The notes under the pieces were generated by a model. That model was given only the letters and a program-made list of their open reading frames with translations, searched no databases and was not told the DNA's origin. A stretch of DNA of 64,000 bases from Geothrix sp. PMB-07 (GTDB lineage: Bacteria > Acidobacteriota > Holophagae > Holophagales > Holophagaceae). This document shows positions 1 to 64,000 of this stretch, one piece after another. The stretch is from contig NZ_CP132333.1 in the NCBI RefSeq assembly GCF_030758935.1, positions 2,976,992 to 3,040,991 of the forward strand, in the 5' to 3' direction. Position numbers and translations under genes: made by a program. Each line of letters starts with the position of its first letter. Positions within the stretch are counted from its first letter, which is position 1.

Positions 1-6
1 GTTCGA

Positions 7-576
7 ATGAAGCCACTCACGCGCTTCAAAATCCAATTTACCGCTCTAGGTGTTCTGACGTTGGGATCGCTCGCCATCCTCGGCTGGGGAGTCTCGCGCG
101 TCATGAGGACGGAACCTGTAGCCCAGGAATGGGCTGGGGAACTGCTGGACCGGATGGCTGCCAGCTATGCCATTGCTCGGCGCAATCTGGCCAACGAACA
201 GATTCAGCAATTGTCGATTGTTGCCGCCGTCACCCAGGAGGCCGGAGGTGACGACCTGGATACCCGGATGGCCAATCTCCAGAAATTCTTTGGGCTAGTC
301 CAGGCCCAGCGCCGAGTCGCCGAGGAAGCCAACCGTCTCCCAGCAAAGTGGTCCCCGGTAACTTGGTGGACCAACCCCCTCACCGGTAAGCGAACGGCCC
401 TAAATGCCACAACGGATGGGCGTCTTGACCCGGTTGCCGTTGCTTTCGTGAAGGCCTCGATTGACCTCGATGTGGTAGCTGCTTTGGCGCGGGAGCGGGC
501 CGCCCAGGATGCGCCACTCAGCCCTCGGGAGCGTGTCGACCGCGATCTGGCGGCCTTACACGGAAGGCCTCAATGA
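7..576 (+). CDS. Hypothetical membrane-anchored protein, first gene of a small-gene chain
   Basis: The 189-residue product has one hydrophobic segment at about residues 12-30, with basic residues before it, and then a soluble helical part, so it is probably anchored in the inner membrane with the rest outside. I recognise no family. Its stop codon overlaps the ATG of the next gene (ATGA at 573-576), which implies translational coupling in an operon with the three following small genes. The gene begins six bases inside the window, so its promoter and ribosome binding site cannot be judged and an upstream start cannot be excluded. The context (phage-type repressor and integrase 12 kb downstream) suggests element cargo or a degenerate phage morphogenesis or lysis region, but nothing in the protein proves this. 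Confidence 0.55.
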   Translation: MKPLTRFKIQFTALGVLTLGSLAILGWGVSRVMRTEPVAQEWAGELLDRMAASYAIARRNLANEQIQQLSIVAAVTQEAGGDDLDTRMANLQKFFGLVQAQRRVAEEANRLPAKWSPVTWWTNPLTGKRTALNATTDGRLDPVAVAFVKASIDLDVVAALARERAAQDAPLSPRERVDRDLAALHGRPQ

Positions 577-917
577 TATCGACCGATTTCATATTTCAGG
601 TCGGCTTGCCCGTCGGTGTACCACCAATCGACACGAGAGCGTTAAGGATTCTCATGCGTCGGAGGGCCTGGATGTGTCTTCGTCCCCACACACCAAGTGG
701 GTGGAAGGCGCTGGACGAGGCACACCTAGCGGACTACTTCGCAAAGCCCTATTGGACGACCATCGGTCACGAAGACCCTTGGCTCGCAGATCTGGCCAGC
801 GAAATCTTTATGGTATGCCGTGTCGCTACTGGGCACTTCTGGAAGCCATCCCCTTTCCTCCTGGCGAAAAACCGTTGGTTCCTGCTGACTGTTCTACGCG
901 CTGGAGAGAGGCAGTGA
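573..917 (+). CDS. Hypothetical protein coupled to its upstream neighbour
   Basis: A 114-residue product with no recognised domain. It is basic and Trp/Phe-rich toward the C terminus, with weak hydrophobic stretches but no clear transmembrane helix. It starts in an ATGA overlap with the preceding gene and ends in a GTGA overlap with the next one (914-917). Three consecutive short frames joined by 4-base overlaps are unlikely by chance and are the main support for this being a gene. The upstream-frame reading starting at 509 is a longer alternative for the downstream frame only and does not compete here. Confidence 0.45.
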   Translation: MISTDFIFQVGLPVGVPPIDTRALRILMRRRAWMCLRPHTPSGWKALDEAHLADYFAKPYWTTIGHEDPWLADLASEIFMVCRVATGHFWKPSPFLLAKNRWFLLTVLRAGERQ

Positions 918-1048
918 TCCGTCGAATCCTGACCTATGTCCTAGCTGGCCTGGCCCTTTGGGGCGCCAAAGCCCTCATCCGCAATTACACGAAATCGACC
1001 CGACAGGAGTCCTACCATGGCCCAACCCATCCCACCCCACGTGACTAG
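914..1048 (+). CDS. Small single-helix membrane protein (44 aa)
   Basis: This very short frame starts with GTG inside the stop of the previous gene (GTGA). It encodes about 44 residues with one hydrophobic helix (LTYVLAGLALWGAKALI) after a basic N terminus, and a polar tail. The tail overlaps the start of the following gene at 1017. The start is chosen from the 4-base overlap that repeats along this chain; a longer reading from 509 would run through the whole preceding gene. Short one-helix proteins of this kind occur among phage lysis accessory genes, but no specific assignment is possible. Confidence 0.4.
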   Translation: MIRRILTYVLAGLALWGAKALIRNYTKSTRQESYHGPTHPTPRD

Positions 1049-1403
1049 GCGCCACATCAAATGGCATCGTTTTCGGCTCTATCTTATCGCAGGGCTCACC
1101 GCTGCCATGTTCCTTGGCTCATGGATCGTAGTGGCCCGCCGCCAGGCCAAGGCACAATCTGAGGCGGAGCGCGCTGAGGCAGTGCGCCAGGCCGAGGCAG
1201 TGACCAAGCTAAGCGGCGAAGCATACACGATGAAGGCCGAGGGAGACGAGTTTGCACACCGAATCGCACCATTCGCCCTGGCCTCCCAAGAGGTCCGTCG
1301 GCTGGAGGCGATGCACCCGGTGAACCACAAGGCCCTTGCCGCGGCGAAGGCCCACCAATACGAAGTCATGCAGGGGGTCTTTAAGTCACCACAGGGGAAG
1401 TGA
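1017..1403 (+). CDS. Hypothetical membrane protein with helical Ala/Glu-rich domain
   Basis: A 128-residue product with a basic N terminus, one transmembrane helix at about residues 22-41 (LYLIAGLTAAMFLGSWIVVA), then an Ala/Glu/Gln-rich stretch (about 43-70) predicted by eye to be a coiled coil, and a helical tail. A good ribosome binding site (CAGGAG) lies about 6 bases before the ATG. The topology (one helix plus coiled coil) resembles Rz-type spanins and other phage lysis accessory proteins only in outline. It is the last member of the overlapping small-gene chain and its 3' end overlaps the convergent 74-residue gene by about 20 bases. Confidence 0.5.
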   Translation: MAQPIPPHVTRRHIKWHRFRLYLIAGLTAAMFLGSWIVVARRQAKAQSEAERAEAVRQAEAVTKLSGEAYTMKAEGDEFAHRIAPFALASQEVRRLEAMHPVNHKALAAAKAHQYEVMQGVFKSPQGK

Positions 1404-1605
1404 CGGCCTTCCGCTTATCCACAGCCCGCTTCTTGGCGGGCATTTTTTTGCCGAGAGACGTCCTCCATGCCATGGCCGTAGCCTTGAGGCCTGCCTGCTC
1501 GGCGGCCTCGGCATAGGCGAGGATCGCGGCCCGCACCTTTGATTCAGGTCGGCCACGCTCGACTGCTGTGCGGGCAACGGCGTGAAGCTCCTCAAGACGA
1601 TTCAT
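1381..1605 (-). CDS. Small basic helical protein (74 aa), possible
   Basis: A 74-residue frame with an amphipathic, helix-rich N-terminal part and a Lys/Arg-rich tail (KKMPAKKRAVDKRKAV). Composition looks protein-like and it could bind nucleic acid, but no family is recognised. Its start codon sits in one arm of a perfect 10-bp inverted repeat (1603-1625), which also removes any obvious ribosome binding site. It converges with the 1017-1403 gene and overlaps its end. A second minus-strand frame over the same bases is less protein-like. Confidence 0.35.
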   Translation of the reverse strand: MNRLEELHAVARTAVERGRPESKVRAAILAYAEAAEQAGLKATAMAWRTSLGKKMPAKKRAVDKRKAVTSPVVT

Positions 1606-1625
1606 GCCCCCATGGTGGGGGCATG
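1603..1625. promoter_or_regulatory. Perfect 10-bp inverted repeat at a gene start
   Basis: CATGCCCCCA and TGGGGGCATG are separated by three bases. The minus-strand ATG of the 74-residue frame is the outer triplet of one arm. It could be an operator or an RNA hairpin that hides the start codon; the sequence alone does not decide. Confidence 0.45.
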
Positions 1626-2317
1626 AGAGGCTGCCTTCAAGTCCTCGGCGTCTTCGCGCCTGCGGGGATTTACCGCCTCCCGCCAGAGATCATAGGAGGC
1701 AAACATCAAGACCAAGGGATAGCGCTCCGGCCGCTGCTGCAACCCGAATCGTGGCGATGCGGTTCACCTGACGCCCGATGGTCGCGGATACCCTACCCAG
1801 AAAGAGAATACTGGATGGGGAGTGCCCTCTGACTCAACCCACACAACTACCCCGCATTCCAATTCTCTCCTTTTTCCCTGATTCGATATATCGAACGGGG
1901 CAAAGCCCTCAATACCGGGCGGGCCTTAATCCTTCCTTTGGTAAACCGCACGCAGCGAAACCATCAATTGCCTCATTGGACCTAACGACATGTGCCAACT
2001 GGGGAAGACCTAACGATTGGAAATGGGCATTGCAGGCACTGGCTTTTGGTTGTGGGCCCTCTCCGTTTCTAATTCTTGATCGCATGATGGATTATTGAGG
2101 TTGTGTCTCTATATTGGTTTGGAGCCTACCGTTTAGCGGTGCTTTCGACACCGTTCGGAGGTTCTGGTTCCAATCGAGGCTAGGCTGACTCATAGTCTCA
2201 CTTGTTTGTTTTGCTGACTGGGCCATCAGTAATTCCGGCTCAGTATAGTGCCCACCCCCCCCCGCATTCCAAATCCCAGGATTATTCAGGCGACTGATCA
2301 CACTTGCTGGTAACGAT
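1626..2317. other. Roughly 700 bp without a convincing gene
   Basis: Several short frames cross this stretch, but none has a ribosome binding site, a plausible composition or a neighbour overlap. The one clear structure is a 14-bp perfect palindrome, TTCGATATATCGAA, at 1882-1895, unusually AT-rich for this DNA. The stretch ends at the hairpins that flank the IS200-type transposase gene and may be decayed element sequence. Confidence 0.5.
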
Positions 2318-2951
2318 CCCCCGGCAAAGCCGGGGGCCTTATTATGTGAGCCGCTCAAAGCGGCTAAACGGGGTCGCTAACGCGGCCCCGAAGGTTGGAG
2401 CCACCTACTCGGTGGCCTCCTAGCGCCAAAGCTCCAGCTTCTCCAATCGTTCTTCCTCGCGTTCCTGGTTCTGGATGTACTGCCGTATCTGATGCTCGTC
2501 CTTCCCTACCGTCGACACCAGAAATCCTCTCGCCCAGAAATGCTGACCCGTGAAGTTCCTCTTCGTTTCTCCATATACACGGGCCAGATAAATCGCGCTC
2601 TTACCCTTCATAAACCCCACTACCTGCGATACGGCATACTTCGGCGGAATCGCCAACAACATATGTACGTGATCTGCCAGCAAGTGCCCTTCCAGCACTT
2701 TGCTTTCTTTCTGCCCAGCCAGCTGCCTGAACACTTCACCCAATCGCTCTCTCACCCTCCCATACATCACCTTCCTTCTTCGTTTTGGCACGAACACTAC
2801 GTGATACTTACATTCCCACCTTGTGTGACTTAAACTTTCAAACAAGTCCATCTCAGTTCTCCTCAAGTGTGCTTGGCGGCTCACCTGATCAGTTCAGCGA
2901 TGGACTCCCGTAGCTGTCAAACTCCGACTGTCGCCCCCGCATAGCGGGGGG
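2318..2951 (-). mobile_element. IS200/IS605-family insertion sequence (single tnpA)
   Basis: The element is about 630 bp. It has a minus-strand Y1-type transposase gene and hairpins on both sides, with no inverted terminal repeats, as expected for IS200/IS605 elements that move as single strands. Upstream of tnpA (right side) a stem CCCCCGC/GCGGGGG with loop ATA lies at 2934-2950. Downstream are four hairpins in a row: 2318-2336 (CCCCCGGC/GCCGGGGG), 2349-2365 (AGCCGCT/AGCGGCT), about 2369-2390, and 2400-2416 (GCCACC/GGTGGC). The exact ends are not determined; the outermost hairpins are used as limits. The outer two hairpins share a similar G-run followed by CCT and a TTAT motif. Confidence 0.75.
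2420..2851 (-). CDS. tnpA: IS200/IS605-family Y1 HUH transposase TnpA
   Basis: The 143-residue product has the length and pattern of IS200-type single-strand transposases. The HUH metal-binding pair is His61-Val-His63 (ADHVHMLLAIP) and the catalytic tyrosine is Tyr125 (IRQYIQNQE); the family N terminus (SHTRWECKYHVVF) is also present. The start at 2851 is preferred over 2884 because GAGGAGAA lies 5 bases before this ATG and the family normally starts just before the SHT motif. It would nick and rejoin single-stranded element ends at the flanking hairpins. All key residues are present, so the copy appears intact. Confidence 0.9.
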   Translation of the reverse strand: MDLFESLSHTRWECKYHVVFVPKRRRKVMYGRVRERLGEVFRQLAGQKESKVLEGHLLADHVHMLLAIPPKYAVSQVVGFMKGKSAIYLARVYGETKRNFTGQHFWARGFLVSTVGKDEHQIRQYIQNQEREEERLEKLELWR

Positions 2952-3060
2952 CCTACCTTATGTTTTGGTTAACCGAGCAAGTTGTGAGCCCTTCCTACGC
3001 GCCTTACGGCGACTAGAGAACAACGGTCTGACAAGAACTCGGGACCTTAGAGGAGTCGAC

Positions 3061-6000
3061 ATGAGCATTGGCCGTATCCTTCGATTCGCGTTGGGCGCGA
3101 TTTTGGCAGTATGTAGCCTGCGGGCCCAAATCACCGCCAATGCCCGCATGCCGCCCGTGGTAGACATGACCCGAAATGGTTGGGATGTCTCCCTCCAGAA
3201 CGGGAACCTGACTTTCGCCATCCCCTTGACCGTGGTGCCTGGCGAGGTGCCGGTACCTGTGGCCTTTGGAATGAATGGGACCTTTCTCTCGCAGGTTGTG
3301 GCAGGTCCATGGCGATATATCTACCGGCCAGATGGAACCATTGTCAGAAGAATCAGCACGTCTGATGAGTTACTCCGTCCGGTCGTTGGCGCCATTCATT
3401 TCGGTTACATATCCAGTCCAACCACGGTGGGCGCCACCGCAGGCAACGAGGAAGACGGCCCATTTCTGGGACATGAGATTGAAGGCATCACAGTTCTCGA
3501 AGACGGCTCTCAAATCCCAGATCGCGACTGGACGCCTTTCTCCACCCATTCAGAACTGGGTACGACCTTGAACCTTCCACAGGCCTATGGATTTAGGGCC
3601 GTAAGCACCTCCACCGCCTTGGTGGACCCAACAGCGCGCTACCTATCCTACTCCACCACGGTCGATGGTCTTGGAGCGACCTATCAATCGATTGTTCAAG
3701 GGCTCTCGATCTCAGGGTTTGGAGATCCCAACCCAGCTTACAAAGTGGTCATGGATAAGAATCGGGCGAGGGTTTATGCCTTCGCCACCGCCCTTGCCAC
3801 ATGGGTTCCTGTGCTATGGGCGGACCGTTTTGGCCACTATGTGACCTTCTCTTGGGGTCGCACCACCTCTGGCTTTCCGGCTGGGAGTCCCAGCACTCTG
3901 ACTGCGATCTCGAGTGTGACGGCGACCAATCAGCGCTCAAAGGGGGTAGTCCTTCGCTGGGCCGAGCATTCGTCAACGACATCCGTGGTGGATATTTTGC
4001 GGCTGGATTATCTGGGGCTGGATGCGCCGAGTCTGCTGGTTCGGGGCTACCCAGGACCGTCATCCGCAAGCCCAGCAAACGCCCTCTCGCAAATTGCTTC
4101 CCGAAGATTTTTGCTTGTTCCAAGTTTGGTTGGAGCTTTCTGCAGGCCGACGTCAATCCAGGTGGGTCCTACGGCCGTCGTCCCCCAACCGATTTGGACC
4201 AGCCCCAGTGGGCCAGGAAAGCAAGTTCCGCCCAATTCACCACAGGCGGATATACAGGCTCCCACCCAATCCTGGACCTTCAGCTATGACAGCGCCTCGG
4301 CGGAATTGGCTTCCTGCACCGACCCCATGAGCGTGACCACCCAGTTCACCTATGCGAACTATGCCCCCAGCACCAGGGGAGTCACCCAGGTTGATTCTGT
4401 CGACGGGAACCAAATCGCGCGCTCAATGCGTTGGACGAGAACCTTCGGAAACCCTTCCACCGTCAAGCTCGAGGGTTGGTGGGATCCCAGTCAGATGACG
4501 AACCCAGATCGCTACCACCTGTATACCTTCCCCACGAATAGCCTGAACAATGGCAATGGGGTTTATCAAACCGATGCTTTGATGGATACCACTGGGAAAA
4601 CATGGAGCACCACCACCTACAGCTATTCCGCACAAGGTGCGGGCTTGAATGCCGGGCTGTCGGGTGTGGAGTCCATTGCAATCAGCAGGAATGGCGCTCC
4701 CACCCTTACCACCACCCTTGGCTATGCGAACAACAGCTCAAAATTGCAAATCACTTCGCAGGCAGTGACTGCGACAGATGTCAGCGGGAAGGCTTACAAG
4801 GTTTCGGAGACCGTGAATACCTACGGAACACGTTGGGACATGCTGGAGGGGAGGCAACTGACCCAATCCGTAACCGGACGCTACAAACCCGATGGGGTGA
4901 CGGCTCTGCCAACGGTCACCCAGAAGCAAGTGTGGGATACTCCGACTTCGGGCCCGGCCTTGCTCCAATTGCAAAAGAGCTACCTCGACGCGGGGGCCAC
5001 GGGTCGGCACGGCTCCACCTATGCCTACGACACCCAGGGGCGCCCCTCCAGTGTCGATGTCTACCACCTTGAAGGCACCACCGAGGTTGTCAGTCCGAAC
5101 ACCCAAACCATGGCCTATGATGCCGTGAGTGGCGCGCAGGCTTCTGTGACGACCACCGACAACACTGTTTCCCCCGGGACCTCCATCAGCCAATCGATGG
5201 GCGGGTTCGATAGCTGGGGCCGGGCCACCACCCAGACCGATGCGGCCGGAGTGACCACTACCTTCGCCTTTGATGACCGGGGACGGGTCACCTCGAAGGC
5301 GCGTCCAGGATCGCCCACCATCAGCTACGCCTACCCCGATGAGCTGACCACGACGGTGACGGTCAATGGATTGGAAACCAAGTATGTCTACGACGGATTC
5401 CATCGGCTTCAGAAGCTGACCAAGCCCAATGGGAGCGGACGCAGCATTGTCCAAACCTCAACCTATGATGTCTACGGACGTCTGGTCAGCCTGCGTGAAA
5501 CCACCTCGGCAGGTACAACTCGAAACGAAAGCTGGGCCTACGATGCTCTTGATCGGCCCACCAGCCATACCCCGGTGGCAGGAACCGCCATCGCCACCTC
5601 ATACGACGTTTCAGGAATCAACTCCCAGGTGACCACCACCTTGTCGAACGGGTCGGCAACCACCGTCCTAACCGATCCCTTTGGCCAAACCGTCAAGGTC
5701 ACCTCGCCCGATGGCACCCAGACCACCTCCACCTATGATCAGTTCGGAAACCGGACGAACCTTAGCGTGGTGCCTACGACGGGCGGCAGCCAGGTACGGA
5801 GCTGGGCCTTCGACGCCCTTGGGCGCCTGACTTCCAAGATCGAGCCCGAGACCAATACCCAGCTCTACCAAAATTTCAATGCACTGAATCAGCCCACCAG
5901 CATCACAGAAGCCTATGGCACCAGTGACGCTCGCAGTCGAATCCTGTCCTTTGATGGATTTGGCCGGGTCCTGACCATGGGGAACCTGGAAACAAGCCTG

Positions 6001-8517
6001 TCCAACACCTACATTGGTGTGAACTTGACCTCCAGCTCCCGCGGCATGCGGGGTGGTGCTACGGTTCAGCAAATTTTCACCTACGGGGGGGTGGGTGGCC
6101 GCCTGAGTTCGGAAAGCACCATTCAGCCGGGCCTCACCACCACCATTGGCTACGACTACGATGCCAGCACGGGCAGCCTAACGGCCTTAACCTATCCCAG
6201 CGGACGGGTAGTGGGCTATGGGTACGATGGCCTGGGCCGGGTGATCAGCATCTCAAACAACGGCACACCGTTGGTGAACAACATCAACTTCGATGAATGG
6301 GGAAATCGGTACCAGACCCAATTTGCTTCAGGGGCTCAGGACCAATGGGATGCCGATCTCACTGGGGCAAGGTTGAAGTCCTGGAATATCGGCTATGTCG
6401 GAGGCGGGCCCGATGGCCGCAGCTACGCCTACGACGACGCCACGAACATCCTGAAGACGGCTGGGGAATGGAGTCTGACCCACGACAACGCGGGCCGTGT
6501 GACCGAGGCCGATGGCTTCGGCATCAAGACTGCTCATACCTATGATGGCTACGGGAATGCCACCTCTCACCTCGCCACCTCCAATGGCGCGCCCGTTCCG
6601 CCGACCTTCAACAATTTCAACTTCAACCCCTTGGCCAATAATCAAATTCCAGGGATGGAAAGCAATGGGGCCCTGACAGGGTGGAACACCAACCTGCGAG
6701 GAGAAGCCACCCAAGTTGGCACGGCCACCTCAAGCGGCACCGCTCTGGGCCTTGGCTGGGATGGCTTGGGTTCGCTGTCCTCCGTGGTTTGGGGTGGAGG
6801 GAACCAGAGCTACCTGTACGCGCCTTCGGGCATGCGGGTGAGCCTTGCTGATTCGTTGAACAACGGGGACAATCGTAAATATGCATATACCCAGACAGGT
6901 TTACTTGTTGGTGAGTTGAAACCTGGTAATGGTTTGGGCGGAGGCGGGACTTCCGTGCAAGCCGACGGCGGAATCGCTGGTCCAACCGCCACGGCTCACA
7001 GTGGGAAGAAGGCAGTTCGGGTTTGGCATAAAACCGGAACGCTCTCCGCAATTGCTCGATCTGTTGGCAGCTTCGATGCTGGGGATACAGTTAGTGCAAC
7101 GGTGTGGTTCAATGCGCGGCCAGGCGTTTCAGGAGTGATGTTCCTTGGTAATACGGGTGGAACAAATGCCTATGACAATTACGTGCAGCAAGCTGTTGTT
7201 GGCAACGGGAATTGGCAGTCCATCACACTGACCCACACACTTACTCGAGCAATGACGGCCTCAGATGGAATGGCGTTATTTATCTATGGAGATAATTTTT
7301 CGAGCACAACTGGCGAAGTGACCAATGCAGATAGCGTGATCTACGACGATGTCATGGTGGTGTCCACTCAGAGGGGGGTGATTCTTCAGGAAGGTTTTGA
7401 GAATGGTTTGGCCAACTGGTCAACCTCTGGTCAGCCAAATGATGTTCTCAACGCCTACACATCAGCCGGAGCCTGGCGTGAGGCCATCTACCTCGGCTCC
7501 CAAGCCATTGCTGAAATCGATGCCACTGGTGTGCACGAACTCCACAGTGACCATCTGGGTAGCCCACGATTGATCACGCGAGGAAACGGCACCTGGGATG
7601 CGGGACTCATCGGAACGGTGGAGGCCACGCAGGCCTATGGGCCCTACGGCGAGCTGCTTTCGCGCACGGGCAGCTACGTGCCCCTCACGGGCTACACCGG
7701 CCACATCCAAACCGATGCCTCAGGCCTCATCTACATGCGCGGACGCTACTACAGCCCCGCCTGGCACGCCTTCGTGAACAGCGACCAAGGCGTGGACCCT
7801 AGCACTTGGAATCAGAGGGCGTATTTGGGTGGGAGTCCGTTCATGGGGACGGATCCGAGTGGGGATTCTGGTTTTTTTTTAAGAATTTGGAATCAGCTAT
7901 TTGGGCGCAGTGGGGGAGATGACATGCCAGGTACCATTGTCGAGGTGATCGACAAGATGCCCGGAGACACACCTACCGTTAATATCCCTCCTGCGGGTTG
8001 GTATCCGGACCCCGGAGCTTCCAATCCAAGCAGGGGAGGAGGGCAAGGTGGTCAGCAGCAATCTTCGAAACCGAATGACTGTCAACCAAGCGGCACTACA
8101 GACAATAGTCTGATCACCGGTTCTGGATTCTTCTACGGAGGTGCCGCTGAGTTGTCCATCGTTGCTCCAATAGGTGCAGGCTCCTTCAGTAACGGGATTG
8201 GCGCCGTGAGTGGGGAACGGCTTACTTTCAGTAGTTCAGGCAGCACTACAGCTGTAGATGCTCAAAGCCGTGGAGATTGGGGGTGGGGTGCAAATGCTGG
8301 GGTAGGCGGTGGGCTTTGGTTTACAAATGCTAAAGGTGCCAATCCGTTGAATGGTCCGAGTAGAACCACCGATGTTGCTATAGGTCCCCTCGGGTTCTCA
8401 TTCTCCCGAAACACAGATGGTTCATGGGTATTTCAATACGGAATGGCGAACAGAGGAGTCGGTTTTGGTGTTCATCACTACACAACCACCACTTCAGTAA
8501 CACGGCGGTGTAAATAG
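3061..8517 (+). CDS. RHS/YD-repeat protein with RHS-associated core and variable tail
   Basis: A 1,818-residue exported protein. ATG 3061 is chosen because GAGGAG lies 6 bases upstream and it opens a signal peptide (MSIGRILRFALGAILAVCSLRA). An N-terminal beta-rich region (to about 400) is followed by many YD/RHS repeats (for example YDGFHRLQKLTKPNG, YDALDRPTSHTP) to about residue 1,280. Residues about 1,283-1,470 are a jelly-roll-like carbohydrate-binding type insert (ending ILQEGFENGLANW) that separates TQTGLLVGEL from GAWREAIYLGSQ. The RHS-associated core (HSDHLGSPR, YGPYGELLSRTG, GLIYMRGRYYSP, TDPSGD) spans about 1,494-1,600. The last ~220 residues are a Gly/Ser-rich tail of different base composition. 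RHS cores normally encapsulate or display such tails; no toxin motif is recognised. The next gene is a membrane protein and may be its partner. Confidence 0.92.
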   Translation: MSIGRILRFALGAILAVCSLRAQITANARMPPVVDMTRNGWDVSLQNGNLTFAIPLTVVPGEVPVPVAFGMNGTFLSQVVAGPWRYIYRPDGTIVRRISTSDELLRPVVGAIHFGYISSPTTVGATAGNEEDGPFLGHEIEGITVLEDGSQIPDRDWTPFSTHSELGTTLNLPQAYGFRAVSTSTALVDPTARYLSYSTTVDGLGATYQSIVQGLSISGFGDPNPAYKVVMDKNRARVYAFATALATWVPVLWADRFGHYVTFSWGRTTSGFPAGSPSTLTAISSVTATNQRSKGVVLRWAEHSSTTSVVDILRLDYLGLDAPSLLVRGYPGPSSASPANALSQIASRRFLLVPSLVGAFCRPTSIQVGPTAVVPQPIWTSPSGPGKQVPPNSPQADIQAPTQSWTFSYDSASAELASCTDPMSVTTQFTYANYAPSTRGVTQVDSVDGNQIARSMRWTRTFGNPSTVKLEGWWDPSQMTNPDRYHLYTFPTNSLNNGNGVYQTDALMDTTGKTWSTTTYSYSAQGAGLNAGLSGVESIAISRNGAPTLTTTLGYANNSSKLQITSQAVTATDVSGKAYKVSETVNTYGTRWDMLEGRQLTQSVTGRYKPDGVTALPTVTQKQVWDTPTSGPALLQLQKSYLDAGATGRHGSTYAYDTQGRPSSVDVYHLEGTTEVVSPNTQTMAYDAVSGAQASVTTTDNTVSPGTSISQSMGGFDSWGRATTQTDAAGVTTTFAFDDRGRVTSKARPGSPTISYAYPDELTTTVTVNGLETKYVYDGFHRLQKLTKPNGSGRSIVQTSTYDVYGRLVSLRETTSAGTTRNESWAYDALDRPTSHTPVAGTAIATSYDVSGINSQVTTTLSNGSATTVLTDPFGQTVKVTSPDGTQTTSTYDQFGNRTNLSVVPTTGGSQVRSWAFDALGRLTSKIEPETNTQLYQNFNALNQPTSITEAYGTSDARSRILSFDGFGRVLTMGNLETSLSNTYIGVNLTSSSRGMRGGATVQQIFTYGGVGGRLSSESTIQPGLTTTIGYDYDASTGSLTALTYPSGRVVGYGYDGLGRVISISNNGTPLVNNINFDEWGNRYQTQFASGAQDQWDADLTGARLKSWNIGYVGGGPDGRSYAYDDATNILKTAGEWSLTHDNAGRVTEADGFGIKTAHTYDGYGNATSHLATSNGAPVPPTFNNFNFNPLANNQIPGMESNGALTGWNTNLRGEATQVGTATSSGTALGLGWDGLGSLSSVVWGGGNQSYLYAPSGMRVSLADSLNNGDNRKYAYTQTGLLVGELKPGNGLGGGGTSVQADGGIAGPTATAHSGKKAVRVWHKTGTLSAIARSVGSFDAGDTVSATVWFNARPGVSGVMFLGNTGGTNAYDNYVQQAVVGNGNWQSITLTHTLTRAMTASDGMALFIYGDNFSSTTGEVTNADSVIYDDVMVVSTQRGVILQEGFENGLANWSTSGQPNDVLNAYTSAGAWREAIYLGSQAIAEIDATGVHELHSDHLGSPRLITRGNGTWDAGLIGTVEATQAYGPYGELLSRTGSYVPLTGYTGHIQTDASGLIYMRGRYYSPAWHAFVNSDQGVDPSTWNQRAYLGGSPFMGTDPSGDSGFFLRIWNQLFGRSGGDDMPGTIVEVIDKMPGDTPTVNIPPAGWYPDPGASNPSRGGGQGGQQQSSKPNDCQPSGTTDNSLITGSGFFYGGAAELSIVAPIGAGSFSNGIGAVSGERLTFSSSGSTTAVDAQSRGDWGWGANAGVGGGLWFTNAKGANPLNGPSRTTDVAIGPLGFSFSRNTDGSWVFQYGMANRGVGFGVHHYTTTTSVTRRCK

Positions 8518-8550
8518 ATCTCTTAATCAGCGCTCTACTTCAAGAGTTAA

Positions 8551-9075
8551 GTGAGATCCTTGTTCGATAGCAAGGTATTGGAGGCATGCTTGGAATACAA
8601 AGTGGTGTTCGATGTAGCGCAAGCAGGCTATCAACAATGGGGATATGCCCGCGCTGGGCTCCTCTCAACGCTGCTTGCTGTAGCAATACTAGTTGTTGCA
8701 ATGATGCTTAAAAAAAAGCCTTTTAGACTGAATTGGTATGATTGGTTGCTGTTTGTTGTTATTGCATTCGGTATCTATTGGACATCTCTAGCATGGCGTG
8801 ACACACACAGCGCTTACGCAACATTGCGGGAAGACCTGATCTCGGGAAGATGCCAGGTAGTGGAGGGCGTTGTTGAAGGCTTTCATCCCGTCACGCCAGG
8901 CGAGATTTACCACGAATACTTCTATGTCAATGGCGTGAAGTTCGACTACTCGGATTACATCGAAAGCCCTGGATTTCATCAGACCCAGAAGCAGGGTGGT
9001 CCGATTCGAACTGGTCTGAAGGTGAAGATTCACCATAAGGATGGTGTCATTGCGAGGCTCGAAATCAGGGAGTAG
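8551..9075 (+). CDS. Two-helix membrane protein downstream of the RHS gene
   Basis: A 174-residue product with hydrophobic helices at about 36-54 and 66-84, then a soluble beta-rich domain with the pattern VEGVVEGFHP, VNGVKFDYSDY and GGPIRTGLKVKI. This C-terminal pattern recurs, from memory, in uncharacterised bacterial membrane proteins, but I know of no function. The start is GTG with a weak AAGAG upstream, 33 bases after the RHS stop, so cotranscription is likely; a strong terminator follows at 9109. Position directly after an RHS gene with an exchanged tail makes an immunity role possible but unproved. Base composition is as low in G+C as the RHS tail. Confidence 0.7.
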   Translation: MRSLFDSKVLEACLEYKVVFDVAQAGYQQWGYARAGLLSTLLAVAILVVAMMLKKKPFRLNWYDWLLFVVIAFGIYWTSLAWRDTHSAYATLREDLISGRCQVVEGVVEGFHPVTPGEIYHEYFYVNGVKFDYSDYIESPGFHQTQKQGGPIRTGLKVKIHHKDGVIARLEIRE

Positions 9076-9108
9076 CGCCCGCTGTTCGTCGAAAATAAGC
9101 AATCGAAG

Positions 9109-9133
9109 AGCCCCTCCACGCGAGGGGCTTTTT
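9109..9133 (+). terminator. Rho-independent terminator after the RHS operon
   Basis: Perfect 8-bp stem AGCCCCTC/GAGGGGCT with a 5-base loop followed directly by a run of T, 34 bases after the membrane-protein stop. Confidence 0.9.
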
Positions 9134-9209
9134 CGTGGTCACGCCCGTGAGTGCGTTCCCCCACGAATGGTGAAGGCTTGTGCTTCGGCGAGTGGGGGTG
9201 AGGGGACCT

Positions 9210-9569
9210 TCATCGACGCGCCTCGTTGCGACTGGTTTGGCAGGAATATAGACCGAGATCGTGCCTGGCCTCCTTCGGTGGGGAGAATGCAACTAGCCCA
9301 AGAGACGCCGCCCCGACCACAACAGCAAGGCGAAGGGTTGCCTGTAGATCAAGCCCTAGCCGCCTTCCAAGGCTCTCGGTATGCCGTGGGAGATCGATGT
9401 CACAGGACATGTTCCAGCCGGGGGTCTGGAGGCGCACCCTCCCGGCCAACCAGGCAAAACGGGTAAGGGTAATCACCCCGACACTGGCCAGATAGTCGAG
9501 GGACTCGCCAGGGCTGGCTGGGGCTAAACGTAAGGCGCCAGCGACCACCTCTGTAGGGATGGCAACCAT
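9210..9569 (-). CDS. Hypothetical protein, last gene of minus-strand element operon
   Basis: A 119-residue frame from ATG 9569. The ATG shares a base with the stop of the upstream gene (TGATG), and GTGAGG lies just upstream. No domain is recognised; there is a short hydrophobic stretch (LRLAVVVGAASLGLVAF) near residues 80-97 that could be a membrane helix. A longer reading to 9641 would overlap the neighbour out of frame. It is supported mainly by the compact gene order in the replication-like module. Confidence 0.4.
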   Translation of the reverse strand: MVAIPTEVVAGALRLAPASPGESLDYLASVGVITLTRFAWLAGRVRLQTPGWNMSCDIDLPRHTESLGRRLGLDLQATLRLAVVVGAASLGLVAFSPPKEARHDLGLYSCQTSRNEARR

Positions 9570-9730
9570 CACGACCTCACCCGCGGCGGGATGCGCTGGA
9601 CGACGAGAATCTCGCCGGATGGAGTCTCTCCCTCTCGGCACAACGTATCCCAGCGGATCTGAATTTTTGAACCATCAGCGGCGACACCCCACGATGACGA
9701 TGGGCGGCCTGCTTCATCCGGGTTTTTCAT
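9569..9730 (-). CDS. Very small hypothetical protein (53 aa)
   Basis: This frame starts 8 bases after the TAG of the upstream gene, with a G-rich sequence (TAGGGGTGGGG) before the ATG, and ends in a TGATG overlap with the next gene. The product (KNPDEAGRPSSSWG near the N terminus, ILVVQRIPPR near the end) has no recognised family. The tight junctions on both sides are the evidence; a longer reading to 9787 overlaps the previous gene and is less likely. Confidence 0.4.
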   Translation of the reverse strand: MKNPDEAGRPSSSWGVAADGSKIQIRWDTLCREGETPSGEILVVQRIPPRVRS

Positions 9731-9738
9731 CCCCACCC

Positions 9739-9939
9739 CTACGACGCAAGATCGGGATAACCCGCGAGTTTCACCACCCAGGCCCATCGCCCGGTGACAC
9801 GCGAGACCAGGTCTGGCCGCTCGGCCACAAGGCTCGCCATGTGGCTTCGCACGCGGGTCGGGGAGACATTGACCCCTTCGTCATCGAGCAATTCGGACAG
9901 GTCGAACGCAGTGAGCACCGCGACATCGAGGTTTCGCAC
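9739..9939 (-). CDS. Small hypothetical protein with winged-helix-like pattern (66 aa)
   Basis: A GTG-started frame with AGGAG nine bases upstream. The sequence LSELLDDEGVNVSPTRVRSH followed by MASLVAERPDLVSRV and GRWAWVV resembles a helix-turn-helix followed by a short wing, so a DNA-binding role is possible. A TGA lies in the same frame about 20 codons upstream, which limits how far the gene could extend. The overlapping frame beginning at 10031 is rejected because only this one has a good ribosome binding site and fits the spacing to the following gene. Confidence 0.42.
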   Translation of the reverse strand: MRNLDVAVLTAFDLSELLDDEGVNVSPTRVRSHMASLVAERPDLVSRVTGRWAWVVKLAGYPDLAS

Positions 9940-10045
9940 CAGGAGGTACTCCTGACAAGCCCGAAGCGCGGTGCGGTGCGGTGGACTCTCTCACTGGTTT
10001 CCAGCGGCACAACGTTGTTTACAAGGAACATCCGGGCTCCTTAGG

Positions 10046-10345
10046 TTAGGCGACGAAGAGTGAGTGATGGCGGGTCTCCTGGACAACCCTGGCCGTAATC
10101 AACTCATCGGCACGCCGAACCCAATGAAGCGCAATTATTGTCATATCTGGTCGTAAAATTTTAGGTACGCGAACGATGCGAATGCCCGTCATGGTTAGCT
10201 CTTCGCGCAATTCGGCGGTTACTCTTTCGGCTTCGCCTGGAGTCATTCCTCGTGAGATACGGAAAACTGAAATCTCGATGTCACCACGATGCTTCTTCGA
10301 AGGCTTGTCTTTCCGCTCGATTCTTGATGGTTTAGATACGCGCAT
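10046..10345 (-). CDS. Hypothetical basic protein (99 aa) after the replication-like gene
   Basis: The product has a strongly basic N terminus (VSKPSRIERKDKPSKKHRGD) and an alpha/beta region with ISRGMTPGEAERVTAELREE. No family is recognised. It begins 14 bases after the stop of the DnaA-N-like gene and is probably cotranslated with it. The small size, basic charge and position fit an accessory replication or single-strand DNA-binding function, but that is inference only. Confidence 0.5.
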   Translation of the reverse strand: MRVSKPSRIERKDKPSKKHRGDIEISVFRISRGMTPGEAERVTAELREELTMTGIRIVRVPKILRPDMTIIALHWVRRADELITARVVQETRHHSLFVA

Positions 10346-10359
10346 CTTCGTCTCCGTCC

Positions 10360-11631
10360 CTAAAGCGCTACGTTTCGCGATATTTCGTTTTCATCGATCT
10401 CAATGTCAATGCGCAGCCCAGGCACTCCTGCAGCCGCAATGGCCGCGTTCCACTCGTCTGTGAGGGAGCATTCAATCCAATTGCGGTGGTATCCGTTCAC
10501 GGTGCCAACCACCAGGACGGGCGTATTGACACACTCCCGGAAGCCCAGTGGTTTGAGGGGGGCGATCCAGGTGTTGAAGCTGTCCTCGTACATGAGGTCG
10601 GTAAGGGCCTCTCGGACGCCTTCCCAGGCCCTCTGGGCCTCCCTGTCAGCCGTAGGAGTCACGGGGGGGCCAATGGACACCCGCGGGGTGAAAGGCACCA
10701 CCTTGGGCTCCTGTGGTTGATCGGGTGCAAGCTTTGGCAACCTCGACAGCATTCCGACAACGGTTCCCACCTTGATTCGGTGAGCGAGCACCTGCTCTGG
10801 ATACAGGAACCCTTCTTTGTCGTTCGCAACCACCCGGAGGAGGTCCTCGAATCGGTTTGCGACCCACCGCAGGGTCTCTCCCCGACCAGCCAGCTTGCCC
10901 TGAACAGCAGCCTCTGCCTTGGGACTAGGGCAATCGGCCGCACTCAGCAGCGCCAGAAGGGAAATCTGTTCCTCTGAAAACCCACCTTCCTTACCCACCT
11001 GGGTAGGTGGGGTGGGTACGTACGATTGGGTTTGAGTACTGAAATAAGGGTGGTGGGCCTCAGGCTCGTTTTCGTCCGCAGAACAAGCCTGAGGCTCGTT
11101 TTCTTGCGCACTAAAACGGGTCTTGGGCTCGTTTTCACTCCGTGGCAAACGGGCGTCAGGCTTGTTTTCTCGCTCACCAAAACATGCCTCGGGCCTGTTT
11201 TGCATGATCGGCGGCAGGGGGGTCAGAGCACGCGCCTCCACCTCGCCCTGCAACCGACGCCCCTTCTTTCCACGGGTGACCAAGGACAGGCCCTCCGCGA
11301 GGGGGAGCGGCAAAGGCAGCATGCCTGGTGCCACCTCGTATTCGTCGGCTAACTCCCTGACCTTCGTTCGCACCGCCTTCCGAATCGCGTCTGCCTCTTG
11401 TCCGGCCGCTTCGGCCATCTGTGAGATCCCCAAACGGAAGGTCGTCTCTGCGCCCTTCGCCTTCCGGGCGAGCCCCGCCGATACGCCCAGCGCAAGGGCG
11501 GGGCTATCCAGCCGCTGCATCCACGCGACAACTTCGGCGATAGCCCACACCGCCCCGGCCTCGAAAATGTCCCACTTGGTATTGCCCTCGCCGCTGTCGG
11601 CCTCGGCGTCTATACTCTTCTGGTGGCCCAT
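10360..11631 (-). CDS. Replication-like protein with C-terminal DnaA N-terminal-like domain
   Basis: A 423-residue product. The N-terminal third (to about 115) has a helical, DNA-binding-like pattern (IFEAGAVWAIAEVVAW, FRLGISQMAEAAGQEADAIR). Residues about 145-194 are a run of 11-residue Glu-Asn-x-Pro repeats. Residues about 335-413 match the DnaA domain I pattern: AWEGVREALTDLMYEDSFN, TWIAPL, then VLVVGTVNGYHRNWIE. In DnaA this domain recruits DnaB helicase and DiaA-type partners; no AAA+ or DnaA domain IV is present. Several phage and element replication proteins carry this domain at the C terminus. The ATG at 11631 is chosen because GAGG lies 8 bases upstream. It probably initiates or loads helicase for the element. 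Confidence 0.72.
   Translation of the reverse strand: MGHQKSIDAEADSGEGNTKWDIFEAGAVWAIAEVVAWMQRLDSPALALGVSAGLARKAKGAETTFRLGISQMAEAAGQEADAIRKAVRTKVRELADEYEVAPGMLPLPLPLAEGLSLVTRGKKGRRLQGEVEARALTPLPPIMQNRPEACFGERENKPDARLPRSENEPKTRFSAQENEPQACSADENEPEAHHPYFSTQTQSYVPTPPTQVGKEGGFSEEQISLLALLSAADCPSPKAEAAVQGKLAGRGETLRWVANRFEDLLRVVANDKEGFLYPEQVLAHRIKVGTVVGMLSRLPKLAPDQPQEPKVVPFTPRVSIGPPVTPTADREAQRAWEGVREALTDLMYEDSFNTWIAPLKPLGFRECVNTPVLVVGTVNGYHRNWIECSLTDEWNAAIAAAGVPGLRIDIEIDENEISRNVAL
11050..11199 (-). repeat. Five imperfect 33-bp in-frame repeats (11-residue units)
   Basis: Within the replication-like gene the units NRPEACFGERE, NKPDARLPRSE, NEPKTRFSAQE, NEPQACSADE and NEPEAHHP follow one another, so the DNA repeats about every 33 bases with one unit one residue short. 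Similar iterated segments occur inside plasmid and phage replication genes where they can be iteron-like origin sequences; it may instead be only a flexible linker. Confidence 0.7.
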
Positions 11632-11739
11632 GGCCATGTCCTCGGGTTCGCAACGGTTTCGCGGGGGCGCCCAATTCGCTGCAAACGGGTTGGGCACACA
11701 GTTCAAAATCACAGCCCTGGCAAACGCCGGGGCTGTTCG

Positions 11740-12018
11740 CTAGGCCGAAAGGACCAACTTTTTGGGGCGTCCCCGTTGGCGATGCAAGCTCTCTCCAGGC
11801 TGCGGCGCCAGTGGAAGCGGCGATTCGACCGCAGGAAACCTAATCTGCGACTTCAGCCATGTGACCACGACGCCCAGGTCGTAGAGTCGCCAGGCTCGGC
11901 CTGGCACCTCGATGTACGGGCATCGCTTCACGATCTCGGCGAAAGTCGCGTGGCCAACCCCTCCGGGGTATTCAGTCTGAATGGCAACGAAGAGCTGGGC
12001 ACGGGTCAAGCCAATCAT
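11740..12018 (-). CDS. Small putative DNA-binding protein, first gene of minus-strand module
   Basis: A 92-residue product starting at ATG 12018, with GGAGGGATC just upstream. The N-terminal part (LTRAQLFVAIQTEYPGGVGH, then FAEIVKRCPYIEV and AWRLYDLGVVVTWL) looks like a compact helical DNA-binding fold such as an excisionase or MerR-like helix-turn-helix, and the tail is basic (HRQRGRPKKLV). It lies in the Cro position: first gene divergent from the repressor, with an inverted-repeat operator between them. A Cro- or excisionase-type role is inferred from position. Confidence 0.55.
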   Translation of the reverse strand: MIGLTRAQLFVAIQTEYPGGVGHATFAEIVKRCPYIEVPGRAWRLYDLGVVVTWLKSQIRFPAVESPLPLAPQPGESLHRQRGRPKKLVLSA

Positions 12019-12058
12019 GATCCCTCCATGCCTAAATATAACCCAAAAGAACAACAAG

Positions 12059-12080
12059 ATGAGTGATTATTGTCACTCAT
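12059..12080. promoter_or_regulatory. Operator-like inverted repeat in the divergent lysogeny switch
   Basis: ATGAGTGA and TCACTCAT form perfect 8-bp arms around TTATTG. The dyad covers the expected -35 position for the minus-strand promoter, whose -10 is TATATT (complement of 12035-12040). This is where a phage repressor would shut off the replication module. Confidence 0.65.
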
Positions 12081-12141
12081 GCCTTTTAAACACCTAAATA
12101 GAGCTTTTGCACGGATTGGGCTTTATACCAGCTTACAAGGT

Positions 12142-12147
12142 TATAAT
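12142..12147 (+). promoter_or_regulatory. Consensus -10 box of the repressor gene (leaderless transcript)
   Basis: A perfect TATAAT ends 5 bases before the repressor ATG at 12153, so transcription would start at or within a base or two of the start codon. No clear -35 is present. This recalls the leaderless cI transcript of lambda and suggests activated transcription. Confidence 0.5.
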
Positions 12148-12152
12148 TAGGC

Positions 12153-12851
12153 ATGCGAACTGCTGCCGCACGAGAACCAGGTCTCCCCACCCGCATCCAG
12201 ATCCTCGTGGATTTAGCTGGTGGTTTCGCCCGCCTAGCGTCCCTGTCTGGGCTCAGCCACAAGGCCCTCTCCGACTGGGCCAGGAGCATTCGAGAACCTC
12301 ATCCCGCCCAAGTAGTGCGGCTGGCAGAAGGTTGTGGCGTTGACCCCACCTGGCTCAGAACAGGAGACGGGGACGCGCCGAAACGCGTTGGCCCGGTGGT
12401 CCAGGTGTCATCACCAGCAGGGCCTCCACGCGCCTCCGAATTGGCCGAAGCAATTGACCTAGCGGTAGAAGATGTCCCACCTACTGCGGTAGTTCTCACC
12501 GCCCTGGGGGCCGGCACAGTGCTCTCTGTCGACCCCGACTGGGCCAATTCGATTGGCCTCGGCGGAGGTGGAATTTCTTGGGTCTGCACCGATCGAACGG
12601 CTTCGCCAATTGTTCAAGTCGGGCAGCCCGTTCTTGCGGCGCCTGTTTACGAGCCCGAAACAGCGTTGGCATTGAATCCTGATTCAGTCTGGGTTGTGAG
12701 TAGTGCGGGCAGAATTCTCCTGCGTCGAATCCAGGCGACAGATTCAGGAGTCGTTCTCTCCACGATTGGTGCTGAACCACGCAACGAAATCACAACTCCA
12801 GATGCATTCCGTATCCTCGGGCGGGCCGAGTGGTCAGGGGTTCGTCTGTGA
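12153..12851 (+). CDS. Phage-type transcriptional repressor (HTH plus S24-like C-terminal region)
   Basis: A 232-residue product. The N-terminal part (about 14-75) is a helix-turn-helix of the CI/Cro type (LAGGFARLASLSGLSHKAL, then VVRLAEGCGVDPTWL). The C-terminal part resembles the LexA/CI (S24) fold: VWVVSSAGRILLRRIQ and a closing RILGRAEW. The catalytic lysine expected in the KRL motif is replaced by arginine (LLRRI), and no obvious nucleophilic Ser-Met motif is seen, so RecA-stimulated self-cleavage may be lost. It is divergent from the small putative Cro-like gene and its stop overlaps the integrase start (GTGA at 12848-12851). It probably controls the element's replication module. Confidence 0.75.
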   Translation: MRTAAAREPGLPTRIQILVDLAGGFARLASLSGLSHKALSDWARSIREPHPAQVVRLAEGCGVDPTWLRTGDGDAPKRVGPVVQVSSPAGPPRASELAEAIDLAVEDVPPTAVVLTALGAGTVLSVDPDWANSIGLGGGGISWVCTDRTASPIVQVGQPVLAAPVYEPETALALNPDSVWVVSSAGRILLRRIQATDSGVVLSTIGAEPRNEITTPDAFRILGRAEWSGVRL

Positions 12852-13978
12852 GTGGGTATGTAGATGGGCTAAGGCTCCACAAGAACAAAGATGGCGAGAT
12901 TTGGTACTACAAGTTCGAATTCAAAAGCGAGACGTATCACGGCTCAACGAGGTGCACTTCATGGCGCGACGCGAAGGCGTTTCTTGAGGCACTGAAAACC
13001 GACCTTCGCGACAAGGCAAAACGTGGTGCACTTTCACCCCTTTCCCTACCCTCTCTCGATCAGATCCATGACGACTGGCTTGAGTCCGTAAAGCCAATCT
13101 TTTCTGAGAGACATCTAAAGAGCTTCGACTCGTGGTGGCGGCTTCACATCCAGCCCCAACTAGGAAAACTTCCTCTAAACAAACTCACCACAGATGTCGT
13201 GGAAAAAGTGAGGGCGAAATACATCACAGACGGGGGCTCGAAGGGCGGCTCCAACAGCCTGCTCAAGGTGCTCAAGACCATCGTACGCCACGCCATCAAG
13301 CGGCGAATAATCGTGGCCCTGCCCTACGAAGTCGAAGCGCTTCAGGTTCAGCGCAATCCCCGACCAGTTTTGCCCGCGGAAATCATTGGCAAATTTCTGT
13401 CCGAAATCGACCGCTCCAGGAACCCGAATGTCTGCGGAATCATTCGGCTGATGGTCGGCCTTGGCCTTCGCGAAAGCGAGGCCCTGGCGGCGCGCTGGGA
13501 GCACCTGGATTTACGCGCGCAGACCTACCGTCCAGCGAAGACCAAATCAGGCAAGTCGCCCGTGCTCCCTGTTCCCGATTGGTTGGCGGCATATTTGAAG
13601 CCACTGAAGGCCAAGAAGATCGAGGGCTGGATGTTCCCCTCGGAGGACGGAGAACCCCACAGGTTCGGCTATACGCGGAAGGCCATCGATAGAGCTGGCC
13701 GGAAGGTCGGAATCGCGGACCTGAGCCCCCATCGTTTGAGGGCTACGTTTGCGACACTTCACGTAGAAGCGGGCACCGCACTTCCCAAGGTTCAGCGAAT
13801 GCTCGGCCACTCCGACATCAAAACCACCATGATCTACGTGGAAGACAGCTTGGTGGGCCTGCGCGAGGCCGCTGCCGCGGTGGCGAAAAGCATGGGCTTC
13901 GAGGTAGACTCGAAGAGCAGGGCAGTCAGGAAAGGGAAACCGAAACCTGGCAAAAGTCCTGGCAAAGACAAGAAGTGA
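12848..13978 (+). CDS. int: Tyrosine recombinase / phage integrase
   Basis: A 376-residue site-specific recombinase. An N-terminal arm-binding region (to about 60) and a SAM-like core-binding domain (about 70-150) are followed by the catalytic domain. Catalytic residues visible are Arg208 (LGLRESEALAARW), a Lys in the beta-hairpin (KTKSGKSPVLP), His295 and Arg298 (SPHRLRATFAT), His321 (MLGHSDIKTT) and Tyr330 (MIYVED), so it appears active. GTG 12848 is preferred because it overlaps the repressor stop (GTGA) and AGGGG lies upstream; a start at 12830 is possible. The tail is very basic (RKGKPKPGKSPGKDKK). The stop is 16 bases from tRNA-Arg, the likely attachment gene. Confidence 0.92.
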   Translation: MSGYVDGLRLHKNKDGEIWYYKFEFKSETYHGSTRCTSWRDAKAFLEALKTDLRDKAKRGALSPLSLPSLDQIHDDWLESVKPIFSERHLKSFDSWWRLHIQPQLGKLPLNKLTTDVVEKVRAKYITDGGSKGGSNSLLKVLKTIVRHAIKRRIIVALPYEVEALQVQRNPRPVLPAEIIGKFLSEIDRSRNPNVCGIIRLMVGLGLRESEALAARWEHLDLRAQTYRPAKTKSGKSPVLPVPDWLAAYLKPLKAKKIEGWMFPSEDGEPHRFGYTRKAIDRAGRKVGIADLSPHRLRATFATLHVEAGTALPKVQRMLGHSDIKTTMIYVEDSLVGLREAAAAVAKSMGFEVDSKSRAVRKGKPKPGKSPGKDKK

Positions 13979-13994
13979 ACACCTAAGTCCAATA

Positions 13995-14071
13995 GTACCC
14001 GTAGCTCAGTTGGATAGAGCGTTGGCCTCCGAAGCCAAAGGTCGCTGGTTCGATTCCAGTCGGGTGCACCA
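13995..14071 (+). tRNA. tRNA-Arg (anticodon CCG)
   Basis: A 77-base cloverleaf. The acceptor strand GTACCCG pairs with CGGGTGC (one T-G wobble), the D-arm begins GCTCAGTTGGATAGAGC, the anticodon stem TTGGC/GCCAA encloses loop CTCCGAA with anticodon CCG, and the T-arm has GGTTCGATTCC. CCA is encoded. It sits directly after the integrase gene and is the likely attachment site. Its T-arm is also part of a long inverted repeat that continues downstream. Confidence 0.95.
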
Positions 14072-14140
14072 ACCACGAACATCGGAGCCGGAATCTAAAA
14101 ACCGGCCCCGATGTTCGTTATTGCCCGGAATCGAACCAGC
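14044..14140. repeat. Interrupted inverted repeat that includes the tRNA-Arg 3' half
   Basis: Two blocks of symmetry share one centre at about 14096. The inner block, 14075-14091 against 14102-14118, is a 17-bp stem with one mismatch (ACGAACATCGG and its complement) and can act as the tRNA terminator. The outer block pairs GCTGGTTCGATTCC of the tRNA T-arm (14044-14057) perfectly with 14127-14140. The downstream copy therefore looks like an inverted partial duplicate of a tRNA 3' region, as might be left by recombination at an attachment site. Confidence 0.7.
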
Positions 14141-14176
14141 CCCCGCAACGCATGCGTTGCGGGGATCTAAGGACGA
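14139..14176. repeat. 38-bp palindromic intergenic repeat, copy 1
   Basis: Contains a perfect 24-bp palindrome (14141-14164) centred on GCATGC with G/C-run ends, followed by GGATCT, AG and ACGA. Copy 2 at 14434-14471 differs only at two bases of the trailing part. A separate perfect hairpin (GGCCCTCC/GGAGGGCC) follows at 14190-14208. The spacing and conservation suggest a dispersed REP-like family. Confidence 0.75.
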
Positions 14177-14287
14177 GTGGGATCGCGAAGGCCCTCCGGG
14201 GGAGGGCCGGGAGCGAGACCGGGGACGGCAAAGCCGGACCAGTTCGATTCATCCTGAGTTTCGTCCAATTCAATCGAAAATGACCTT

Positions 14288-14367
14288 CACCACCAAGACA
14301 CCAAGGCACCAAGAACCGCATGAATAGCGGCTCTGGTTTTTCTTGGTGTCTTGGCGCCTTGGTGGTG
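14288..14367. repeat. CACCAAG-type inverted repeat, copy 1
   Basis: Left arm 14288-14315 (CACCACCAAGACACCAAGG onward) is nearly complementary to right arm 14340-14367, around a 24-base loop. Each arm is itself built of CACCAAG-like units. A related element with the same units and arm order lies at 47201-47282. No open frame or transposase is present, so it is a non-autonomous or structural intergenic repeat. Confidence 0.8.
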
Positions 14368-14391
14368 TTCCTTATCTTTTGAATTCAAATC

Positions 14392-14433
14392 CTCACCACC
14401 ACCACCACCACCAACAACAACAACCACCCACCC
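14392..14433. repeat. CAC/CAA trinucleotide tract
   Basis: A run of CAC then CAA triplets directly before the second palindromic repeat. Simple-sequence DNA with no coding signal. Confidence 0.8.
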
Positions 14434-14471
14434 GCCCCCGCAACGCATGCGTTGCGGGGATCTCAGAACGA
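14434..14471. repeat. 38-bp palindromic intergenic repeat, copy 2
   Basis: Same 24-bp perfect palindrome (14436-14459) and the same trailing GGATCT..AG..ACGA as copy 1, on the same strand, 295 bp away. The DNA from here to the response-regulator gene (14472-14561) holds one further weak hairpin and no gene. Confidence 0.75.
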
Positions 14472-14561
14472 AATAGGACCGGGCACGGCTCGACCGCGCC
14501 TGGTCCCAATCCGCCCGTGCATCTCTGCGCGATACCACGTCGTTTCAGGCTGTCGCCCTCG

Positions 14562-14948
14562 TCAGGCCCCCACCTCTTCCGCGCTCCGCTCCAGCACCTC
14601 CTGAATCGCCTGATTCAGCTGCTCAGGGGTGATGGGTTTATGCAGGACGGCTCGCGCCCCCAGCCTCAAGAGGTTGGCCTCCATGTCCTCATCGGTGAAG
14701 GCGGTGAGCACCACCACGGGCAGGTCAGGAGCCGCCTTATGCGCCATGCGGGCCACGGTGGCGCCGTTGCAGCCTGTCATGGCGTAGTCGGTCAGGACGA
14801 GATCGGGCGCTGTGTCCCGGAGGCGGTCAGGGATTTCCATGGCCGAAAGCGGCATCCAATCCTCTACCTCGTAGCCGCCCTTCTCAAGGCAGCGGCGGAG
14901 GTAGAGGCGCATCATCTGGCTGTCATCAATGATCAAGACTTTCGTCAT
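14562..14948 (-). CDS. Single-domain response regulator (CheY-like receiver)
   Basis: A 128-residue receiver domain and nothing else. The acidic pair is in LIIDDSQMMR, the phosphoacceptor Asp in LVLTDYAMTG, the switch Thr in VVLTAFTDED and the conserved Lys in VLHKPITPEQ. With no output domain it must act by protein contact, for example on a motor, kinase or phosphorelay. ATG 14948 is used because the TTG six bases further out adds only two residues; no ribosome binding site is clear for either. It lies on the same strand as the glycan operon but 93 bases beyond its last gene, so it may be separate. Many single-domain regulators work with orphan hybrid kinases. Confidence 0.88.
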   Translation of the reverse strand: MTKVLIIDDSQMMRLYLRRCLEKGGYEVEDWMPLSAMEIPDRLRDTAPDLVLTDYAMTGCNGATVARMAHKAAPDLPVVVLTAFTDEDMEANLLRLGARAVLHKPITPEQLNQAIQEVLERSAEEVGA

Positions 14949-15041
14949 ACCCAACTTTATCGTCGTCAGATGGCGACACTTGAACCGATCGTTAATTTCA
15001 AAGCCGCCTTCTTTCCTTCAATGCCTGGCTCGGATCACGAA

Positions 15042-16868
15042 CTACCGCCCAAGCCCCTGACTGAGCACCGGGTTTTTAAGCCCCCGGATCTCACGCTGAG
15101 AGGCGGGTTCCAGCTCGAGCACGATCACTTCGTTGCGACCCGCCTGCAGGTAGGTGGCAGGGCAGTAGAGGGTGTCCATGGGCCCCAGGTTCCAATGGCG
15201 GCCCAGGTTCCGGCCATTGACGAAGACCTGCCCCTTGCCCCAGCCGCGCAGATCCAGGAAGGTATCACCCACATTGGTCAGGTCGAAGGTGGCCCGGTGG
15301 AAAGCGGGCGCGGTCACTTCACCAGCCTGGAAGCGAAGGCCACTGAGATCTGACAGAGGCAGGCTGTAGCAGTCCCACCCCTTCAGCGCCTTGCCGCCCA
15401 GCGTCACGGCCCCCAGAATGCCCTTGCGCTCCTCCAGCATGGCCTTGTCGAAGTTGATGCGCCCGGTGTTCTCCACCAGGATGTCCAGCGTTTCACCAGC
15501 CTTCACATCCACATCCAGGCAGCTCTGCCGCAGGCGCCTGTCCAGGCTGCCGATGCGCCGAGCGCCCTGCAGCACCACCGCGTAATCGCGGACATCCTTC
15601 ACCTCCAGTACTTCGCGAGAGGTCTCGGACACCGCGTGACGGTAGAGCACATACCCGTAGCTTTGCCCCAGGGCTTCCATCGCCAAAGGCGCTTCGGCGT
15701 GCACCGGTGCCTTGAGCAGCTGGGAAAGCGCCGCACTCTCGGTGAATCGGATGGCGGGTATCTCGATCAGAGGCTGTGGTGCGGGCAGCTCCGGCAGCTT
15801 TTCGCCCTTGGCCAGGAAGGGCTGGATGGCCTCGCGGTAGGCGAAGAATTTGGGCGTGGGTCGGCCTGCCTCGTCCAGCATCACGTCGTAGTCGTAGCTG
15901 GTGGTGTCGGGGGCGTAGCGGCCCGTCCAGTTGGCACCGTTCATGAAGCCGAAATTCGTGCCGCCGTGGAACATGTAGAGGTTGAAGCTGATGCCCCGCT
16001 GCAGCATCCAGGTGACGCCCTCGGCGCCCTCCTTGGGGTCGGTGGTGTGATGGGCCTTGCCGTAGTGGTCGAACCACCCGGCCCAGTATTCACCGCACAT
16101 CTTGGGAATGCCCTTGCGGAACTTGTCCAGCTCCGCGAAGGCTTCGGCGCATTCGGGACCGGCCCCGAAGTTCACCGTGGGCAGCAGGTCCGGGAAGGTG
16201 CCGCCCGCCAGCATGTCCTGGCCAGGGCCGTCACTGGTGTAGAACTGCGCACGGAAGCCCGCGTCCACCATGGCCTGGCGGATGGCCTGCTTGTAGGCCA
16301 TGTCCTTGCCGAAGGAGCCGTACTCGTTTTCCACCTGCACCATGACGATGGGGCCGCCGCGATCCGCCTGGAGCGCGTCCACTTCCTGGCCCACGCGCTT
16401 GAGGTATTTGGCGGCTGCGGCCAGGAAACGGGGATCCGCCGTGCGGACCTTCATGTCCGCCTCCTTCACCAGCCAGCCAGGCAGGCCGCCGAACTCCCAC
16501 TCGGTGCAGATGTACGGCCCGGGCCGGAGGATCACCTTCAGACCCTCCTCCTGCGCCGTGCGCAGGTAGGCTGCCAGGTCGAGGTCGCCGCTGAAATCGA
16601 AGCGGCCCGGCTCGGGCTCGTGCAGGTTCCAGAAGACGTAGGTGCAGAGCGTGTTCAGCCCCATGGCCCGCATCTTCTTCATGCGGTCACGCCAGAAGGC
16701 GCGAGGCACGCGGGGGTAGTGCATCTCCCCGCTGCGCACGATGAAGGGCTTGCCGTCGACCAGGAACCGTTCCCCCTGGATCGCAAAGGGCGCAGCCTTG
16801 GGCGCCTTCGCGGAACCAGGTCCAGCCGCAAGCACCAGGGTGCAGAGAAGGGTGAGAAGGCGTTTCAT
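15042..16868 (-). CDS. Exported GH35 beta-galactosidase
   Basis: A 608-residue glycoside hydrolase of family 35, which removes terminal non-reducing beta-galactose from oligosaccharides and glycoconjugates with retention. A signal peptide (MKRLLTLLCTLVLAAGPGSA) sends it out of the cytoplasm. The TIM-barrel domain carries the family signature around Glu182 (VQVENEYGSFG, acid/base) and Glu260 (CGEYWAGWFDHYG, nucleophile); after about 380 come beta-sandwich domains, ending in the galactose-binding-like segment (GWGKGQVFVNGRNLGRHW). Length fits the shorter bacterial members. It is the last gene of a minus-strand operon with GH20, kinase, nucleotidyltransferase and epimerase genes and would expose beta-linked N-acetylhexosamines. 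Confidence 0.93.
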   Translation of the reverse strand: MKRLLTLLCTLVLAAGPGSAKAPKAAPFAIQGERFLVDGKPFIVRSGEMHYPRVPRAFWRDRMKKMRAMGLNTLCTYVFWNLHEPEPGRFDFSGDLDLAAYLRTAQEEGLKVILRPGPYICTEWEFGGLPGWLVKEADMKVRTADPRFLAAAAKYLKRVGQEVDALQADRGGPIVMVQVENEYGSFGKDMAYKQAIRQAMVDAGFRAQFYTSDGPGQDMLAGGTFPDLLPTVNFGAGPECAEAFAELDKFRKGIPKMCGEYWAGWFDHYGKAHHTTDPKEGAEGVTWMLQRGISFNLYMFHGGTNFGFMNGANWTGRYAPDTTSYDYDVMLDEAGRPTPKFFAYREAIQPFLAKGEKLPELPAPQPLIEIPAIRFTESAALSQLLKAPVHAEAPLAMEALGQSYGYVLYRHAVSETSREVLEVKDVRDYAVVLQGARRIGSLDRRLRQSCLDVDVKAGETLDILVENTGRINFDKAMLEERKGILGAVTLGGKALKGWDCYSLPLSDLSGLRFQAGEVTAPAFHRATFDLTNVGDTFLDLRGWGKGQVFVNGRNLGRHWNLGPMDTLYCPATYLQAGRNEVIVLELEPASQREIRGLKNPVLSQGLGR

Positions 16869-16902
16869 GAATACCTCGGAAAGAAGCCCACAGAAGAATG
16901 GT

Positions 16903-18615
16903 TCAACGGGGAAGCGACTTGGCCCCGTCCAGGGGGCGGTAGTTGACGGTCAGGACATCCAGGCGTTTCAGGTGGGTCTTGAGGCGCCCCTGGAATTCGC
17001 GGAAATCGCGCTTTTCCCGGGGGCTCCAGCCCACTTCCGCCAGGGCTGCCAGGCGGGGCCAGGCCATGTACTCCACCTTGGCCGGCGTGGCGATGAATTC
17101 GGTCCACAGCTGCCCCTGCACACCGAGGATGTGGCTCTGCTGGGCGGCGTTCAGGCCCGTCGGCATGGGGTCGTACCCGTAGGCCTTTTCAAGGGGCGTG
17201 AACCCCCCGATGGCCATGGGCTCGTTCCCTTTGGACTGGTAGTAGTCGAAGTACGTGTGGCTTTCAGGTGCCATCACCACGTCATGCCCCGCCTTGGCGC
17301 CTTCGATGCCCGCATCCTCGCCCAGCCAGCTCATCACGGCGGCGTTTGGCGCCAGGCCTCCTTCCAAAATCTCGGACCAGCCCATGAGCCTTCGGCCCTT
17401 GGAGGCCAGGTAGCTGTCGAATTGCCGAATGAACCAGGCCTGGAGTTTGTGGAGGGCGGGATGCTCAGCGGGCTCACCCTTCTCGTTGCGGTAATTCTGA
17501 AGGTCGGTCAGCGTGGTGGCGGTCGGCACGATGCCTTCCCGCTTCATCCGGGCCAACGCCCGCTCGCTCTTGGCCCATTCGGATTTGGGACACTCATCGC
17601 CTCCGATGTGGATGGTGGCAGAAGGAAAGATCGCCATCACTTCATCAAGCACATCCTTCAAGAACTGGATGTTGGAATCCTCCACCCCATAGGTCGAACG
17701 GAAGACGCCCCAGGCGGTTCCGACCTCCACCTTGTGGTCGGGGAAGTTCCCCAGCTCTGGATAGGCGGCGATGGCCGCGGTGCTATGCCCGGGCATCTCG
17801 ATCTCGGGAACCACCGTGATGAACCGATCCGCCGCGTAGGCGACGATTTCCTTCACATCTTCCTGGGTGTAGAAACCACCGTGCGGCAGGCCGTCGAACA
17901 GCCGCTGGCTGGGGAAATCGGCCCGCGCATAAATGGGCAGGACCGTTTCCTTGCGCCAGGCGCCCACTTCGGTGAGCTTCGGGTATTTCTTGATCTCCAG
18001 ACGCCAGCCCTGGTCCTCGGTGAGGTGCCAGTGGAAGACGTTGAGCTTGTGCAGGGCCATGAGGTCCAGGTGCTTCTTGATGAAATCCTTGGGCAGGAAA
18101 TGGCGGCCCACATCGAGGTGGCTGCCGCGCCAAGAGAACCGGGGCCGGTCCTCGATCACACAGGCGGGAACAGACCAGGACACACCGGCGACCCTGGCCT
18201 GCCGGAACGCGTCACTGCCGAGCAGTTGGCGCAGGGTCTGAATGCCGTAGAAGAGACCTGCTGGTTTGTAGGCGCGGATGTCGATGCGGTCACCGGCCGC
18301 CTCCAGGCGGTAGCCCTCAGCGCCGAGGGCCTCGGCCTTGGGATCCAAGGTCAGCAGGATGGCATCGTGACGGCCTTGTTCTTGAATGGCGAGCGGCAGG
18401 CCAGTGGCGGGCTCCAGGTAGGCCCGGAGCCGCTCCGCCACGGGGCGCGCAGCCCCAGTGGCCACCAGCCGGGTGGCAGGCCCCAGAGCCACGCGTCCGC
18501 CGGAGACCTTCATCTGGGAAGGCAGCGGGATGAGATCCTGGGCCGCCAGGAACGCAGGGGCGAACGTGAGCAAAGCCAGTGGAAGGGCGAAGCGGAGCGG
18601 AATCTTCAGGCACAT
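16903..18615 (-). CDS. Exported GH20 beta-N-acetylhexosaminidase
   Basis: A 570-residue family 20 enzyme that releases beta-linked GlcNAc or GalNAc from non-reducing ends by substrate-assisted catalysis. ATG 18615 is chosen because GAGGAG precedes it by nine bases. It opens a signal peptide (ending APAFLAAQ). The N-terminal GH20b domain runs to about 155, then the TIM barrel starts at RPRFSWRGSHLDVGRHF. The catalytic Asp340-Glu341 pair is in HIGGDECPKSEW, and FHWHLTEDQGWRLEIKKYP and PEIEMPGHS are typical. The stop is 34 bases before the GH35 start. Together they would strip Gal and HexNAc in turn from complex glycans. Confidence 0.93.
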   Translation of the reverse strand: MCLKIPLRFALPLALLTFAPAFLAAQDLIPLPSQMKVSGGRVALGPATRLVATGAARPVAERLRAYLEPATGLPLAIQEQGRHDAILLTLDPKAEALGAEGYRLEAAGDRIDIRAYKPAGLFYGIQTLRQLLGSDAFRQARVAGVSWSVPACVIEDRPRFSWRGSHLDVGRHFLPKDFIKKHLDLMALHKLNVFHWHLTEDQGWRLEIKKYPKLTEVGAWRKETVLPIYARADFPSQRLFDGLPHGGFYTQEDVKEIVAYAADRFITVVPEIEMPGHSTAAIAAYPELGNFPDHKVEVGTAWGVFRSTYGVEDSNIQFLKDVLDEVMAIFPSATIHIGGDECPKSEWAKSERALARMKREGIVPTATTLTDLQNYRNEKGEPAEHPALHKLQAWFIRQFDSYLASKGRRLMGWSEILEGGLAPNAAVMSWLGEDAGIEGAKAGHDVVMAPESHTYFDYYQSKGNEPMAIGGFTPLEKAYGYDPMPTGLNAAQQSHILGVQGQLWTEFIATPAKVEYMAWPRLAALAEVGWSPREKRDFREFQGRLKTHLKRLDVLTVNYRPLDGAKSLPR

Positions 18616-18652
18616 CTTGGTCGACTCCTCGAAAAGGGTGAGCACTGCAGTG

Positions 18653-21175
18653 TCAGTCGTCGTCTTCGGTCGCCGACTGGGTATCCAATTTCAGGCCCAG
18701 GCGTTTCAGCCCCTTCCCATGGCCTCCAGCGAGGTGGGCCGGGTAGGGCGCGGCGCCCTTCTCCGCCATCCAAAGCACGCGATTCAGGGCGTTGTCGTCG
18801 ATGCGGTCAGGTCGGCTGAAATCCATGGAGATGGCCGGCCCGCTGGGATTCTTTTCTTCCAGCGGAACCCGATTGGGAAGGGCCTGGAAGGGGCGGAAAT
18901 CCGGCTTGGCGGTGAAACAGGCCTGCATGGCTGGAGCGGCCCCATCCAACTGGTTCATGGGCGGCAGGCCCAGCATGAGCTCCATCGTGTGGAGGACGGA
19001 GGTCTGGTTGTAGAAGCGCGATACCACCTTGCCCCGCTTGGTGTAGGGACTGATCACCAGGCATAGGGAGCGGTGGCCGTCCACGTGATCGAAGCCATCC
19101 TGGGGGTCATCCTCGTTCACGAAGATGCAGGTGTCCTTCCAGAAGCGGCTCTTGGAAATGGCCTCGACCAGGCGGCCCAAAGCCAGATCGTTGTCGGCCA
19201 AGTGGGCGCGGGGAGTGGGTGCCCCGGGCGCAGTACCGCGGGTGTGATCCTGGGGCAGATAGACAAAGATGAGGTTCGGCCACTGGCCGCTGGCCTCGGC
19301 CTCGCGGAATTCCTTCAGGAAGGCATCCACCCGCACCTGATCGGGAATCCGCATTTCCCACCCGGGGAACGTGGGCGATGTGTAGGGACGAAGGGCCTCG
19401 AGGGAGATGCTCTGCTGGAAAGTCGCCCCTGCCCCGCTCTGCCGGAAATCATCCCAGGTGACCTTCGGGGAAGCCGTGGGGAAATCGAATTCTCCGTAGT
19501 TACGGAAGCTGAGGCCCCGCAGAAGCGCCTGGTCCCACAGAAAGGGCGTGGGCGCGAAGGCCAGGGGATCGGTGCCGAAATCGTAGCTGCGCGCCCACTC
19601 CCCGAAGGCCTTCTCCTGGTAGTCGCTGGTGATGCCCTGGGTGGCCCACTGGTGGCCATCTGCGGAGACGATGCCGTTGCAGTAGTAGTTGTCCAGCAGC
19701 ACAAACCCCTCGGCCAGGGCATGGTGGTTGGGCGTGATGTCCCGGCCGTAGATGCAAAGATCGGGATCGCCGTTGGCCTGCTTCAAATCTCCGAACACCT
19801 GGTCATAGGTGCGGTTCTCCTTCAGCACGTAGACCACATGCTTGAACACCGAGGGCTCACCCACCCGCGCAGGCACCGGCCGGGGCTTCAGGCCCCGCCG
19901 CCCCCGCTCCAGGCTGCGCAGGGCCTGGGGTTCCAGGCTGAGGGCAGCAGCATCCGCCGAATATGCCTTCAATTCGGCCGGGGTGGGCAGGGCCACCTTC
20001 TGAAGGCTGCCGCGCTGCAATCCCACGGCCCACTTGCGGTGGCCGGGTTCACCTTGCCGGGAACCATCCCCCTTGGCATTGGCAATGAAGAGGGCCTTGC
20101 CATCGGTGGCCACCGCCGCCGGGAACCAGCCTGTGGGGATGAATCCGGCCACCATCGCCGCCTTGGCCAGCTCCACCACGGCCACGGCGTTGTTGCCGCC
20201 ATTGGCAACCAGGAGTTTCTGACCATCCGGCGTCAGAGCCATGGCATTGGGCAGACTGCCGAACGGCAAGGCCGGGTCGGGGCGGAGAGAGACGGTTTCC
20301 CGCACCTTGACATCCGCCATGCCCAGAATGGACACGCTGTCTGAATTGGCATTGGCCACGAAGATGCGGCCCCGCGCCTCATCCAGGAGGATCTGCGCAG
20401 GATGCAGGCCCACCTCGACTTCAGCCACCACCTTGCCCGCGGCGACGTCCACCTGGCTCACGGTGCCGCTGGCGGGAAGGCCGCCGCCATCCACCAGCAC
20501 CGGCGTTCCGGAGGAGGCCATGCTCCGCTCTCCGGCTCGTGGCAACCGGCCTCCCCAGTTGGAGACGTAGGCCCTGGCTCCATCTGCGCTCAGGGCCACG
20601 GCGTAGGGCGCCACGCCCACGGAGATCTGCGATTGCAGGCGACCCTCGACCAGATCCACCACCGCCAGCGCGTTGGCGCGTGAAAGGGCGACATAGGCCA
20701 TGCGTCCATCGGCGCTCAGGGCCAATCCGCAGGGATAGGCGGATCCCTTGTCCTTGGAAGGCAAGCCGATGCGGCGGCCCCAAGACCAGACCTGGCCCCT
20801 GAGCCGAAGCTCGGCCAGGAAGCCGTTGCCGGTGCTGACCCAGGCGCTGCGGCCATCGGGCGCCAGGGCCAAGCCATGCATGGAGGCACTGTCCTTGGGC
20901 GCGTAGGGCAGGCTTTGACGCAGGGTCCAGGCTCCCGGATCCAGCACCAGAACACCTTCATCGGTCTTTGCCAGCAGGGTCGATCCATCCTGCGCCAGCG
21001 CCAGATCCAGTGGACGCCCCGGGAAAGCCAGCACCTTCCCCGCTGGGCGCACCCGCTGACCGGTGGCCACCAGCGTGGCTCCCTCCGAAGCCGTTCCCAC
21101 CCGGTCCTGCCCCTGGGCGCTCAGTGTCAGAGCCAACACGGCCATGAAGGGAAGGAATGGGCGGAAGCGGGTCAT
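18653..21175 (-). CDS. Exported YVTN beta-propeller / alkaline-phosphatase-like phosphoesterase
   Basis: An 840-residue two-domain protein. ATG 21175 has GAGGA upstream and opens a signal peptide (ending TLSAQGQ). Residues about 30-390 are a beta-propeller of YncE/YVTN type repeats (ALSADGRMAYVALSRANALA, IFVANANSDSVSIL, LLVANGGNNAVAVVEL). Residues about 430-800 are a PF04185-like phosphoesterase of the alkaline phosphatase fold: HVVYVLKENRTYDQVFGDL, then NDLALGRLVEAI and FVNEDDPQDGFDHVDGH. Members with this architecture are often annotated as bifunctional YncE/alkaline phosphatase family proteins, and their substrates are mostly unknown. Its place between the glycosidases and the sugar kinase suggests that it removes phosphate or a phosphodiester from the glycan or its carrier, which is inference. 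Confidence 0.85.
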   Translation of the reverse strand: MTRFRPFLPFMAVLALTLSAQGQDRVGTASEGATLVATGQRVRPAGKVLAFPGRPLDLALAQDGSTLLAKTDEGVLVLDPGAWTLRQSLPYAPKDSASMHGLALAPDGRSAWVSTGNGFLAELRLRGQVWSWGRRIGLPSKDKGSAYPCGLALSADGRMAYVALSRANALAVVDLVEGRLQSQISVGVAPYAVALSADGARAYVSNWGGRLPRAGERSMASSGTPVLVDGGGLPASGTVSQVDVAAGKVVAEVEVGLHPAQILLDEARGRIFVANANSDSVSILGMADVKVRETVSLRPDPALPFGSLPNAMALTPDGQKLLVANGGNNAVAVVELAKAAMVAGFIPTGWFPAAVATDGKALFIANAKGDGSRQGEPGHRKWAVGLQRGSLQKVALPTPAELKAYSADAAALSLEPQALRSLERGRRGLKPRPVPARVGEPSVFKHVVYVLKENRTYDQVFGDLKQANGDPDLCIYGRDITPNHHALAEGFVLLDNYYCNGIVSADGHQWATQGITSDYQEKAFGEWARSYDFGTDPLAFAPTPFLWDQALLRGLSFRNYGEFDFPTASPKVTWDDFRQSGAGATFQQSISLEALRPYTSPTFPGWEMRIPDQVRVDAFLKEFREAEASGQWPNLIFVYLPQDHTRGTAPGAPTPRAHLADNDLALGRLVEAISKSRFWKDTCIFVNEDDPQDGFDHVDGHRSLCLVISPYTKRGKVVSRFYNQTSVLHTMELMLGLPPMNQLDGAAPAMQACFTAKPDFRPFQALPNRVPLEEKNPSGPAISMDFSRPDRIDDNALNRVLWMAEKGAAPYPAHLAGGHGKGLKRLGLKLDTQSATEDDD

Positions 21176-21237
21176 CGTCGTCCTCAAAAGGGGCAGCCAG
21201 GCATCAGCCATGATCTGGCGATGGGGAAAGCCGCAGG

Positions 21238-22353
21238 TTAGACGAGATTCCGGATGCGATCCATGAAGGTGTTCTCCTGCTGTTCCAGACTGCGGACCAG
21301 GGCGAACTGATTGCGGGCACGATCCAGGTTCTGGCCGGGCCGATGCGTGCGGAAATAGGTGTCACCCAGCAGGAAATCCGTGAGGAAGCGGATGCCACAC
21401 TCGTAAGTGAGCAGTTCGCCCGCCACCACCAGGTTCTCCCGCTCCACGGGCAGCAGTGCGCCTTCTGTGCCCTGCAAGTAGCCACAGGCCAGCGCCTCGA
21501 ACATGTCGCCCCGGGCCACCATCTTGCGCGTGTCGGCATCATCCTCTGCCAAGGGATTGCAGGCCGTGCGCACCATGTCGCCGAAATCACAGAGGGAGAG
21601 GCCCGGCATCACCGTATCCAAGTCGATGACGCAAACGCCCGTGCCTGTGGCGTCATCCAGCATCACGTTGTTCAACTTGGTGTCATTGTGCGTGATGCGG
21701 GTGGGAATGGCCCCCTGCGTCTGGAGATCCACCAGGCGGTGCGCAAGCGGCTCACGCTCCAGAGCGAACAGGATGTCCACCTCGCAATCCTTGGCCCGGC
21801 CCAGGGGATCCTGGGCCACGGCAGCCTTCAGCGCCTCCAGGCGCCGGGGCGTGTGGTGGAAGTCAGGAATGGTCTCCTGCAGTTCGGGCCCCTGGTAGTC
21901 CGCCAGCAGGCTCTGGAAGGCGCCGAAGGCCTTGGCCGCTTCAAAAGCCTGCTCGGTGCGCTCCACCACATCGTAGGTGCGCGCCCCCTCGATGAAGAGG
22001 TAGCAGCGCCAGAAGCCCAGGTCGGGATCATCCAGAAAGAAGGCTCCGGTCTCCCGCACCGGCAGCAGCGTCAGCACCCGGCGGGTGAAGGGCAGACCCC
22101 GCGCTTCCAGCTTGGCGCGGATATGCCCAGTCACTTCCTGGATGTTGTTCATGAGCCCGCGGGGCGTCTTGAAGACGTTGGTGTTCAGGCGCTGGAGAAG
22201 GTAGCGCACAGGTTCGCCGGCCTGGTCGCAGGTCACGGCATAGGTGTGGTTGATGTGGCCGGTGCCGTAGGGCTCAGCCGAAAGCACGTCGCCCAGCAAC
22301 TGGAAGCGGCGCGCGACTTCAACGGGGAGGTTCCGGTCAGCGGTCATGGTCAT
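21238..22353 (-). CDS. nahK: N-acetylhexosamine 1-kinase-like phosphotransferase (NahK/LnpB type)
   Basis: A 371-residue cytoplasmic kinase of the aminoglycoside-phosphotransferase fold. The catalytic loop is THNDTKLNNVMLDD and the Mg-binding site CVIDLDTVMPGLSLCDFGD. The N-terminal GTGHINHTYAV and YLLQRLNTNVFKTP motifs match the NahK group that phosphorylates GlcNAc and GalNAc at C1 with ATP in the lacto-N-biose/galacto-N-biose pathway. The start lies within the end of the nucleotidyltransferase gene (ATG 22353 or 22347), so the two are coupled. The context, with nucleotidyltransferase and epimerase immediately upstream, strongly supports the HexNAc-1-phosphate role. A broader sugar 1-kinase is the alternative. 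Confidence 0.82.
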   Translation of the reverse strand: MTMTADRNLPVEVARRFQLLGDVLSAEPYGTGHINHTYAVTCDQAGEPVRYLLQRLNTNVFKTPRGLMNNIQEVTGHIRAKLEARGLPFTRRVLTLLPVRETGAFFLDDPDLGFWRCYLFIEGARTYDVVERTEQAFEAAKAFGAFQSLLADYQGPELQETIPDFHHTPRRLEALKAAVAQDPLGRAKDCEVDILFALEREPLAHRLVDLQTQGAIPTRITHNDTKLNNVMLDDATGTGVCVIDLDTVMPGLSLCDFGDMVRTACNPLAEDDADTRKMVARGDMFEALACGYLQGTEGALLPVERENLVVAGELLTYECGIRFLTDFLLGDTYFRTHRPGQNLDRARNQFALVRSLEQQENTFMDRIRNLV

Positions 22354-23278
22354 TCCACAGGCTGGCGGGATAGGCACCCGCATCGATGAGGGCCCGGATC
22401 CGCTGCTGGACCAGCGCCTTGTCTTCCTTGTAGGTGACGCCGAACCAGGGATCCGGCGTGTTCAGAACCGTTACCTGAGCCTGCCCTTCCTGGATCATTT
22501 GATCCACCACGGAGGGCAGGAAATACTCCGCCTTGGGATGCCCACCCCAGGTTTCCAGGAAAGCCCTGAAGCGGCGCCCCAATTCCGGGAAGAAGGCGGG
22601 CCGGAACCCCCAGAAGTTCATGGAGACGGGCTCCTGGCCGCTGAAGTGGAGCAGGCCCCCATCAGGTCCCTCTTCCACCGCGCCGGGCCCCTCAGGGTTC
22701 CGGCGAAGGCCCGCGTGTTCCACCACCCGGGAGAGCTGCCCGCTGGGAGTGACTTCACAGAGGCCACGCGCCACAGAACCATTCTCGGAAAGGGTGTTCT
22801 CGAGGCGGAACGCCACCATGGCGAAGGCGCAGGCTTCCTCAGGCACAGGCTGGGACAGCCACTGAACGAGACTGCGGAAGGCTTCCGCGCCGTAAAAATC
22901 GTCGGCGTTGATCACCAGGAAGGGTGACTTCACCTCATGCCGGGCCGCCAGCACCGCATGGCCGGTGCCCCATGGCTTGGACCGCCCCTCGGGCACCGCG
23001 TGGCCTTCAGGCAGATCCTCCATCTCCTGAAAGGCGTAGGCCACCTCCATCCACCGCTCGTAGCGCTGGCCCACCTGGGCGCGGAAAGCGGCCTCGATAT
23101 CCTTGCGGATGACGAAGACCACCCGCTTCACGCCCGCGCGGCGGGCATCGTACAGCGCGTAGTCCATGACCGTTTCGCCATCGGGGCCCACAGGCTCCAG
23201 CTGCTTCAAACCGCCGAAGCGGCTGCCCATGCCCGCGGCCATCACCACCAGTTCCGGCACCACCCGTTCGGGGCTCAT
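22337..23278 (-). CDS. Sugar-1-phosphate nucleotidyltransferase (proposed UTP:HexNAc-1-P)
   Basis: A 313-residue enzyme of the GlmU/RmlA nucleotidyltransferase fold. The nucleotide-binding signature is VVMAAGMGSRFGGLKQLEP and the metal Asp pair appears in FLVINADDFYG; SKPWGTGHAVLAA is the base-recognition loop. It would join HexNAc-1-phosphate and UTP to give UDP-HexNAc and pyrophosphate. It overlaps the epimerase stop by four bases (ATGA) and the kinase start by 9-17 bases, so the three are a coupled cassette. In bifidobacteria the equivalent step uses a GalT-type uridylyltransferase; here a different family occupies the slot. Nucleotide and sugar specificity cannot be read from sequence. 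Confidence 0.82.
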   Translation of the reverse strand: MSPERVVPELVVMAAGMGSRFGGLKQLEPVGPDGETVMDYALYDARRAGVKRVVFVIRKDIEAAFRAQVGQRYERWMEVAYAFQEMEDLPEGHAVPEGRSKPWGTGHAVLAARHEVKSPFLVINADDFYGAEAFRSLVQWLSQPVPEEACAFAMVAFRLENTLSENGSVARGLCEVTPSGQLSRVVEHAGLRRNPEGPGAVEEGPDGGLLHFSGQEPVSMNFWGFRPAFFPELGRRFRAFLETWGGHPKAEYFLPSVVDQMIQEGQAQVTVLNTPDPWFGVTYKEDKALVQQRIRALIDAGAYPASLWNDHDR

Positions 23279-24204
23279 CGGACCTCCCGGTTCTGCTCGA
23301 ACCAGCGGTAGGTATCCCCCATGCCCACAGAGAGTGGCGTCGCCGACTTCCAGCCCAGTTCCCGCTCGGCCTTGGAAGCGTCCAGCACTGAACGCCGCTG
23401 CTCACCCTGAATTGCGGGAGCGTGCTGGATGTCGGCGAAATCAACGCCCGCATGGATGCAGAGCGAACGGGCCACATCCAGGATGGAGGTTTCCCGTCCC
23501 GTGGAGAGGTTGTAGACACCTGTGGCCCGCTGCGCCAACACCTTGGAGGCAGCGTCCGCCAGATCGGGCGCATAGACGAAATCCCGCGTCTGCAGGCCAT
23601 CGCCGTTCACCAAGGGGGCATGGCCGTCACGCAGCCGTTTGCAGAACACGGCAATGACGCCCGCCTCGCCCTTGGCGCCCTGGCGTGGACCGTAGACGTT
23701 GGAGAAGCGAAGGCTGCAGCTGGCCAGGCCCCGCTGCACCGCGTAGGCGTGAAGATACTTGTCCACAGCCAGCTTGGCCACGCCGTAGGGGTTGATGGGC
23801 ACCTCGGGATGGGCCTCGGATTGGGGGCCCGCGGCCTCGCCGTAGATGGCTCCGCCGCTGCTGGCGAAGACAAAATGCTTCAGGCCGTTGGCCAGGCCCG
23901 CCTCGACGAGCCGCAAGGTGGCCAGGATGTTTTCCTCCGCATCGAAGATCGGATCCTTGCAGCTGATGCGCACATCGATCTGGGCGGCGAAGTGGAGAAT
24001 GGCTTCGGGCCGGAACTTCGCCATGGCGCTTTCCAGCCGCGCATCCCGGGTGTCCATCTCGATGAACTCCGCACGGGCATCCACCTGGCTCCGCGAACCG
24101 CTCCTGAGGTTATCCAGGACGGCCACTTCGTGCCCATCCCGCAGACACCGATCCGCCGCGTGGCTACCAATGAAACCGGCCCCGCCGGTGACCAGGACTC
24201 GCAT
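23275..24204 (-). CDS. UDP-hexose / UDP-N-acetylhexosamine 4-epimerase (SDR)
   Basis: A 309-residue extended short-chain dehydrogenase of the GalE type. It shows NAD binding ([18 protein letters not shown]), [11 protein letters not shown] with the active-site Ser/Thr region, the catalytic YGVAK, and [20 protein letters not shown]. It would interconvert UDP-GalNAc and UDP-GlcNAc (and perhaps UDP-Gal/UDP-Glc). ATG 24204 is selected over 24258 because it directly precedes the Rossmann motif and has GGAGGAG upstream. It is the first gene of the minus-strand glycan operon and is divergent from the outer-membrane genes, so both share the 306-bp regulatory gap. Confidence 0.86.
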
Positions 24205-24316
24205 TACTCCTCCCATAAGGCTTGCGCCCGGGACATCCAGATGAGTCTGTCGAGGCAATCCACATCCGGAATCAAGATAAACGATGGAAAAACCGCCAGT
24301 CGTTGCACTTATCTCA

Positions 24317-24348
24317 TGAAAATATAACGAGTACTCGATTTATTTTCA
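24317..24348. promoter_or_regulatory. AT-rich 32-bp dyad in the divergent glycan promoter
   Basis: A perfect 10-bp palindrome CGAGTACTCG (24328-24337) is flanked at three bases by complementary arms TGAAAATA (24317-24324) and TATTTTCA (24341-24348). It is the most AT-rich structure in the locus and lies between the two divergent operons, upstream of the plus-strand promoter at 24368. Nested symmetry of this size suggests a dimer or tetramer of a repressor, the ROK protein encoded at 31656 being the obvious candidate. Confidence 0.7.
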
Positions 24349-24367
24349 CGAAGCCGTAACATTCTGC

Positions 24368-24396
24368 TTGACGAGGTGTCACAGCCTCCATACGCT
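24368..24396 (+). promoter_or_regulatory. Candidate sigma-70 promoter of the outer-membrane/TonB operon
   Basis: TTGACG at 24368-24373 and TACGCT at 24391-24396 with a 17-base spacer. The first gene starts about 110 bases downstream. The rest of 24205-24510 holds the dyad above and no gene. Confidence 0.5.
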
Positions 24397-24510
24397 ACGG
24401 AAAATTCTTTGGTCATGCAATTGTTTTGTTCACTCAAAAAATTACGCAACACTGCTCCACGGAAGTTCTTCCCGAGTTCACCCCCAAACCCACCCAACGG
24501 AGGACGATCC

Positions 24511-25287
24511 ATGACGATCATCCGCAACCTGAAACGCTCGACCTTTCTCCTCGCCCTGCTGGGAGCGATTCCCCTCTGTGCGCAGAGCCCCTACTCCTTC
24601 GACCTGAAGATCCACGGCGGCGTCACCGGCGGCTCTCTCCACACCGATCTGGCCGACAACAAGACCTTTGGATTCGGTGTCGAAGGCCGGTATTCCCTCG
24701 GTGGCACGAAGGCCCTCACGGCCGAACTCAGCTATGACGCCTTCGGATCCAGGTGGCGTGATGTGCCCCCTCCCAGCGCGACAATCTACGCCCTTCCCGC
24801 TGGTGGTGCTCCCGTCACGACTTGGAATGGCGGACCGCTGGTGCTGACCAACGCCAACTCCATGGATCTCCGCAAGGAATCCGTGCAGGGCTTCAGCCTC
24901 CGGGGCGGCTATACCGATGCCCTGCCCTGGATCCAAGGGCTCACCTGGAAGGCGGGCCTCAGCCTCGACACCTACAAGGTCATTTCCGAATTCACGGGCA
25001 CCCTCATTCCCTCGGATGCCAATGGCAACGCCTTTGACGATGGCTCGGGCAAGGACTACTACGAAGGTTGGGCCATCTCGAAATCCAAGGTCAAGGTCGG
25101 CCTGGGCGCCTACGTGGGTGTGGGCATGCCCCTGAACGAGGATCTCCGGATCGAGTTCAACCTGCGCAGCGTCGCCACCGGCCATTCCAACTACCACCCC
25201 TTCACCTACACCGGCAAGCCCGCCTCGATGGAAGACAAGAGTCGTCAGTCCGTCGTGTTCGAAATCGCCCTGGCCCTGAAGCTCTAG
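24511..25287 (+). CDS. Outer-membrane beta-barrel protein, unknown family
   Basis: A 258-residue protein with a signal peptide (MTIIRNLKRSTFLLALLG, cleavage near CAQS) and alternating beta-strand pattern (IHGGVTGGSLHTDL, GVEGRYSLGG, AELSYDAFG), ending in FEIALALKL like other small barrels. ATG 24511 has ACGGAGGA at good spacing; the frame extends upstream without a better start. It precedes the TonB-dependent receptor by 45 bases and is probably its operon partner. No SusD-like protein is present, so this may be the surface or periplasmic-facing accessory for glycan uptake, or a simple porin. I do not recognise the family. Confidence 0.75.
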   Translation: MTIIRNLKRSTFLLALLGAIPLCAQSPYSFDLKIHGGVTGGSLHTDLADNKTFGFGVEGRYSLGGTKALTAELSYDAFGSRWRDVPPPSATIYALPAGGAPVTTWNGGPLVLTNANSMDLRKESVQGFSLRGGYTDALPWIQGLTWKAGLSLDTYKVISEFTGTLIPSDANGNAFDDGSGKDYYEGWAISKSKVKVGLGAYVGVGMPLNEDLRIEFNLRSVATGHSNYHPFTYTGKPASMEDKSRQSVVFEIALALKL

Positions 25288-25332
25288 TTCAGGGAACGGA
25301 CCTCAATCGCTGATTCCAAAGGAGACGTTCCC

Positions 25333-28300
25333 ATGCAGAACCGTTCCAGGTTCACCCCCATCCTTCTTTCCCTGGTCGCCGCATCCCTGATGGCCCAGGA
25401 AACCACAGGCAGCGTCACTGGCCGAGTGACAAGCAAAGCCGGCCAGCCTCTGCCGGGCACGGTGATCCGCATCACCTCCCCCAACCTGCTCGGCGACCGG
25501 ACCACCGTGGCAGATTCCAACGGCCAGTTCCGCATCCCCATCCTTCCTGGCGGACAGTACACCCTCACCGCCACCCTCAAGGACTACGCGACCAGCAAGG
25601 GTACCTTCCAGATCCTGGCCGGCCAGACCTCGAAGGCCGATGCGGTCCTGACCCCCGTGTCGGACATCCTCAAAGTCCAGCAGGCCACCGTCGAAGTGAT
25701 CTCGGCGGCCACCCAGGTCGACAAGACCGAAACGGTCACCCAGACCAACATGGCCATCGAAGAGATCAACCAGCTCATGTCGAACAACCTCCAGGCCGTG
25801 ACCTACCTGGCGCCTGGCATCGCCAACGCGGGCGGGTCACCGCGCATCCGCGGCGGATCTGGCAACGGCACCAAATGGCTGCTGAACGGCGCCATGGTCA
25901 ATGACCAGGCCTGGGGCTATGATCTCGGCGACGTCACCATTCAGGACATGGTCGAATCCGTGGCCGTCATCCAGTCGCCGCTCAACGCGCGCTACGGCAA
26001 TACGGACAGCGGCCTCATCTCCATGACCACGGTCAAGGGCACCAACACCTTCTCGGGCAGCCTCCGCGCCAAGTACCGGTTGGGCGATTCGGATGGCAAC
26101 AATTCCTTGAACGCCACCCCCGTGGCCTACCCCAACCGCCTGGGCCAATCCTCGGCCCCCGTGCCCATCGCGGATGCGGCCTTCCGCACCTACGACATCG
26201 TGTTCCGCGGCCCCATCTGGAAGGATCACATCACCTTCGCCTTTGGCGGGACCTACACACCCACCAGCCCCTCCACCTCCCGCATGGACCGCCTGATCAG
26301 CGATCCGGCGCTCTCGACGGACAAAGCGGGCACCTACTTCAAGCTACCCAATGGCTCCGTGCTCCGCCGGGCGAACACCTACAACCAGGCGGGCCTCGAG
26401 CCGGTGACCAGCAAGAGCACCTACAACCAGTTCGTGCTCTTCTACCAGATCACGGCCAATCACCAGCTTGAGTGGAACTACACCCAGAACGATTCCCGCA
26501 ACACCTGGTACGGCTATAACCCCATCTCCCCCGCAGGCGGCGGCCCTGACGGTCTCACCACCCGGGTTTGGGATCTGGCCTACAAAGGCATCATTGGAAA
26601 CAGCGGCGTCCTCGAAGCCCGCTTCGGCCGCACCATGCGCTGGTGGCCCCATCCCGTGACCTCCACGGATCCCATTCAGATCCAGTACGGCGAGACGTCG
26701 ATCCCCCGGCCCAACGGCACCTTTGTCGCCAATTCCATCTATGACCTGTCCAAGGGACACATCGCCAAATGGACCAACGGCGCCACCTCGGACCGCGGCG
26801 ATGTCTTCTACGACGATACGCTCGTCATCAACTACGAGCATGTCCTGAACATCAACGGGAGTTCGCACCTCATTGATGTGGGCTTGGAGAAGCAGAAGTT
26901 CCAGTGGCAGACCCAGACCCTGACCCAGATGCCGCCCAGGAACTACTACGTGCCTGGTCAGCTTGCCACGGACTATACCCAGGCCGAGGTTGGCGCAGGC
27001 TACACCCCGGGAGACGTGAACGGGAAATACATCGTCATGAACTGGCAGGCGACCAATGCTGACGCCGGGGGCGTGGGGAATACGACCCTCTGGAACAGCG
27101 GGAAGGCCTACCTGATCCCCACCTTCCGCGAGTTCACGGGCCAGGCCGAAGGCACCTACTACCAGCCCACCACCAGCCTCTACATCAACGATCAGTGGAC
27201 CATCAACCAGAACCACAGCGTCATGCTCGGTGTCCGTGGGGATCGGATGCAGGTCCAGGATAGCCGGGGCACGATCTTCAGCTACAACCAGATCACCCCG
27301 CGCTTCGAGTACAAGTGGGACGTCTTCGGCGATCAGAGCCGCGTGATGAACGTCTCCTACGGCCAGTTCCACAACCGCGTGCCCGGCGGCCAGTTCCAGA
27401 AATACGTGCTGACCCGCTTGCCCTACGACACCACCTACTACTGGACAGGCACCAACCCCAACCCTGCGACACCCAACGCGCCCTATCTGGTCGACAAGAG
27501 CGCCCTCCTGAACCCGGCCAATTACACGCATGTGGCCGCGTTCTCCGGCCCGGGCACCTTCGCCCTGGATCCCAGTTGGAAAGCCCCAGTCGCCACGGAA
27601 TACACCGTGGGCCTGCGCCGGAGCTATGCCAGCGGCATGTCCTGGCGCACGTCGGCGATCTACAAGACGTGGAAGAATCTCTACGACGCCTTCCCCGAGT
27701 ACACCACCTCGCAGCTCACTCAGCCTGGTACTTCCCTGTCCAAGCCCATCTACCGGCGCATCACCAGGAACGATCCCGATGCCGTGAAGACCTACAAAGG
27801 CGTCGAGATGGAGTGGAGCATCCCCTTCACTCAGAAGCTGCGCTTCGCGGGCAACTACACCTACGCCCGCACCATGACCAACGCCTCCACCCTGAACGAC
27901 AGCCCCAGCTCCAACCGGAGCCCGGTGGGCAACTTCCGCAACTACTTCGACACCCTGTACGCCCGGGATATGTACCAGCCCATCAAGCTGCAGGATCCGG
28001 AACACAACGCCAAGGCCTGGTTCGTCTACGATCTGAGCCGCCCCAAGGTGAAATCCAGCATCAGCTTCCGGGCCAACTACACCAGCGGCACACCGGATTA
28101 CCGCACGACCACCATGGAAGTGGGCGCCCCCAACAGCTACTACGGCGCCACCGTGCCTCCCGGCCTGCCTCACACGGTCGGCCTCATCACCCCAGGGTTC
28201 ACCACGGAAGCCGTCTACACCACCTCTCTGAAATACGACGTCGAGGTGGAACTCAAGCGAGGCATCCGGATGTTCGCCTCCATCGAAGTCAACAACCCCT

Positions 28301-28509
28301 TCAACGTGCGCATGAGCGGCACCAGCGATCCGAACGTCGCGGGCGGCTGGAACGGGGTGAGCGCCTATGGCGACAACACCGAGGTTAAGGGCTCGCCGAA
28401 CTACCTGACCCACGGATGGCGCGCCAATTCGGACCTCTCGGATTCTGGGGTCGGGAGCTCCCGCAACCTCCCCCGCTCGTTCACGCTTGAAGCCGGTCTT
28501 CGATTCTAA
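25333..28509 (+). CDS. TonB-dependent receptor, Oar-like, with carboxypeptidase-regulatory domain
   Basis: A 1,058-residue outer-membrane transporter. After a signal peptide (ending SLMAQ) comes a carboxypeptidase-regulatory/TTR-like domain (about 25-110; GSVTGRVTSKAGQPLPGTV), a plug with TNMAIEEINQLMSNN and PRIRGGSGNG, and a large barrel that ends in LEAGLRF with the terminal Phe. GGAGACG lies upstream of the ATG. This architecture is abundant in Acidobacteriota and in Oar of myxobacteria and is used to import oligosaccharides, siderophores or peptides with TonB/ExbBD energy. Given the surrounding glycosidases, import of HexNAc-containing oligosaccharides is proposed. Confidence 0.93.
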   Translation: MQNRSRFTPILLSLVAASLMAQETTGSVTGRVTSKAGQPLPGTVIRITSPNLLGDRTTVADSNGQFRIPILPGGQYTLTATLKDYATSKGTFQILAGQTSKADAVLTPVSDILKVQQATVEVISAATQVDKTETVTQTNMAIEEINQLMSNNLQAVTYLAPGIANAGGSPRIRGGSGNGTKWLLNGAMVNDQAWGYDLGDVTIQDMVESVAVIQSPLNARYGNTDSGLISMTTVKGTNTFSGSLRAKYRLGDSDGNNSLNATPVAYPNRLGQSSAPVPIADAAFRTYDIVFRGPIWKDHITFAFGGTYTPTSPSTSRMDRLISDPALSTDKAGTYFKLPNGSVLRRANTYNQAGLEPVTSKSTYNQFVLFYQITANHQLEWNYTQNDSRNTWYGYNPISPAGGGPDGLTTRVWDLAYKGIIGNSGVLEARFGRTMRWWPHPVTSTDPIQIQYGETSIPRPNGTFVANSIYDLSKGHIAKWTNGATSDRGDVFYDDTLVINYEHVLNINGSSHLIDVGLEKQKFQWQTQTLTQMPPRNYYVPGQLATDYTQAEVGAGYTPGDVNGKYIVMNWQATNADAGGVGNTTLWNSGKAYLIPTFREFTGQAEGTYYQPTTSLYINDQWTINQNHSVMLGVRGDRMQVQDSRGTIFSYNQITPRFEYKWDVFGDQSRVMNVSYGQFHNRVPGGQFQKYVLTRLPYDTTYYWTGTNPNPATPNAPYLVDKSALLNPANYTHVAAFSGPGTFALDPSWKAPVATEYTVGLRRSYASGMSWRTSAIYKTWKNLYDAFPEYTTSQLTQPGTSLSKPIYRRITRNDPDAVKTYKGVEMEWSIPFTQKLRFAGNYTYARTMTNASTLNDSPSSNRSPVGNFRNYFDTLYARDMYQPIKLQDPEHNAKAWFVYDLSRPKVKSSISFRANYTSGTPDYRTTTMEVGAPNSYYGATVPPGLPHTVGLITPGFTTEAVYTTSLKYDVEVELKRGIRMFASIEVNNPFNVRMSGTSDPNVAGGWNGVSAYGDNTEVKGSPNYLTHGWRANSDLSDSGVGSSRNLPRSFTLEAGLRF

Positions 28510-28526
28510 GGTCTGGAGGATTCATC

Positions 28527-29111
28527 ATGATGAAAGCACTCAACAGTCTTGCCGCGGCCCTTCTGCTGGTTTCAGCCGCCTCCCTCACAGCCCAGGAGAA
28601 GGAGGGCATTGTCCTCTCTGCGGGCATTCTTTCCCCCCACGGCGACGCCCTCGATCTCACCGGGCAATCCATGCGGGGCTACGGATTCCAGGTCGGCTAC
28701 CTGGCAAGCCCGGCGGGCTACGGTGTTTCCTTCTTCCCCTACTTTGGGCACCAGATCATGCAGGGGAAGGACAAGCCTGACCAGACCACCTACAACCTGG
28801 CCTCCAATGCCCTTGGGATCGACCTTGTCTACAAGATCGAAGGCACTCCCGTGAACCTCTTCACCGGCCCCTCGTTCCACCAGTGGCAGGTGGAGCGCCG
28901 CGGTGGCAACCCCGTCACCGCCAACCAGGGTGACCAGAATTGGAAGCTCGGCTGGCGCCTCGGTTGCAAATACCTCATCAACGAAGACTGGTCCCTGTCG
29001 GCTTCATTCACTCAAACGCAGTGGCGGAGCCGGGCCGATGAAGATTATGTCCCCGGCCTGAACCCCAGCCGACCCGCCTACTGGAGCCTGCAAGTGAACT
29101 ACCGCTTCTAA
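28527..29111 (+). CDS. Second outer-membrane beta-barrel protein
   Basis: A 194-residue protein with a signal peptide (MMKALNSLAAALLLVSAASL, cleavage near TAQE), repeated amphipathic strands (GFQVGYLASPAGYGVSFFPY, LGCKYLINEDWSLSASF) and a C-terminal strand ending in NYRF, the signature recognised by the BAM machinery. GGAGG lies 8 bases before the tandem ATG codons. It follows the receptor by 17 bases and is surely cotranscribed. The size fits an eight-stranded barrel. The function is unknown; it could stabilise the receptor or be a small porin. Confidence 0.75.
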   Translation: MMKALNSLAAALLLVSAASLTAQEKEGIVLSAGILSPHGDALDLTGQSMRGYGFQVGYLASPAGYGVSFFPYFGHQIMQGKDKPDQTTYNLASNALGIDLVYKIEGTPVNLFTGPSFHQWQVERRGGNPVTANQGDQNWKLGWRLGCKYLINEDWSLSASFTQTQWRSRADEDYVPGLNPSRPAYWSLQVNYRF

Positions 29112-29126
29112 GCGGATTGCCACCAT

Positions 29127-29183
29127 CCATCGCGGATCCAGGGATAGCCGCACCATCAAGCCATCCCTGGATCCCTGCGATGG
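29127..29183. promoter_or_regulatory. Long hairpin between barrel gene and GH109 gene
   Basis: Left arm 29127-29145 and right arm 29163-29183 are complementary over 19 bases, with one two-base bulge. No T-run follows, so it is more likely an RNA-stability or differential-expression element than a terminator. GH109 may be transcribed through it. Confidence 0.6.
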
Positions 29184-29214
29184 GTTCAGCAGCACCGAGC
29201 ATCTTGAGGTCCCG

Positions 29215-30582
29215 ATGAGCCAGACTCCCATTTCCCGCCGATTTTTCCTGCAGGCCAGTGCCCTGGCGGGCGCTTCGGCGACCCTAGGCGCAGCCAGCGG
29301 GTCACAGGGTGCCACGCCTCCCAAGGAGGCCCTTGAGACCATGATGGGGGTGCCCTTCCCCAAGCACGACAAGGTGCGCATCGGCGTCATCGGCGCAGGG
29401 CGCCGCGGACAGAGCGTCATGAGCGATTTGCTCAACGTACCCAAGGTGGAGATCCGGGCCGTCTGCGACATTGATCCCCGGCAGATCGAGCAAACGAAGA
29501 AGCGCTTCGCCCGCAAGGGCCTGCCCGAGCCCCGCCTCTACACCAAGGATGGCCGCGACTACGAAAACCTCTGCAAGCAGGACGATCTGGATTTCATCTT
29601 CATCGCCACGCCCTGGGAATGGCACACGGAGATGGCGTTATGCGCCATGAACCAGGGCAAGCATGTGGGCGTGGAAGTGCCTGCTGGCGTGACCCTGCCC
29701 CAGCTGTGGGAGCTGGTGCGCACCAGCGAACGCACCCGCAAGCACTGCATGATGATGGAGAACTGCTGCTACGGCGACAACGAGATGATGGTGCTGGCCA
29801 TGGCGCGCCAAGGCCTCTTCGGCACCATCACCCACGGGGAAGCCGCCTACATCCACGACCTGCGCATGGTCATGAACGAGAAGGATCCCGAGGGCCGCTA
29901 CGTCAGCGAAGCCACCTGGCGCAGGGCCTGGCATACGCGGGAGAACGGCAACCTCTACCCCACCCACGGGCTGGGCCCCGTCTGCTGGTACATGGGCATC
30001 CATCAGGGTGATCGCCTCGACAGCCTGGTCTCCATGTCCAGCCTGGAGGCCTCCCTCAGCGAGGATCAGGCCACGCGCTTCAAGGGTCGCGGTGAAACCT
30101 TCGTCTGCGGCGACATCAACACCAGCATCCTGCGCACGGTGAAGGGCCGCACCATCCTGCTGCAGCACGACACGGTGTCGCCCCGTCCCTACACCCGGCA
30201 CAACCTGATCCAGGGCACCAAGGGCGCCTTCGCGGACTACCCGGAACGGCTCTACCTGGATGACGTGGCCAAGAAGACCAAGAAGCACGAGTGGATCGAG
30301 GGCGAAGAGGCCCTGAAGCCCTACCGCGAGCAGTACGTGCACGAGCTGTGGAAGCGCGTGGGCGAGCTGGCCCGCAAGAACGGCGGCCACGGCGGCATGG
30401 ACTACATCATGTGCTACCGCGTGGTGGAGTGCATGCTGGAGGGCCTCGCGCCCGATTTCAACGTCTACGATGCGGCCGCATGGAGCGCGCCCTTCCCGCT
30501 TTCCGTCGCCAGTGTGAAGGGCGGCGGCAGCCTGCAGAAGGTCCCCGATTTCACCAACGGTCACTGGGACCGCAAGGCATGA
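29215..30582 (+). CDS. Tat-exported GH109-type alpha-N-acetylgalactosaminidase (Gfo/Idh/MocA fold)
   Basis: A 455-residue protein with a Tat signal (ISRRFFLQASALAGA), suiting an enzyme exported folded with its NAD cofactor. It has a Rossmann domain (IGVIGAGRRGQSVMSDLL) and a Gfo/Idh/MocA C-terminal domain. The GH109 pattern is clear: MMMENCCYGDNEM, NLYPTHGLGPVCWY and GGHGGMDYIMCYR. Tyr248 and His251 (YPTH) have the Tyr-x-x-His spacing of the residues reported as important in the characterised Elizabethkingia enzyme. GH109 enzymes remove alpha-GalNAc, for example from blood-group A or mucin-type glycans. GAGG precedes the ATG, and the DUF3472 gene overlaps its stop (ATGA). Some family members have other oxidoreductase activities, so specificity needs a test. 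Confidence 0.85.
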   Translation: MSQTPISRRFFLQASALAGASATLGAASGSQGATPPKEALETMMGVPFPKHDKVRIGVIGAGRRGQSVMSDLLNVPKVEIRAVCDIDPRQIEQTKKRFARKGLPEPRLYTKDGRDYENLCKQDDLDFIFIATPWEWHTEMALCAMNQGKHVGVEVPAGVTLPQLWELVRTSERTRKHCMMMENCCYGDNEMMVLAMARQGLFGTITHGEAAYIHDLRMVMNEKDPEGRYVSEATWRRAWHTRENGNLYPTHGLGPVCWYMGIHQGDRLDSLVSMSSLEASLSEDQATRFKGRGETFVCGDINTSILRTVKGRTILLQHDTVSPRPYTRHNLIQGTKGAFADYPERLYLDDVAKKTKKHEWIEGEEALKPYREQYVHELWKRVGELARKNGGHGGMDYIMCYRVVECMLEGLAPDFNVYDAAAWSAPFPLSVASVKGGGSLQKVPDFTNGHWDRKA

Positions 30583-31454
30583 ACCGGTCAAGCGTCATCG
30601 GCCTCTCAGCATCCGCAGGTTCGGCGGCCCTGCTCATCCTGACCGCGTCACCCTGTGTCCACGCGGACGAGCGCCTGAAGGACATCGCCTGTCGTTCGGT
30701 GCATCTGGGCTACCAGGCGCCAGAAAGCCTGGCCTTCTACAACGAGGTCAAGGTCGAGCAGAGCGCCCCGGGCACCTTTTTCATGGTGTGCGGCTGGAAG
30801 GATGGCTATTTCGGCATCCAGGAAGGCGAAGACGGTCATCGCCAGATCATCTTCTCGGTGTGGGATGCCTACAAAGGCGATGATCCAGGCGCCGTGCCGG
30901 ACGGCCAGCAGGTGATCCTGCGTCACCAGGACCCGGGCGTGCGCGTGGGCCGCTTCGGCGGCGAGGGCACCGGCGGCCAGAGCTTCCTGCCCTTTCCCTG
31001 GAAAGCGGGCGAGACCTACCGTTTTCTGGTCACCGCCAAGCCTGTGGCCCGGCGCACCGAGTTCAGCGGCTGGGTCTTCGAGCCGAAATCAAAGGCCTGG
31101 CGGAAGCTGATCACCTTCAGCACCGTCACCGAAGGCCGCGCCCTCAAGGATTGCTATTCCTTCATCGAGGATTTCAAGCGAGACCGCGTTTCCACAAAAC
31201 GGGTCCGGAAGGCGGCCTTCGGCCACGGCTGGGCGCTGGGAGTGGACAATCAGTGGCGGTTCCTGGACCGGGCGAAGTTCACGGCGGACCGCAACCCCGT
31301 GCTGAACATCGACGCGGGCCAGCAGCAGGGCTGGTACTTCCTCTGCACCGGCGGGAACACCCGAAACCAGGGCACGCCCCTTTGGGACACCATGACCTTG
31401 CCCGTCGAAGGGCGGCCCACCCGGCCCAGCGACCTTCCCGACGTCCATGAGTGA
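30579..31454 (+). CDS. Exported DUF3472 protein, glycan-locus associated
   Basis: A 291-residue protein starting in an ATGA overlap with the GH109 stop. A signal peptide (SVIGLSASAGSAALLILTAS) is followed by a DUF3472-type beta-sandwich, recognised from memory by the conserved pattern FYNEVKVEQSAPGTFFMVCG, GYFGIQE, FSVWDAYKGDD and RFGGEGTGGQS. DUF3472 proteins are commonly found with carbohydrate-active enzymes, often with a DUF5077 partner, and are suspected carbohydrate binders, but no activity is established. Tight coupling to GH109 suggests that it handles the same alpha-GalNAc substrate. It is the last gene before the hairpin terminator at 31549. Confidence 0.8.
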   Translation: MNRSSVIGLSASAGSAALLILTASPCVHADERLKDIACRSVHLGYQAPESLAFYNEVKVEQSAPGTFFMVCGWKDGYFGIQEGEDGHRQIIFSVWDAYKGDDPGAVPDGQQVILRHQDPGVRVGRFGGEGTGGQSFLPFPWKAGETYRFLVTAKPVARRTEFSGWVFEPKSKAWRKLITFSTVTEGRALKDCYSFIEDFKRDRVSTKRVRKAAFGHGWALGVDNQWRFLDRAKFTADRNPVLNIDAGQQQGWYFLCTGGNTRNQGTPLWDTMTLPVEGRPTRPSDLPDVHE

Positions 31455-31508
31455 CCTTCGCAAGACACAGTCCTATCGCACCGGGAGCGGGAATGTTACA
31501 GGTTCCTG

Positions 31509-31628
31509 TTTGAATCAAATGTCGACTTCCCCGGATCCGTCTGGGGATGGCAGCCGTCCGCTGGTGCCGGGGGGACACCGGGACGGCTGCCTTATTGAAT
31601 CAAGATCCGGTTTCGCCCATTGATTCAG
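31509..31628. promoter_or_regulatory. Three TTGA-N-TCAA sites upstream of the ROK regulator gene
   Basis: TTTGAATCAAA at 31509-31519 is a perfect palindrome around a central A. TTGAATCAA recurs at 31595-31603, and TTGATTCAG at 31620-31628 is the same motif with one end base changed. The last two lie within 65 bases of the ROK start codon and would overlap its promoter. They are candidate operators for autoregulation. Confidence 0.6.
31549..31591 (+). terminator. Hairpin terminator of the plus-strand glycan operon
   Basis: GGCAGCCGTCC (31549-31559) pairs with GGACGGCTGCC (31581-31591). An inner GGTG/CACC stem extends it, and TTATT follows. It would separate the DUF3472 gene from the ROK gene. 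Confidence 0.7.
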
Positions 31629-31655
31629 CGGTGAGGAGCAGGGCCGAAACCGGGT

Positions 31656-32930
31656 ATGGTTACGGGCATGAGAGGAAAGAAGAAAAAGGAGTTGCCGGCC
31701 TACATCCGGGAACGCATCAGCCTGGATGAGCTGCTGGCCTCCCGGCGGGTGCTGCAGCTCGTCTACGAAAAGGGCCCCATTACCCAGGGCGAGGCCAGCG
31801 AAGCGCTGGACCTGTCCCAGGGCGCCTGCAACCTCCACTTCCAACGCCTGGAGTATGAGGGCCTGCTGCGGGCCCATCGCATCGTGCCGGAAGGCCGAGG
31901 CCCAGGTCGGCCCAGCAACCACTGGGAAATCGCCAGGGAGCAGAACGCCGCCCTGGGCCTCGTCTTCGATCCCCCAAACGTCTACGTGCAGCTGGAGGAT
32001 TTCACCGCCGCGATTCTCTTCAGCCAAGGCGCCAGCCTGCGTGCCTGCCGCCGCAGCGAGAAGATCGCCGAAAAGGTATCCGACCTGGTGGTGAAGGCCA
32101 TGGACGAGGTCCGGGCCAGGAAGCTGATCCTCCGCCACGCCTTCGCCGCCCTGCCCGGCGTGCTGGAACCCGCCACCGGCGCGGTGAAGCGGGCTGTGAA
32201 CTTCCCCGCCCTGGAAGGGCTGGATGTGTCCGACCTGATGCAGCGCACCTTCAAGGTGCCCACCCTGGCCAACTCCCTGGGCGCGGCCTACTACTACGGC
32301 GAGGCGGCCACCATTCCTGCCAACAACACGGCCCTGGTGATGTACTGGGATCTCGGCCTGGGCTTCGCCTTCGGGCGCAACCGCCAACTGCTGACCGTGC
32401 ACGGGGGCGAGGAGGGCGGCCGCATGATCTCCGAGCTGGGCCACATCAGCATTGATGCCCAGGGCCCCCGCTGCCACTGCGGCGAACGGGGCTGCATCGA
32501 GGCCTATGCCGGCGGCTGGGTGCTCCTCCAGCAATTCGCAGGCAAGGGCATCACCACGCTCGACCACCTCGTGCGCCTCGCCGATTCGGGCGATGCCAGT
32601 TTCCGCCAGGCCCTGCGGGACATCTCCAAGCTCCTCGGGCGCCACCTGGCCGGGGCCATCCAGATGCTGGGCGTATCTGAAGTGCGTATCACCGGGCCCC
32701 TGGCCCCGCTCTTCCACCACGGCCGGGCGGATTTCTTCACGGGCCTGGCGGAAATCATCGGCATCCACCGGTCCTCCGCCATCCAGGTGCAAGTCACCGA
32801 GGATTTCAAGGGCCAACTGCTGGCCGGCGCCACCCGCGCCGCCCGCCGGGTCTACCTCTACCCCGACGAATTCAGCCAGCTGTCTCGCCTTTCCACCACC
32901 CTTCAGGGCCAGCGCATGGCGGGCAGCTAG
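31656..32930 (+). CDS. ROK-family transcriptional regulator (NagC/Mlc-like)
   Basis: A 424-residue protein. The N-terminal winged helix-turn-helix (about 22-90; GPITQGEASEALDLSQGACN) is followed by a ROK sugar-kinase-like domain. The ROK zinc motif is intact at about 272-279 (CHCGERGCIEAYAG after GHISID). The kinase Asp normally seen before NAAA and the N-terminal ATP-binding DxGGT are absent (NSLGAAYYYGEA), so it is a regulator and not a kinase. NagC and Mlc sense phosphorylated amino sugars or PTS state; here an N-acetylhexosamine or its phosphate is the likely ligand. ATG 31656 and 31668 are both possible starts and neither has a clear ribosome binding site. Three palindromic sites lie upstream. 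Confidence 0.88.
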   Translation: MVTGMRGKKKKELPAYIRERISLDELLASRRVLQLVYEKGPITQGEASEALDLSQGACNLHFQRLEYEGLLRAHRIVPEGRGPGRPSNHWEIAREQNAALGLVFDPPNVYVQLEDFTAAILFSQGASLRACRRSEKIAEKVSDLVVKAMDEVRARKLILRHAFAALPGVLEPATGAVKRAVNFPALEGLDVSDLMQRTFKVPTLANSLGAAYYYGEAATIPANNTALVMYWDLGLGFAFGRNRQLLTVHGGEEGGRMISELGHISIDAQGPRCHCGERGCIEAYAGGWVLLQQFAGKGITTLDHLVRLADSGDASFRQALRDISKLLGRHLAGAIQMLGVSEVRITGPLAPLFHHGRADFFTGLAEIIGIHRSSAIQVQVTEDFKGQLLAGATRAARRVYLYPDEFSQLSRLSTTLQGQRMAGS

Positions 32931-33017
32931 GGCCGTGGGCAAGGAAAAGCATGAACCGCGAATGACACGGATGGGCGCGAAGAGGGGTTTCCCTGCCCAA
33001 TCGGTGGACGCGGTTCC

Positions 33018-33821
33018 TCAGCGCTGGTCTGCGACGGGGCCAGCCACCATGCGGCGCCGCACGCCGCCGTTGGCTTCGGCGAAGTAGCGCCGCACGCCCA
33101 GGGTGATGGCATCGGCCACCTTGGCCTGGAAGGCCGCATCCTTCAGCTTTTCCTCTTCCTTGGGATTGGAGATGAAGGCCACCTCCACCAGCACCGCGGG
33201 CATGGCGGCGCCCCGCAGGACCACGAAGGGGGCCTGCTTCACGCCCCGCTCCTTGATGCCCGCCAAGCGGTTGAGCTGGCCCTGGATGGCCACGGCCAGG
33301 CGCTCCGAATCCTGCAGGAAGGCCTTCTGGGCCAAGTCGTCCAGGATGCTCGCCACCACACTGTCGTCGCTTCCGGGCGGTGCGCCAGCCCCGGCGTTTT
33401 CGGCGGCCACCACATCCTCGTCATCGCCCTTGCCCAGGCTGAGGAAGTAGACCTCCGAACCCCGGGCGGCCTTGGCCTTCGCCGCGTTCATGTGCAGGCT
33501 GATGAAGAGGTCGGCCCCCTGGGCGTTGGCGGCCTTGGCCCGGTCCCAGAGGGGAATGAACGTGTCGTCCTCCCGGGTGAAGACCGGCTCGAAGCCCGCG
33601 GCCTTCAGCTTCTCGGCCACGGCCTTGCCGATGTCCAGGGCGGCGGCCTTCTCCTTCAGGCCCTTCGGGCCCTTGGCACCGCCGTCAAGGCCGCCGTGGC
33701 CGGGGTCCACCATGACCTTCAGGCGCGCGGGAACCGGCGACGGGGAACCGGCGGGTTTGGGAGTCTGGCCCCAAGACAGTAGGCTGAAGGTGGCAAGCAG
33801 GACGCTTGGGAGTCGGATCAT
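33018..33821 (-). CDS. Exported N-acetylmuramoyl-L-alanine amidase (Amidase_3)
   Basis: A 267-residue zinc amidase that cuts the bond between muramic acid and the stem peptide in peptidoglycan. A signal peptide (MIRLPSVLLATFSLLSWG) and short Pro-rich linker precede the catalytic domain. Zinc ligands are His42 (VDPGHGGLDGG), Glu57 (KEKAAALDIG) and His110 (DLFISLHMNAA), with catalytic Glu213 (VEVAFISNPKEE), the usual AmiC/CwlM set. Its start codon overlaps that of hisS on the other strand (shared bases 33820-33821), so no ribosome binding site or promoter fits between them. The minus-strand sequence before the ATG shows no Shine-Dalgarno motif. The stretch 32931-33017 before its 3' end contains a short fragment of another tandem-unit repeat (ACCGCGAATGACACGG). 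Confidence 0.9.
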   Translation of the reverse strand: MIRLPSVLLATFSLLSWGQTPKPAGSPSPVPARLKVMVDPGHGGLDGGAKGPKGLKEKAAALDIGKAVAEKLKAAGFEPVFTREDDTFIPLWDRAKAANAQGADLFISLHMNAAKAKAARGSEVYFLSLGKGDDEDVVAAENAGAGAPPGSDDSVVASILDDLAQKAFLQDSERLAVAIQGQLNRLAGIKERGVKQAPFVVLRGAAMPAVLVEVAFISNPKEEEKLKDAAFQAKVADAITLGVRRYFAEANGGVRRRMVAGPVADQR

Positions 33822-35079
33822 GGCCCAGTCAGTGAAAGGTATGCGGGATCTCTTCGGGGCGGAGCTGCGTTGGTTCCAGCATATCGAGGAAACGGCCCGC
33901 CGCGTATTCGGACGCCACGGCTATGGCGAAATCCGCACCCCCATCCTGGAAGAGCTGGACGTCTTCAAGCGCAGCGTGGGCGAGAGCTCCGACATCGTGA
34001 ACAAGGAGATGTATCAGTTCACGGACAAGGGTGGCCGCGAGGTGGTGATGCGGCCCGAGAACACCGCGGGTGTGGTGCGGGCCGCCATCCAGCACAAGCT
34101 GCTGCTCAACAACGATCCCGTGCTGTTCTACTACATCGGCCAGCAGTTCCGATACGAGCGCATGCAGACAGGCCGCTACCGCCAGTTCTGGCAGATCGGC
34201 GCCGAAAGCTTCGGTGTGGCCACCCCTGAGAGCGAGGCGGAATCACTGCTCATGCTCCACAGCTTCCTCACCGAACTGGGCCTCAAATCCCTCGTGTTCT
34301 CCATCAACAGCGTGGGCACGCCGGAATCCCGGCCCGCCTTCCACGCGGCCTTCCGCGTTTTCTTCGCCCAGCGCGCCGATCAGTTCTGCGAGGATTGCCA
34401 CCGCCGCATCGAGACGAACCCCTTGCGCGTGCTGGACTGCAAGAACGAGCGCTGCCAGGCCGCCCTGGAAGGGCACCCCGTTATCACCGACCACCTGGAC
34501 GAGGCCTCGGCCAAGCACCACGCCCGCCTCAAGCTGCTGCTCACGGAACTGGGCATTCCCTTCGAGGAGAACCCGCGCCTGGTGCGGGGCCTCGACTACT
34601 ACACCCGCACCGCCTTCGAGGTGCTCAGCTCCGATCTGGGCGCCCAGAGCGCCCTGCTGGGCGGCGGCCGCTACGATCTGCTGGTCAAGCACCTGGGCGG
34701 CCCCGACGTGCCCGCCTTTGGCTGGGCCATCGGCCTGGATCGCCTGGCCATGGTGCTCCAGCAGGTGCGCGGCCAGGCGCCCATCTCCACTCCCGCCTTG
34801 CTCATTCCCCTGGGTGAGCAGGCCACCCTCGAAGCCCTCAAGCTGGCGCGCACCCTCTGGGACGCAGGCGTGGCCCTGCAGCTGGAGACCCGCGGCGGCG
34901 CGCTGAAAAAGGCCATGGCCTCCGCCAACCGCCTGGGCCTCCAGACCGTGCTCATCCTGGGCGATGGCGAACTGGAGGGCGGCACCGTGACCGTGAAGCA
35001 CATGGCCACCGGCGAGCAGGAGAGCTGGCCCCTGGACGAGGTAGCCGCACGGCTCTCCACCCCGATCACCAGGGCCTGA
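33820..35079 (+). CDS. hisS: Histidyl-tRNA synthetase
   Basis: A 419-residue class II synthetase that charges tRNA-His. Motif 2 is RYERMQTGRYRQFWQIGAE, the histidine-specific loop is LVRGLDYYTRTAFEV, and motif 3 is FGWAIGLDRLAMVL. The C-terminal anticodon-binding domain runs from about 325. ATG 33820 is chosen because GGGAG lies 8 bases upstream and the family begins with a short segment before KGMRDLFG; the frame stays open far upstream only as a G+C-driven extension. The start codon overlaps that of the divergent amidase gene. Confidence 0.95.
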   Translation: MAQSVKGMRDLFGAELRWFQHIEETARRVFGRHGYGEIRTPILEELDVFKRSVGESSDIVNKEMYQFTDKGGREVVMRPENTAGVVRAAIQHKLLLNNDPVLFYYIGQQFRYERMQTGRYRQFWQIGAESFGVATPESEAESLLMLHSFLTELGLKSLVFSINSVGTPESRPAFHAAFRVFFAQRADQFCEDCHRRIETNPLRVLDCKNERCQAALEGHPVITDHLDEASAKHHARLKLLLTELGIPFEENPRLVRGLDYYTRTAFEVLSSDLGAQSALLGGGRYDLLVKHLGGPDVPAFGWAIGLDRLAMVLQQVRGQAPISTPALLIPLGEQATLEALKLARTLWDAGVALQLETRGGALKKAMASANRLGLQTVLILGDGELEGGTVTVKHMATGEQESWPLDEVAARLSTPITRA

Positions 35080-35380
35080 AGCTCCCGAGCAGTGGGCTTC
35101 TTGGCTGAAGGGGCCGAGGGCAAGAAAGGTCGGGGTTACGGGTGATCGTAGCAGTTCGCGAAGGTCTGGCTGCCCGTTGGAGGCGTCAAACCCCGATTGG
35201 CAGGGTGGTTGTCCGAGCCTGGGGGTTCCACCCCCATGCCAAACCCGACAAGTGTGATAACCTATTTTCTTCGTGATCGCAGGCGACCCCCGGTCTCCGC
35301 CTCTTCTCAGTCCGAACATCCCTTTTCGCCCTGACCGGGCCCCCGGAATCCTCCGCGGGCGGGCCCCTTCAGGAGCGACC
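35080..35380. other. Intergenic region and long leader before the DEAD-box helicase gene
   Basis: No gene is seen. A hairpin TGGGGGT/ACCCCCA lies at 35220-35236, followed by an AT-rich stretch (GTGTGATAACCTATTTTC, about 35251-35270) that is the likely promoter. It would give a leader of about 100 bases, as is common for cold-inducible RNA helicase genes. Confidence 0.5.
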
Positions 35381-36679
35381 ATGTCCTTCGATTCCCTCGG
35401 GCTGATGCCCGAGCTTCTGCGCGCCGTACGCGAGCAGGGCTACGAAACCCCCACCCCCATCCAGGCCCAGGCCATCCCCCTGGTGCTGGAGAAGCGCGAT
35501 CTGCTGGCCCGGGCCCAGACGGGCACCGGCAAGACCGCTGGTTTCACCCTGCCCCTGCTGCAGCTGCTGGCCCCGCACGCCAGCACCTCAGCTTCGCCTG
35601 CGCGCCACCCGATCCGCGCCCTCATCCTCACCCCCACCCGCGAGCTGGCCATGCAGGTGGAGGAGAGCGTCCGCACCTACGGGAAATACATCCCCCTGCG
35701 CTCGGCCACCATCTTCGGCGGCGTGAACATCAATCCCCAGACCAAGGCCCTGCGCGCCGGCGTCGAGATCCTCGTGGCCACGCCCGGCCGCCTGTTGGAT
35801 CATCACCAGCAGGGCAACCTGAACTTCAGCCAGCTCGAGATCCTCGTGCTGGACGAAGCTGACCGCATGCTGGACATGGGCTTCATCCGCGACATCCAGA
35901 AGATCATCGCCCTGCTGCCCAAGAGCCGGCAGACCCTGCTCTTCTCGGCCACCTTCACGGATGAGATCAAGCAGCTGGCCGCCCAGTTCCTGAAGACGCC
36001 CGCCTCGGTGCAGATCACGCCCCAGAACACGGCGGCCGAGCTGGTGCGCCAGGTCGTCCATCCCGTGGACCGCGAGCGCAAGCGCGCCCTGCTGGCCCAC
36101 ATCATCCACACCCGCAAGCTGGAGCAGGTGCTGGTGTTCACCCGCACCAAGCACGGCGCCAACCGGCTGTCCGAGCAGCTCGACAAGGATGGCATCAGCT
36201 CCATGGCCATCCACGGCAACAAGAGCCAGCCCCAGCGCATCAAGGCCCTCGATGATTTCAAGAAGGGCGCTGTCCGCGTGCTCGTGGCCACCGATATCGC
36301 TGCCCGGGGCCTGGACATCGACATGCTCCCCCACGTGGTGAACTACGAGCTGCCCCAGGTGCCCGAGGATTACATCCACCGCATCGGCCGCACTGGCCGC
36401 GCCGGCAGCGAGGGCGAAGCCCTCTCCCTGGTCTGCGTGGACGAGCACAAGCTACTCAAGGACATCGAGAAGCTGCTCCGCAAGGAACTGCCCAAGGACG
36501 TGGTGACTGGCTATGCACCCGATCCCAGCATCCCCGCCGAGCCCATCCAGACCGGGCGGCAGGGCGGCGGTGGCGGTCGTGGCCGGGGGTCTGCCCGTCC
36601 GGCGCGGCCTTCCACGGGCTCCGCTCCCCGCGGCGAACGGGGCCGGCACCCGGCCCGCCCCAGTTCCCGGGGCAAGTGA
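35381..36679 (+). CDS. DEAD-box ATP-dependent RNA helicase (RhlE-like)
   Basis: A 432-residue helicase. The Q motif and motif I are in [13 protein letters not shown] and [13 protein letters not shown], motif Ia [11 protein letters not shown], motif [16 protein letters not shown], motif III LFSATF, motif [14 protein letters not shown], motif [13 protein letters not shown] and motif [15 protein letters not shown]. The C-terminal ~60 residues are Gly/Arg/Pro-rich and basic, a typical unstructured RNA-binding tail. AGGAG lies 5 bases upstream of ATG 35381. It probably unwinds structured RNA in ribosome assembly or degradation, especially in the cold. Confidence 0.94.
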
Positions 36680-36695
36680 GCGCGCCTTATACCCC

Positions 36696-36741
36696 TTGAC
36701 ACGAGGCTCGTTGGGCTCCAGGATTCTTGCTTATGCAAGAA
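36696..36741 (+). promoter_or_regulatory. MarR gene promoter with overlapping 18-bp dyad
   Basis: TTGACA at 36696-36701 is 17 bases from a weak -10 (CAGGAT, 36719-36724). Directly adjacent, TTCTTGC and GCAAGAA form an inverted repeat with a four-base spacer at 36724-36741, which covers the transcription start and the ATG at 36733. The size and symmetry fit a MarR dimer site. Confidence 0.65.
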
Positions 36742-37224
36742 CCCATGCCCGACTCCCTCACCCAAGCTGGCCTCGGCACCCTGGCCTCCGCCGTCCGGCG
36801 GCGGCTGAAGCACGTGGTTGGCGCTCGATTGGCCCCCTACGACCTCACCATCCAGCAGTTCTGGGTCATGCTCGTGCTGCTGGAGCAGGGGGCCTCCTCC
36901 CTGCATCCCCTGGCCCAGCAGGTCTGGATGGACGACCCCACCGCCAGCCGGGTGGTCAAGGCCATGGTGGAGCGTGGCCTGCTGCGCACCGAAGCCGACC
37001 CCAAACACGGCCGGCGCATCCTCATCAGCCTGACCCCCAGCGCCCTGCCCCTGGCCCAGGAACTCAAGGCCCTGGCCACAGGCATCAAGACGGGCCTGGT
37101 CGCAGGGCTTGATGCGGATCAGCAGGCCCTCATGCGGGCCGGCATGATGGCCATGATCACCAACCTGGATGGCATGTTGGCGGGCCTGCCCGCTGCGATT
37201 CAAGATGAGGCTGCCGCCTCCTGA
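36733..37224 (+). CDS. MarR-family transcriptional regulator
   Basis: A 163-residue winged-helix regulator. The pattern is LTIQQFWVMLVLLEQG, LHPLAQQVWMDDPTASRVVKAMVERGLL and the wing EADPKHGRRILISLTP, flanked by helical dimerisation segments. A dyad with 7-bp arms lies over the start region and is the probable autoregulatory site. ATG 36733 is used; ATG 36745 is also possible. No Shine-Dalgarno sequence is present, and the promoter position implies a transcript with almost no leader. It precedes a metallo-beta-lactamase-fold gene and an MdtABC-like pump on the same strand, a common layout for drug-responsive efflux control. Confidence 0.88.
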   Translation: MQEPMPDSLTQAGLGTLASAVRRRLKHVVGARLAPYDLTIQQFWVMLVLLEQGASSLHPLAQQVWMDDPTASRVVKAMVERGLLRTEADPKHGRRILISLTPSALPLAQELKALATGIKTGLVAGLDADQQALMRAGMMAMITNLDGMLAGLPAAIQDEAAAS

Positions 37225-37261
37225 CCGCCCCGGCGTTCCCGTTCCCGATCAAGGAGGTGCC

Positions 37262-38191
37262 ATGCGAATCCTGACTGCCCTCGGCTTCGCCGCAGCCCTG
37301 GCCTCGGCCCTGCCCCTGGCGGCCCACGCCAAGCACCAGGCGAAGGAATCAACCGCGCCCAAGATCCACAAAATCGAAAAGGTGGCGGAGAACGTCTACT
37401 GCATCTTCGGCCAGGGCGGAAACGTCGGCCTCATTGTCACTGCCAATCACGCCATCCTCATCGATGACCAGTTCGAGCGGCTGGTGCCAGGCCTCGTGGA
37501 AGCCGTCCGCTCAGTCACCCCCAAGCCCATCAAATACCTCATCAACACCCATGGCCATGGCGATCACGTGGGCGGCAACGTGGTGCTGGAGAAGCAGGTC
37601 ATGGCCATCGTGGCCCACGCCAACGTGCGGAAGGCCATGATCAAGGAGCAGGCCAAGCTCGAACCCGCCAAAAGGGGCGGCCTGCCGGAGCTGGCCCTGG
37701 GCTCCGAGGATGCCAAGGAGCGGGCCCGCCTGGACATCCACCTGGATGGCACCGACCTTCACCTGCTGCACCTGGGGCCCGGCCACACCGATGGCGACAT
37801 CATCGTGGGCCTGCCGGCCGTGCCCGTGCTGCACATGGGCGATCTCTTCTTCCTGGGCATGTTGCCCTACATCGACGTGGAAGGCGGCGGCAGCTTCGAC
37901 GGCCTGGCCTCCCAAATCGCCGCCGTGGCCTCCTGGGTTCCCGATAACACGCGCATCATCCCCGGCCACGGGCCTGTCTGCGGCAAGCCCGAGCTGCTCC
38001 GCTACCGCGACCTGCTGCTGGCCATCCAGGCCCACGTGAAGGCGAACCCCGCAAAGGATGGCCCAGCCCTGGCCGCCTCCTTCGACACGGCGACCTGGCC
38101 GGAATGGAAGCCGCGGCCGGAATTCGTCACCTGGGAAACCCTCTTCTCAGTGGCTTCGGGCAAAGGCCCTGGCCGAGTCAGCCGCCCCTGA
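37262..38191 (+). CDS. Exported metallo-beta-lactamase-fold hydrolase
   Basis: A 309-residue protein with a signal peptide (ILTALGFAAALASALPLAAHA). The zinc motif His97-x-His99-x-Asp101-His102 (NTHGHGDHVGG) is intact, and further ligands appear in LGPGHTDGD and IPGHGPV. It belongs to the broad MBL superfamily, in the group near class B lactamases and periplasmic SoxH/quinoprotein-associated members. Hydrolysis of a beta-lactam cannot be concluded from sequence. AAGGAGG lies just upstream of ATG 37262. It follows the marR gene by 37 bases, so the regulator probably controls it. Confidence 0.85.
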   Translation: MRILTALGFAAALASALPLAAHAKHQAKESTAPKIHKIEKVAENVYCIFGQGGNVGLIVTANHAILIDDQFERLVPGLVEAVRSVTPKPIKYLINTHGHGDHVGGNVVLEKQVMAIVAHANVRKAMIKEQAKLEPAKRGGLPELALGSEDAKERARLDIHLDGTDLHLLHLGPGHTDGDIIVGLPAVPVLHMGDLFFLGMLPYIDVEGGGSFDGLASQIAAVASWVPDNTRIIPGHGPVCGKPELLRYRDLLLAIQAHVKANPAKDGPALAASFDTATWPEWKPRPEFVTWETLFSVASGKGPGRVSRP

Positions 38192-38252
38192 ACCATCACC
38201 CACCCCATCGCCCACCCCCTCGCCCGCCATCGATCAACTGCCTGGATTCTGC

Positions 38253-39440
38253 ATGGACGCCCTCGACAACACCTTCACTGAACCGAACAAAGGCGCCAGC
38301 CCCGCCTTCCTGCGGGGCTGGCGCCTTTGGGCCATCGGCGGAGCCGCCCTCCTGCTGGTGTGGTTCCTCTTCTTCCGGGGCGGAAAGAAGGATGCGGGTG
38401 TGAACCCCGCCGGGCGCCCCGTGCCCGTGGCCGTGGCCCAGGCCCGGAAGGGCGACATGGCCGTGCACCTGACTGGCCTGGGCACTGTCACGGCCCTGAA
38501 CAATGTCACGGTGCGCAGCCGCGTCGATGGCCAGCTGGTGCACATCGCCTTCACCGAGGGCCAGATGGTCCGAGAAGGCGACCTCCTCGCCGAGATCGAT
38601 CCGCGTCCCTTCCGGGTTCAACTCATGCAGGCCGAAGGCCAGTTCGCCAAGGACCAGGCCGCCGCCCAAAACGCCCAGGCAGACCTGCGGCGCCTCGAGG
38701 GCCTGGTGAAACAGGGCATCATCTCCCGGCAGCAGCTGGACACCCAGACCAGCACCGTCGCCCAGTTCGAAGCCGCCCTCAAATCCGATCAGGCCCAGGT
38801 GGAAAGCGCCAAGTTGAACCTCGCCTACAGCCGCATCACCGCGCCCATTTCCGGCCGCGTGGGCCTGCGGCTGGTGGACATGGGCAACATGGTGCGCGCC
38901 ACGGATGCCAACGGTCTGGCCACCATCGCTCCCGTCCAGCCCATCAACGTCGTCTTCGCCATTCCCGCGGACAACATCCAAAAAGTGCTCAGCCAAAGCG
39001 CCAAGGGCACCAAGCTGCCGGTGGAGGCCTGGGACCGCGACCTCAAGGCCCGCCTCGCTCTGGGCTCCCTGGCCGCCATCGACAACCAGGTGGACACCAC
39101 CACCGGCACCGTGCGCCTCAAGGCCCTCTTCGCCAATGAGGACCGAGTGCTCTTCCCCAACCAGTTCGTGAACGCCCAGCTGCTGGTGGACACCCTGAAA
39201 GGCGTGGTGATCATCCCCACCGCGGCCATCCAGCGCGGCCCCCAGGGCGCCTTCGTCTACGCGGTGAAGCCCGATGCCACCGTGGAACTCCGCATCATCG
39301 AATCGCAGGGCACCGATGGCGACAACACCGCCGTCACCAAGGGCCTGAGCGGCGGCGAGACCATTGTCATCGATGGCCTCGAGAAATTGCGGCCAGGCAG
39401 CAAGGTGGCTCTCCCGAAGGCAACCGGCGGAAAGGGTTGA
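38253..39440 (+). CDS. mdtA: RND efflux periplasmic adaptor (MdtA-like)
   Basis: A 395-residue membrane-fusion protein. One N-terminal membrane helix (RLWAIGGAALLLVWFLFF) anchors it. The rest shows the lipoyl half-motifs (VRSRVDGQLVHIAFTEGQMV and RITAPISGRVGLRLVDMGN), a helical hairpin (about 115-180) and beta-barrel and membrane-proximal domains. It would bridge the RND pumps encoded next to an outer-membrane channel. The start is ATG 38253, with no clear ribosome binding site; a longer frame begins at 38058 inside the previous gene. A short tandem ATCGCCCACCCC-like tract precedes it. Confidence 0.92.
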   Translation: MDALDNTFTEPNKGASPAFLRGWRLWAIGGAALLLVWFLFFRGGKKDAGVNPAGRPVPVAVAQARKGDMAVHLTGLGTVTALNNVTVRSRVDGQLVHIAFTEGQMVREGDLLAEIDPRPFRVQLMQAEGQFAKDQAAAQNAQADLRRLEGLVKQGIISRQQLDTQTSTVAQFEAALKSDQAQVESAKLNLAYSRITAPISGRVGLRLVDMGNMVRATDANGLATIAPVQPINVVFAIPADNIQKVLSQSAKGTKLPVEAWDRDLKARLALGSLAAIDNQVDTTTGTVRLKALFANEDRVLFPNQFVNAQLLVDTLKGVVIIPTAAIQRGPQGAFVYAVKPDATVELRIIESQGTDGDNTAVTKGLSGGETIVIDGLEKLRPGSKVALPKATGGKG

Positions 39441-39518
39441 GCCGGTGAGCGCGCAGCAGGAGCGGAGCGCCACTTTGACGCAGGCGAAGCCCGCAGGGCA
39501 GCGCACAGGAGGTGCGCT

Positions 39519-42500
39519 GTGAACCCCTCCAAACCCTTCATCCTCCGCCCCATCGCCACCTCGCTGCTGATGGTGGGGCTGCTGCTGGTGGGCCTCCTGG
39601 CCTTCCGCCAGCTGCCGGTCTCGGCCCTGCCCCAAGTGGACTACCCCACCATCCAGGTGGTCACCTTCTACCCAGGCGCCAGCCCCGATGTCATGGCCTC
39701 GGCCATCACCGCGCCGCTGGAGCGCCAGTTCGGCCAGCTGCCGGGCCTCAACCGCATGTCTTCCACCAGCTCGGGCGGCAGTTCCGTCATCACCCTGCAG
39801 TTCGTGCTGGATCTGAACATCGACGTGGCCGAACAGCAGGTGCAGGCCGCCGTGAACGCCGCGGGCACCTACCTGCCCGCGAACCTGCCCAATCCGCCCA
39901 TCTACAGCAAGATCAACCCGGCCGACGCGCCCATCCTCACCCTGGCGCTCACGTCGAAAACCCTGCCGCTGTCCAAGGTGGAGGATTTCGCCGACACGCG
40001 CCTGGCCCAGAAGATTTCCCAGCTGCCCGGCGTGGGCCTCGTCAGCATCAGCGGCGGCCAGAAGCCCGCCGTGCGCATTCAGGCGAATCCCACGGCCCTG
40101 GCCGCCAACGGCCTCACCCTGGGCGACGTGCGCACCGCCGTGGCCGCCAGCAACGTGAACCAGGCCAAGGGCAGCTTCGATGGCCTGCGCCAGGCCTATG
40201 CCATCGGCGCCAATGACCAGCTGCTGAGCAGCGAGGACTACCGCCCCCTGGTGGTGGCCTACAAGAATGGCGCCCCAGTCACGCTGTCCGATGTGGCCCT
40301 GGTCAGCGACGACGTGGAGAATGCCCGCCTCGCCGCCTGGAAGAACACCACCCCCGCCGTCATCCTCAACATCCAGCGCCAGCCCGGCGCCAACATCATC
40401 GCCGTGGTGGACCGGGTGAAGGACCTCATGCCCCAGCTGCGGGCCTCCCTGCCCGCCGCCGTCGAGCTGAACATCCTCACCGATCGCACCGTCACCATCC
40501 GCGCCTCGGTGGAAGACGTGGAGTTCGAGCTGATGCTCACCATCGCCCTGGTGGTCATGGTGATCTTCCTCTTCCTCCGCACCTTCGCCGCCACCGTGAT
40601 TCCCAGCGTGGCCGTGCCGCTCTCGCTCATCGGCACCTTCGGGGTGATGTACCTGCTGGGCTACAGCCTGAACAACCTCACGCTCATGGCGCTCACCATC
40701 TCCACGGGCTTTGTGGTGGATGATGCCATCGTGATGATCGAGAACATCATGCGCTACATCGAGGAGGGCGACTCTCCCCTCCAGGCGGCGCTCAAGGGTT
40801 CCGAGCAGATCGGCTTCACCATTCTCTCTCTGACCGTCTCCCTCATTGCCGTGCTCATCCCGCTGCTCTTCATGGGCGACATCGTGGGCCGCCTGTTCCG
40901 TGAATTCGCCGTCACCCTCAGCGTCACCATCCTGGTGTCCGCCGTGGTGTCGCTCACGCTCACGCCCATGATGTGCGCCAAGCTGCTGAAGCACACGCCG
41001 CCAGAGGAACAGGGCCGTTTCTACCAGTCCTCGGAGCGAATCTTCCAGCGCATCATCGACTTCTACGGGCGCACCTTGGCCTGGGTGCTGAAGCACCAAA
41101 CCGGCACCCTGGTGGTGGCCGTGGCCACCCTGGCCTCGACCATCCTGCTCTACATCGCCGTGCCCAAGGGCTTCTTCCCCGTGCAGGATACGGGCGTGAT
41201 CCTGGGCATCTCCGAAGGCCCCCAGACCGTCTCGTTTACCGCCATGGCCGAACGGCAGCAGGCCCTGTCCACGGAAATCCTCAAAGACCCCGCGGTGGAA
41301 AGCTTGTCCTCGTTCATCGGCATCGATGGCACCAACACGACCCTCAACAGCGGCCGCATCCAGATCAACCTCAAGCCTCTGGAAGAGCGCAAGCTCAGCG
41401 CCAGTGAGGTCATCCACCGCCTCCAGCCCCAGCTGGCCAAGGTGGAGGGCATCCGCCTCTACCTGCAGCCCGTGCAGGATCTCACCGTGGAAGACCGCGT
41501 CAGCCGAACCCAGTATCAATACACGCTGGAAGACGCCGACGCCAAGGAGCTGAGCGAGTGGGTGCCCCGCTTCGTGGACCGGCTGTCGGCCATTCCCGAG
41601 CTGCGGGATGTCGCCAGCGATGCCCAGAACGCGGGCCTCCAGGTGCGCCTCACCCTCGACCGCACCACCGCCTCGCGCTTGGGCATCACGCCCCAGATGC
41701 TCGACGACGCCCTGTATGACGCCTTCGGCCAGCGCCAGATTTCGACCATGTTCACCCAGCTGAACCAGTACCGTGTGGTGCTGGAGGCCCGTCCCGGCCA
41801 GTATCAGCGGCCCGAGGATCTGCAGAGCATCTACGTGCGGTCCGGGTCCGGCGGGTCCGTGCCCCTCAGCGCCTTCACCCGCATGGAGACCATCCCGGCG
41901 CCCCTGGCCGTGAACCACCAGGGCCAGTTCCCCACGGCCACGCTGTCCTTCAACCTGGCGCCCGGTGCTTCCCTGGGCGATGCGGTAAAGGCCATCCAGA
42001 AAGCCCGCCAGGAACTGGATGCTCCCGCCAGCCTGAAGACGGGTTTCCAGGGCACCGCCCAGGCCTTCGGCGCGTCGCTGACCAACACGCCCCTGCTCAT
42101 CCTTGCCGCGGTGCTGACGGTCTACATCCTGCTGGGCGTGCTCTACGAGAGCTACATCCACCCGGTCACGATCCTCTCGACCCTGCCTTCCGCGGGCGTC
42201 GGCGCCCTGCTCTCGCTCATGCTCTGCCGCACGGATTTCAGCGTCATCGCCCTCATCGGCATCATCCTGCTCATCGGCATCGTCGAAAAGAACGCCATCA
42301 TGATGATCGACTTCGCCCTGGAGGCCGAGCGCAAGGATGGTCTGCCCCCCCAGGAGGCCATCTACCAGGCTTCGCTGCTGCGCTTCCGGCCCATCATCAT
42401 GACCACCATGGCGGCCCTGCTGGGCGGCGTGCCTCTCGCCCTGGGATCGGGCGTGGGAGCTGAATTGCGCCGCCCCCTGGGCATCGTCATCGTCGGCGGC

Positions 42501-42608
42501 CTCATCTTCAGCCAGGTGCTGACCCTCTATACCACACCGGTCATCTACCTCGCCTTCGACCGCCTCGCACGCCGCTTCCGCGGCCTGCGCAAAGCCCCGA
42601 CGAAATGA
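39519..42608 (+). CDS. mdtB: RND multidrug efflux transporter, MdtB-like
   Basis: A 1,029-residue inner-membrane proton-driven pump of the HAE-1 family with the two-fold RND layout: TM1, large periplasmic loop, TM2-6, a second loop and TM7-12. Family motifs include [19 protein letters not shown] with the proton-relay Asp pair in TM4 and the matching [15 protein letters not shown] region in TM10. It starts at GTG 39519 with AGGAGG at 39507-39512 and overlaps the next pump gene by four bases (ATGA). In MdtABC, MdtB and MdtC assemble as a mixed trimer. Confidence 0.93.
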
Positions 42609-45600
42609 GCATTTCAACCCCCTTCATCCGCAGGCCGGTGGCCACGACGCTGCTGACCATCGCCCTGGCGCTGCTGGGAGCCATCGCCTACCAGTTCCTG
42701 CCGGTCTCGCCCCTGCCCCAGGTGGAGTTCCCCACCATCCAGGTGCAGGCGGGCCTGCCTGGCGCCAGCCCCGAGACCATGGCCTCCTCCGTGGCCACGC
42801 CGCTGGAGCGTCAGTTCGGCCGCATCGCCGGCATCACGGAAATGACCTCCGCCAGTTCGCTGGGCGGCACCAGCATCACCCTGCAGTTCGACCTCAGCCG
42901 CAACATCGATGCGGCGGGCCGCGATGTGCAGGCCGCCATCAACGCCGCCCGCGGCGACCTGCCCGCCAACCTGCCGAACAACCCCTCGTACCGCAAGGTG
43001 AATCCGGCGGATTCGCCCATCCTGCTGCTGGCGCTCACCTCGAACATCATTCCCCGGGAGCGCATGTATGACATCGCCTCCTCGGTGCTGCAGCAGAAGC
43101 TTTCCCAGATCCAGGGCGTCGGCCAGGTCTTCGTCTGGGGCGGCGCCCTGCCCGCGGTCCGCGTGGACGTGAACCCGGCCCTGCTCAACGCCCAGGGGCT
43201 CGCCCTGGATGATGTCCGCCTGGCCATCACCGCCGCCAACCTGAACCGGCCCAAGGGCGATCTCTCCAACGCCAAGACCACCTGGTCCATCGCCACCACC
43301 GACCAGATGATGACGGCCGCCGACTACCAGCCCCTCATCCTCCGCTACCAGCGTGGCAACGCGGTCCGCTTGGCGGATGTGGCCACCGTGACCGATTCTG
43401 TGGAGAACGTCCGCAACGGGGGGCTGTCCAACGGCGTACCGGCCATCATGGTGCCCATCTTCCGCCAGCCGGACGCCAACATCATCGAGACCGTGGACCG
43501 CGTGCGGGCCATCCTGCCCCAGTTGCAGGCCTCGCTGCCGCCCACCATGGAACTGAAGGTGCTCATCGATGCCACCCGCACCATCCGGGCCTCGGTGAAG
43601 GATGTGCAGCTGGCGCTCTCCATCTCCATCGCCCTGGTCATCCTGGTCGTCTTCGTGTTCCTGCGGAGCGTGCGGTCCACCCTCATCCCCAGCGTGGCGG
43701 TGCCCATTTCGCTCATCGGCACCTTCGGCGCCATGTACCTGCTGGGCTACACCATCGACAACCTGTCGCTCATGGCCCTTACTGTGGCCACGGGCTTCGT
43801 GGTGGACGATGCCATCGTGGTGGTGGAGAACATCACGCGGCATCTGGAAAACGGCATGCAGCCCATGGAGGCGGCCCTGCATGGCGCCAAGGAGATCGGC
43901 TTCACCGTCATCTCCATCAGCATCTCGCTCATCGCGGTGTTCATCCCCATCCTCATGATGGGCGGCATCGTGGGCCGTCTCTTCCGGGAATTCGCCGTCA
44001 CGCTGTCCGTGGCCATCGTCATCTCCATGGTGGTCTCGCTCACCACCACGCCCATGATGTGTTCGCTCCTGCTGCGCCCCCACTCGGAGGAAAAGCACGG
44101 CAAGGTTTTCCAAGCCAGTGAGCGCATCTTCCAGTGGATCATGGGCCACTACGAATCCTCCCTGGGCTGGGTGCTGCGCCACCAACGCTTCACGCTGCTG
44201 GTGGCCCTGGGCACCATGGTGGCCACCGTGGGCCTCTACATCGCCATCCCCAAGGGCTTCTTCCCCCAGCAGGACACGGGCCGCATCAATGGTTCCATCG
44301 TGGCCGCCCAGGACATCTCCTTCGCGGGCATGGAACGGCTGATGACCGAGTACGTGGCCATCGTGCAGAAGGATCCCGACATCGAGAATGTCACCGCCTT
44401 CATTGGCGGCGGCAACACAGGCCGCCTCTTCGCCTCCCTCAAGCCCAACGAGCAACGCAAGTCGAACGCGGATCAGATCATCGCCCGCCTGCGCGGCAAG
44501 ACCGCCCACCTGCCAGGGGGAACCCTCTACATGCAGCCGGTGCAGGATCTCCGCCTGGGCGGCCGCCCCTCCAGCACCCAGTACCAGTACACCCTCCAGG
44601 GCGATGATGCCCGCGAACTCTTTGACTGGGCGCCGCGTGTGCTGGAAAAGCTCAAGACCGTGAAGCAGCTGGCGGACGTGAATTCCGACCTGCAGAACAA
44701 GGGCCTGGAGGCCTCCCTGGTCATCGACCGGGCCACGGCTTCGCGCCTGGGCGTCACACCCCAGGCCATCGACAGCACGCTCTACGACGCCTTCGGCCAG
44801 CGCTTCGTCTCCACCATCTACACAGCCCTGAATCAGTACCATGTGGTGATGGAAGTGGACAGTCCCTTCATGCAGACGCCGGACGGCCTCCGCCACACCT
44901 ACGTGCGCTCCGTCACGGGGAACCTGGTGCCCCTGAGTGCCTTCACCACCCTGGAGCGGCGGAACACACCTCTTTCCGTAAATCATCAGGGCCAGCAGCC
45001 ATCGGTCACCCTCTCCTTCAATCTGCCCGTGGGCGTGGCCCTGGGCGATGCGGTGGCGGCCATCGACAAGGCCCAGCAGGACATCCACATGCCGGGCACC
45101 CTGCGGGGCAGTTTCATGGGCACGGCCCAGGCCTTCAAGGCTTCGCTTTCCAACCAGCCCCTGCTGGTGGCCGCGGCCCTCTTCGTGGTCTACATCGTTC
45201 TGGGCATGCTCTACGAAAGCCTCATCCATCCGCTCACCATCCTCTCCACCCTTCCTTCGGCGGGCGTAGGGGCGCTGCTGGCCCTGCTGGCCTGCCGCAC
45301 TGAGCTGAGCGTCATCGCCTTCATCGGCATCATCCTGCTCATCGGCATCGTGAAGAAGAACGCCATCCTCATGATCGACTTCGCCATCGAAGTGGAGCGG
45401 CGCGAAGGCGTCACCCCTGAGCGGGCCATCTTCCAGGCCTGCCTGCTGCGCTTCCGGCCCATCACCATGACCACCATGGCGGCCCTGCTGGGCGGTCTGC
45501 CCCTGGCCATCGGCATGGGCACCGGCGCCGAACTGCGCCGCCCCCTGGGCATCGCCATCGTGGGCGGGCTTCTCTTCAGCCAGCTGCTGACGCTCTACAC

Positions 45601-45667
45601 CACGCCCGTCATCTACCTCTACATGGACCGGGCCCGACTGCGCTGGGAGCGGTGGCGGAGGAGATAA
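42605..45667 (+). CDS. mdtC: RND multidrug efflux transporter, MdtC-like
   Basis: A 1,020-residue RND pump paralogous to the preceding gene. It shares TM4 [19 protein letters not shown] and TM10 [19 protein letters not shown], where the basic pair KK replaces EK. The start overlaps the mdtB stop (ATGA), so the two are made together in about equal amounts, as the heterotrimeric MdtBC pump needs. No TolC-type outer-membrane factor gene follows; the next gene is a permease beyond an inverted repeat, so the channel must come from elsewhere in the genome. Confidence 0.93.
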
Positions 45668-45803
45668 AACAGATCCACCGCGGAGACGCGGAATCCACGG
45701 AGGCATCACGGAGGATGGACCGGTCATGGGCGGGCGAACGCGCCTCGATGCGATTCTCCGTGTGCTTGTCCCGGTGAACTCCGTGCCTCCGTGGTGAATC
45801 TGT
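45668..45803. repeat. CACGGAG-type intergenic inverted repeat
   Basis: The ends ACAGATCCACC and GGTGAATCTGT are almost perfectly complementary. Inside, CACGGAG(G)-like units point inward from both sides (CCACGGAGGCATCACGGAGG on the left, CTCCGTGCCTCCGTGG on the right). No gene is seen. It is of the same general design as the CACCAAG elements but from a different unit. Confidence 0.75.
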
Positions 45804-45822
45804 TCTGCGCGATGATGGGGCC

Positions 45823-47199
45823 ATGCTCCCCCAGCCCAGCCTGCGCCGGACCCTCTCGTCCCTCGAGTACTTCGCCTTCGGATTCGGTTCCATGGTGGGC
45901 GTGGGCTGGGTGGTGCTCATCGACGACTGGCTGGCCCGGGGCGGCCCTGCGGGCGGCATGCTGGCCTTCCTGCTGGGCGGTCTCGCGCTGCTGCCCACCG
46001 CCCTCACCTACGGGCGCATGGCCCGCGAGATGCCTGATGCCGGCGCCGAAGTGGCCTACACCGAGGGGGTGTTTCCCGAGGTGCTGAGCTACGCTACGGG
46101 CTGGGTGATGGTGCTCGCCTATTTCATCGTCTGCCCCTGGGAGGCCGTGGCCATCGGCAACCTGCTGGCCCGGGCCCTGCCTGCCGTGAATCAGCTGCCT
46201 CTCTACAGCGTCGGCGGGAAGGCCATCTACCTGCCGCGCCTGCTGGCGGGGCTGGCCCTGGTGGCCCTCATCGGCACCCTGAATTACCGCGGCATGCAGC
46301 TCAGCTCGCGCCTGCAGAAGACTGCCACCTTCGGCATGCTGCTCCTGTTCCTGGGCTTCACCACCCTGGGTTTGGCCAAGGGTCAGGCCCTGAACCTGCG
46401 GCCCCTGTTCGCCCATCCCGGCGTGGCGGGGGCCGGGCTGTCCGTCCTGCTCATGCTCCAGGTGATGCCCTACTTCATGACCGGCTTTGAATCGGTGGTC
46501 AAAGGCTCGGAGGAGGCCGAAGCGGGCTTCGATCCCAGAGGCTTCGGCCGCGCCATGGTCTCCGCCCTGCTGGCGGGCAGCCTGTTCTATGTGTTGGTGA
46601 TCTTGGTGGTGGCCTACATCGCCCCCTGGAAAGGGCTGGTGGCCGGCAAGTTCGGCACCGAACAGGCCTTTGAACGGGCCTTCGGCTCCCATTTCATCGC
46701 CCAGCTCATTCTTTTCGCGGCCCTGCTCTCCCTGCTGAAGGTCTTCAACGCCATGTTCGTGGCCGCCACCCGCCTGCTCTACGCCCTTGGCCGGCGAGGC
46801 CTGATCCACCCGGCCATGGGCACCGTCCATCCCCGCTTCCAGACCCCCGGCGGCGCCGTGCTGCTGCTGGCGGGCCTCACCGCCGCGGTGAGCTTCCTGG
46901 GAGACGCGGCCCTCCTTCCCATCACGGATGTGGGCTCCCTGGCCGTGGGCTTGGGCTGGCTGGCTACGTCCCTGGCCGCCCTGAGGCACCTCAAGCGGGC
47001 CCCCCAGCCCGATCCGGCAGGCCTCGCCCTGGCGGCCCTGAGCGCCGTGGTCAGCCTGGCCCTCATCGCCATGAAGGCCCTGCCCAGCGTCCCTGGCAGC
47101 TTCACCCACACCGAATGGACCGCCTTCGGCGTCTGGGTGGCCCTGGGCGCCCTGCTTTGGACCGGCTGGCGGCGCCCTTCGGAGCGGAAAAGCAACTGA
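45823..47199 (+). CDS. APC-superfamily amino acid permease
   Basis: A 458-residue integral membrane protein with about 12 hydrophobic helices. The first helix has the APC signature (LEYFAFGFGSMVGVGWVVLI), with the broken helix typical of substrate binding; MPYFMTGFESVVKGSEEAE in the TM6 region is also family-typical. It probably imports or exchanges an amino acid or amine by proton symport; specificity is unknown. The ribosome binding site is weak (GGGG before ATG 45823). It stands alone between two inverted-repeat elements. Confidence 0.88.
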   Translation: MLPQPSLRRTLSSLEYFAFGFGSMVGVGWVVLIDDWLARGGPAGGMLAFLLGGLALLPTALTYGRMAREMPDAGAEVAYTEGVFPEVLSYATGWVMVLAYFIVCPWEAVAIGNLLARALPAVNQLPLYSVGGKAIYLPRLLAGLALVALIGTLNYRGMQLSSRLQKTATFGMLLLFLGFTTLGLAKGQALNLRPLFAHPGVAGAGLSVLLMLQVMPYFMTGFESVVKGSEEAEAGFDPRGFGRAMVSALLAGSLFYVLVILVVAYIAPWKGLVAGKFGTEQAFERAFGSHFIAQLILFAALLSLLKVFNAMFVAATRLLYALGRRGLIHPAMGTVHPRFQTPGGAVLLLAGLTAAVSFLGDAALLPITDVGSLAVGLGWLATSLAALRHLKRAPQPDPAGLALAALSAVVSLALIAMKALPSVPGSFTHTEWTAFGVWVALGALLWTGWRRPSERKSN

Positions 47200-47200
47200 T

Positions 47201-47282
47201 CACCACCAAGACTCTAAGCCACCAAGAAAGGCAGAAATGCCCTTTTCCCTTGGTTCTTGGTGCCTTGGTGTCTTGGTGGTGA
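47201..47282. repeat. CACCAAG-type inverted repeat, copy 2
   Basis: Left arm 47201-47230 and right arm 47249-47282 are complementary and made of CACCAAG-like units, around a loop rich in pyrimidines. Same unit, arm order and orientation as the element at 14288-14367, over 30 kb away. It lies between the APC permease gene and aspS and may also serve as a transcript-end hairpin. Confidence 0.8.
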
Positions 47283-47353
47283 ATCCCTTTGAATGGTGGT
47301 TTCAAACCATCCCGGCTTGAGCCAAGTCCCTCCGAGTGCGATCCTGGAAGGCT

Positions 47354-49324
47354 ATGAAACTCGATCGGCTTGGCGACTTCTCACGCTCCCACCGCAACGG
47401 CGACTTGCGTCTCGATCACGCGGGCCAGACGGTGCGCCTGCTCGGCTGGTGCCGCCGGGTGCGCAACCTGGGCTCGCTGGTGTTCCTGGATCTCCGCGAC
47501 CGCTGGGGCCTGGTGCAGCTGGTGGCCAACGAGGAGACCGCCGATCCCGAGCTGCTGGCCAAGCTCAAGGCCGTGCGCAGCGAGTTCGTGCTGGCGGCAG
47601 AAGGCGTGGTGGCCGAACGCGAGAGCAAGAACCCCAACATGGCCACGGGTGACATCGAGATCCGCCTCACGGGCCTGAAGATCCTCAACACCGCCGCGCC
47701 GCTGCCCTTTCCCCTGGAAGACGAGCACGTGGGCGAGGATCTGCGCCTCACCTACCGTTTCCTGGATCTGCGCCGCGAGCAGCTGCAGCGCAACATGATC
47801 CTGCGCAGCGAGGCCTCCAACATCATCCGGAACTACTTCCGGAAGAACGATTTCGTCGAGTTCGAGACGCCCATCCTCGGCAAGTCCACCCCCGAGGGAG
47901 CTCGCGATTACCTGGTGCCCAGCCGGGTCCACGCCGGGCAGTTCTTCGCCCTGCCCCAGAGCCCCCAGCTCTACAAGCAGATGCTGCAGGTCTCGGGCTT
48001 CGAGCGCTACGTGCAGATCTGCCGCTGCTTCCGGGACGAGGATCTGCGCGCCGACCGCCAGCCCGAGTTCACCCAGGTGGACGTGGAAATGAGCTTCGTC
48101 CGCCAGGAGGACATCCAGGCCCTCATCGAAGGCCTGATGGTGGAGCTCTGTCCCCTGGTGGGCCAGAAGGCCGTCGCCCCCTTCCAGCGTCTGCCCTACA
48201 AAGACGCCATGGAGTGGTACGGCTCCGACAAGCCCGACCTCCGCTGCAAGCTCAAGATCCAGGACGTGACGAACCTCTTTGCCCAAAGCGAGTTCAACCT
48301 GTTCCGTGCCGCCTCCGACTCCCAGGGGCAGCGCCGTGTGCGTGGCCTCTTCTTCCCTGGCGAGGCTGCCGGTGCGTACAGCCGCAAGCAGCTGGACGAA
48401 CTGCAGGAGACGGCCAAGCAGCTGGGCGCGGGAGGCCTGCCCTACGTCAAATGGGGCAAGGATGGCCTGGCCTCCAGCTTCAAGAAGTTCCTCACGCCCG
48501 AACTCGAAGCTGCGCTGAAGGCCACCCTAAGCATCGGCGGCGAAGGCCTCGCCATCTTCGCCGTGGGCACCGATGACCAGACCTCCCGGGTGCTGGGCGA
48601 CCTGCGTCTGAGGCTGGCCAAGGCCTTGGGTCTCCTGGATGAATCCGCCTTCGAGTTCCTGTGGGTGGTGGATTTCCCCCTCTTTCAATGGGATGAGGAT
48701 GATCAGCGCTTCGTGGCCTGCCACCACCCCTTCACCAGCCCCCATCCCGAAGACCTCGACCTGCTCCAGTCCAATCCCGGCGCCTGCCGCGCCGTGGCCT
48801 ACGACCTGGTGCTCAACGGCTATGAGCTGGGCGGCGGCAGCATCCGCATTCACGATGCCGAAACCCAAAGCCTCATGTTCCGCACCATCGGCATCAGCGA
48901 CGCGGAGGCCCGGGCGAAATTCGGTTACCTGCTGGATGCCCTGTCCTTCGGCGCTCCGCCCCATGGCGGCCTCGCCCTGGGCCTCGACCGCCTGGTCATG
49001 CTGCTGGCGGGCGAGGACAACATCCGTGAGGTCATCGCCTTCCCCAAGACCGCCCAGGCCCGCTGCCTCATGACCGATGCCCCCAGCCCCGTGGATGAGC
49101 GGCAGCTGCGGGATCTGCACCTCCTGACTGACGCCAAGCAGACCTACCGGGTGGGCGCCGTGTTCTTCGAGAGTGCCGAGGGCGGGAATGCCGAGCTGCG
49201 GGGCCAGGCCCTGCAACAGATCACCCAGCTGACCCCCCGCCAGGCCCAGGGCCTGGTCACCCTGGACGCCCAGGGCCAGATCCTCGACGCCCAAACCCTC
49301 AGTGGCCCCACTTTTGAGTTCTGA
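47354..49324 (+). CDS. aspS: Aspartyl-tRNA synthetase with C-terminal extension
   Basis: A 656-residue class II synthetase. An N-terminal OB anticodon-binding domain (VRLLGWCRRVRNLGSLVFLD) is followed by the catalytic core: motif 2 CRCFRDEDLRADRQPEFTQ, the bacterial GAD insertion (about 285-420) and motif 3 GGLALGLDRLVMLL. The enzyme normally ends soon after the PSPV segment (DAPSPVDERQLRDL, about residue 585); here about 65 further residues follow, so the protein is longer than the usual 580-600. The start is ATG 47354, with GGAAGG before it. It may charge tRNA-Asp only or also tRNA-Asn, depending on whether asparaginyl-tRNA synthetase exists in the genome. Confidence 0.94.
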   Translation: MKLDRLGDFSRSHRNGDLRLDHAGQTVRLLGWCRRVRNLGSLVFLDLRDRWGLVQLVANEETADPELLAKLKAVRSEFVLAAEGVVAERESKNPNMATGDIEIRLTGLKILNTAAPLPFPLEDEHVGEDLRLTYRFLDLRREQLQRNMILRSEASNIIRNYFRKNDFVEFETPILGKSTPEGARDYLVPSRVHAGQFFALPQSPQLYKQMLQVSGFERYVQICRCFRDEDLRADRQPEFTQVDVEMSFVRQEDIQALIEGLMVELCPLVGQKAVAPFQRLPYKDAMEWYGSDKPDLRCKLKIQDVTNLFAQSEFNLFRAASDSQGQRRVRGLFFPGEAAGAYSRKQLDELQETAKQLGAGGLPYVKWGKDGLASSFKKFLTPELEAALKATLSIGGEGLAIFAVGTDDQTSRVLGDLRLRLAKALGLLDESAFEFLWVVDFPLFQWDEDDQRFVACHHPFTSPHPEDLDLLQSNPGACRAVAYDLVLNGYELGGGSIRIHDAETQSLMFRTIGISDAEARAKFGYLLDALSFGAPPHGGLALGLDRLVMLLAGEDNIREVIAFPKTAQARCLMTDAPSPVDERQLRDLHLLTDAKQTYRVGAVFFESAEGGNAELRGQALQQITQLTPRQAQGLVTLDAQGQILDAQTLSGPTFEF

Positions 49325-49458
49325 GGCCTTCCCTGGCAACGGCGGAACCTTCGCCGCTGAGCCTCCACCCATGAAGGGACCCTCCCTTGGGGGGAACGAC
49401 CCGATTCCCGCGTAAACTGTAGGCTTGGCCCTTCGGGGTGATTTGTCTTGGAGGCTCC

Positions 49459-50841
49459 ATGTTCCTGAAGGTCCCCGGTCCAGGGGAAGCGGCCATCGCC
49501 CCGATGCGTCCTGCGATGGCATCCCCGGGCGGATTCCTGCGCCGCCTGCGGATCCTCGGCGTGGCCCTCCTGCCCCTGCTGCTCGTTCTGGCCTGCTCCA
49601 AGCACAAGGACACGGCCTCCGACCCCGGCAAGCCGCCGGCCATCACCACCGCCCCCGCGGATGCCAGCACCGTGACCGGCCGGAGCGTCAGTTTCTCGGT
49701 GACCGCCACCGGCGAGATCACCCTCCGCTACCAGTGGAACAAGGATGGCGTCGACATCCTGGGCGCCATCGGCTCCACCTACACGATCTTCAGTCCCAAG
49801 ATGCAAGACGCTGGCAAGTACGCGGTGACGATCACCAACCCCAACGGCAAGATCACCAGCACTGCGGCCACCCTGACCGTGGCACAGGCCCTGATCTTCA
49901 GCGCCCCCATGGGCCTCGCCACCGATGCCACAGGCAACACCTACGTCTCCGACATGGATGACCACACCATCTGGAAGGTGAGCGCCACCAATCAGAAGAC
50001 CCTGCTCGCTGGGGCCTCGGGCCTGCCCGGCGCCGTGGACGCCAAGGGCGGCGCGGCGCGCTTCAACACCCCCGGCGGCTTGGCCCTGGATGCCTCCGGC
50101 AACCTGCTGGTGGCCGACACGGGCAACCACACCATCCGCAGCATCGCCCCCGATGGCACGGTGACCACCCTGGCCGGCAGCGCCGGACAGGTGGGATCCG
50201 ACGATGGCAACGGCCCCGCAGCCCGCTTCAACAGCCCCTTCGGCCTGGCGGTGGGCAGCGGCGGGAGCGTCTACATTTCTGACACCCAGAACCACACCAT
50301 CCGCTTGCTGGCCCCCAATGGCGATGTCACCACCTTTGCGGGCCTGGCCGGCAAACCCGGACAGGTGGACGGCCCCCGGGCCAGCGCCCAGTTCAACCAG
50401 CCCAATGGTTTGGCCTTGGCATCCAACGGCACCCTCTACGTGGCCGACTACGGCAATTCCGTGATTCGCGCCATCTCCGCCAGCGGCACGGTGTCATTGC
50501 TGGCAGGCCAGTACGCCGCCCATGGTCTCGCCGATGGCACGGGCACCGGAGCCCTTCTCTATCAGCCACTGGGTATCTCGCTGGACGCCTCCGGCAACCT
50601 CTACGTGGCCGATTCCGCCAACCACACCATCCGCCGGGTCACCAGCGCCGGTGCGGTCTCGGTGGTGGCCGGTTCCGCCACCCTCGGCAACGCGGACAGC
50701 ACTGGCGCTTCCGCCCAGTTCTTCCTGCCCTGCGGCGTCGCTGTCAATGCGGCGGGCAACGTGGTGGTGGCCGATACCAACAACCACATGCTGCGCAGCC
50801 TGACCCCCGCAGGCGTGGTGACGACGCCCACCGCCCCTTGA
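49459..50841 (+). CDS. NHL-repeat lipoprotein with Ig-like domain
   Basis: A 460-residue lipoprotein. The start at ATG 49459 has TTGGAGG upstream. A hydrophobic stretch ends in the lipobox LLLVLAC, with Cys the lipidated residue. An Ig-like domain (about 60-135; VSFSVTATGEITLRYQWNKDG, DAGKYAVTITNPNG) is followed by at least five NHL-type blades (LALDASGNLLVADTGNHTIR, LALASNGTLYVADYGNSVIR, ISLDASGNLYVADSANHTIR) forming a beta-propeller. Such proteins are often surface or periplasmic binding scaffolds. The N terminus before the hydrophobic segment is unusually long (about 30 residues), so a later start is possible. Confidence 0.85.
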   Translation: MFLKVPGPGEAAIAPMRPAMASPGGFLRRLRILGVALLPLLLVLACSKHKDTASDPGKPPAITTAPADASTVTGRSVSFSVTATGEITLRYQWNKDGVDILGAIGSTYTIFSPKMQDAGKYAVTITNPNGKITSTAATLTVAQALIFSAPMGLATDATGNTYVSDMDDHTIWKVSATNQKTLLAGASGLPGAVDAKGGAARFNTPGGLALDASGNLLVADTGNHTIRSIAPDGTVTTLAGSAGQVGSDDGNGPAARFNSPFGLAVGSGGSVYISDTQNHTIRLLAPNGDVTTFAGLAGKPGQVDGPRASAQFNQPNGLALASNGTLYVADYGNSVIRAISASGTVSLLAGQYAAHGLADGTGTGALLYQPLGISLDASGNLYVADSANHTIRRVTSAGAVSVVAGSATLGNADSTGASAQFFLPCGVAVNAAGNVVVADTNNHMLRSLTPAGVVTTPTAP

Positions 50842-50863
50842 GCCATCGGTTGCACTCGCTGCA

Positions 50864-50886
50864 CAGGCCCGCCATTGGCGGGCCTG
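50864..50886 (+). terminator. Hairpin terminator after the NHL lipoprotein
   Basis: A perfect CAGGCCCGCC/GGCGGGCCTG stem with a three-base loop, 23 bases after the stop. The T-rich tail is weak. Confidence 0.7.
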
Positions 50887-50932
50887 CTCATGCCACAATC
50901 AATGTTCACGACGACGAGAGCCGAGGATCCCG

Positions 50933-51499
50933 ATGGTTGAATCGCCAGGCAAAGCCCCCAAAAAGGTGAAGGAGAAGCGGCAGACGCCTGAGGAGCGTCA
51001 GGCTCTGATGCGTTACAACCACATGATGTACGGCCCCACGGCTGGTGAGTTCAGGCCCGCCCCCAAGAAGGTGAACCTCGGCAGCGCCTACCTCAACCAT
51101 CCCAAGTTCCAGGCCCTCATGACTGCCTTCAAGAAGGGCACCGCCTACCAGTTCGACGTCACCGACAAGGCCAAGGTCTACACCATCGCCACCGACGGCA
51201 CCCAGATCCTCTTCGATGGGAAGACCCTCTATTATTCCCGGCCCTCCAACCGCTACGAAGACCACCTGCTGCTGGATCGCAGCGTCGCGGTGGCCTATCA
51301 GGCCATTGACGCCCTGGTGCACCTGGCCGTGGCCGTGCTGCGCAGCCTGCCCGACCTGGGCACCCCCCAGCTGAGCTACCTGAACCACGAGTTCATCTAC
51401 GGTGCAGAGCCCCTCGAAACCGGCATCGCCACCTCCGGCCCCAACCTCCTCATCGGCTCCTTCAAGCACAGCAAGGTGCAGGAGAAGGCGAGGAAGTAG
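50933..51499 (+). CDS. Hypothetical cytoplasmic protein (188 aa)
   Basis: No family is recognised. The N terminus is very basic and disordered (GKAPKKVKEKRQTPEERQAL), followed by an alpha/beta region (FQALMTAFKKGTAYQFDVTD, KVYTIATDGTQILFDGKTLY, LLLDRSVAVAYQAIDALVHL). It is monocistronic: a hairpin precedes it at 50864 and another follows at 51518. Codon use looks like that of the neighbouring core genes, so it is likely native. Confidence 0.7.
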   Translation: MVESPGKAPKKVKEKRQTPEERQALMRYNHMMYGPTAGEFRPAPKKVNLGSAYLNHPKFQALMTAFKKGTAYQFDVTDKAKVYTIATDGTQILFDGKTLYYSRPSNRYEDHLLLDRSVAVAYQAIDALVHLAVAVLRSLPDLGTPQLSYLNHEFIYGAEPLETGIATSGPNLLIGSFKHSKVQEKARK

Positions 51500-51517
51500 G
51501 GCAGCCGCGCGCCTTGT

Positions 51518-51547
51518 TGCCCCCTTCCACCTGGTGGTCGGGGGGCA
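51518..51547 (+). terminator. Rho-independent terminator
   Basis: TGCCCCC (51518-51524) pairs with GGGGGCA (51541-51547) around an inner CCACC/GGTGG stem, followed by TTTCC, 18 bases after the 188-residue gene. Confidence 0.8.
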
Positions 51548-51571
51548 TTTCCTCGCCCTAAATGCTTCCCG

Positions 51572-51913
51572 CTACAATGCGGGCACTGCCAAGGCCAGAC
51601 CTGTCGCCTTCGACAGGGCATCCCAGAGGATGCCTACCACCGCATTCAGGACTTTCTCGATGGTGACCATCAGGATCCCGTGCAAGGTCATCACGAAACT
51701 CTTGACCATGTCCTGGAGCCCATCCAGGAAAAACTGGCGGGTGTCGTCCGTTATCTGGCCCGTGGCGATTCCTCCCGCAACGAGGTCCGCCTGCTGCGCG
51801 ATGGCCAGGAGTTGCCTTTCCGAAAACCCGCTGAGGGTCGTGACATCCGCTTTCAGGATCCCGCTGGCCGCATCCTTCATGCTCTGGACCAATACCTTTA
51901 AATCGAGGGCCAT
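51572..51913 (-). CDS. Small helical protein of the hydrolase cluster (113 aa)
   Basis: A 113-residue product starting at ATG 51913, where GGAGG lies exactly five bases upstream. It is predicted by eye to be almost wholly helical, with amphipathic and hydrophobic segments (KSFVMTLHGILMVTIEKVLN, AVVGILWDALSKATGLALAV) that could associate with or insert into membranes. I do not recognise the family. It is the last gene of a four-gene minus-strand cluster (membrane protein, alpha/beta hydrolase, lipoprotein, this protein). Membrane-active helical proteins in such clusters can be effectors or structural parts; no assignment is possible. Confidence 0.6.
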   Translation of the reverse strand: MALDLKVLVQSMKDAASGILKADVTTLSGFSERQLLAIAQQADLVAGGIATGQITDDTRQFFLDGLQDMVKSFVMTLHGILMVTIEKVLNAVVGILWDALSKATGLALAVPAL

Positions 51914-51935
51914 CTCCGCCTCCAAATAGATAGAG

Positions 51936-52466
51936 CTAGCGTTTCAGGAAATTCTCATAGCTGATTGCCTGATCGAAATAGATCGATACCTGCCCTTTGA
52001 AAGCAGCAGCGACGGTCGGATTGATTCCATGGGCCTGATCCGTTTCTTTCATCTTCTGGAATGCGATGGAAACCTGCTGAACGGAATGCACGCTCGGGGC
52101 GATGTTTGGATCCTCTTCAAGCGGCTTGGAACCCCTCTGGATCAGTAATTTATTGATGTCGTCCGTCACCTTGTTTTTCGGCACGGGACGGGCTCCAATG
52201 GCCAGCGCGAGGGCATCCAGTTTCCCAATGATGGAATTGTATTTGTCCTCTCGGCTCGGAAACGTTTCCCGCGCCACGCCACCGGACACCGCGGCGATCA
52301 GGGTCATGGAATCGGTGCTGGCCTGGGTCAAGCCCTGGACGACCGCTTGGTCATAGGCCGGTGCCAATTGAACCTTGCAGCCCATGCTTGCAAGGACGCC
52401 CCCCAGAAAGAGCGTCCTCGCCCAGAGGGTGAATGCATGGTGTTTGCGCGTGTGAGCAGGCTCCAT
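51936..52466 (-). CDS. Putative lipoprotein of the hydrolase cluster (176 aa)
   Basis: ATG 52466 has AAGGAG six bases upstream. The N terminus is a signal sequence (AFTLWARTLFLGGVLASMGC) ending in a lipobox-like SMGC, so Cys would be lipidated. The rest is helical and soluble (VVQGLTQASTDSMTLIAAVS, YNSIIGKLDALALAIGARPV). No family is recognised. The reading frame also stays open upstream and joins the preceding hydrolase, which would give one 499-residue protein, but the good internal start, the lipobox and the reading of the hydrolase tail in another frame all argue for two genes. Confidence 0.7.
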   Translation of the reverse strand: MEPAHTRKHHAFTLWARTLFLGGVLASMGCKVQLAPAYDQAVVQGLTQASTDSMTLIAAVSGGVARETFPSREDKYNSIIGKLDALALAIGARPVPKNKVTDDINKLLIQRGSKPLEEDPNIAPSVHSVQQVSIAFQKMKETDQAHGINPTVAAAFKGQVSIYFDQAISYENFLKR

Positions 52467-52519
52467 GGGAGCTCCTTGAAAGGGTTGAGGATGTGCCCAG
52501 AACGGCGCGGGCCTTTGGG

Positions 52520-53435
52520 TTAGGGCAAGGACCAGCGAGTTGCGAAGAAATCCGCCGACCAGCAGGGTTTCCAGGCTTTGGTGTTGGTGAGCGTGAGCGG
52601 CGCGGGCGGAACGACCGGCGCGTCCAGGTTGAATTCCGGCGAATCCGCCGGAGGGATTGTGATGGTCCCCGGGAAGCCCCCCAAGGACGCCGCTGGTGGT
52701 CAGGTAATCGCTATGCCCGTAATCCCAGCCATCCGGCAGCCTTCCATTCCGGATGACGTTTTCAGGGACCGTGGACGATGGTCCGCTGCGCCCCAGCGCC
52801 GATTTCAGGTTGGGATCCCCCCGTTCGAGCAGCCCCCCCACGAGATTGCCTGCTGGGTAGGCCAAGGCCAGCACATGGTCCTTCATGGAGTAGAGAACGG
52901 AAACATGCTTGATCTTTTTGGCGGCGTCCTGGAACTCCCTGTTCAGCGTGTCGTCTTCGATGGCAGGGGCCATCAGGTAGAGGTGGCGCACCGTTTTCCC
53001 CTCCGCCAATTGGCGGATGGCCTGCAACATCACTCGCACGCCCAGTGAGTGGGACCCGAAGGAAATGGATGCGGTGTCCTGGAAGTGCTGGTCCAGGAAG
53101 CGGCCTAGGAGGGTGCCGCTTTTCTGGGCCTCCCCACCTTCCCAAATGTAGTCCAGCGCCATGGGAATGATGCAGTCACCGGGCCAAAGCACTCCGATGT
53201 AGAGCGGCATGGGTTCCAACTTCAGGTGCTTCTTCCACTCATTCAACTTGGCGGTGCCATCGGGCCGGTTGTTTTCAAATCCATGTGTCATCAGGAGCAC
53301 ATCGCGTCCAGACACGGCTTGAACCAATAAGGCCGGATCCAGGACGGTCCCATCGCCGTCAGTGACCTTCAGCGTGCCGATGGGGCCACCGTGGGACCAG
53401 GCCCTCAGATCAATGAACCAGTTCGCATCGCTCAT
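52520..53435 (-). pseudogene. Alpha/beta hydrolase (DUF900-like) with an apparent one-base frameshift
   Basis: A cytoplasmic or surface esterase-like protein: LLMTHGFENNRPDG is the oxyanion region, SFGSHSLGVRVM the nucleophile elbow (Ser in SHSLG, with Ser in place of the first Gly of GxSxG), SMKDHVLAL the probable Asp and YGHSDYL the His. At a run of six C (plus strand, 52677-52682) the open frame leaves sensible sequence. Removing one base restores a hydrolase-like continuation (VLGGFPGTITIPPADSPEFN, then LDAPVVPPAPLTLT) ending at TAA 52520-52522, giving about 304 residues. The cause may be a sequencing error, a real mutation or programmed frameshifting. It starts 4 bases after the membrane protein gene with AGGTAGG upstream. 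Confidence 0.75.
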
Positions 53436-53438
53436 GGC

Positions 53439-54137
53439 CTACCTTTTGACGGCCTGCAAGGCCTTGGCGGCCGTGGTGAGGCTGCCCGCAAGATCCTTTG
53501 CCATGGGCGCCAAGGGCGTGGCCAACAGGCCCGTGATCAATGCCAGCACATAGTGCTTCGAACCATTTTTATCGAAGACCGGTCCTGATAAAGAGACCGC
53601 GGCGGCCTCGGCCAGGATGACGGCCGCCAGACAGGCGTAGACTTTGCACGCGTTGCGGTAGCGCTGATCGGCGCGTTGGTAGGCGCGATCAATCAGGCTC
53701 GAAAGAAGCAGGTCAAAGCGACCGTAAACATTGAGTTCGTCGGGCGTCAGGGCCTTGCCCTTGTTGAGGCTGTCGGCAACCGACTCCATCACCTCTGGAT
53801 CTACACCCGTCACGCGAGCCAGGCCCGCTGCCGTCTTCACGTTCAAGCGGAGCTTGATGAGGGACTTTGCGACGCTTTTTTGATCGGCCACAGGCGCACC
53901 GTTCAGCCAGTTCGAGCGGAGGGTGTCGGAAATGGCGGTTCGAGAAATGGCGGAGTCCGCGGGAATTCCCTCTTCGTTGGGCGCCAGCTGGCTGAGCAAG
54001 GCGGCAATGAACGCGAAGCCCGAATTGGATATACCACCTCCGAAAGCCTTGGTGGCATCCACGAGGCCGAACGCCGCCGTGCCGAGTGCACCAATGGCGG
54101 TAATGGCAGTGGCAAGGTAGGTCGGGGTTATGTCCAT
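53439..54137 (-). CDS. Membrane protein of the hydrolase cluster (232 aa)
   Basis: ATG 54137 has AGGAG upstream and is preferred over 54164. Hydrophobic segments lie near the N terminus (YLATAITAIGALGTAAFGLV), about residue 40-55, about 165-185 (NACKVYACLAAVILAEAAAV) and 200-215 (YVLALITGLLATPLAPM), around a helical soluble middle. I do not recognise the family. It is the first gene of the minus-strand cluster and is followed after four bases by the hydrolase gene, so they are surely coexpressed. Topology suggests a membrane platform for the hydrolase. Confidence 0.7.
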   Translation of the reverse strand: MDITPTYLATAITAIGALGTAAFGLVDATKAFGGGISNSGFAFIAALLSQLAPNEEGIPADSAISRTAISDTLRSNWLNGAPVADQKSVAKSLIKLRLNVKTAAGLARVTGVDPEVMESVADSLNKGKALTPDELNVYGRFDLLLSSLIDRAYQRADQRYRNACKVYACLAAVILAEAAAVSLSGPVFDKNGSKHYVLALITGLLATPLAPMAKDLAGSLTTAAKALQAVKR

Positions 54138-54445
54138 GCTGCGCTCCTTTGGCTGGTTGGGCATTAGGGTGAGTTAGAGCGTGACGCGGAGGAATGGCCG
54201 CTTTGCTCCATTGGCCAGGTCAGGGCGGATCCCAACCACGAAGCCTAAGGAGATGGGCTTTTCGGAGGCATATATGAATTTCAGGGCGGATGTTATCGCC
54301 ATGATCAACCCTTTTCCCCGGGTTACCGCCGAACGGTGCATTTCCCATCCTCAACGGGAATCCGGGGTCAAATCACAGGCGGGAAACCAGCTGAAGCGAG
54401 CCGGGCCGTGACTCATCCCGGCTCAATTCAGCTCAGAATCAAGGC
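54138..54445. other. Intergenic region between divergent transcripts
   Basis: About 300 bases with no convincing gene; one short plus-strand frame (54181-54411) lacks a ribosome binding site and a protein-like pattern. A small AAGCC/GGGCTTTT hairpin lies at about 54240-54262. The region must hold the promoters for the minus-strand cluster and the SprT-like gene. Confidence 0.5.
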
Positions 54446-54841
54446 ATGACCCTCACCCTCCGTCACCGCACCCAGGCCATCCTCCAACAGGCGGGCTGGG
54501 ACTTGGCTCCACCGCCTGTGGTCTGGTCGCCGCGCATGGCGCGCTGCGCGGGGCTCTTCGTGGTGGAGAAGGATGCGCGCGGCAAGTGGCATCCGGAGAT
54601 CCGCCTGTCGATTCCGCTGCTGCGCCGCCGGGACTGGCCCTGGCCGCAGCAGGTGTGCGGGATGAACTGCCATGCGCCGGAGGAAGTGCAGCAGCGGATC
54701 CTGGAGCACGAACTCATCCACTACAAGCTCTGGATGGATCGGGAGAAGGATTGGGGGCACAGCGAACGCTTCCGGCAGTTGGCTTGGGAGGTATTCGGGC
54801 ATCAGGCGATCACTCACGGCATCGGCTCGGAGGAAGGCTGA
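54446..54841 (+). CDS. SprT-like zinc metalloprotein
   Basis: A 131-residue protein of the SprT/Spartan-like gluzincin group. The HExxH motif is His88-Glu89-Leu-Ile-His92 (EHELIHYKLW) and the third ligand is likely His105 in DWGHSERFRQLA. The bacterial SprT group is suspected of proteolysis of DNA-protein crosslinks or of a chaperone-like role; the biochemical activity of short bacterial forms is not established. The C-terminal zinc ribbon found in longer members is absent, and the protein is shorter than typical SprT (about 165). Confidence 0.83.
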   Translation: MTLTLRHRTQAILQQAGWDLAPPPVVWSPRMARCAGLFVVEKDARGKWHPEIRLSIPLLRRRDWPWPQQVCGMNCHAPEEVQQRILEHELIHYKLWMDREKDWGHSERFRQLAWEVFGHQAITHGIGSEEG

Positions 54842-54870
54842 CCGATCAGCTGTGATCGGCCGCCGAGGTG

Positions 54871-55470
54871 TCACCCTTGGGTGGCCCGGTTCAGCCTCGC
54901 GCGGATGCGGCTGAGGGAGACGGCGGTGATGCCCAGGTAGCTGGCGAGATCCTTGAGGGGGACGCGGCGGGCCAGGTCCGGATGGGCTGCGAGAAAGGTT
55001 TGATAGCGTTCCAGGGGTTTGAGGATCAGCAGGTCGCGCTCGCGGATTTCCTTGCGCAGGGCGTAGCGCTTCACAGCGCCGGTGAGGCAGCGCTGCCAGG
55101 CCAGGTGCCGCTGGCCCAGCTGCTCCAGGCAGGCAAGCTCCACCCGTTCCAATTCACTGGCCTCGAGGGCCACCACCGCGAAGCTGGTGAGGCCGCCGGG
55201 TTCCAGTGCGGCCATGCTGGCGAAGAGGCCGCCCGCCTCGCCGAAGGATTTGATGCGCTCGGTGCCATCGGGCAGCCAGTAACACAGCTTCACCAGCCCC
55301 TTGCGAACCACATAGATGTAGGGATGCGTCTCGCCTGCCTGGAACACCGTCTCTCCAGCAGCCACCCGCACCATCTTCAGGTGCTGCAGGCAGTGTTCCT
55401 GTTCAGGCAGAGGGCAACCCGCGAGTTGTTCAAAGAGCTGCAGGGCTGAGCTGACGGCTGGCTTAACCAT
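54871..55470 (-). CDS. Crp/Fnr-family transcriptional regulator
   Basis: A 199-residue protein with an N-terminal cyclic-nucleotide-binding-like jelly roll (FQAGETHPYIYVVRKGLVKL, FGEAGGLFASMAAL), a dimerisation helix and a C-terminal winged helix (VPLKDLASYLGITAVSLSRI). Cys residues are not grouped as in the FNR Fe-S cluster, and the cAMP phosphate-binding Arg-Ser pair is not evident, so the effector is unknown. A 16-bp dyad CTTAAC-N4-GTTAAG lies over its own start codon. It is divergent from the darcynin-family gene, 85 bases apart, and probably controls it. Confidence 0.88.
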   Translation of the reverse strand: MVKPAVSSALQLFEQLAGCPLPEQEHCLQHLKMVRVAAGETVFQAGETHPYIYVVRKGLVKLCYWLPDGTERIKSFGEAGGLFASMAALEPGGLTSFAVVALEASELERVELACLEQLGQRHLAWQRCLTGAVKRYALRKEIRERDLLILKPLERYQTFLAAHPDLARRVPLKDLASYLGITAVSLSRIRARLNRATQG

Positions 55471-55477
55471 CGTTAAG
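55462..55477. promoter_or_regulatory. FNR-box-like dyad over the crp/fnr start codon
   Basis: CTTAAC and GTTAAG with a CATC spacer. The 5-4-5 core TTAAC-N4-GTTAA has the architecture of Crp/Fnr family sites (TTGAT-N4-ATCAA for FNR). Binding would block the regulator's own start and control the divergent gene. Confidence 0.65.
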
Positions 55478-55555
55478 GACGCGCCGATCCAGGCGTCAGA
55501 TCATCAGGGCAGCCGGACATGCGATCAGTCTGGCACGACCCGCGGGAGCCCAGCC

Positions 55556-55885
55556 ATGAACACCTGTTTCCTCCTCGTCAACGCCCTGCCCGCCTGGTTG
55601 CGGCTTTCCCGGGCCGAGCGCCAGCGGCTGTTCGAGTCGGAGTTGCTCAGTCTGGTGCCCAAGCATCCCGGCCTGACGCTGCGGTTCTTCGATGCGGAGG
55701 CCTATTCCGCCGTGTGCAGCGACATTCTGATGATTCAGCCGCCCGATGCCCGCGCCTTGCACTTCTTCATGGAGGGCCTGCGGGATTCCGCCCTGCTCAC
55801 CGAGCCCTACTTCGAGGTGCGACACATCATTCCCTGCCTTGAGAATGGCTTTCAGGAATACGAAAAAGCCTTGGCCGGTGTCTGA
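55556..55885 (+). CDS. Darcynin-family protein
   Basis: A 109-residue protein matching the darcynin pattern: LVNALPAWLRLSRAERQRLF, RFFDAEAYSAVCSDILMIQP, FFMEGLRDSALLTEPYFEVR and IIPCLENGFQEYE. Darcynins are a small dimeric alpha/beta-barrel-like family of unknown function. The gene starts 85 bases from a divergent Crp/Fnr regulator whose dyad could control it. Recognition is from memory of the family pattern, not from a search. Confidence 0.75.
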   Translation: MNTCFLLVNALPAWLRLSRAERQRLFESELLSLVPKHPGLTLRFFDAEAYSAVCSDILMIQPPDARALHFFMEGLRDSALLTEPYFEVRHIIPCLENGFQEYEKALAGV

Positions 55886-55947
55886 ATGGGGTGGGTGAAT
55901 CCGACCATGACGGATCGCTGACGGCATGGCCGGGGTACACTCCAGCC

Positions 55948-57444
55948 ATGAACGCCTGGGATCCCGCCTTCCTCGCCGCCCCGCCCCTGACCGAAGCCGA
56001 GGACCGGCTGGCTCCGGCCCACAAGATCTACGCCCTGCGCACCTTGCCCCTGGGCGACATCAGGGCCGTGGGCTTCGACATGGACCACACCCTGGCCCGC
56101 TACCGGTCGCCGGAGATCGATGATCTGGCCTTCAAGAAGGCCGCACGACTGCTCGTGCGTGAGCGCGGCTACTCGCCCTGGCTGCTGGAGATTGACTACA
56201 ACCCGTCCTTCGCCGTGCGCGGTCTGGTGCTGGACGGCCTGAGGGGCAACCTGCTGAAGCTCAACCGGGAACGCCAGGTGGTGCGGGCCGGCCACGGCAG
56301 CCTGGCCATGACCCGGGCCGATATGGAGACGGTGTACGGCCGTCGCCGCCTGTCCACGGCGGCCAAGGGTTTTCGCAGCATCGACACGCTGTTCGAGATT
56401 CCCGAAAGCCACCTGTATGCCCAGATGGTGGATGGCTTTGACCGAGGTCTGTTGAAGGCCGAGAACTACCTTCAGCTGTTTCACGACGTGCGCTGGGCCA
56501 TCGACACCGCCCACCGCAACGGCGAAATGAAGGCGGAGATCCTTCAGCACAAGGATTTCTTCATTCCCCATGATCCCCAGCTGGCTCTTGCCCTGGGGCG
56601 CCTGAAGCGGGCGGGGAAGAAGCTCTTCCTGCTCACCAACAGCGAATGGAGCTTCACGGATGGCGTGCTCAGCCACCTGCTCAACGGCCAGGACGAAGCC
56701 CACCCAGCCTGGACCGATTATTTCGATCTCGTGGTGGTCAGCAGCCGCAAACCCGGATTCTTCCTCGATGCCCCGGAGGCCCTGCCACTGGAAGGTCATC
56801 CCCGCTGCTTCATCGGCGGCCACACGGCCTGGCTGGAGGGTGCGCTGGACGCCCGGGGCGAACAGGTGCTCTACGTGGGCGATCACATCTACGGCGACGT
56901 ACTGCGCTCCAAGAAGAACGCCTCCTGGCGCACCCTGTTGCTGGTGCCGGAGCTGGAGCAGGAGCTAAAGCTCCTGGAGGCCAAGGCCGACGATCTGCGG
57001 GAACTGCTCCGTCTCGAGACCGCCCGGCGGCGCACCCTGCGCCGGGCTTCGGTGCTGCAGGATCAGCTGAAGCGCAACCGTGTGCGCCGCCATGTGCTGG
57101 GACAGCGGCTCAGTGCCGATGCCACCGCGGCGCTGGATCATGAGGCGACCCAGCTGGCCACCAGCGCCGAGGCCCTCCGGCACCGCGCCGAGGTGCAGGG
57201 CCTCGAACTCCAGGGCCTCTCCGCCGCCGTGGAAGCGACGTTCAATCCCACCTGGGGCCCCATGTTCCGCGATCGCGACGAACTGACCCGCTTCGCCGAC
57301 CAGCTGCAGCAGTTCGCCTGCGCCTACACGGGCAAGGTGGGGAACCTCTACATGTACGATCCGCTGGCGACGGTCTATGGGCCCATTCCCACCCTGCCCC
57401 ACGAGCGGGCAGGCGGCCTTCTCACTTCGCTTTCGCGCCCATAG
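55948..57444 (+). CDS. HAD-superfamily 5'-nucleotidase (IMP/GMP type)
   Basis: A 498-residue cytosolic purine 5'-nucleotidase-like enzyme. The HAD catalytic motif is Asp44-Met-Asp46-His (VGFDMDHTLARY), motif II is LFLLTNSEWSF, and the acidic motif IV is YVGDHIYGDVLRSKK. The middle holds the large cap, and the C-terminal ~120 residues include a helical segment (ELLRLETARRRTLRRASVLQ). It dephosphorylates IMP/GMP in homologues. ATG 55948 is chosen from the start of conserved sequence; the open frame extends to 55891. Its 3' end overlaps the convergent hybrid kinase gene by 23 bases. Confidence 0.88.
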   Translation: MNAWDPAFLAAPPLTEAEDRLAPAHKIYALRTLPLGDIRAVGFDMDHTLARYRSPEIDDLAFKKAARLLVRERGYSPWLLEIDYNPSFAVRGLVLDGLRGNLLKLNRERQVVRAGHGSLAMTRADMETVYGRRRLSTAAKGFRSIDTLFEIPESHLYAQMVDGFDRGLLKAENYLQLFHDVRWAIDTAHRNGEMKAEILQHKDFFIPHDPQLALALGRLKRAGKKLFLLTNSEWSFTDGVLSHLLNGQDEAHPAWTDYFDLVVVSSRKPGFFLDAPEALPLEGHPRCFIGGHTAWLEGALDARGEQVLYVGDHIYGDVLRSKKNASWRTLLLVPELEQELKLLEAKADDLRELLRLETARRRTLRRASVLQDQLKRNRVRRHVLGQRLSADATAALDHEATQLATSAEALRHRAEVQGLELQGLSAAVEATFNPTWGPMFRDRDELTRFADQLQQFACAYTGKVGNLYMYDPLATVYGPIPTLPHERAGGLLTSLSRP

Positions 57445-59269
57445 CCCGGTCGATGAGGGGCTCGAGTTCGGCACTCGTGAAGGGCTTCTTGAGGAAATCC
57501 ACGAAGCCCTGGGCCAGGGCCTGCTCCCGCGACACGGGCAGCGCGTAGCCGCTGGAGAGAATTCCGGGAAGGTGGGGCCTGAGGGCGCGCATGGCCTGGA
57601 AGGCCTCGACCCCGCCCATGCGGGGCATGGTGGCGTCGAGAATCACCAGATCGAAGGCCTCGGGCCGCTGGCGGAACAACTCCAGCGCCTCCAGGCCATC
57701 CAGGGCCGTCACCACCTCCAGGCCGAACCAGTCCCGCAGCATCTCGGCCAGCACCTCGCAGAGATCCGCCTCGTCATCGGCCAGCAGCACGAGGTTGCGG
57801 CCAAGGCGGTGCTCCTCCGCTGGAACCAAGGATGGGGCCTGCCCTTCCGGGCAAGGAAGGTGGATGCGGAATACGCTGCCCACCCCCGGAATGCTCTCCA
57901 CCTGGATGCCGCCCCGGTGGCCGCGGATGATGCCCAGGGCCGCCGCCAGGCCCAGGCCGCGGCCCAGATCCCGCGTCGAGAAGAAGGGATCGAAGATCTT
58001 CGGCAGGGTATTGGGCTCGATGCCGTGCCCCTGGTCGGAGACTTCCAGCACCACGTAGGGCCCCGGTTCCAGGGGATCGGGCCAGTGCCCCAGGGCCAGA
58101 TCCTGGGCATCGACGTGGCGCACATAGGTCCGCACCCGAATGCCACCGGCCGTGGCACTGGCATCCTCAGCATTGGCAAGGAGCCCCTCCACCACCCGCC
58201 CCAGGAGCACGGGATCCACCAGCACCTTGGGCAGGTCCTTCGCGAGATCGCGGATCACCGGCACACCGATGCGATCCAGGCATTCGCTGACGAGGGCGCT
58301 CAGTTCGCGGGGTTCCGGGCGCCGGAGGTCGCCGCCGGAGCAATGCAGGATGTCCCGGCTCAGGCCCGTGGCGCGGTCGAGGCCGCCCTTCAGCCGCTGG
58401 AGATACATCAGGGTGCGTGAATGCGCCGGGGCGGCGGCGGCGGCCATCTCCAGATTCGCCACCATCATCTGGAAGATGTTGTTGAAATCGTGGGCCAGCC
58501 CCCCGGCCAGCATGCCGAGGCTTTCCATTTTCTGGGACTTGGCGAGGGCTTCTTCCGCGTGGCGCATCTCGGTGACATCCACCAGGCAGCACACGGCTCC
58601 ATGGACGCGCCCATTGCGATCCCGCAGGGGTGTGGCATAGGCCATCACATGGCGGAGCGAACCATCCTCGAACACCAGGTCCAGGGCCTGGCCGCGCACT
58701 TCACCGCCCTGGATCGCCGCCCGCTGGATGGGGTGATCCTCCCGCCGGAGTTCCGTCCCCGCCCGCTGCAAGGCCGCATGGGCAGGCCATATAAAGGGGG
58801 CCGAAGGGCCCTGATCGTCAGGCTCCGGCATGCGCAACAGGGCCCAGGCCGCCGGGTTGCCCTGAATCAAGCGGCAGTCCTGCCCCTCGGCGATCCACAG
58901 GGGAACGGGCGTGGCCGTCATCACCGCGCCCAGTTTGTCCGCTTCCGCCCTGGCCTCGGCCCGAGCCTCCTCCAGGCGCGCAGCCTGCACCTCCTTGGAG
59001 CGGAAAATGCCCTGGATGAGCAGCACCCCAGACAGCATGAGGGCAGAGATCAGCAGGCCCAGCACCTCGTTGGGCAGCATCGGGGCAGAGATGCCCTTCT
59101 CCAGCAGGTCCACCAGCACGAACAGGCGGCGGACGGCCATCAGCACCAAGGCCATGGCCAACAGGAACCACGCCAGGGGCCGACCGGCTGTCCGGCTGAT
59201 GCGCATTCCAAAACCCGCCGCCGTGATCTGCAGCAGGATCGAGAGGAGGATAACCGTCAGATTCAGCAC
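57422..59269 (-). CDS. Hybrid sensor histidine kinase with C-terminal receiver
   Basis: A 615-residue membrane kinase. Three hydrophobic helices (about 4-24, 33-53 and 67-87) are followed by a coiled linker, a PAS-like domain (about 110-235), HisKA with His260 (GGLAHDFNNIFQMM), an HATPase (GLLANAEDA, DQGHGIEPN, GRGLGLAAALGI) and a receiver with Asp545 (LVILDATMPRMGG), acidic pair Asp498-499 and Lys595. The H-box HDFNN is typical of PAS-rich kinases. The receiver likely passes phosphate to an output protein elsewhere, or buffers it. There is no neighbouring DNA-binding regulator; a single-domain receiver gene at 14562 is one candidate partner. Confidence 0.92.
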   Translation of the reverse strand: MLNLTVILLSILLQITAAGFGMRISRTAGRPLAWFLLAMALVLMAVRRLFVLVDLLEKGISAPMLPNEVLGLLISALMLSGVLLIQGIFRSKEVQAARLEEARAEARAEADKLGAVMTATPVPLWIAEGQDCRLIQGNPAAWALLRMPEPDDQGPSAPFIWPAHAALQRAGTELRREDHPIQRAAIQGGEVRGQALDLVFEDGSLRHVMAYATPLRDRNGRVHGAVCCLVDVTEMRHAEEALAKSQKMESLGMLAGGLAHDFNNIFQMMVANLEMAAAAAPAHSRTLMYLQRLKGGLDRATGLSRDILHCSGGDLRRPEPRELSALVSECLDRIGVPVIRDLAKDLPKVLVDPVLLGRVVEGLLANAEDASATAGGIRVRTYVRHVDAQDLALGHWPDPLEPGPYVVLEVSDQGHGIEPNTLPKIFDPFFSTRDLGRGLGLAAALGIIRGHRGGIQVESIPGVGSVFRIHLPCPEGQAPSLVPAEEHRLGRNLVLLADDEADLCEVLAEMLRDWFGLEVVTALDGLEALELFRQRPEAFDLVILDATMPRMGGVEAFQAMRALRPHLPGILSSGYALPVSREQALAQGFVDFLKKPFTSAELEPLIDRAMGAKAK

Positions 59270-59332
59270 CGGAGAACGCGCCCGAAATGGCTTATCGGCA
59301 GCTGAATCGAACTGGGTGAATGCCGAGGTAAC

Positions 59333-60541
59333 CTACCCTCGAACCCCCACTTTCGCCTGGGCGATCACCTGCCGGATGGCCGCGACCACCTGGTCCTGGT
59401 CCGCCTCGCTGAGACCGGGCCAAAGCGGCAGGCTCAGCAGCCGCTCGCCGCTCCACTCGCTGTGGGGCAGGCCCTCCTTGGGCAAGTGCTGCGGGTTGGC
59501 CGCGTAGAAATCCCGGTACCAGGGATGCACGTGGGCCGGGCGGTAGTGAATGCCCGTGCCGATGTTCTCCTCCTTGAGGGCGGCCACGAAGGCGTCGCGG
59601 TCCAGGCCCAGCTTCTCGGGGTGGATGCGCAGCACGAAGAGGTGGAAGCAGTGGCCCAGGTTGTCATCGCCGGGCCAGGGCAGCATGACTTCCTCGATGT
59701 CCTTCATCAAATCAAGGTAGCGGTGGAAGAGCACGCCGCGCCGGGCGTTGAAGCCATCCAGCTTGCCGATCTGGTGCAGGCCCATGGCCGCTTGCAGATC
59801 CATGAAGTTGGCCTTGCGGGCAGGCTCGAAGACCTCGGTGTGGGGGCTGCCTTCCTTGGCGAAGCGCTTCCAGGCATCGCGGTCGATGCCGTGGAAACGG
59901 AGGCGCTTGATGCGGCTTTCGTACTCATCGTTGAAGAAGGCGATGGCGCCGCCTTCGCCGGTGGTCATGTTCTTGTTGGGGTGGAAGCTGTAGACCGTCA
60001 TGATCGAGCGCGGATCGCCGCCGATCTTGGTGCCGCGGTGGTGGGCGCCCATGGCCTGGGCGGCATCCTCGATCACCCAGAGGCCGTGCTTTTCGGCGAT
60101 CTGCCAGATGGCGGCCATGTCGCAGGGCAGGCCCGTGAGGTGCACGGGGATGATGCCCTTGGTGCGCGGCGTGATGGCCGCCTCGATCTTGGCGGGATCG
60201 AGGTTCATGGTGACGGGATCGATGTCGACCAGCACGGGCACACCGCCCTGCAGCACCACGGTGCTGAGGGTGCTCACCCAGGTCAGCGACGTGGTGATGA
60301 CTTCATCGCCCGGCTGCAGGTTCAGCACCTGCATGGTGATTTCCTGGGCCGTGGTGGCGCTGTTCATGGCCAGGCAGTGGGGCACCCCGTTGTAGGCCTT
60401 CAGAAGCTCTTCAAACTTGGCCGACTTGGGCCCCGTGGTGATCCACCCGCTGTGGATGGTGTCGATGATTTCCGCGATTTCCTCTTCGCCCACCATGGGA
60501 CGGGTGAAGGGGAGGAATTCCTGGCGGCGTTGGTAGGACAT
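59333..60541 (-). CDS. DegT/DnrJ/EryC1/StrS-family PLP aminotransferase
   Basis: A 402-residue sugar aminotransferase. PLP-linked Lys is in SFHPNKNMTTGEGGAIAF and the family signature is SGWITTGPKSAKFEELL; further motifs are MNSATTAQEIT, VIEDAAQAMGAHHRG and IGTGIHYRPAH. It transfers an amino group to a nucleotide-bound keto-sugar, as in ArnB or PglE-type routes, for surface polysaccharide or modified lipid synthesis. ATG 60541 has GGAG upstream. No other sugar-nucleotide genes lie beside it, so its pathway is not known. Confidence 0.9.
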   Translation of the reverse strand: MSYQRRQEFLPFTRPMVGEEEIAEIIDTIHSGWITTGPKSAKFEELLKAYNGVPHCLAMNSATTAQEITMQVLNLQPGDEVITTSLTWVSTLSTVVLQGGVPVLVDIDPVTMNLDPAKIEAAITPRTKGIIPVHLTGLPCDMAAIWQIAEKHGLWVIEDAAQAMGAHHRGTKIGGDPRSIMTVYSFHPNKNMTTGEGGAIAFFNDEYESRIKRLRFHGIDRDAWKRFAKEGSPHTEVFEPARKANFMDLQAAMGLHQIGKLDGFNARRGVLFHRYLDLMKDIEEVMLPWPGDDNLGHCFHLFVLRIHPEKLGLDRDAFVAALKEENIGTGIHYRPAHVHPWYRDFYAANPQHLPKEGLPHSEWSGERLLSLPLWPGLSEADQDQVVAAIRQVIAQAKVGVRG

Positions 60542-60618
60542 GCGCACTCCGTCGAAGGAAGCTGCCATTGTCCCACAGCCGCCCCCGTCAGACAGAGCGG
60601 CGGTCTACGGTATGAATG

Positions 60619-62094
60619 CTAGGCGATGCTCACCGTGATGCTCAGGGTGCTGCCCTTGCCCAGCCCCTCGCTGCTCAGGCTGATGGTGCCGCCCATCATT
60701 TCCATGAGGTGTTTGCAGATCACCAGGCCAAGGCCGGTGCCGCCGTACTCGCGGCTGTGGCCGCCTTCCGCCTGGGCGAATTTCTGGAAGAGCCGGGCCT
60801 GGGCCTCTTGGCTCACACCGATGCCCGTATCCACCACCAGCAGCGCGATGACGCCGGGATGGCGCTCCACCTGGATGGAGACGCTGCCCTCCTTGGTGAA
60901 CTTCAGGGCGTTGGACAGCAGGTTCAGCAGGACCTGCTTCAGCCGGTTGGGGTCCACCATCACGTCGGGAATGTCGAGGTTCTCGGGCCAGATCAGCTCC
61001 ACCCCGGCCTTGCGGGGATAGGCCTCGGCGATGGGCCGCACTTCGTCGATGAGAACCGCGAGGGAGAAGGGCTCTGGATGCACTTCCAGCTTGCCGGATT
61101 CAATCTTGGCCAGATCCAGGATGTCGTTGAGGAGGCCCAGCAGGTGCTGCCCCGAGGAGTAGCTGTCCTGCAGCATGGAGCGCATCTCTTCGGCATCGTC
61201 GTAGAGGCCATCCATGACCAGGCGGGTGAAGCCCAGGATGCCTGTGAGCGGCGTGCGCAGCTCGTGGCTGGTGAGGGCCAGGAACTCGCTTTTCAGCTGA
61301 TCCGCTTCGCGGAGGGCGTCGTTGACCCGCTCCAGTTCCAAGGCCTGGCGCTGGAGGGCGTCGCGCTGCTCGGAGAGATCCCGGAACAGCCAAGCGTTGT
61401 AGAGGGAGACGGCTGCCTGCCGCTGCAGAATGGTGATGGAATCGAGATCATCCTCTTCCCATTTCCGGTCGCCAGGCATGGCCAGGATGGCGAAGCCAAG
61501 CAGCAGCAGCTGGTGCTCAAACGGAATGAAGAAGAGGTGGGCGCCATCCGTGCCGCGCAGGGCGCCCAGCGCCTCGTCGTCGCCGATGGAATCCAGCCAT
61601 TGGCTTTGGAAAAGCACCAGGGGCGTGGCCGGGAAGGGGTTGGGGGCCGGCAGGCGCAGGGCGGACCATTCGGCCCGGGACAGGCCGTTGCCATCCTTGG
61701 GCACGTAGCCCACTCCACCGTCTTCGAGTGTCCAGACCACGGCCCGGCGGCAGTGGAATTCCTGAGCCAGCACATCGAGCACCACGCTGACCACCTGGCC
61801 GCCCTTGGAGGTGGCCGCCAGGATTTCCGACACCTGCTGGAGCACCTGCATCTGGTGGGAGCGCCGACTCAGCTTGGCCCGCAGATCCCGCGTCTCATGC
61901 ATCGTCTGGGTAAGTTGCCGCTGGGTCTGCAGGAGCTCGGCCAGCATTTCCGACCCTTGGGGGCGCGGCGTGACCGGCACCTGCTTTGGCCCCGAGGAGG
62001 ACTGGACGCCCGCCGGATTCACCTTGGGCCCTGAACTGGGCTGGGATGGCTGCGAGGGTGGCTTGGGGCCAGATGGAGGATTGGCGGCGTTCAT
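60619..62094 (-). CDS. GAF-domain sensor histidine kinase
   Basis: A 491-residue soluble kinase. A Pro/Ser-rich N terminus with three SGPK units (residues about 8-40) precedes a coiled coil, a GAF domain (about 82-235), HisKA with His277 (LALTSHELRTPLTG), and an HATPase (NLLSNALKFTKEG, DTGIGVSQEA, YGGTGLGLVICKHL). With no membrane helix it senses a cytoplasmic signal. ATG 62094 has GGAGG just upstream; the longer frame to 62430 crosses the divergent gene. It is divergent from the next kinase gene. Confidence 0.92.
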   Translation of the reverse strand: MNAANPPSGPKPPSQPSQPSSGPKVNPAGVQSSSGPKQVPVTPRPQGSEMLAELLQTQRQLTQTMHETRDLRAKLSRRSHQMQVLQQVSEILAATSKGGQVVSVVLDVLAQEFHCRRAVVWTLEDGGVGYVPKDGNGLSRAEWSALRLPAPNPFPATPLVLFQSQWLDSIGDDEALGALRGTDGAHLFFIPFEHQLLLLGFAILAMPGDRKWEEDDLDSITILQRQAAVSLYNAWLFRDLSEQRDALQRQALELERVNDALREADQLKSEFLALTSHELRTPLTGILGFTRLVMDGLYDDAEEMRSMLQDSYSSGQHLLGLLNDILDLAKIESGKLEVHPEPFSLAVLIDEVRPIAEAYPRKAGVELIWPENLDIPDVMVDPNRLKQVLLNLLSNALKFTKEGSVSIQVERHPGVIALLVVDTGIGVSQEAQARLFQKFAQAEGGHSREYGGTGLGLVICKHLMEMMGGTISLSSEGLGKGSTLSITVSIA

Positions 62095-62191
62095 GTGCCT
62101 CCAGCATGGCCCCGGGAGAGAAACCTGCCAAGGGGCCTGTCGCTTCAACCTCAGGACACCCAACCGGCCAGGATTGTCCCAAGATGGAACC

Positions 62192-63451
62192 ATGGCGAAT
62201 CGCGCCCCCACCTTCTCCCTCCAGCGCATCATCTTCCTGGCCGTATCGCTGGTGGTGTGCGTGCAGGTGGGCTGGTGGATCAACGTGCAGATCCGCGAAT
62301 CCCGGCGCCTCCTGGAGGCCCGCACCGAGGCGCTCTCCGCCAGCCGGGCCGAGGCCTGGCAGATGGACAGTCTGAGCATCCTCGCTTTCATCCACGCCAA
62401 CCCCGATCCCTCCTCCCGCTCCGGGGCCATCGAAGGCCGCTACATCCCCCTGCCCGACCTTCGCCAGCGGCGCGACGCCATCCATCGCCGCTTCCCCCAT
62501 GTGGCCGTGGTGCTGGCCCCGGTCACCCCCCAGGACCTGCCCCTCCTGGATGGCCGGGCCTTCCTCACCCTGCGCCCCGAACCCTTGATCGAACTGCAGA
62601 ATCAGCGTTGGCACTCGGTGTTCCGTGCCGCCTCCGAGGGCGCCTTCATGGTGGCGGCGGTGCTGCTGGGGTTTGTCGTCATCTACCGGAAGCTGGAGGA
62701 GGAGCTGGATCTGAAGCTCCGCCAGCGCAATTTCACCTCGGCAGTGACCCACGAACTGAAAACGCCCATCGCATCCCTGCGGGTGTGGACCGAAACCCTC
62801 TTCACGCGCTCCCTCGGCGAGGAACAGCGGCTGCGGATCCGCGGCCTCATGGAGAAGGATCTGGACCGCCTCCAGGAACTGGTGGGCAACCTGCTGGACG
62901 TGGCGCGCGCCGAATCCGGCAGCCTGGTGCTGCACCTGGCGCCGCTGGAGCTGGAGCCTTGGCTGCGGGGTGTCTGCGAGGGCATGGATGAGCGCCTGGG
63001 CCCCGGCCAGCTGGGCCTCAAGCTGGAATTCGGTTCGGAGCCCCTCTGGGTGAACGCCGATTCCAAGGCCCTGGGCACGGTGGTGGAGAACCTGCTCTCC
63101 AACGCCTTCAAGTACGCCGCCGAGCCGCGCCAGACCACGGTCACCCTCGACGGCGATGGGGAGGATGCCCTCATTGTGGTGAGTGATCTGGGCCACGGCC
63201 TGGCCTCCAAGGATCTGCCCCGGGTCTTCCACCGCTTCTTCCGTGTGGGCGACGAAATGACCCGCCAGGTCACAGGCACCGGCCTGGGCCTGTTCCTGGT
63301 GAAGGAGATCGTCACCCGGCACAACGGCGACGTGCGGGCCTCCAGCCGGGGCGCAGGGCTGGGCTCGGCCTTCACCATCCGCCTGCCGCGCATTCCCAAG
63401 CCAGAAGAGGGGCCGGCTGATGAGCCCGCGGACGAGCCCGCAGATGCCTGA
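62192..63451 (+). CDS. Membrane sensor histidine kinase upstream of a sigma factor gene
   Basis: A 419-residue kinase. Two helices (about 11-30 and 149-165) enclose a ~120-residue periplasmic sensor domain with no recognised family. HisKA has His187 (TSAVTHELKTPIASLRVWTE), and the HATPase has NLLSNAFKYAAEP, DLGHGLASKDL and TGTGLGLFLVKEI. The C terminus has an acidic DEPADEPADA tail. Its stop lies within the start of the sigma-factor gene (8-base overlap). A histidine kinase coupled to an ECF-type sigma factor in one operon is unusual. Confidence 0.9.
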   Translation: MANRAPTFSLQRIIFLAVSLVVCVQVGWWINVQIRESRRLLEARTEALSASRAEAWQMDSLSILAFIHANPDPSSRSGAIEGRYIPLPDLRQRRDAIHRRFPHVAVVLAPVTPQDLPLLDGRAFLTLRPEPLIELQNQRWHSVFRAASEGAFMVAAVLLGFVVIYRKLEEELDLKLRQRNFTSAVTHELKTPIASLRVWTETLFTRSLGEEQRLRIRGLMEKDLDRLQELVGNLLDVARAESGSLVLHLAPLELEPWLRGVCEGMDERLGPGQLGLKLEFGSEPLWVNADSKALGTVVENLLSNAFKYAAEPRQTTVTLDGDGEDALIVVSDLGHGLASKDLPRVFHRFFRVGDEMTRQVTGTGLGLFLVKEIVTRHNGDVRASSRGAGLGSAFTIRLPRIPKPEEGPADEPADEPADA

Positions 63452-64000
63452 GCCGGTCGGCGCCCGCCCGGAGGCGGGCCTGGTCCAGGCCGCCGCCCAG
63501 GGGGACGCGGAGGCCTTCGAGGCCCTGGTGCGCCCCCACCTCGGCATGCTGTTCCGGGTCATTGAGCGCATCCTGGGCAATGAGGCCGAAAGCCAGGATG
63601 CCCTCCAGGACGCCCTGCTCACGCTGCACCGGGAGCTGCCGGGCTTCCAGGGGGCCAGCAAGTTCAGCACCTGGGCCTACCGGATCTGCGTCAACCAGGC
63701 ACTCATGGCCCGACGGAAGCGGGTCCGCCGCCGGGAGGATGCCATCGAAGATCTGATGCCACGTTTCGGTGACGAAGGGCATCACATGGACGTCGACACG
63801 CTCGTTGATTGGAGCGAAGACGCGGAGGCGCTCATGAGAGTCGAGCAGGCGGAGCTGAAGGCCAGGGTCCAGGCGGGCCTGGACCGCCTGTCCGACGACC
63901 AGCGCGCCGTCTTCGTCCTGCGTGATCTCGAAGGCTGGAACACCGAGGAGATCGCCCGGCACCTGGGCATCACCCGCGAGCTGGTGCGCCAGCGGGTGCA
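63444..64000 (+). CDS. ECF-type RNA polymerase sigma factor (3' end beyond window)
   Basis: The frame has no stop before position 64000, so only about 185 residues are seen. Region 2 is FEALVRPHLGMLFRVIERIL, then DALQDALLTLHREL, GASKFSTWAYRICVNQAL and ARRKRVRRRED; region 4 begins LSDDQRAVFVLRDLEGWNTE and the HTH EEIARHLGITRELVRQRV. This matches sigma-70 group 4. The start at ATG 63444 overlaps the kinase stop by 8 bases. An anti-sigma or anti-anti-sigma gene might follow beyond the window. Confidence 0.88.
   Translation, partial: MPEPVGARPEAGLVQAAAQGDAEAFEALVRPHLGMLFRVIERILGNEAESQDALQDALLTLHRELPGFQGASKFSTWAYRICVNQALMARRKRVRRREDAIEDLMPRFGDEGHHMDVDTLVDWSEDAEALMRVEQAELKARVQAGLDRLSDDQRAVFVLRDLEGWNTEEIARHLGITRELVRQRV

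What the first reader, a model, noticed from the sequence alone, without database searches (positions are those of the whole stretch)
52677..52682. One-base frameshift in the hydrolase gene at a six-C run
The open frame runs from the hydrolase straight into the next lipoprotein, giving a false 499-residue fusion. One fewer base in the C6 run (G6 on the coding strand) restores protein-like sequence to a TAA at 52520. Homopolymer position suggests an assembly error, phase variation or programmed slippage that would switch between a short hydrolase and a hydrolase-lipoprotein fusion.
Basis: seen in the sequence. Interest (0 to 1): 0.6.

Follow-up and report, generated by a model that had tools for sequence, protein, structure and literature searches.

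The report
Stray extra base in hydrolase gene
A rarely seen enzyme gene carries one extra base near its end compared with an intact relative, so it appears fused to the next gene; this looks like an ordinary recent slip of DNA copying or a sequencing slip, not a designed switch.

Summary
A 6-C run lies at 52677-52682, a 499-codon ORF runs 53435-51936 (minus strand), and the neighbouring frame runs from the run to TAA at 52520. One good relative decides the anatomy. In Geomesophilobacter sediminis (L006) the hydrolase is a 304-aa stand-alone gene of 915 nt, against 916 nt in the window from ATG to TAA 52520. The shifted-frame tail matches its C-terminus (33/49 identical, E=2e-18); the ORF-frame tail matches nothing in it. 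The same four-gene order is present there with a separate lipoprotein, so the 499-residue fusion is spurious. The shift lies in 52676-52699, which holds the run. Three of three close homologues are separate hydrolases without such a run. No stimulator structure was found and the tract is short, so programmed slippage and phase variation have no positive support. Assembly error and a recent real slip cannot be told apart without reads. In 221 genes intact against a congener, 98 G/C runs of six or more lie in frame, so the assembly is not grossly homopolymer-faulty. The presumed catalytic residues lie upstream of the shift. Interest is low.

The parts
52677..52682 (-). G6 run on the coding strand (C6 on +), most likely site of the one-base excess; the shift is bounded to 52676-52699
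52683..53435 (-). DUF900-type alpha/beta hydrolase, in-frame part (251 codons), contains invariant S130, D186, H241
   Evidence: Pfam PF05990 E=5.3e-11, 42.9 bits vs cut-off 20.5, query the 499-aa ORF; alignment A1
52520..52681 (-). C-terminal tail of the hydrolase in the neighbouring frame, ending in TAA 52522-52520
51936..53435 (-). 499-aa open frame: spurious hydrolase-lipoprotein fusion
   Evidence: 3 of 3 close homologues are unfused
51936..52466 (-). separate lipoprotein-like gene with its own ATG, ribosome-binding-like AAGGAG and lipobox-like ..ASMGC (motifs read by eye, no predictor run)
   Evidence: sequence; homologue L006 5153-5605, 27% over 93 aa, E=2e-4
53439..54164 (-). 241-aa protein, membrane protein by eye (no predictor run), partner gene upstream of the hydrolase
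   Evidence: paired with the hydrolase in window, L006, L003, L056
51572..51925 (-). 117-aa small protein, last gene of the cassette
   Evidence: homologue L006 5630-5971, 22% over 89 aa, E=5e-8
51511..54399 (.). segment not aligned to the congener G028, holding the four-gene cassette, between a 188-aa gene and a SprT-like gene

Best explanation
The locus is an acquired four-gene cassette (241-aa putative membrane protein, DUF900 alpha/beta hydrolase, lipoprotein, small protein). Its hydrolase should be a separate protein of about 304 residues ending at TAA 52520. This assembly carries a single extra base, most likely by lengthening a five-G run to six, about 155 nt before that stop. The extra base throws the last ~52 codons out of frame and lets the frame run by chance into the downstream lipoprotein gene. 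The extra base is not conserved and has no signs of a regulated switch. It is either a recent replication slip in this strain or a sequencing/assembly slip, with odds about even. If real, the cell would make a hydrolase with an intact catalytic core, a foreign C-terminus and a lipoprotein extension; the lipoprotein could still be made from its own start. Shown: excess base relative to the one relative with a comparable tail, frame of the tail, separate lipoprotein in that relative. Inferred: horizontal origin, direction of change (gain here rather than loss there), exact position within the 24-nt interval, translation outcome.
For: L006 homologue: 79% identical, 304 aa, 915 nt against 916 nt. 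Shifted tail matches it with E=2e-18, ORF-frame tail not at all. Tail differences by codon position in the shifted frame 14/15/27 in 54 codons, so third positions change most, as in the core at 39/25/123 in 245 codons. Separate lipoprotein gene after a 237-nt gap in L006. Three of three close homologues (304, 287, 284 aa) are stand-alone. No G or C run of five or more in the L006 gene, none of six or more in L056, and one C6 in L003 at its very end, so the run is not a shared feature. Shift bounded to 24 nt holding the run.
Against: The tail comparison rests on one relative; the C-termini of L003 and L056 differ too much to help. Codon usage alone prefers the shifted frame in the tail only weakly (-3.8 against -10.0 bits over 52 codons). 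The gene is unusually rich in G runs (three of six or more in 916 nt, expected 0.15; 4 of 342 sampled genes have three), which a supporter of a mutable locus could cite, though the test was chosen after looking. 25 of 396 genomes of the phylum have a profile match, most of them weak, and these were not examined for fusions.
Confidence: 0.9

Rival explanations
1. The extra base is a sequencing or assembly slip; the living strain has an intact 304-residue hydrolase gene.
For: Position in a homopolymer; not shared by the relatives. [quoted passage not shown] The tail still looks maintained.
Against: In 221 genes (179 + 42) intact over >=90% of their length against the congener G028, 98 G/C runs of six or more lay in frame, and the two frame changes found in G000 by this search did not lie at such a run. 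Limits: breaks in the last tenth of a gene pass unseen; the reverse search (G000 proteins against G028) flagged 5 more frame changes that were not resolved base by base, one of them with a C6 run within 150 nt.
Confidence: 0.45
2. The extra base is a real recent replication slip in this strain, fixed or drifting, giving a hydrolase with a wrong C-terminus (an incipient pseudogene or a tolerated change).
For: Good assembly behaviour in the congener samples. The cassette is accessory: its hydrolase was found in 2 of 47 genomes of the genus, the other only 36% identical. Real gene decay exists in this genome, e.g. an aldo/keto-reductase-like gene with a 2-nt loss and a ~270-nt insertion. G-run-rich gene.
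Against: No second isolate of the species was available; no further damage was seen in the tail, which fits an error or a very young mutation.
Confidence: 0.47
3. Phase variation: run length flips between five and six G in the population, switching between a 304-aa hydrolase and a 499-aa fusion (C-terminal switching).
For: C-terminal phase variation by poly-G is proposed for Helicobacter canadensis (PMC2823697, passages), and a C6/C7 tract in bvgS of Bordetella pertussis is phase-variable (PMC1891110, passages). The frame stays open into a lipoprotein. The gene has three G runs of six or more.
Against: Tract of six, against >=10 bp in the eight H. canadensis C-terminal cases. Tract absent at this place in the homologues. 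Relative keeps a separate lipoprotein. The open linker is expected by chance in 21% of shuffles.
Confidence: 0.05
4. Programmed ribosomal frameshifting or transcriptional slippage on the G6 run yields both proteins.
For: A glycine tRNA on GGG could re-pair one base on within the run (reasoning only).
Against: Slip site not conserved. No downstream structure beyond chance (z -0.25; 75 of 200 shuffles fold as well, 87 nt tested). No conserved fusion partner.
Confidence: 0.02

Closest known systems
Singleton frameshifted genes (fs-genes) in the GeneTack survey, PMC3711429 (passages read)
   Same: No frameshifted homologue found among the close relatives; protein similarity on both sides of the shift.
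   Different: The survey cannot tell error from mutation for a given gene either; here a congener comparison gives a rough check on assembly behaviour. GeneTack itself was not run.
bvgS C6/C7 tract of Bordetella pertussis, PMC1891110 (passages read)
   Same: One-base change at a short C/G run in a coding gene.
   Different: There C6 and C7 alleles were shown in strains and in a mixed culture; here one sequence and no homologue with the tract.
C-terminal phase variation, Helicobacter canadensis, PMC2823697 (passages read)
   Same: Tract near the 3' end; a change would swap the C-terminus.
   Different: Tracts >=10 bp with length variation in the reads there; six G and no reads here.
DUF900 alpha/beta hydrolases (PF05990), PMC11878206 (one passage read)
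   Same: Family match above the curated cut-off.
   Different: The review gives alpha-proteobacteria as their home and function unknown; here a relative in Geomesophilobacter, and a 241-aa-type partner gene.

Membership tests
DUF900 hydrolase (PF05990) | Profile score above the gathering cut-off | tested here: met
   42.9 bits against 20.5, residues 42-192
DUF900 hydrolase (PF05990) | Serine hydrolase catalytic residues | tested here: inconclusive
   S130 in an HSLG motif, D186 and H241 invariant in 4 of 4 aligned proteins; their catalytic role is inferred, not assayed
Singleton frameshifted gene | Protein similarity on both sides of the shift in two frames | tested here: met
   Core 79%, tail 33 of 49, E=2e-18 in the other frame, same relative
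Singleton frameshifted gene | No homologue with the same frame transition | tested here: met
   0 of 3 close homologues shifted; the weak profile matches were not examined
Phase-variable homopolymer locus | Long tract (minimum 7 nt in PMC3711429; >=10 in PMC2823697) | tested here: not met
   Six; shorter tracts can vary (bvgS C6)
Phase-variable homopolymer locus | Variable tract length among cells or strains | not testable with these tools
   No reads, no second isolate
Phase-variable homopolymer locus | Tract kept in homologues | tested here: not met
   No such run in L006 or L056; L003 only a C6 at its 3' end
Programmed frameshifting or slippage | Conserved slip site and frame transition | tested here: not met
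   0 of 3 close homologues
Programmed frameshifting or slippage | Stimulatory downstream structure | tested here: not met
   z -0.25 on 87 nt; not all programmed sites need one

The most novel reading that the evidence does not exclude
The hydrolase gene is a low-rate contingency locus: its G-run-rich coding strand lets the cell flip between a 304-residue hydrolase and a membrane-bound hydrolase-lipoprotein fusion, changing where the enzyme sits.
Probability: 0.04. Interest if true: 0.5.

Novelty: new member of a known kind. Interest (0 to 1): 0.13.

Why it matters
Mainly a caution: the 499-residue protein should not be taken as a domain fusion in databases. The more useful by-product is a rare four-gene cassette built round a DUF900 hydrolase and a conserved 241-aa-type partner, shared at 79% hydrolase identity with a genome outside the window's genus (G070 is not among the genus's matches), at a site that holds different DNA in other species of the genus.

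Tried and rejected
Coding potential alone to fix the frame of the tail: too weak in this segment. Structure prediction of the relative's hydrolase to see whether the tail belongs to the fold: mean pLDDT 41.1, tail blocks at or below 32, so it says nothing. PADLOC on five proteins of the region: no family. NCBIfam and PHROGs on seven proteins (four of the window, three of L006): only weak matches, none above an NCBIfam cut-off. Solved structures: weak matches to Bacillus lipase A, best E=0.0029. The idea that the insertion site is a defence hot spot: 12 hand-picked large ORFs from three inserts were scanned with Pfam. Eleven match (two-component, thiamine-diphosphate and FAD enzymes, an AraC-type regulator, Ig-like, TonB-plug, sugar transporter, glycosyl hydrolase 17, RHS-repeat with peptidase M23) and one has no match, which looks like general cargo; PADLOC was not run on the inserts, so defence genes there are not excluded. 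Two apparent frame breaks in the second congener sample were over-long reference ORFs, not breaks. Direct repeats of 9 or more between the two ends of the island: none. One literature search on slippage and one on the likely genus were used only as listings.

Full report
OBSERVATION. The coding-strand sequence shows six G at 52682-52677. The open frame from ATG 53435 runs without a stop to 51936 and codes for 499 residues. The window lies in one 4,242,863-base contig at G000:C1:2976992-3040991, and a search with 1001 bases of the locus matched once in it. Read from just after the run, the neighbouring frame goes to TAA at 52522-52520.

WHAT DECIDES THE FRAME. The one scan of genome contigs gave one relative: Geomesophilobacter sediminis strain Red875, locus L006, 79% identical over query residues 1-250. 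Its hydrolase is a 304-aa ORF of 915 nt; the window's gene from ATG to TAA 52520 is 916 nt. The shifted-frame tail matches the last part of the L006 protein at 33 of 49 residues, E=2e-18. The ORF-frame tail has no alignment to it. In ungapped register the tail keeps 35 of 54 positions (stop included) and the core 196 of 245, and third codon positions differ most in both. The shift must lie downstream of a +1-frame TGA at 52702-52700 and upstream of the match, that is in 52676-52699, which holds the run.

THE FUSION IS NOT ANCESTRAL. L006 carries the same gene order: 241-aa protein, hydrolase, lipoprotein-like 151-aa gene starting after a 237-nt gap, 114-aa gene. The lipoproteins are distant homologues (27%, E=2e-4), as are the small proteins (22%, E=5e-8); the 241-aa proteins share 62%. 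The two further close homologues are also stand-alone: 287 aa in G018, same genus, 36%, and 284 aa on the Sinorhizobium fredii plasmid pSfreNXT3a, 34.5% in tblastn. Both have a relative of the 241-aa gene just upstream (256 and 223 aa, 28% and 42% identical).

HOW RARE. The hydrolase was found in 2 of 47 genomes of the genus, own genome included, in 2 of 60 genomes of a wider draw, own included, in 1 of 141 genomes of the order of G070, which is the L006 genome itself, in 1 of 72,556 plasmid records, and in no phage record or viral contig. A profile search of 396 genomes of the phylum gave 25 with a match at E<=0.001; only G000 and G018 scored above 80 bits (next 78.2), and the weaker ones were not examined for fusions. 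The lipoprotein was found in 1 of 47 genus genomes, the own one.

INSERTION SITE. Against the congener G028 the alignment stops at 51510 and resumes at 54400, and G028 has 22.3 kb there instead. Of 20 further stretches fetched from the genus (three were shorter than 19 kb), 11 show both flanking genes (188-aa gene and SprT-like gene), 6 only the SprT-like gene, and 3 neither. In 8 of those 11 the aligned parts of the genes are 22-69 nt apart, and in 3 they are separated by about 1.5, 7.7 and 11.2 kb. The cassette thus sits at a site that varies between species. The segment is poorer in G+C: 53.6-63.6% in the 500-base windows starting 51500-54250, against 62-71% in the other windows of 46000-60000.

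ASSEMBLY ERROR OR REAL. I compared G028 genes with G000. In the first sample (584 kb of G000, 460 kb of G028) 179 genes were intact over at least 90% of their length. Ten others were partial in the strict search and nine in the laxer one. Two of these nine showed a change of frame and were inspected. One is a truly damaged aldo/keto-reductase-like gene (2-nt loss plus an insertion of about 270 nt). The other is a one-base difference at the 5' end of a gene, where the start is uncertain. The other seven had no neighbouring match in another frame and were not looked at further. In the second sample (280 kb against 120 kb) 42 genes were intact and 2 were not full; both were over-long reference ORFs. 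Intact coding held 81 + 17 = 98 G/C runs of six or more, and neither frame change lay at such a run.

LIMITS OF THAT TEST. Breaks in the last tenth of a gene pass unseen (the present one, at codon 252 of about 305, would have shown). The reverse search, G000 proteins against G028, gave 171 full, 10 partial and 5 frameshift-like cases. These five may be breaks in G028, over-long G000 ORFs, or breaks in G000; they were not resolved base by base, and one of the five has a C6 run within 150 nt. A first DNA-level pass over 84 kb of alignment listed 11 net frame-changing gap groups touching predicted ORFs; by eye they lie near ORF ends or in ORFs predicted in only one genome. So the assembly is not grossly faulty, but a single slip cannot be excluded. 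With 0 in 98 the 95% upper bound for a per-run fault is about 3% (my arithmetic), provided the unresolved case is not one.

SWITCHING. The tract is six long and not found at this place in the homologues. GGGGGG is depleted in the window (30 overlapping matches, 160.6 expected from shuffles). Against this, the hydrolase gene has three sense-strand G runs of six or more in 916 nt where 0.15 are expected (Poisson P=5e-4, chosen after looking). The other two are in frame. There is no unusual fold downstream (z -0.25). Papers: C-terminal phase variation in H. canadensis with poly-G tracts of at least 10 bp (PMC2823697, passages); the C6/C7 change of bvgS (PMC1891110, passages); [quoted passage not shown] DUF900 function unknown (PMC11878206, one passage).

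CONSEQUENCE IF REAL. The invariant S130, D186 and H241, taken here as the catalytic residues by inference, lie before the shift at codon 252, so the catalytic core would be kept. The lipoprotein has its own start and ribosome-binding-like sequence (by eye). The effect would be a changed C-terminus plus a lipoprotein extension. A structure prediction was too poor to judge the role of the tail.

VERDICT. A real one-base excess in this sequence and a spurious fusion, with an ordinary cause; the two ordinary causes are left at about even odds.

Noticed in passing
window 51511-54399: Insert between a 188-aa gene and a SprT-like gene; other species of the genus have 22-69 nt, or other inserts of 1.5 to 22 kb, at the same place.
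   Followed up: partly
window 53439-54164 and 52683-53435: Gene pair (241-aa putative membrane protein plus DUF900 hydrolase) conserved in four records including a Sinorhizobium plasmid; function unknown.
   Followed up: partly
L097 about 17285-18622, insertion about 17681-17952 (G000:C1 about 2814276-2815613): Aldo/keto-reductase-like gene broken by a 2-nt loss and an insertion of about 270 nt whose two ends look like inverted copies of each other, like a small mobile element (the gene label is recalled).
   Followed up: partly
window 2255-2263: A nine-C run beside a small transposase-like ORF (2420-2884 minus) and a large RHS-like ORF (2965-8517); labels from recall.
   Followed up: no
window 52399-52839: Four separate G runs of six or more on the coding strand within 441 bases; the relative's hydrolase has none of five or more.
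   Followed up: partly
window 39519-45667: Two neighbouring 3-kb ORFs, each also about 70% identical to the counterpart of the other in G028, which points to a tandem duplication.
   Followed up: no
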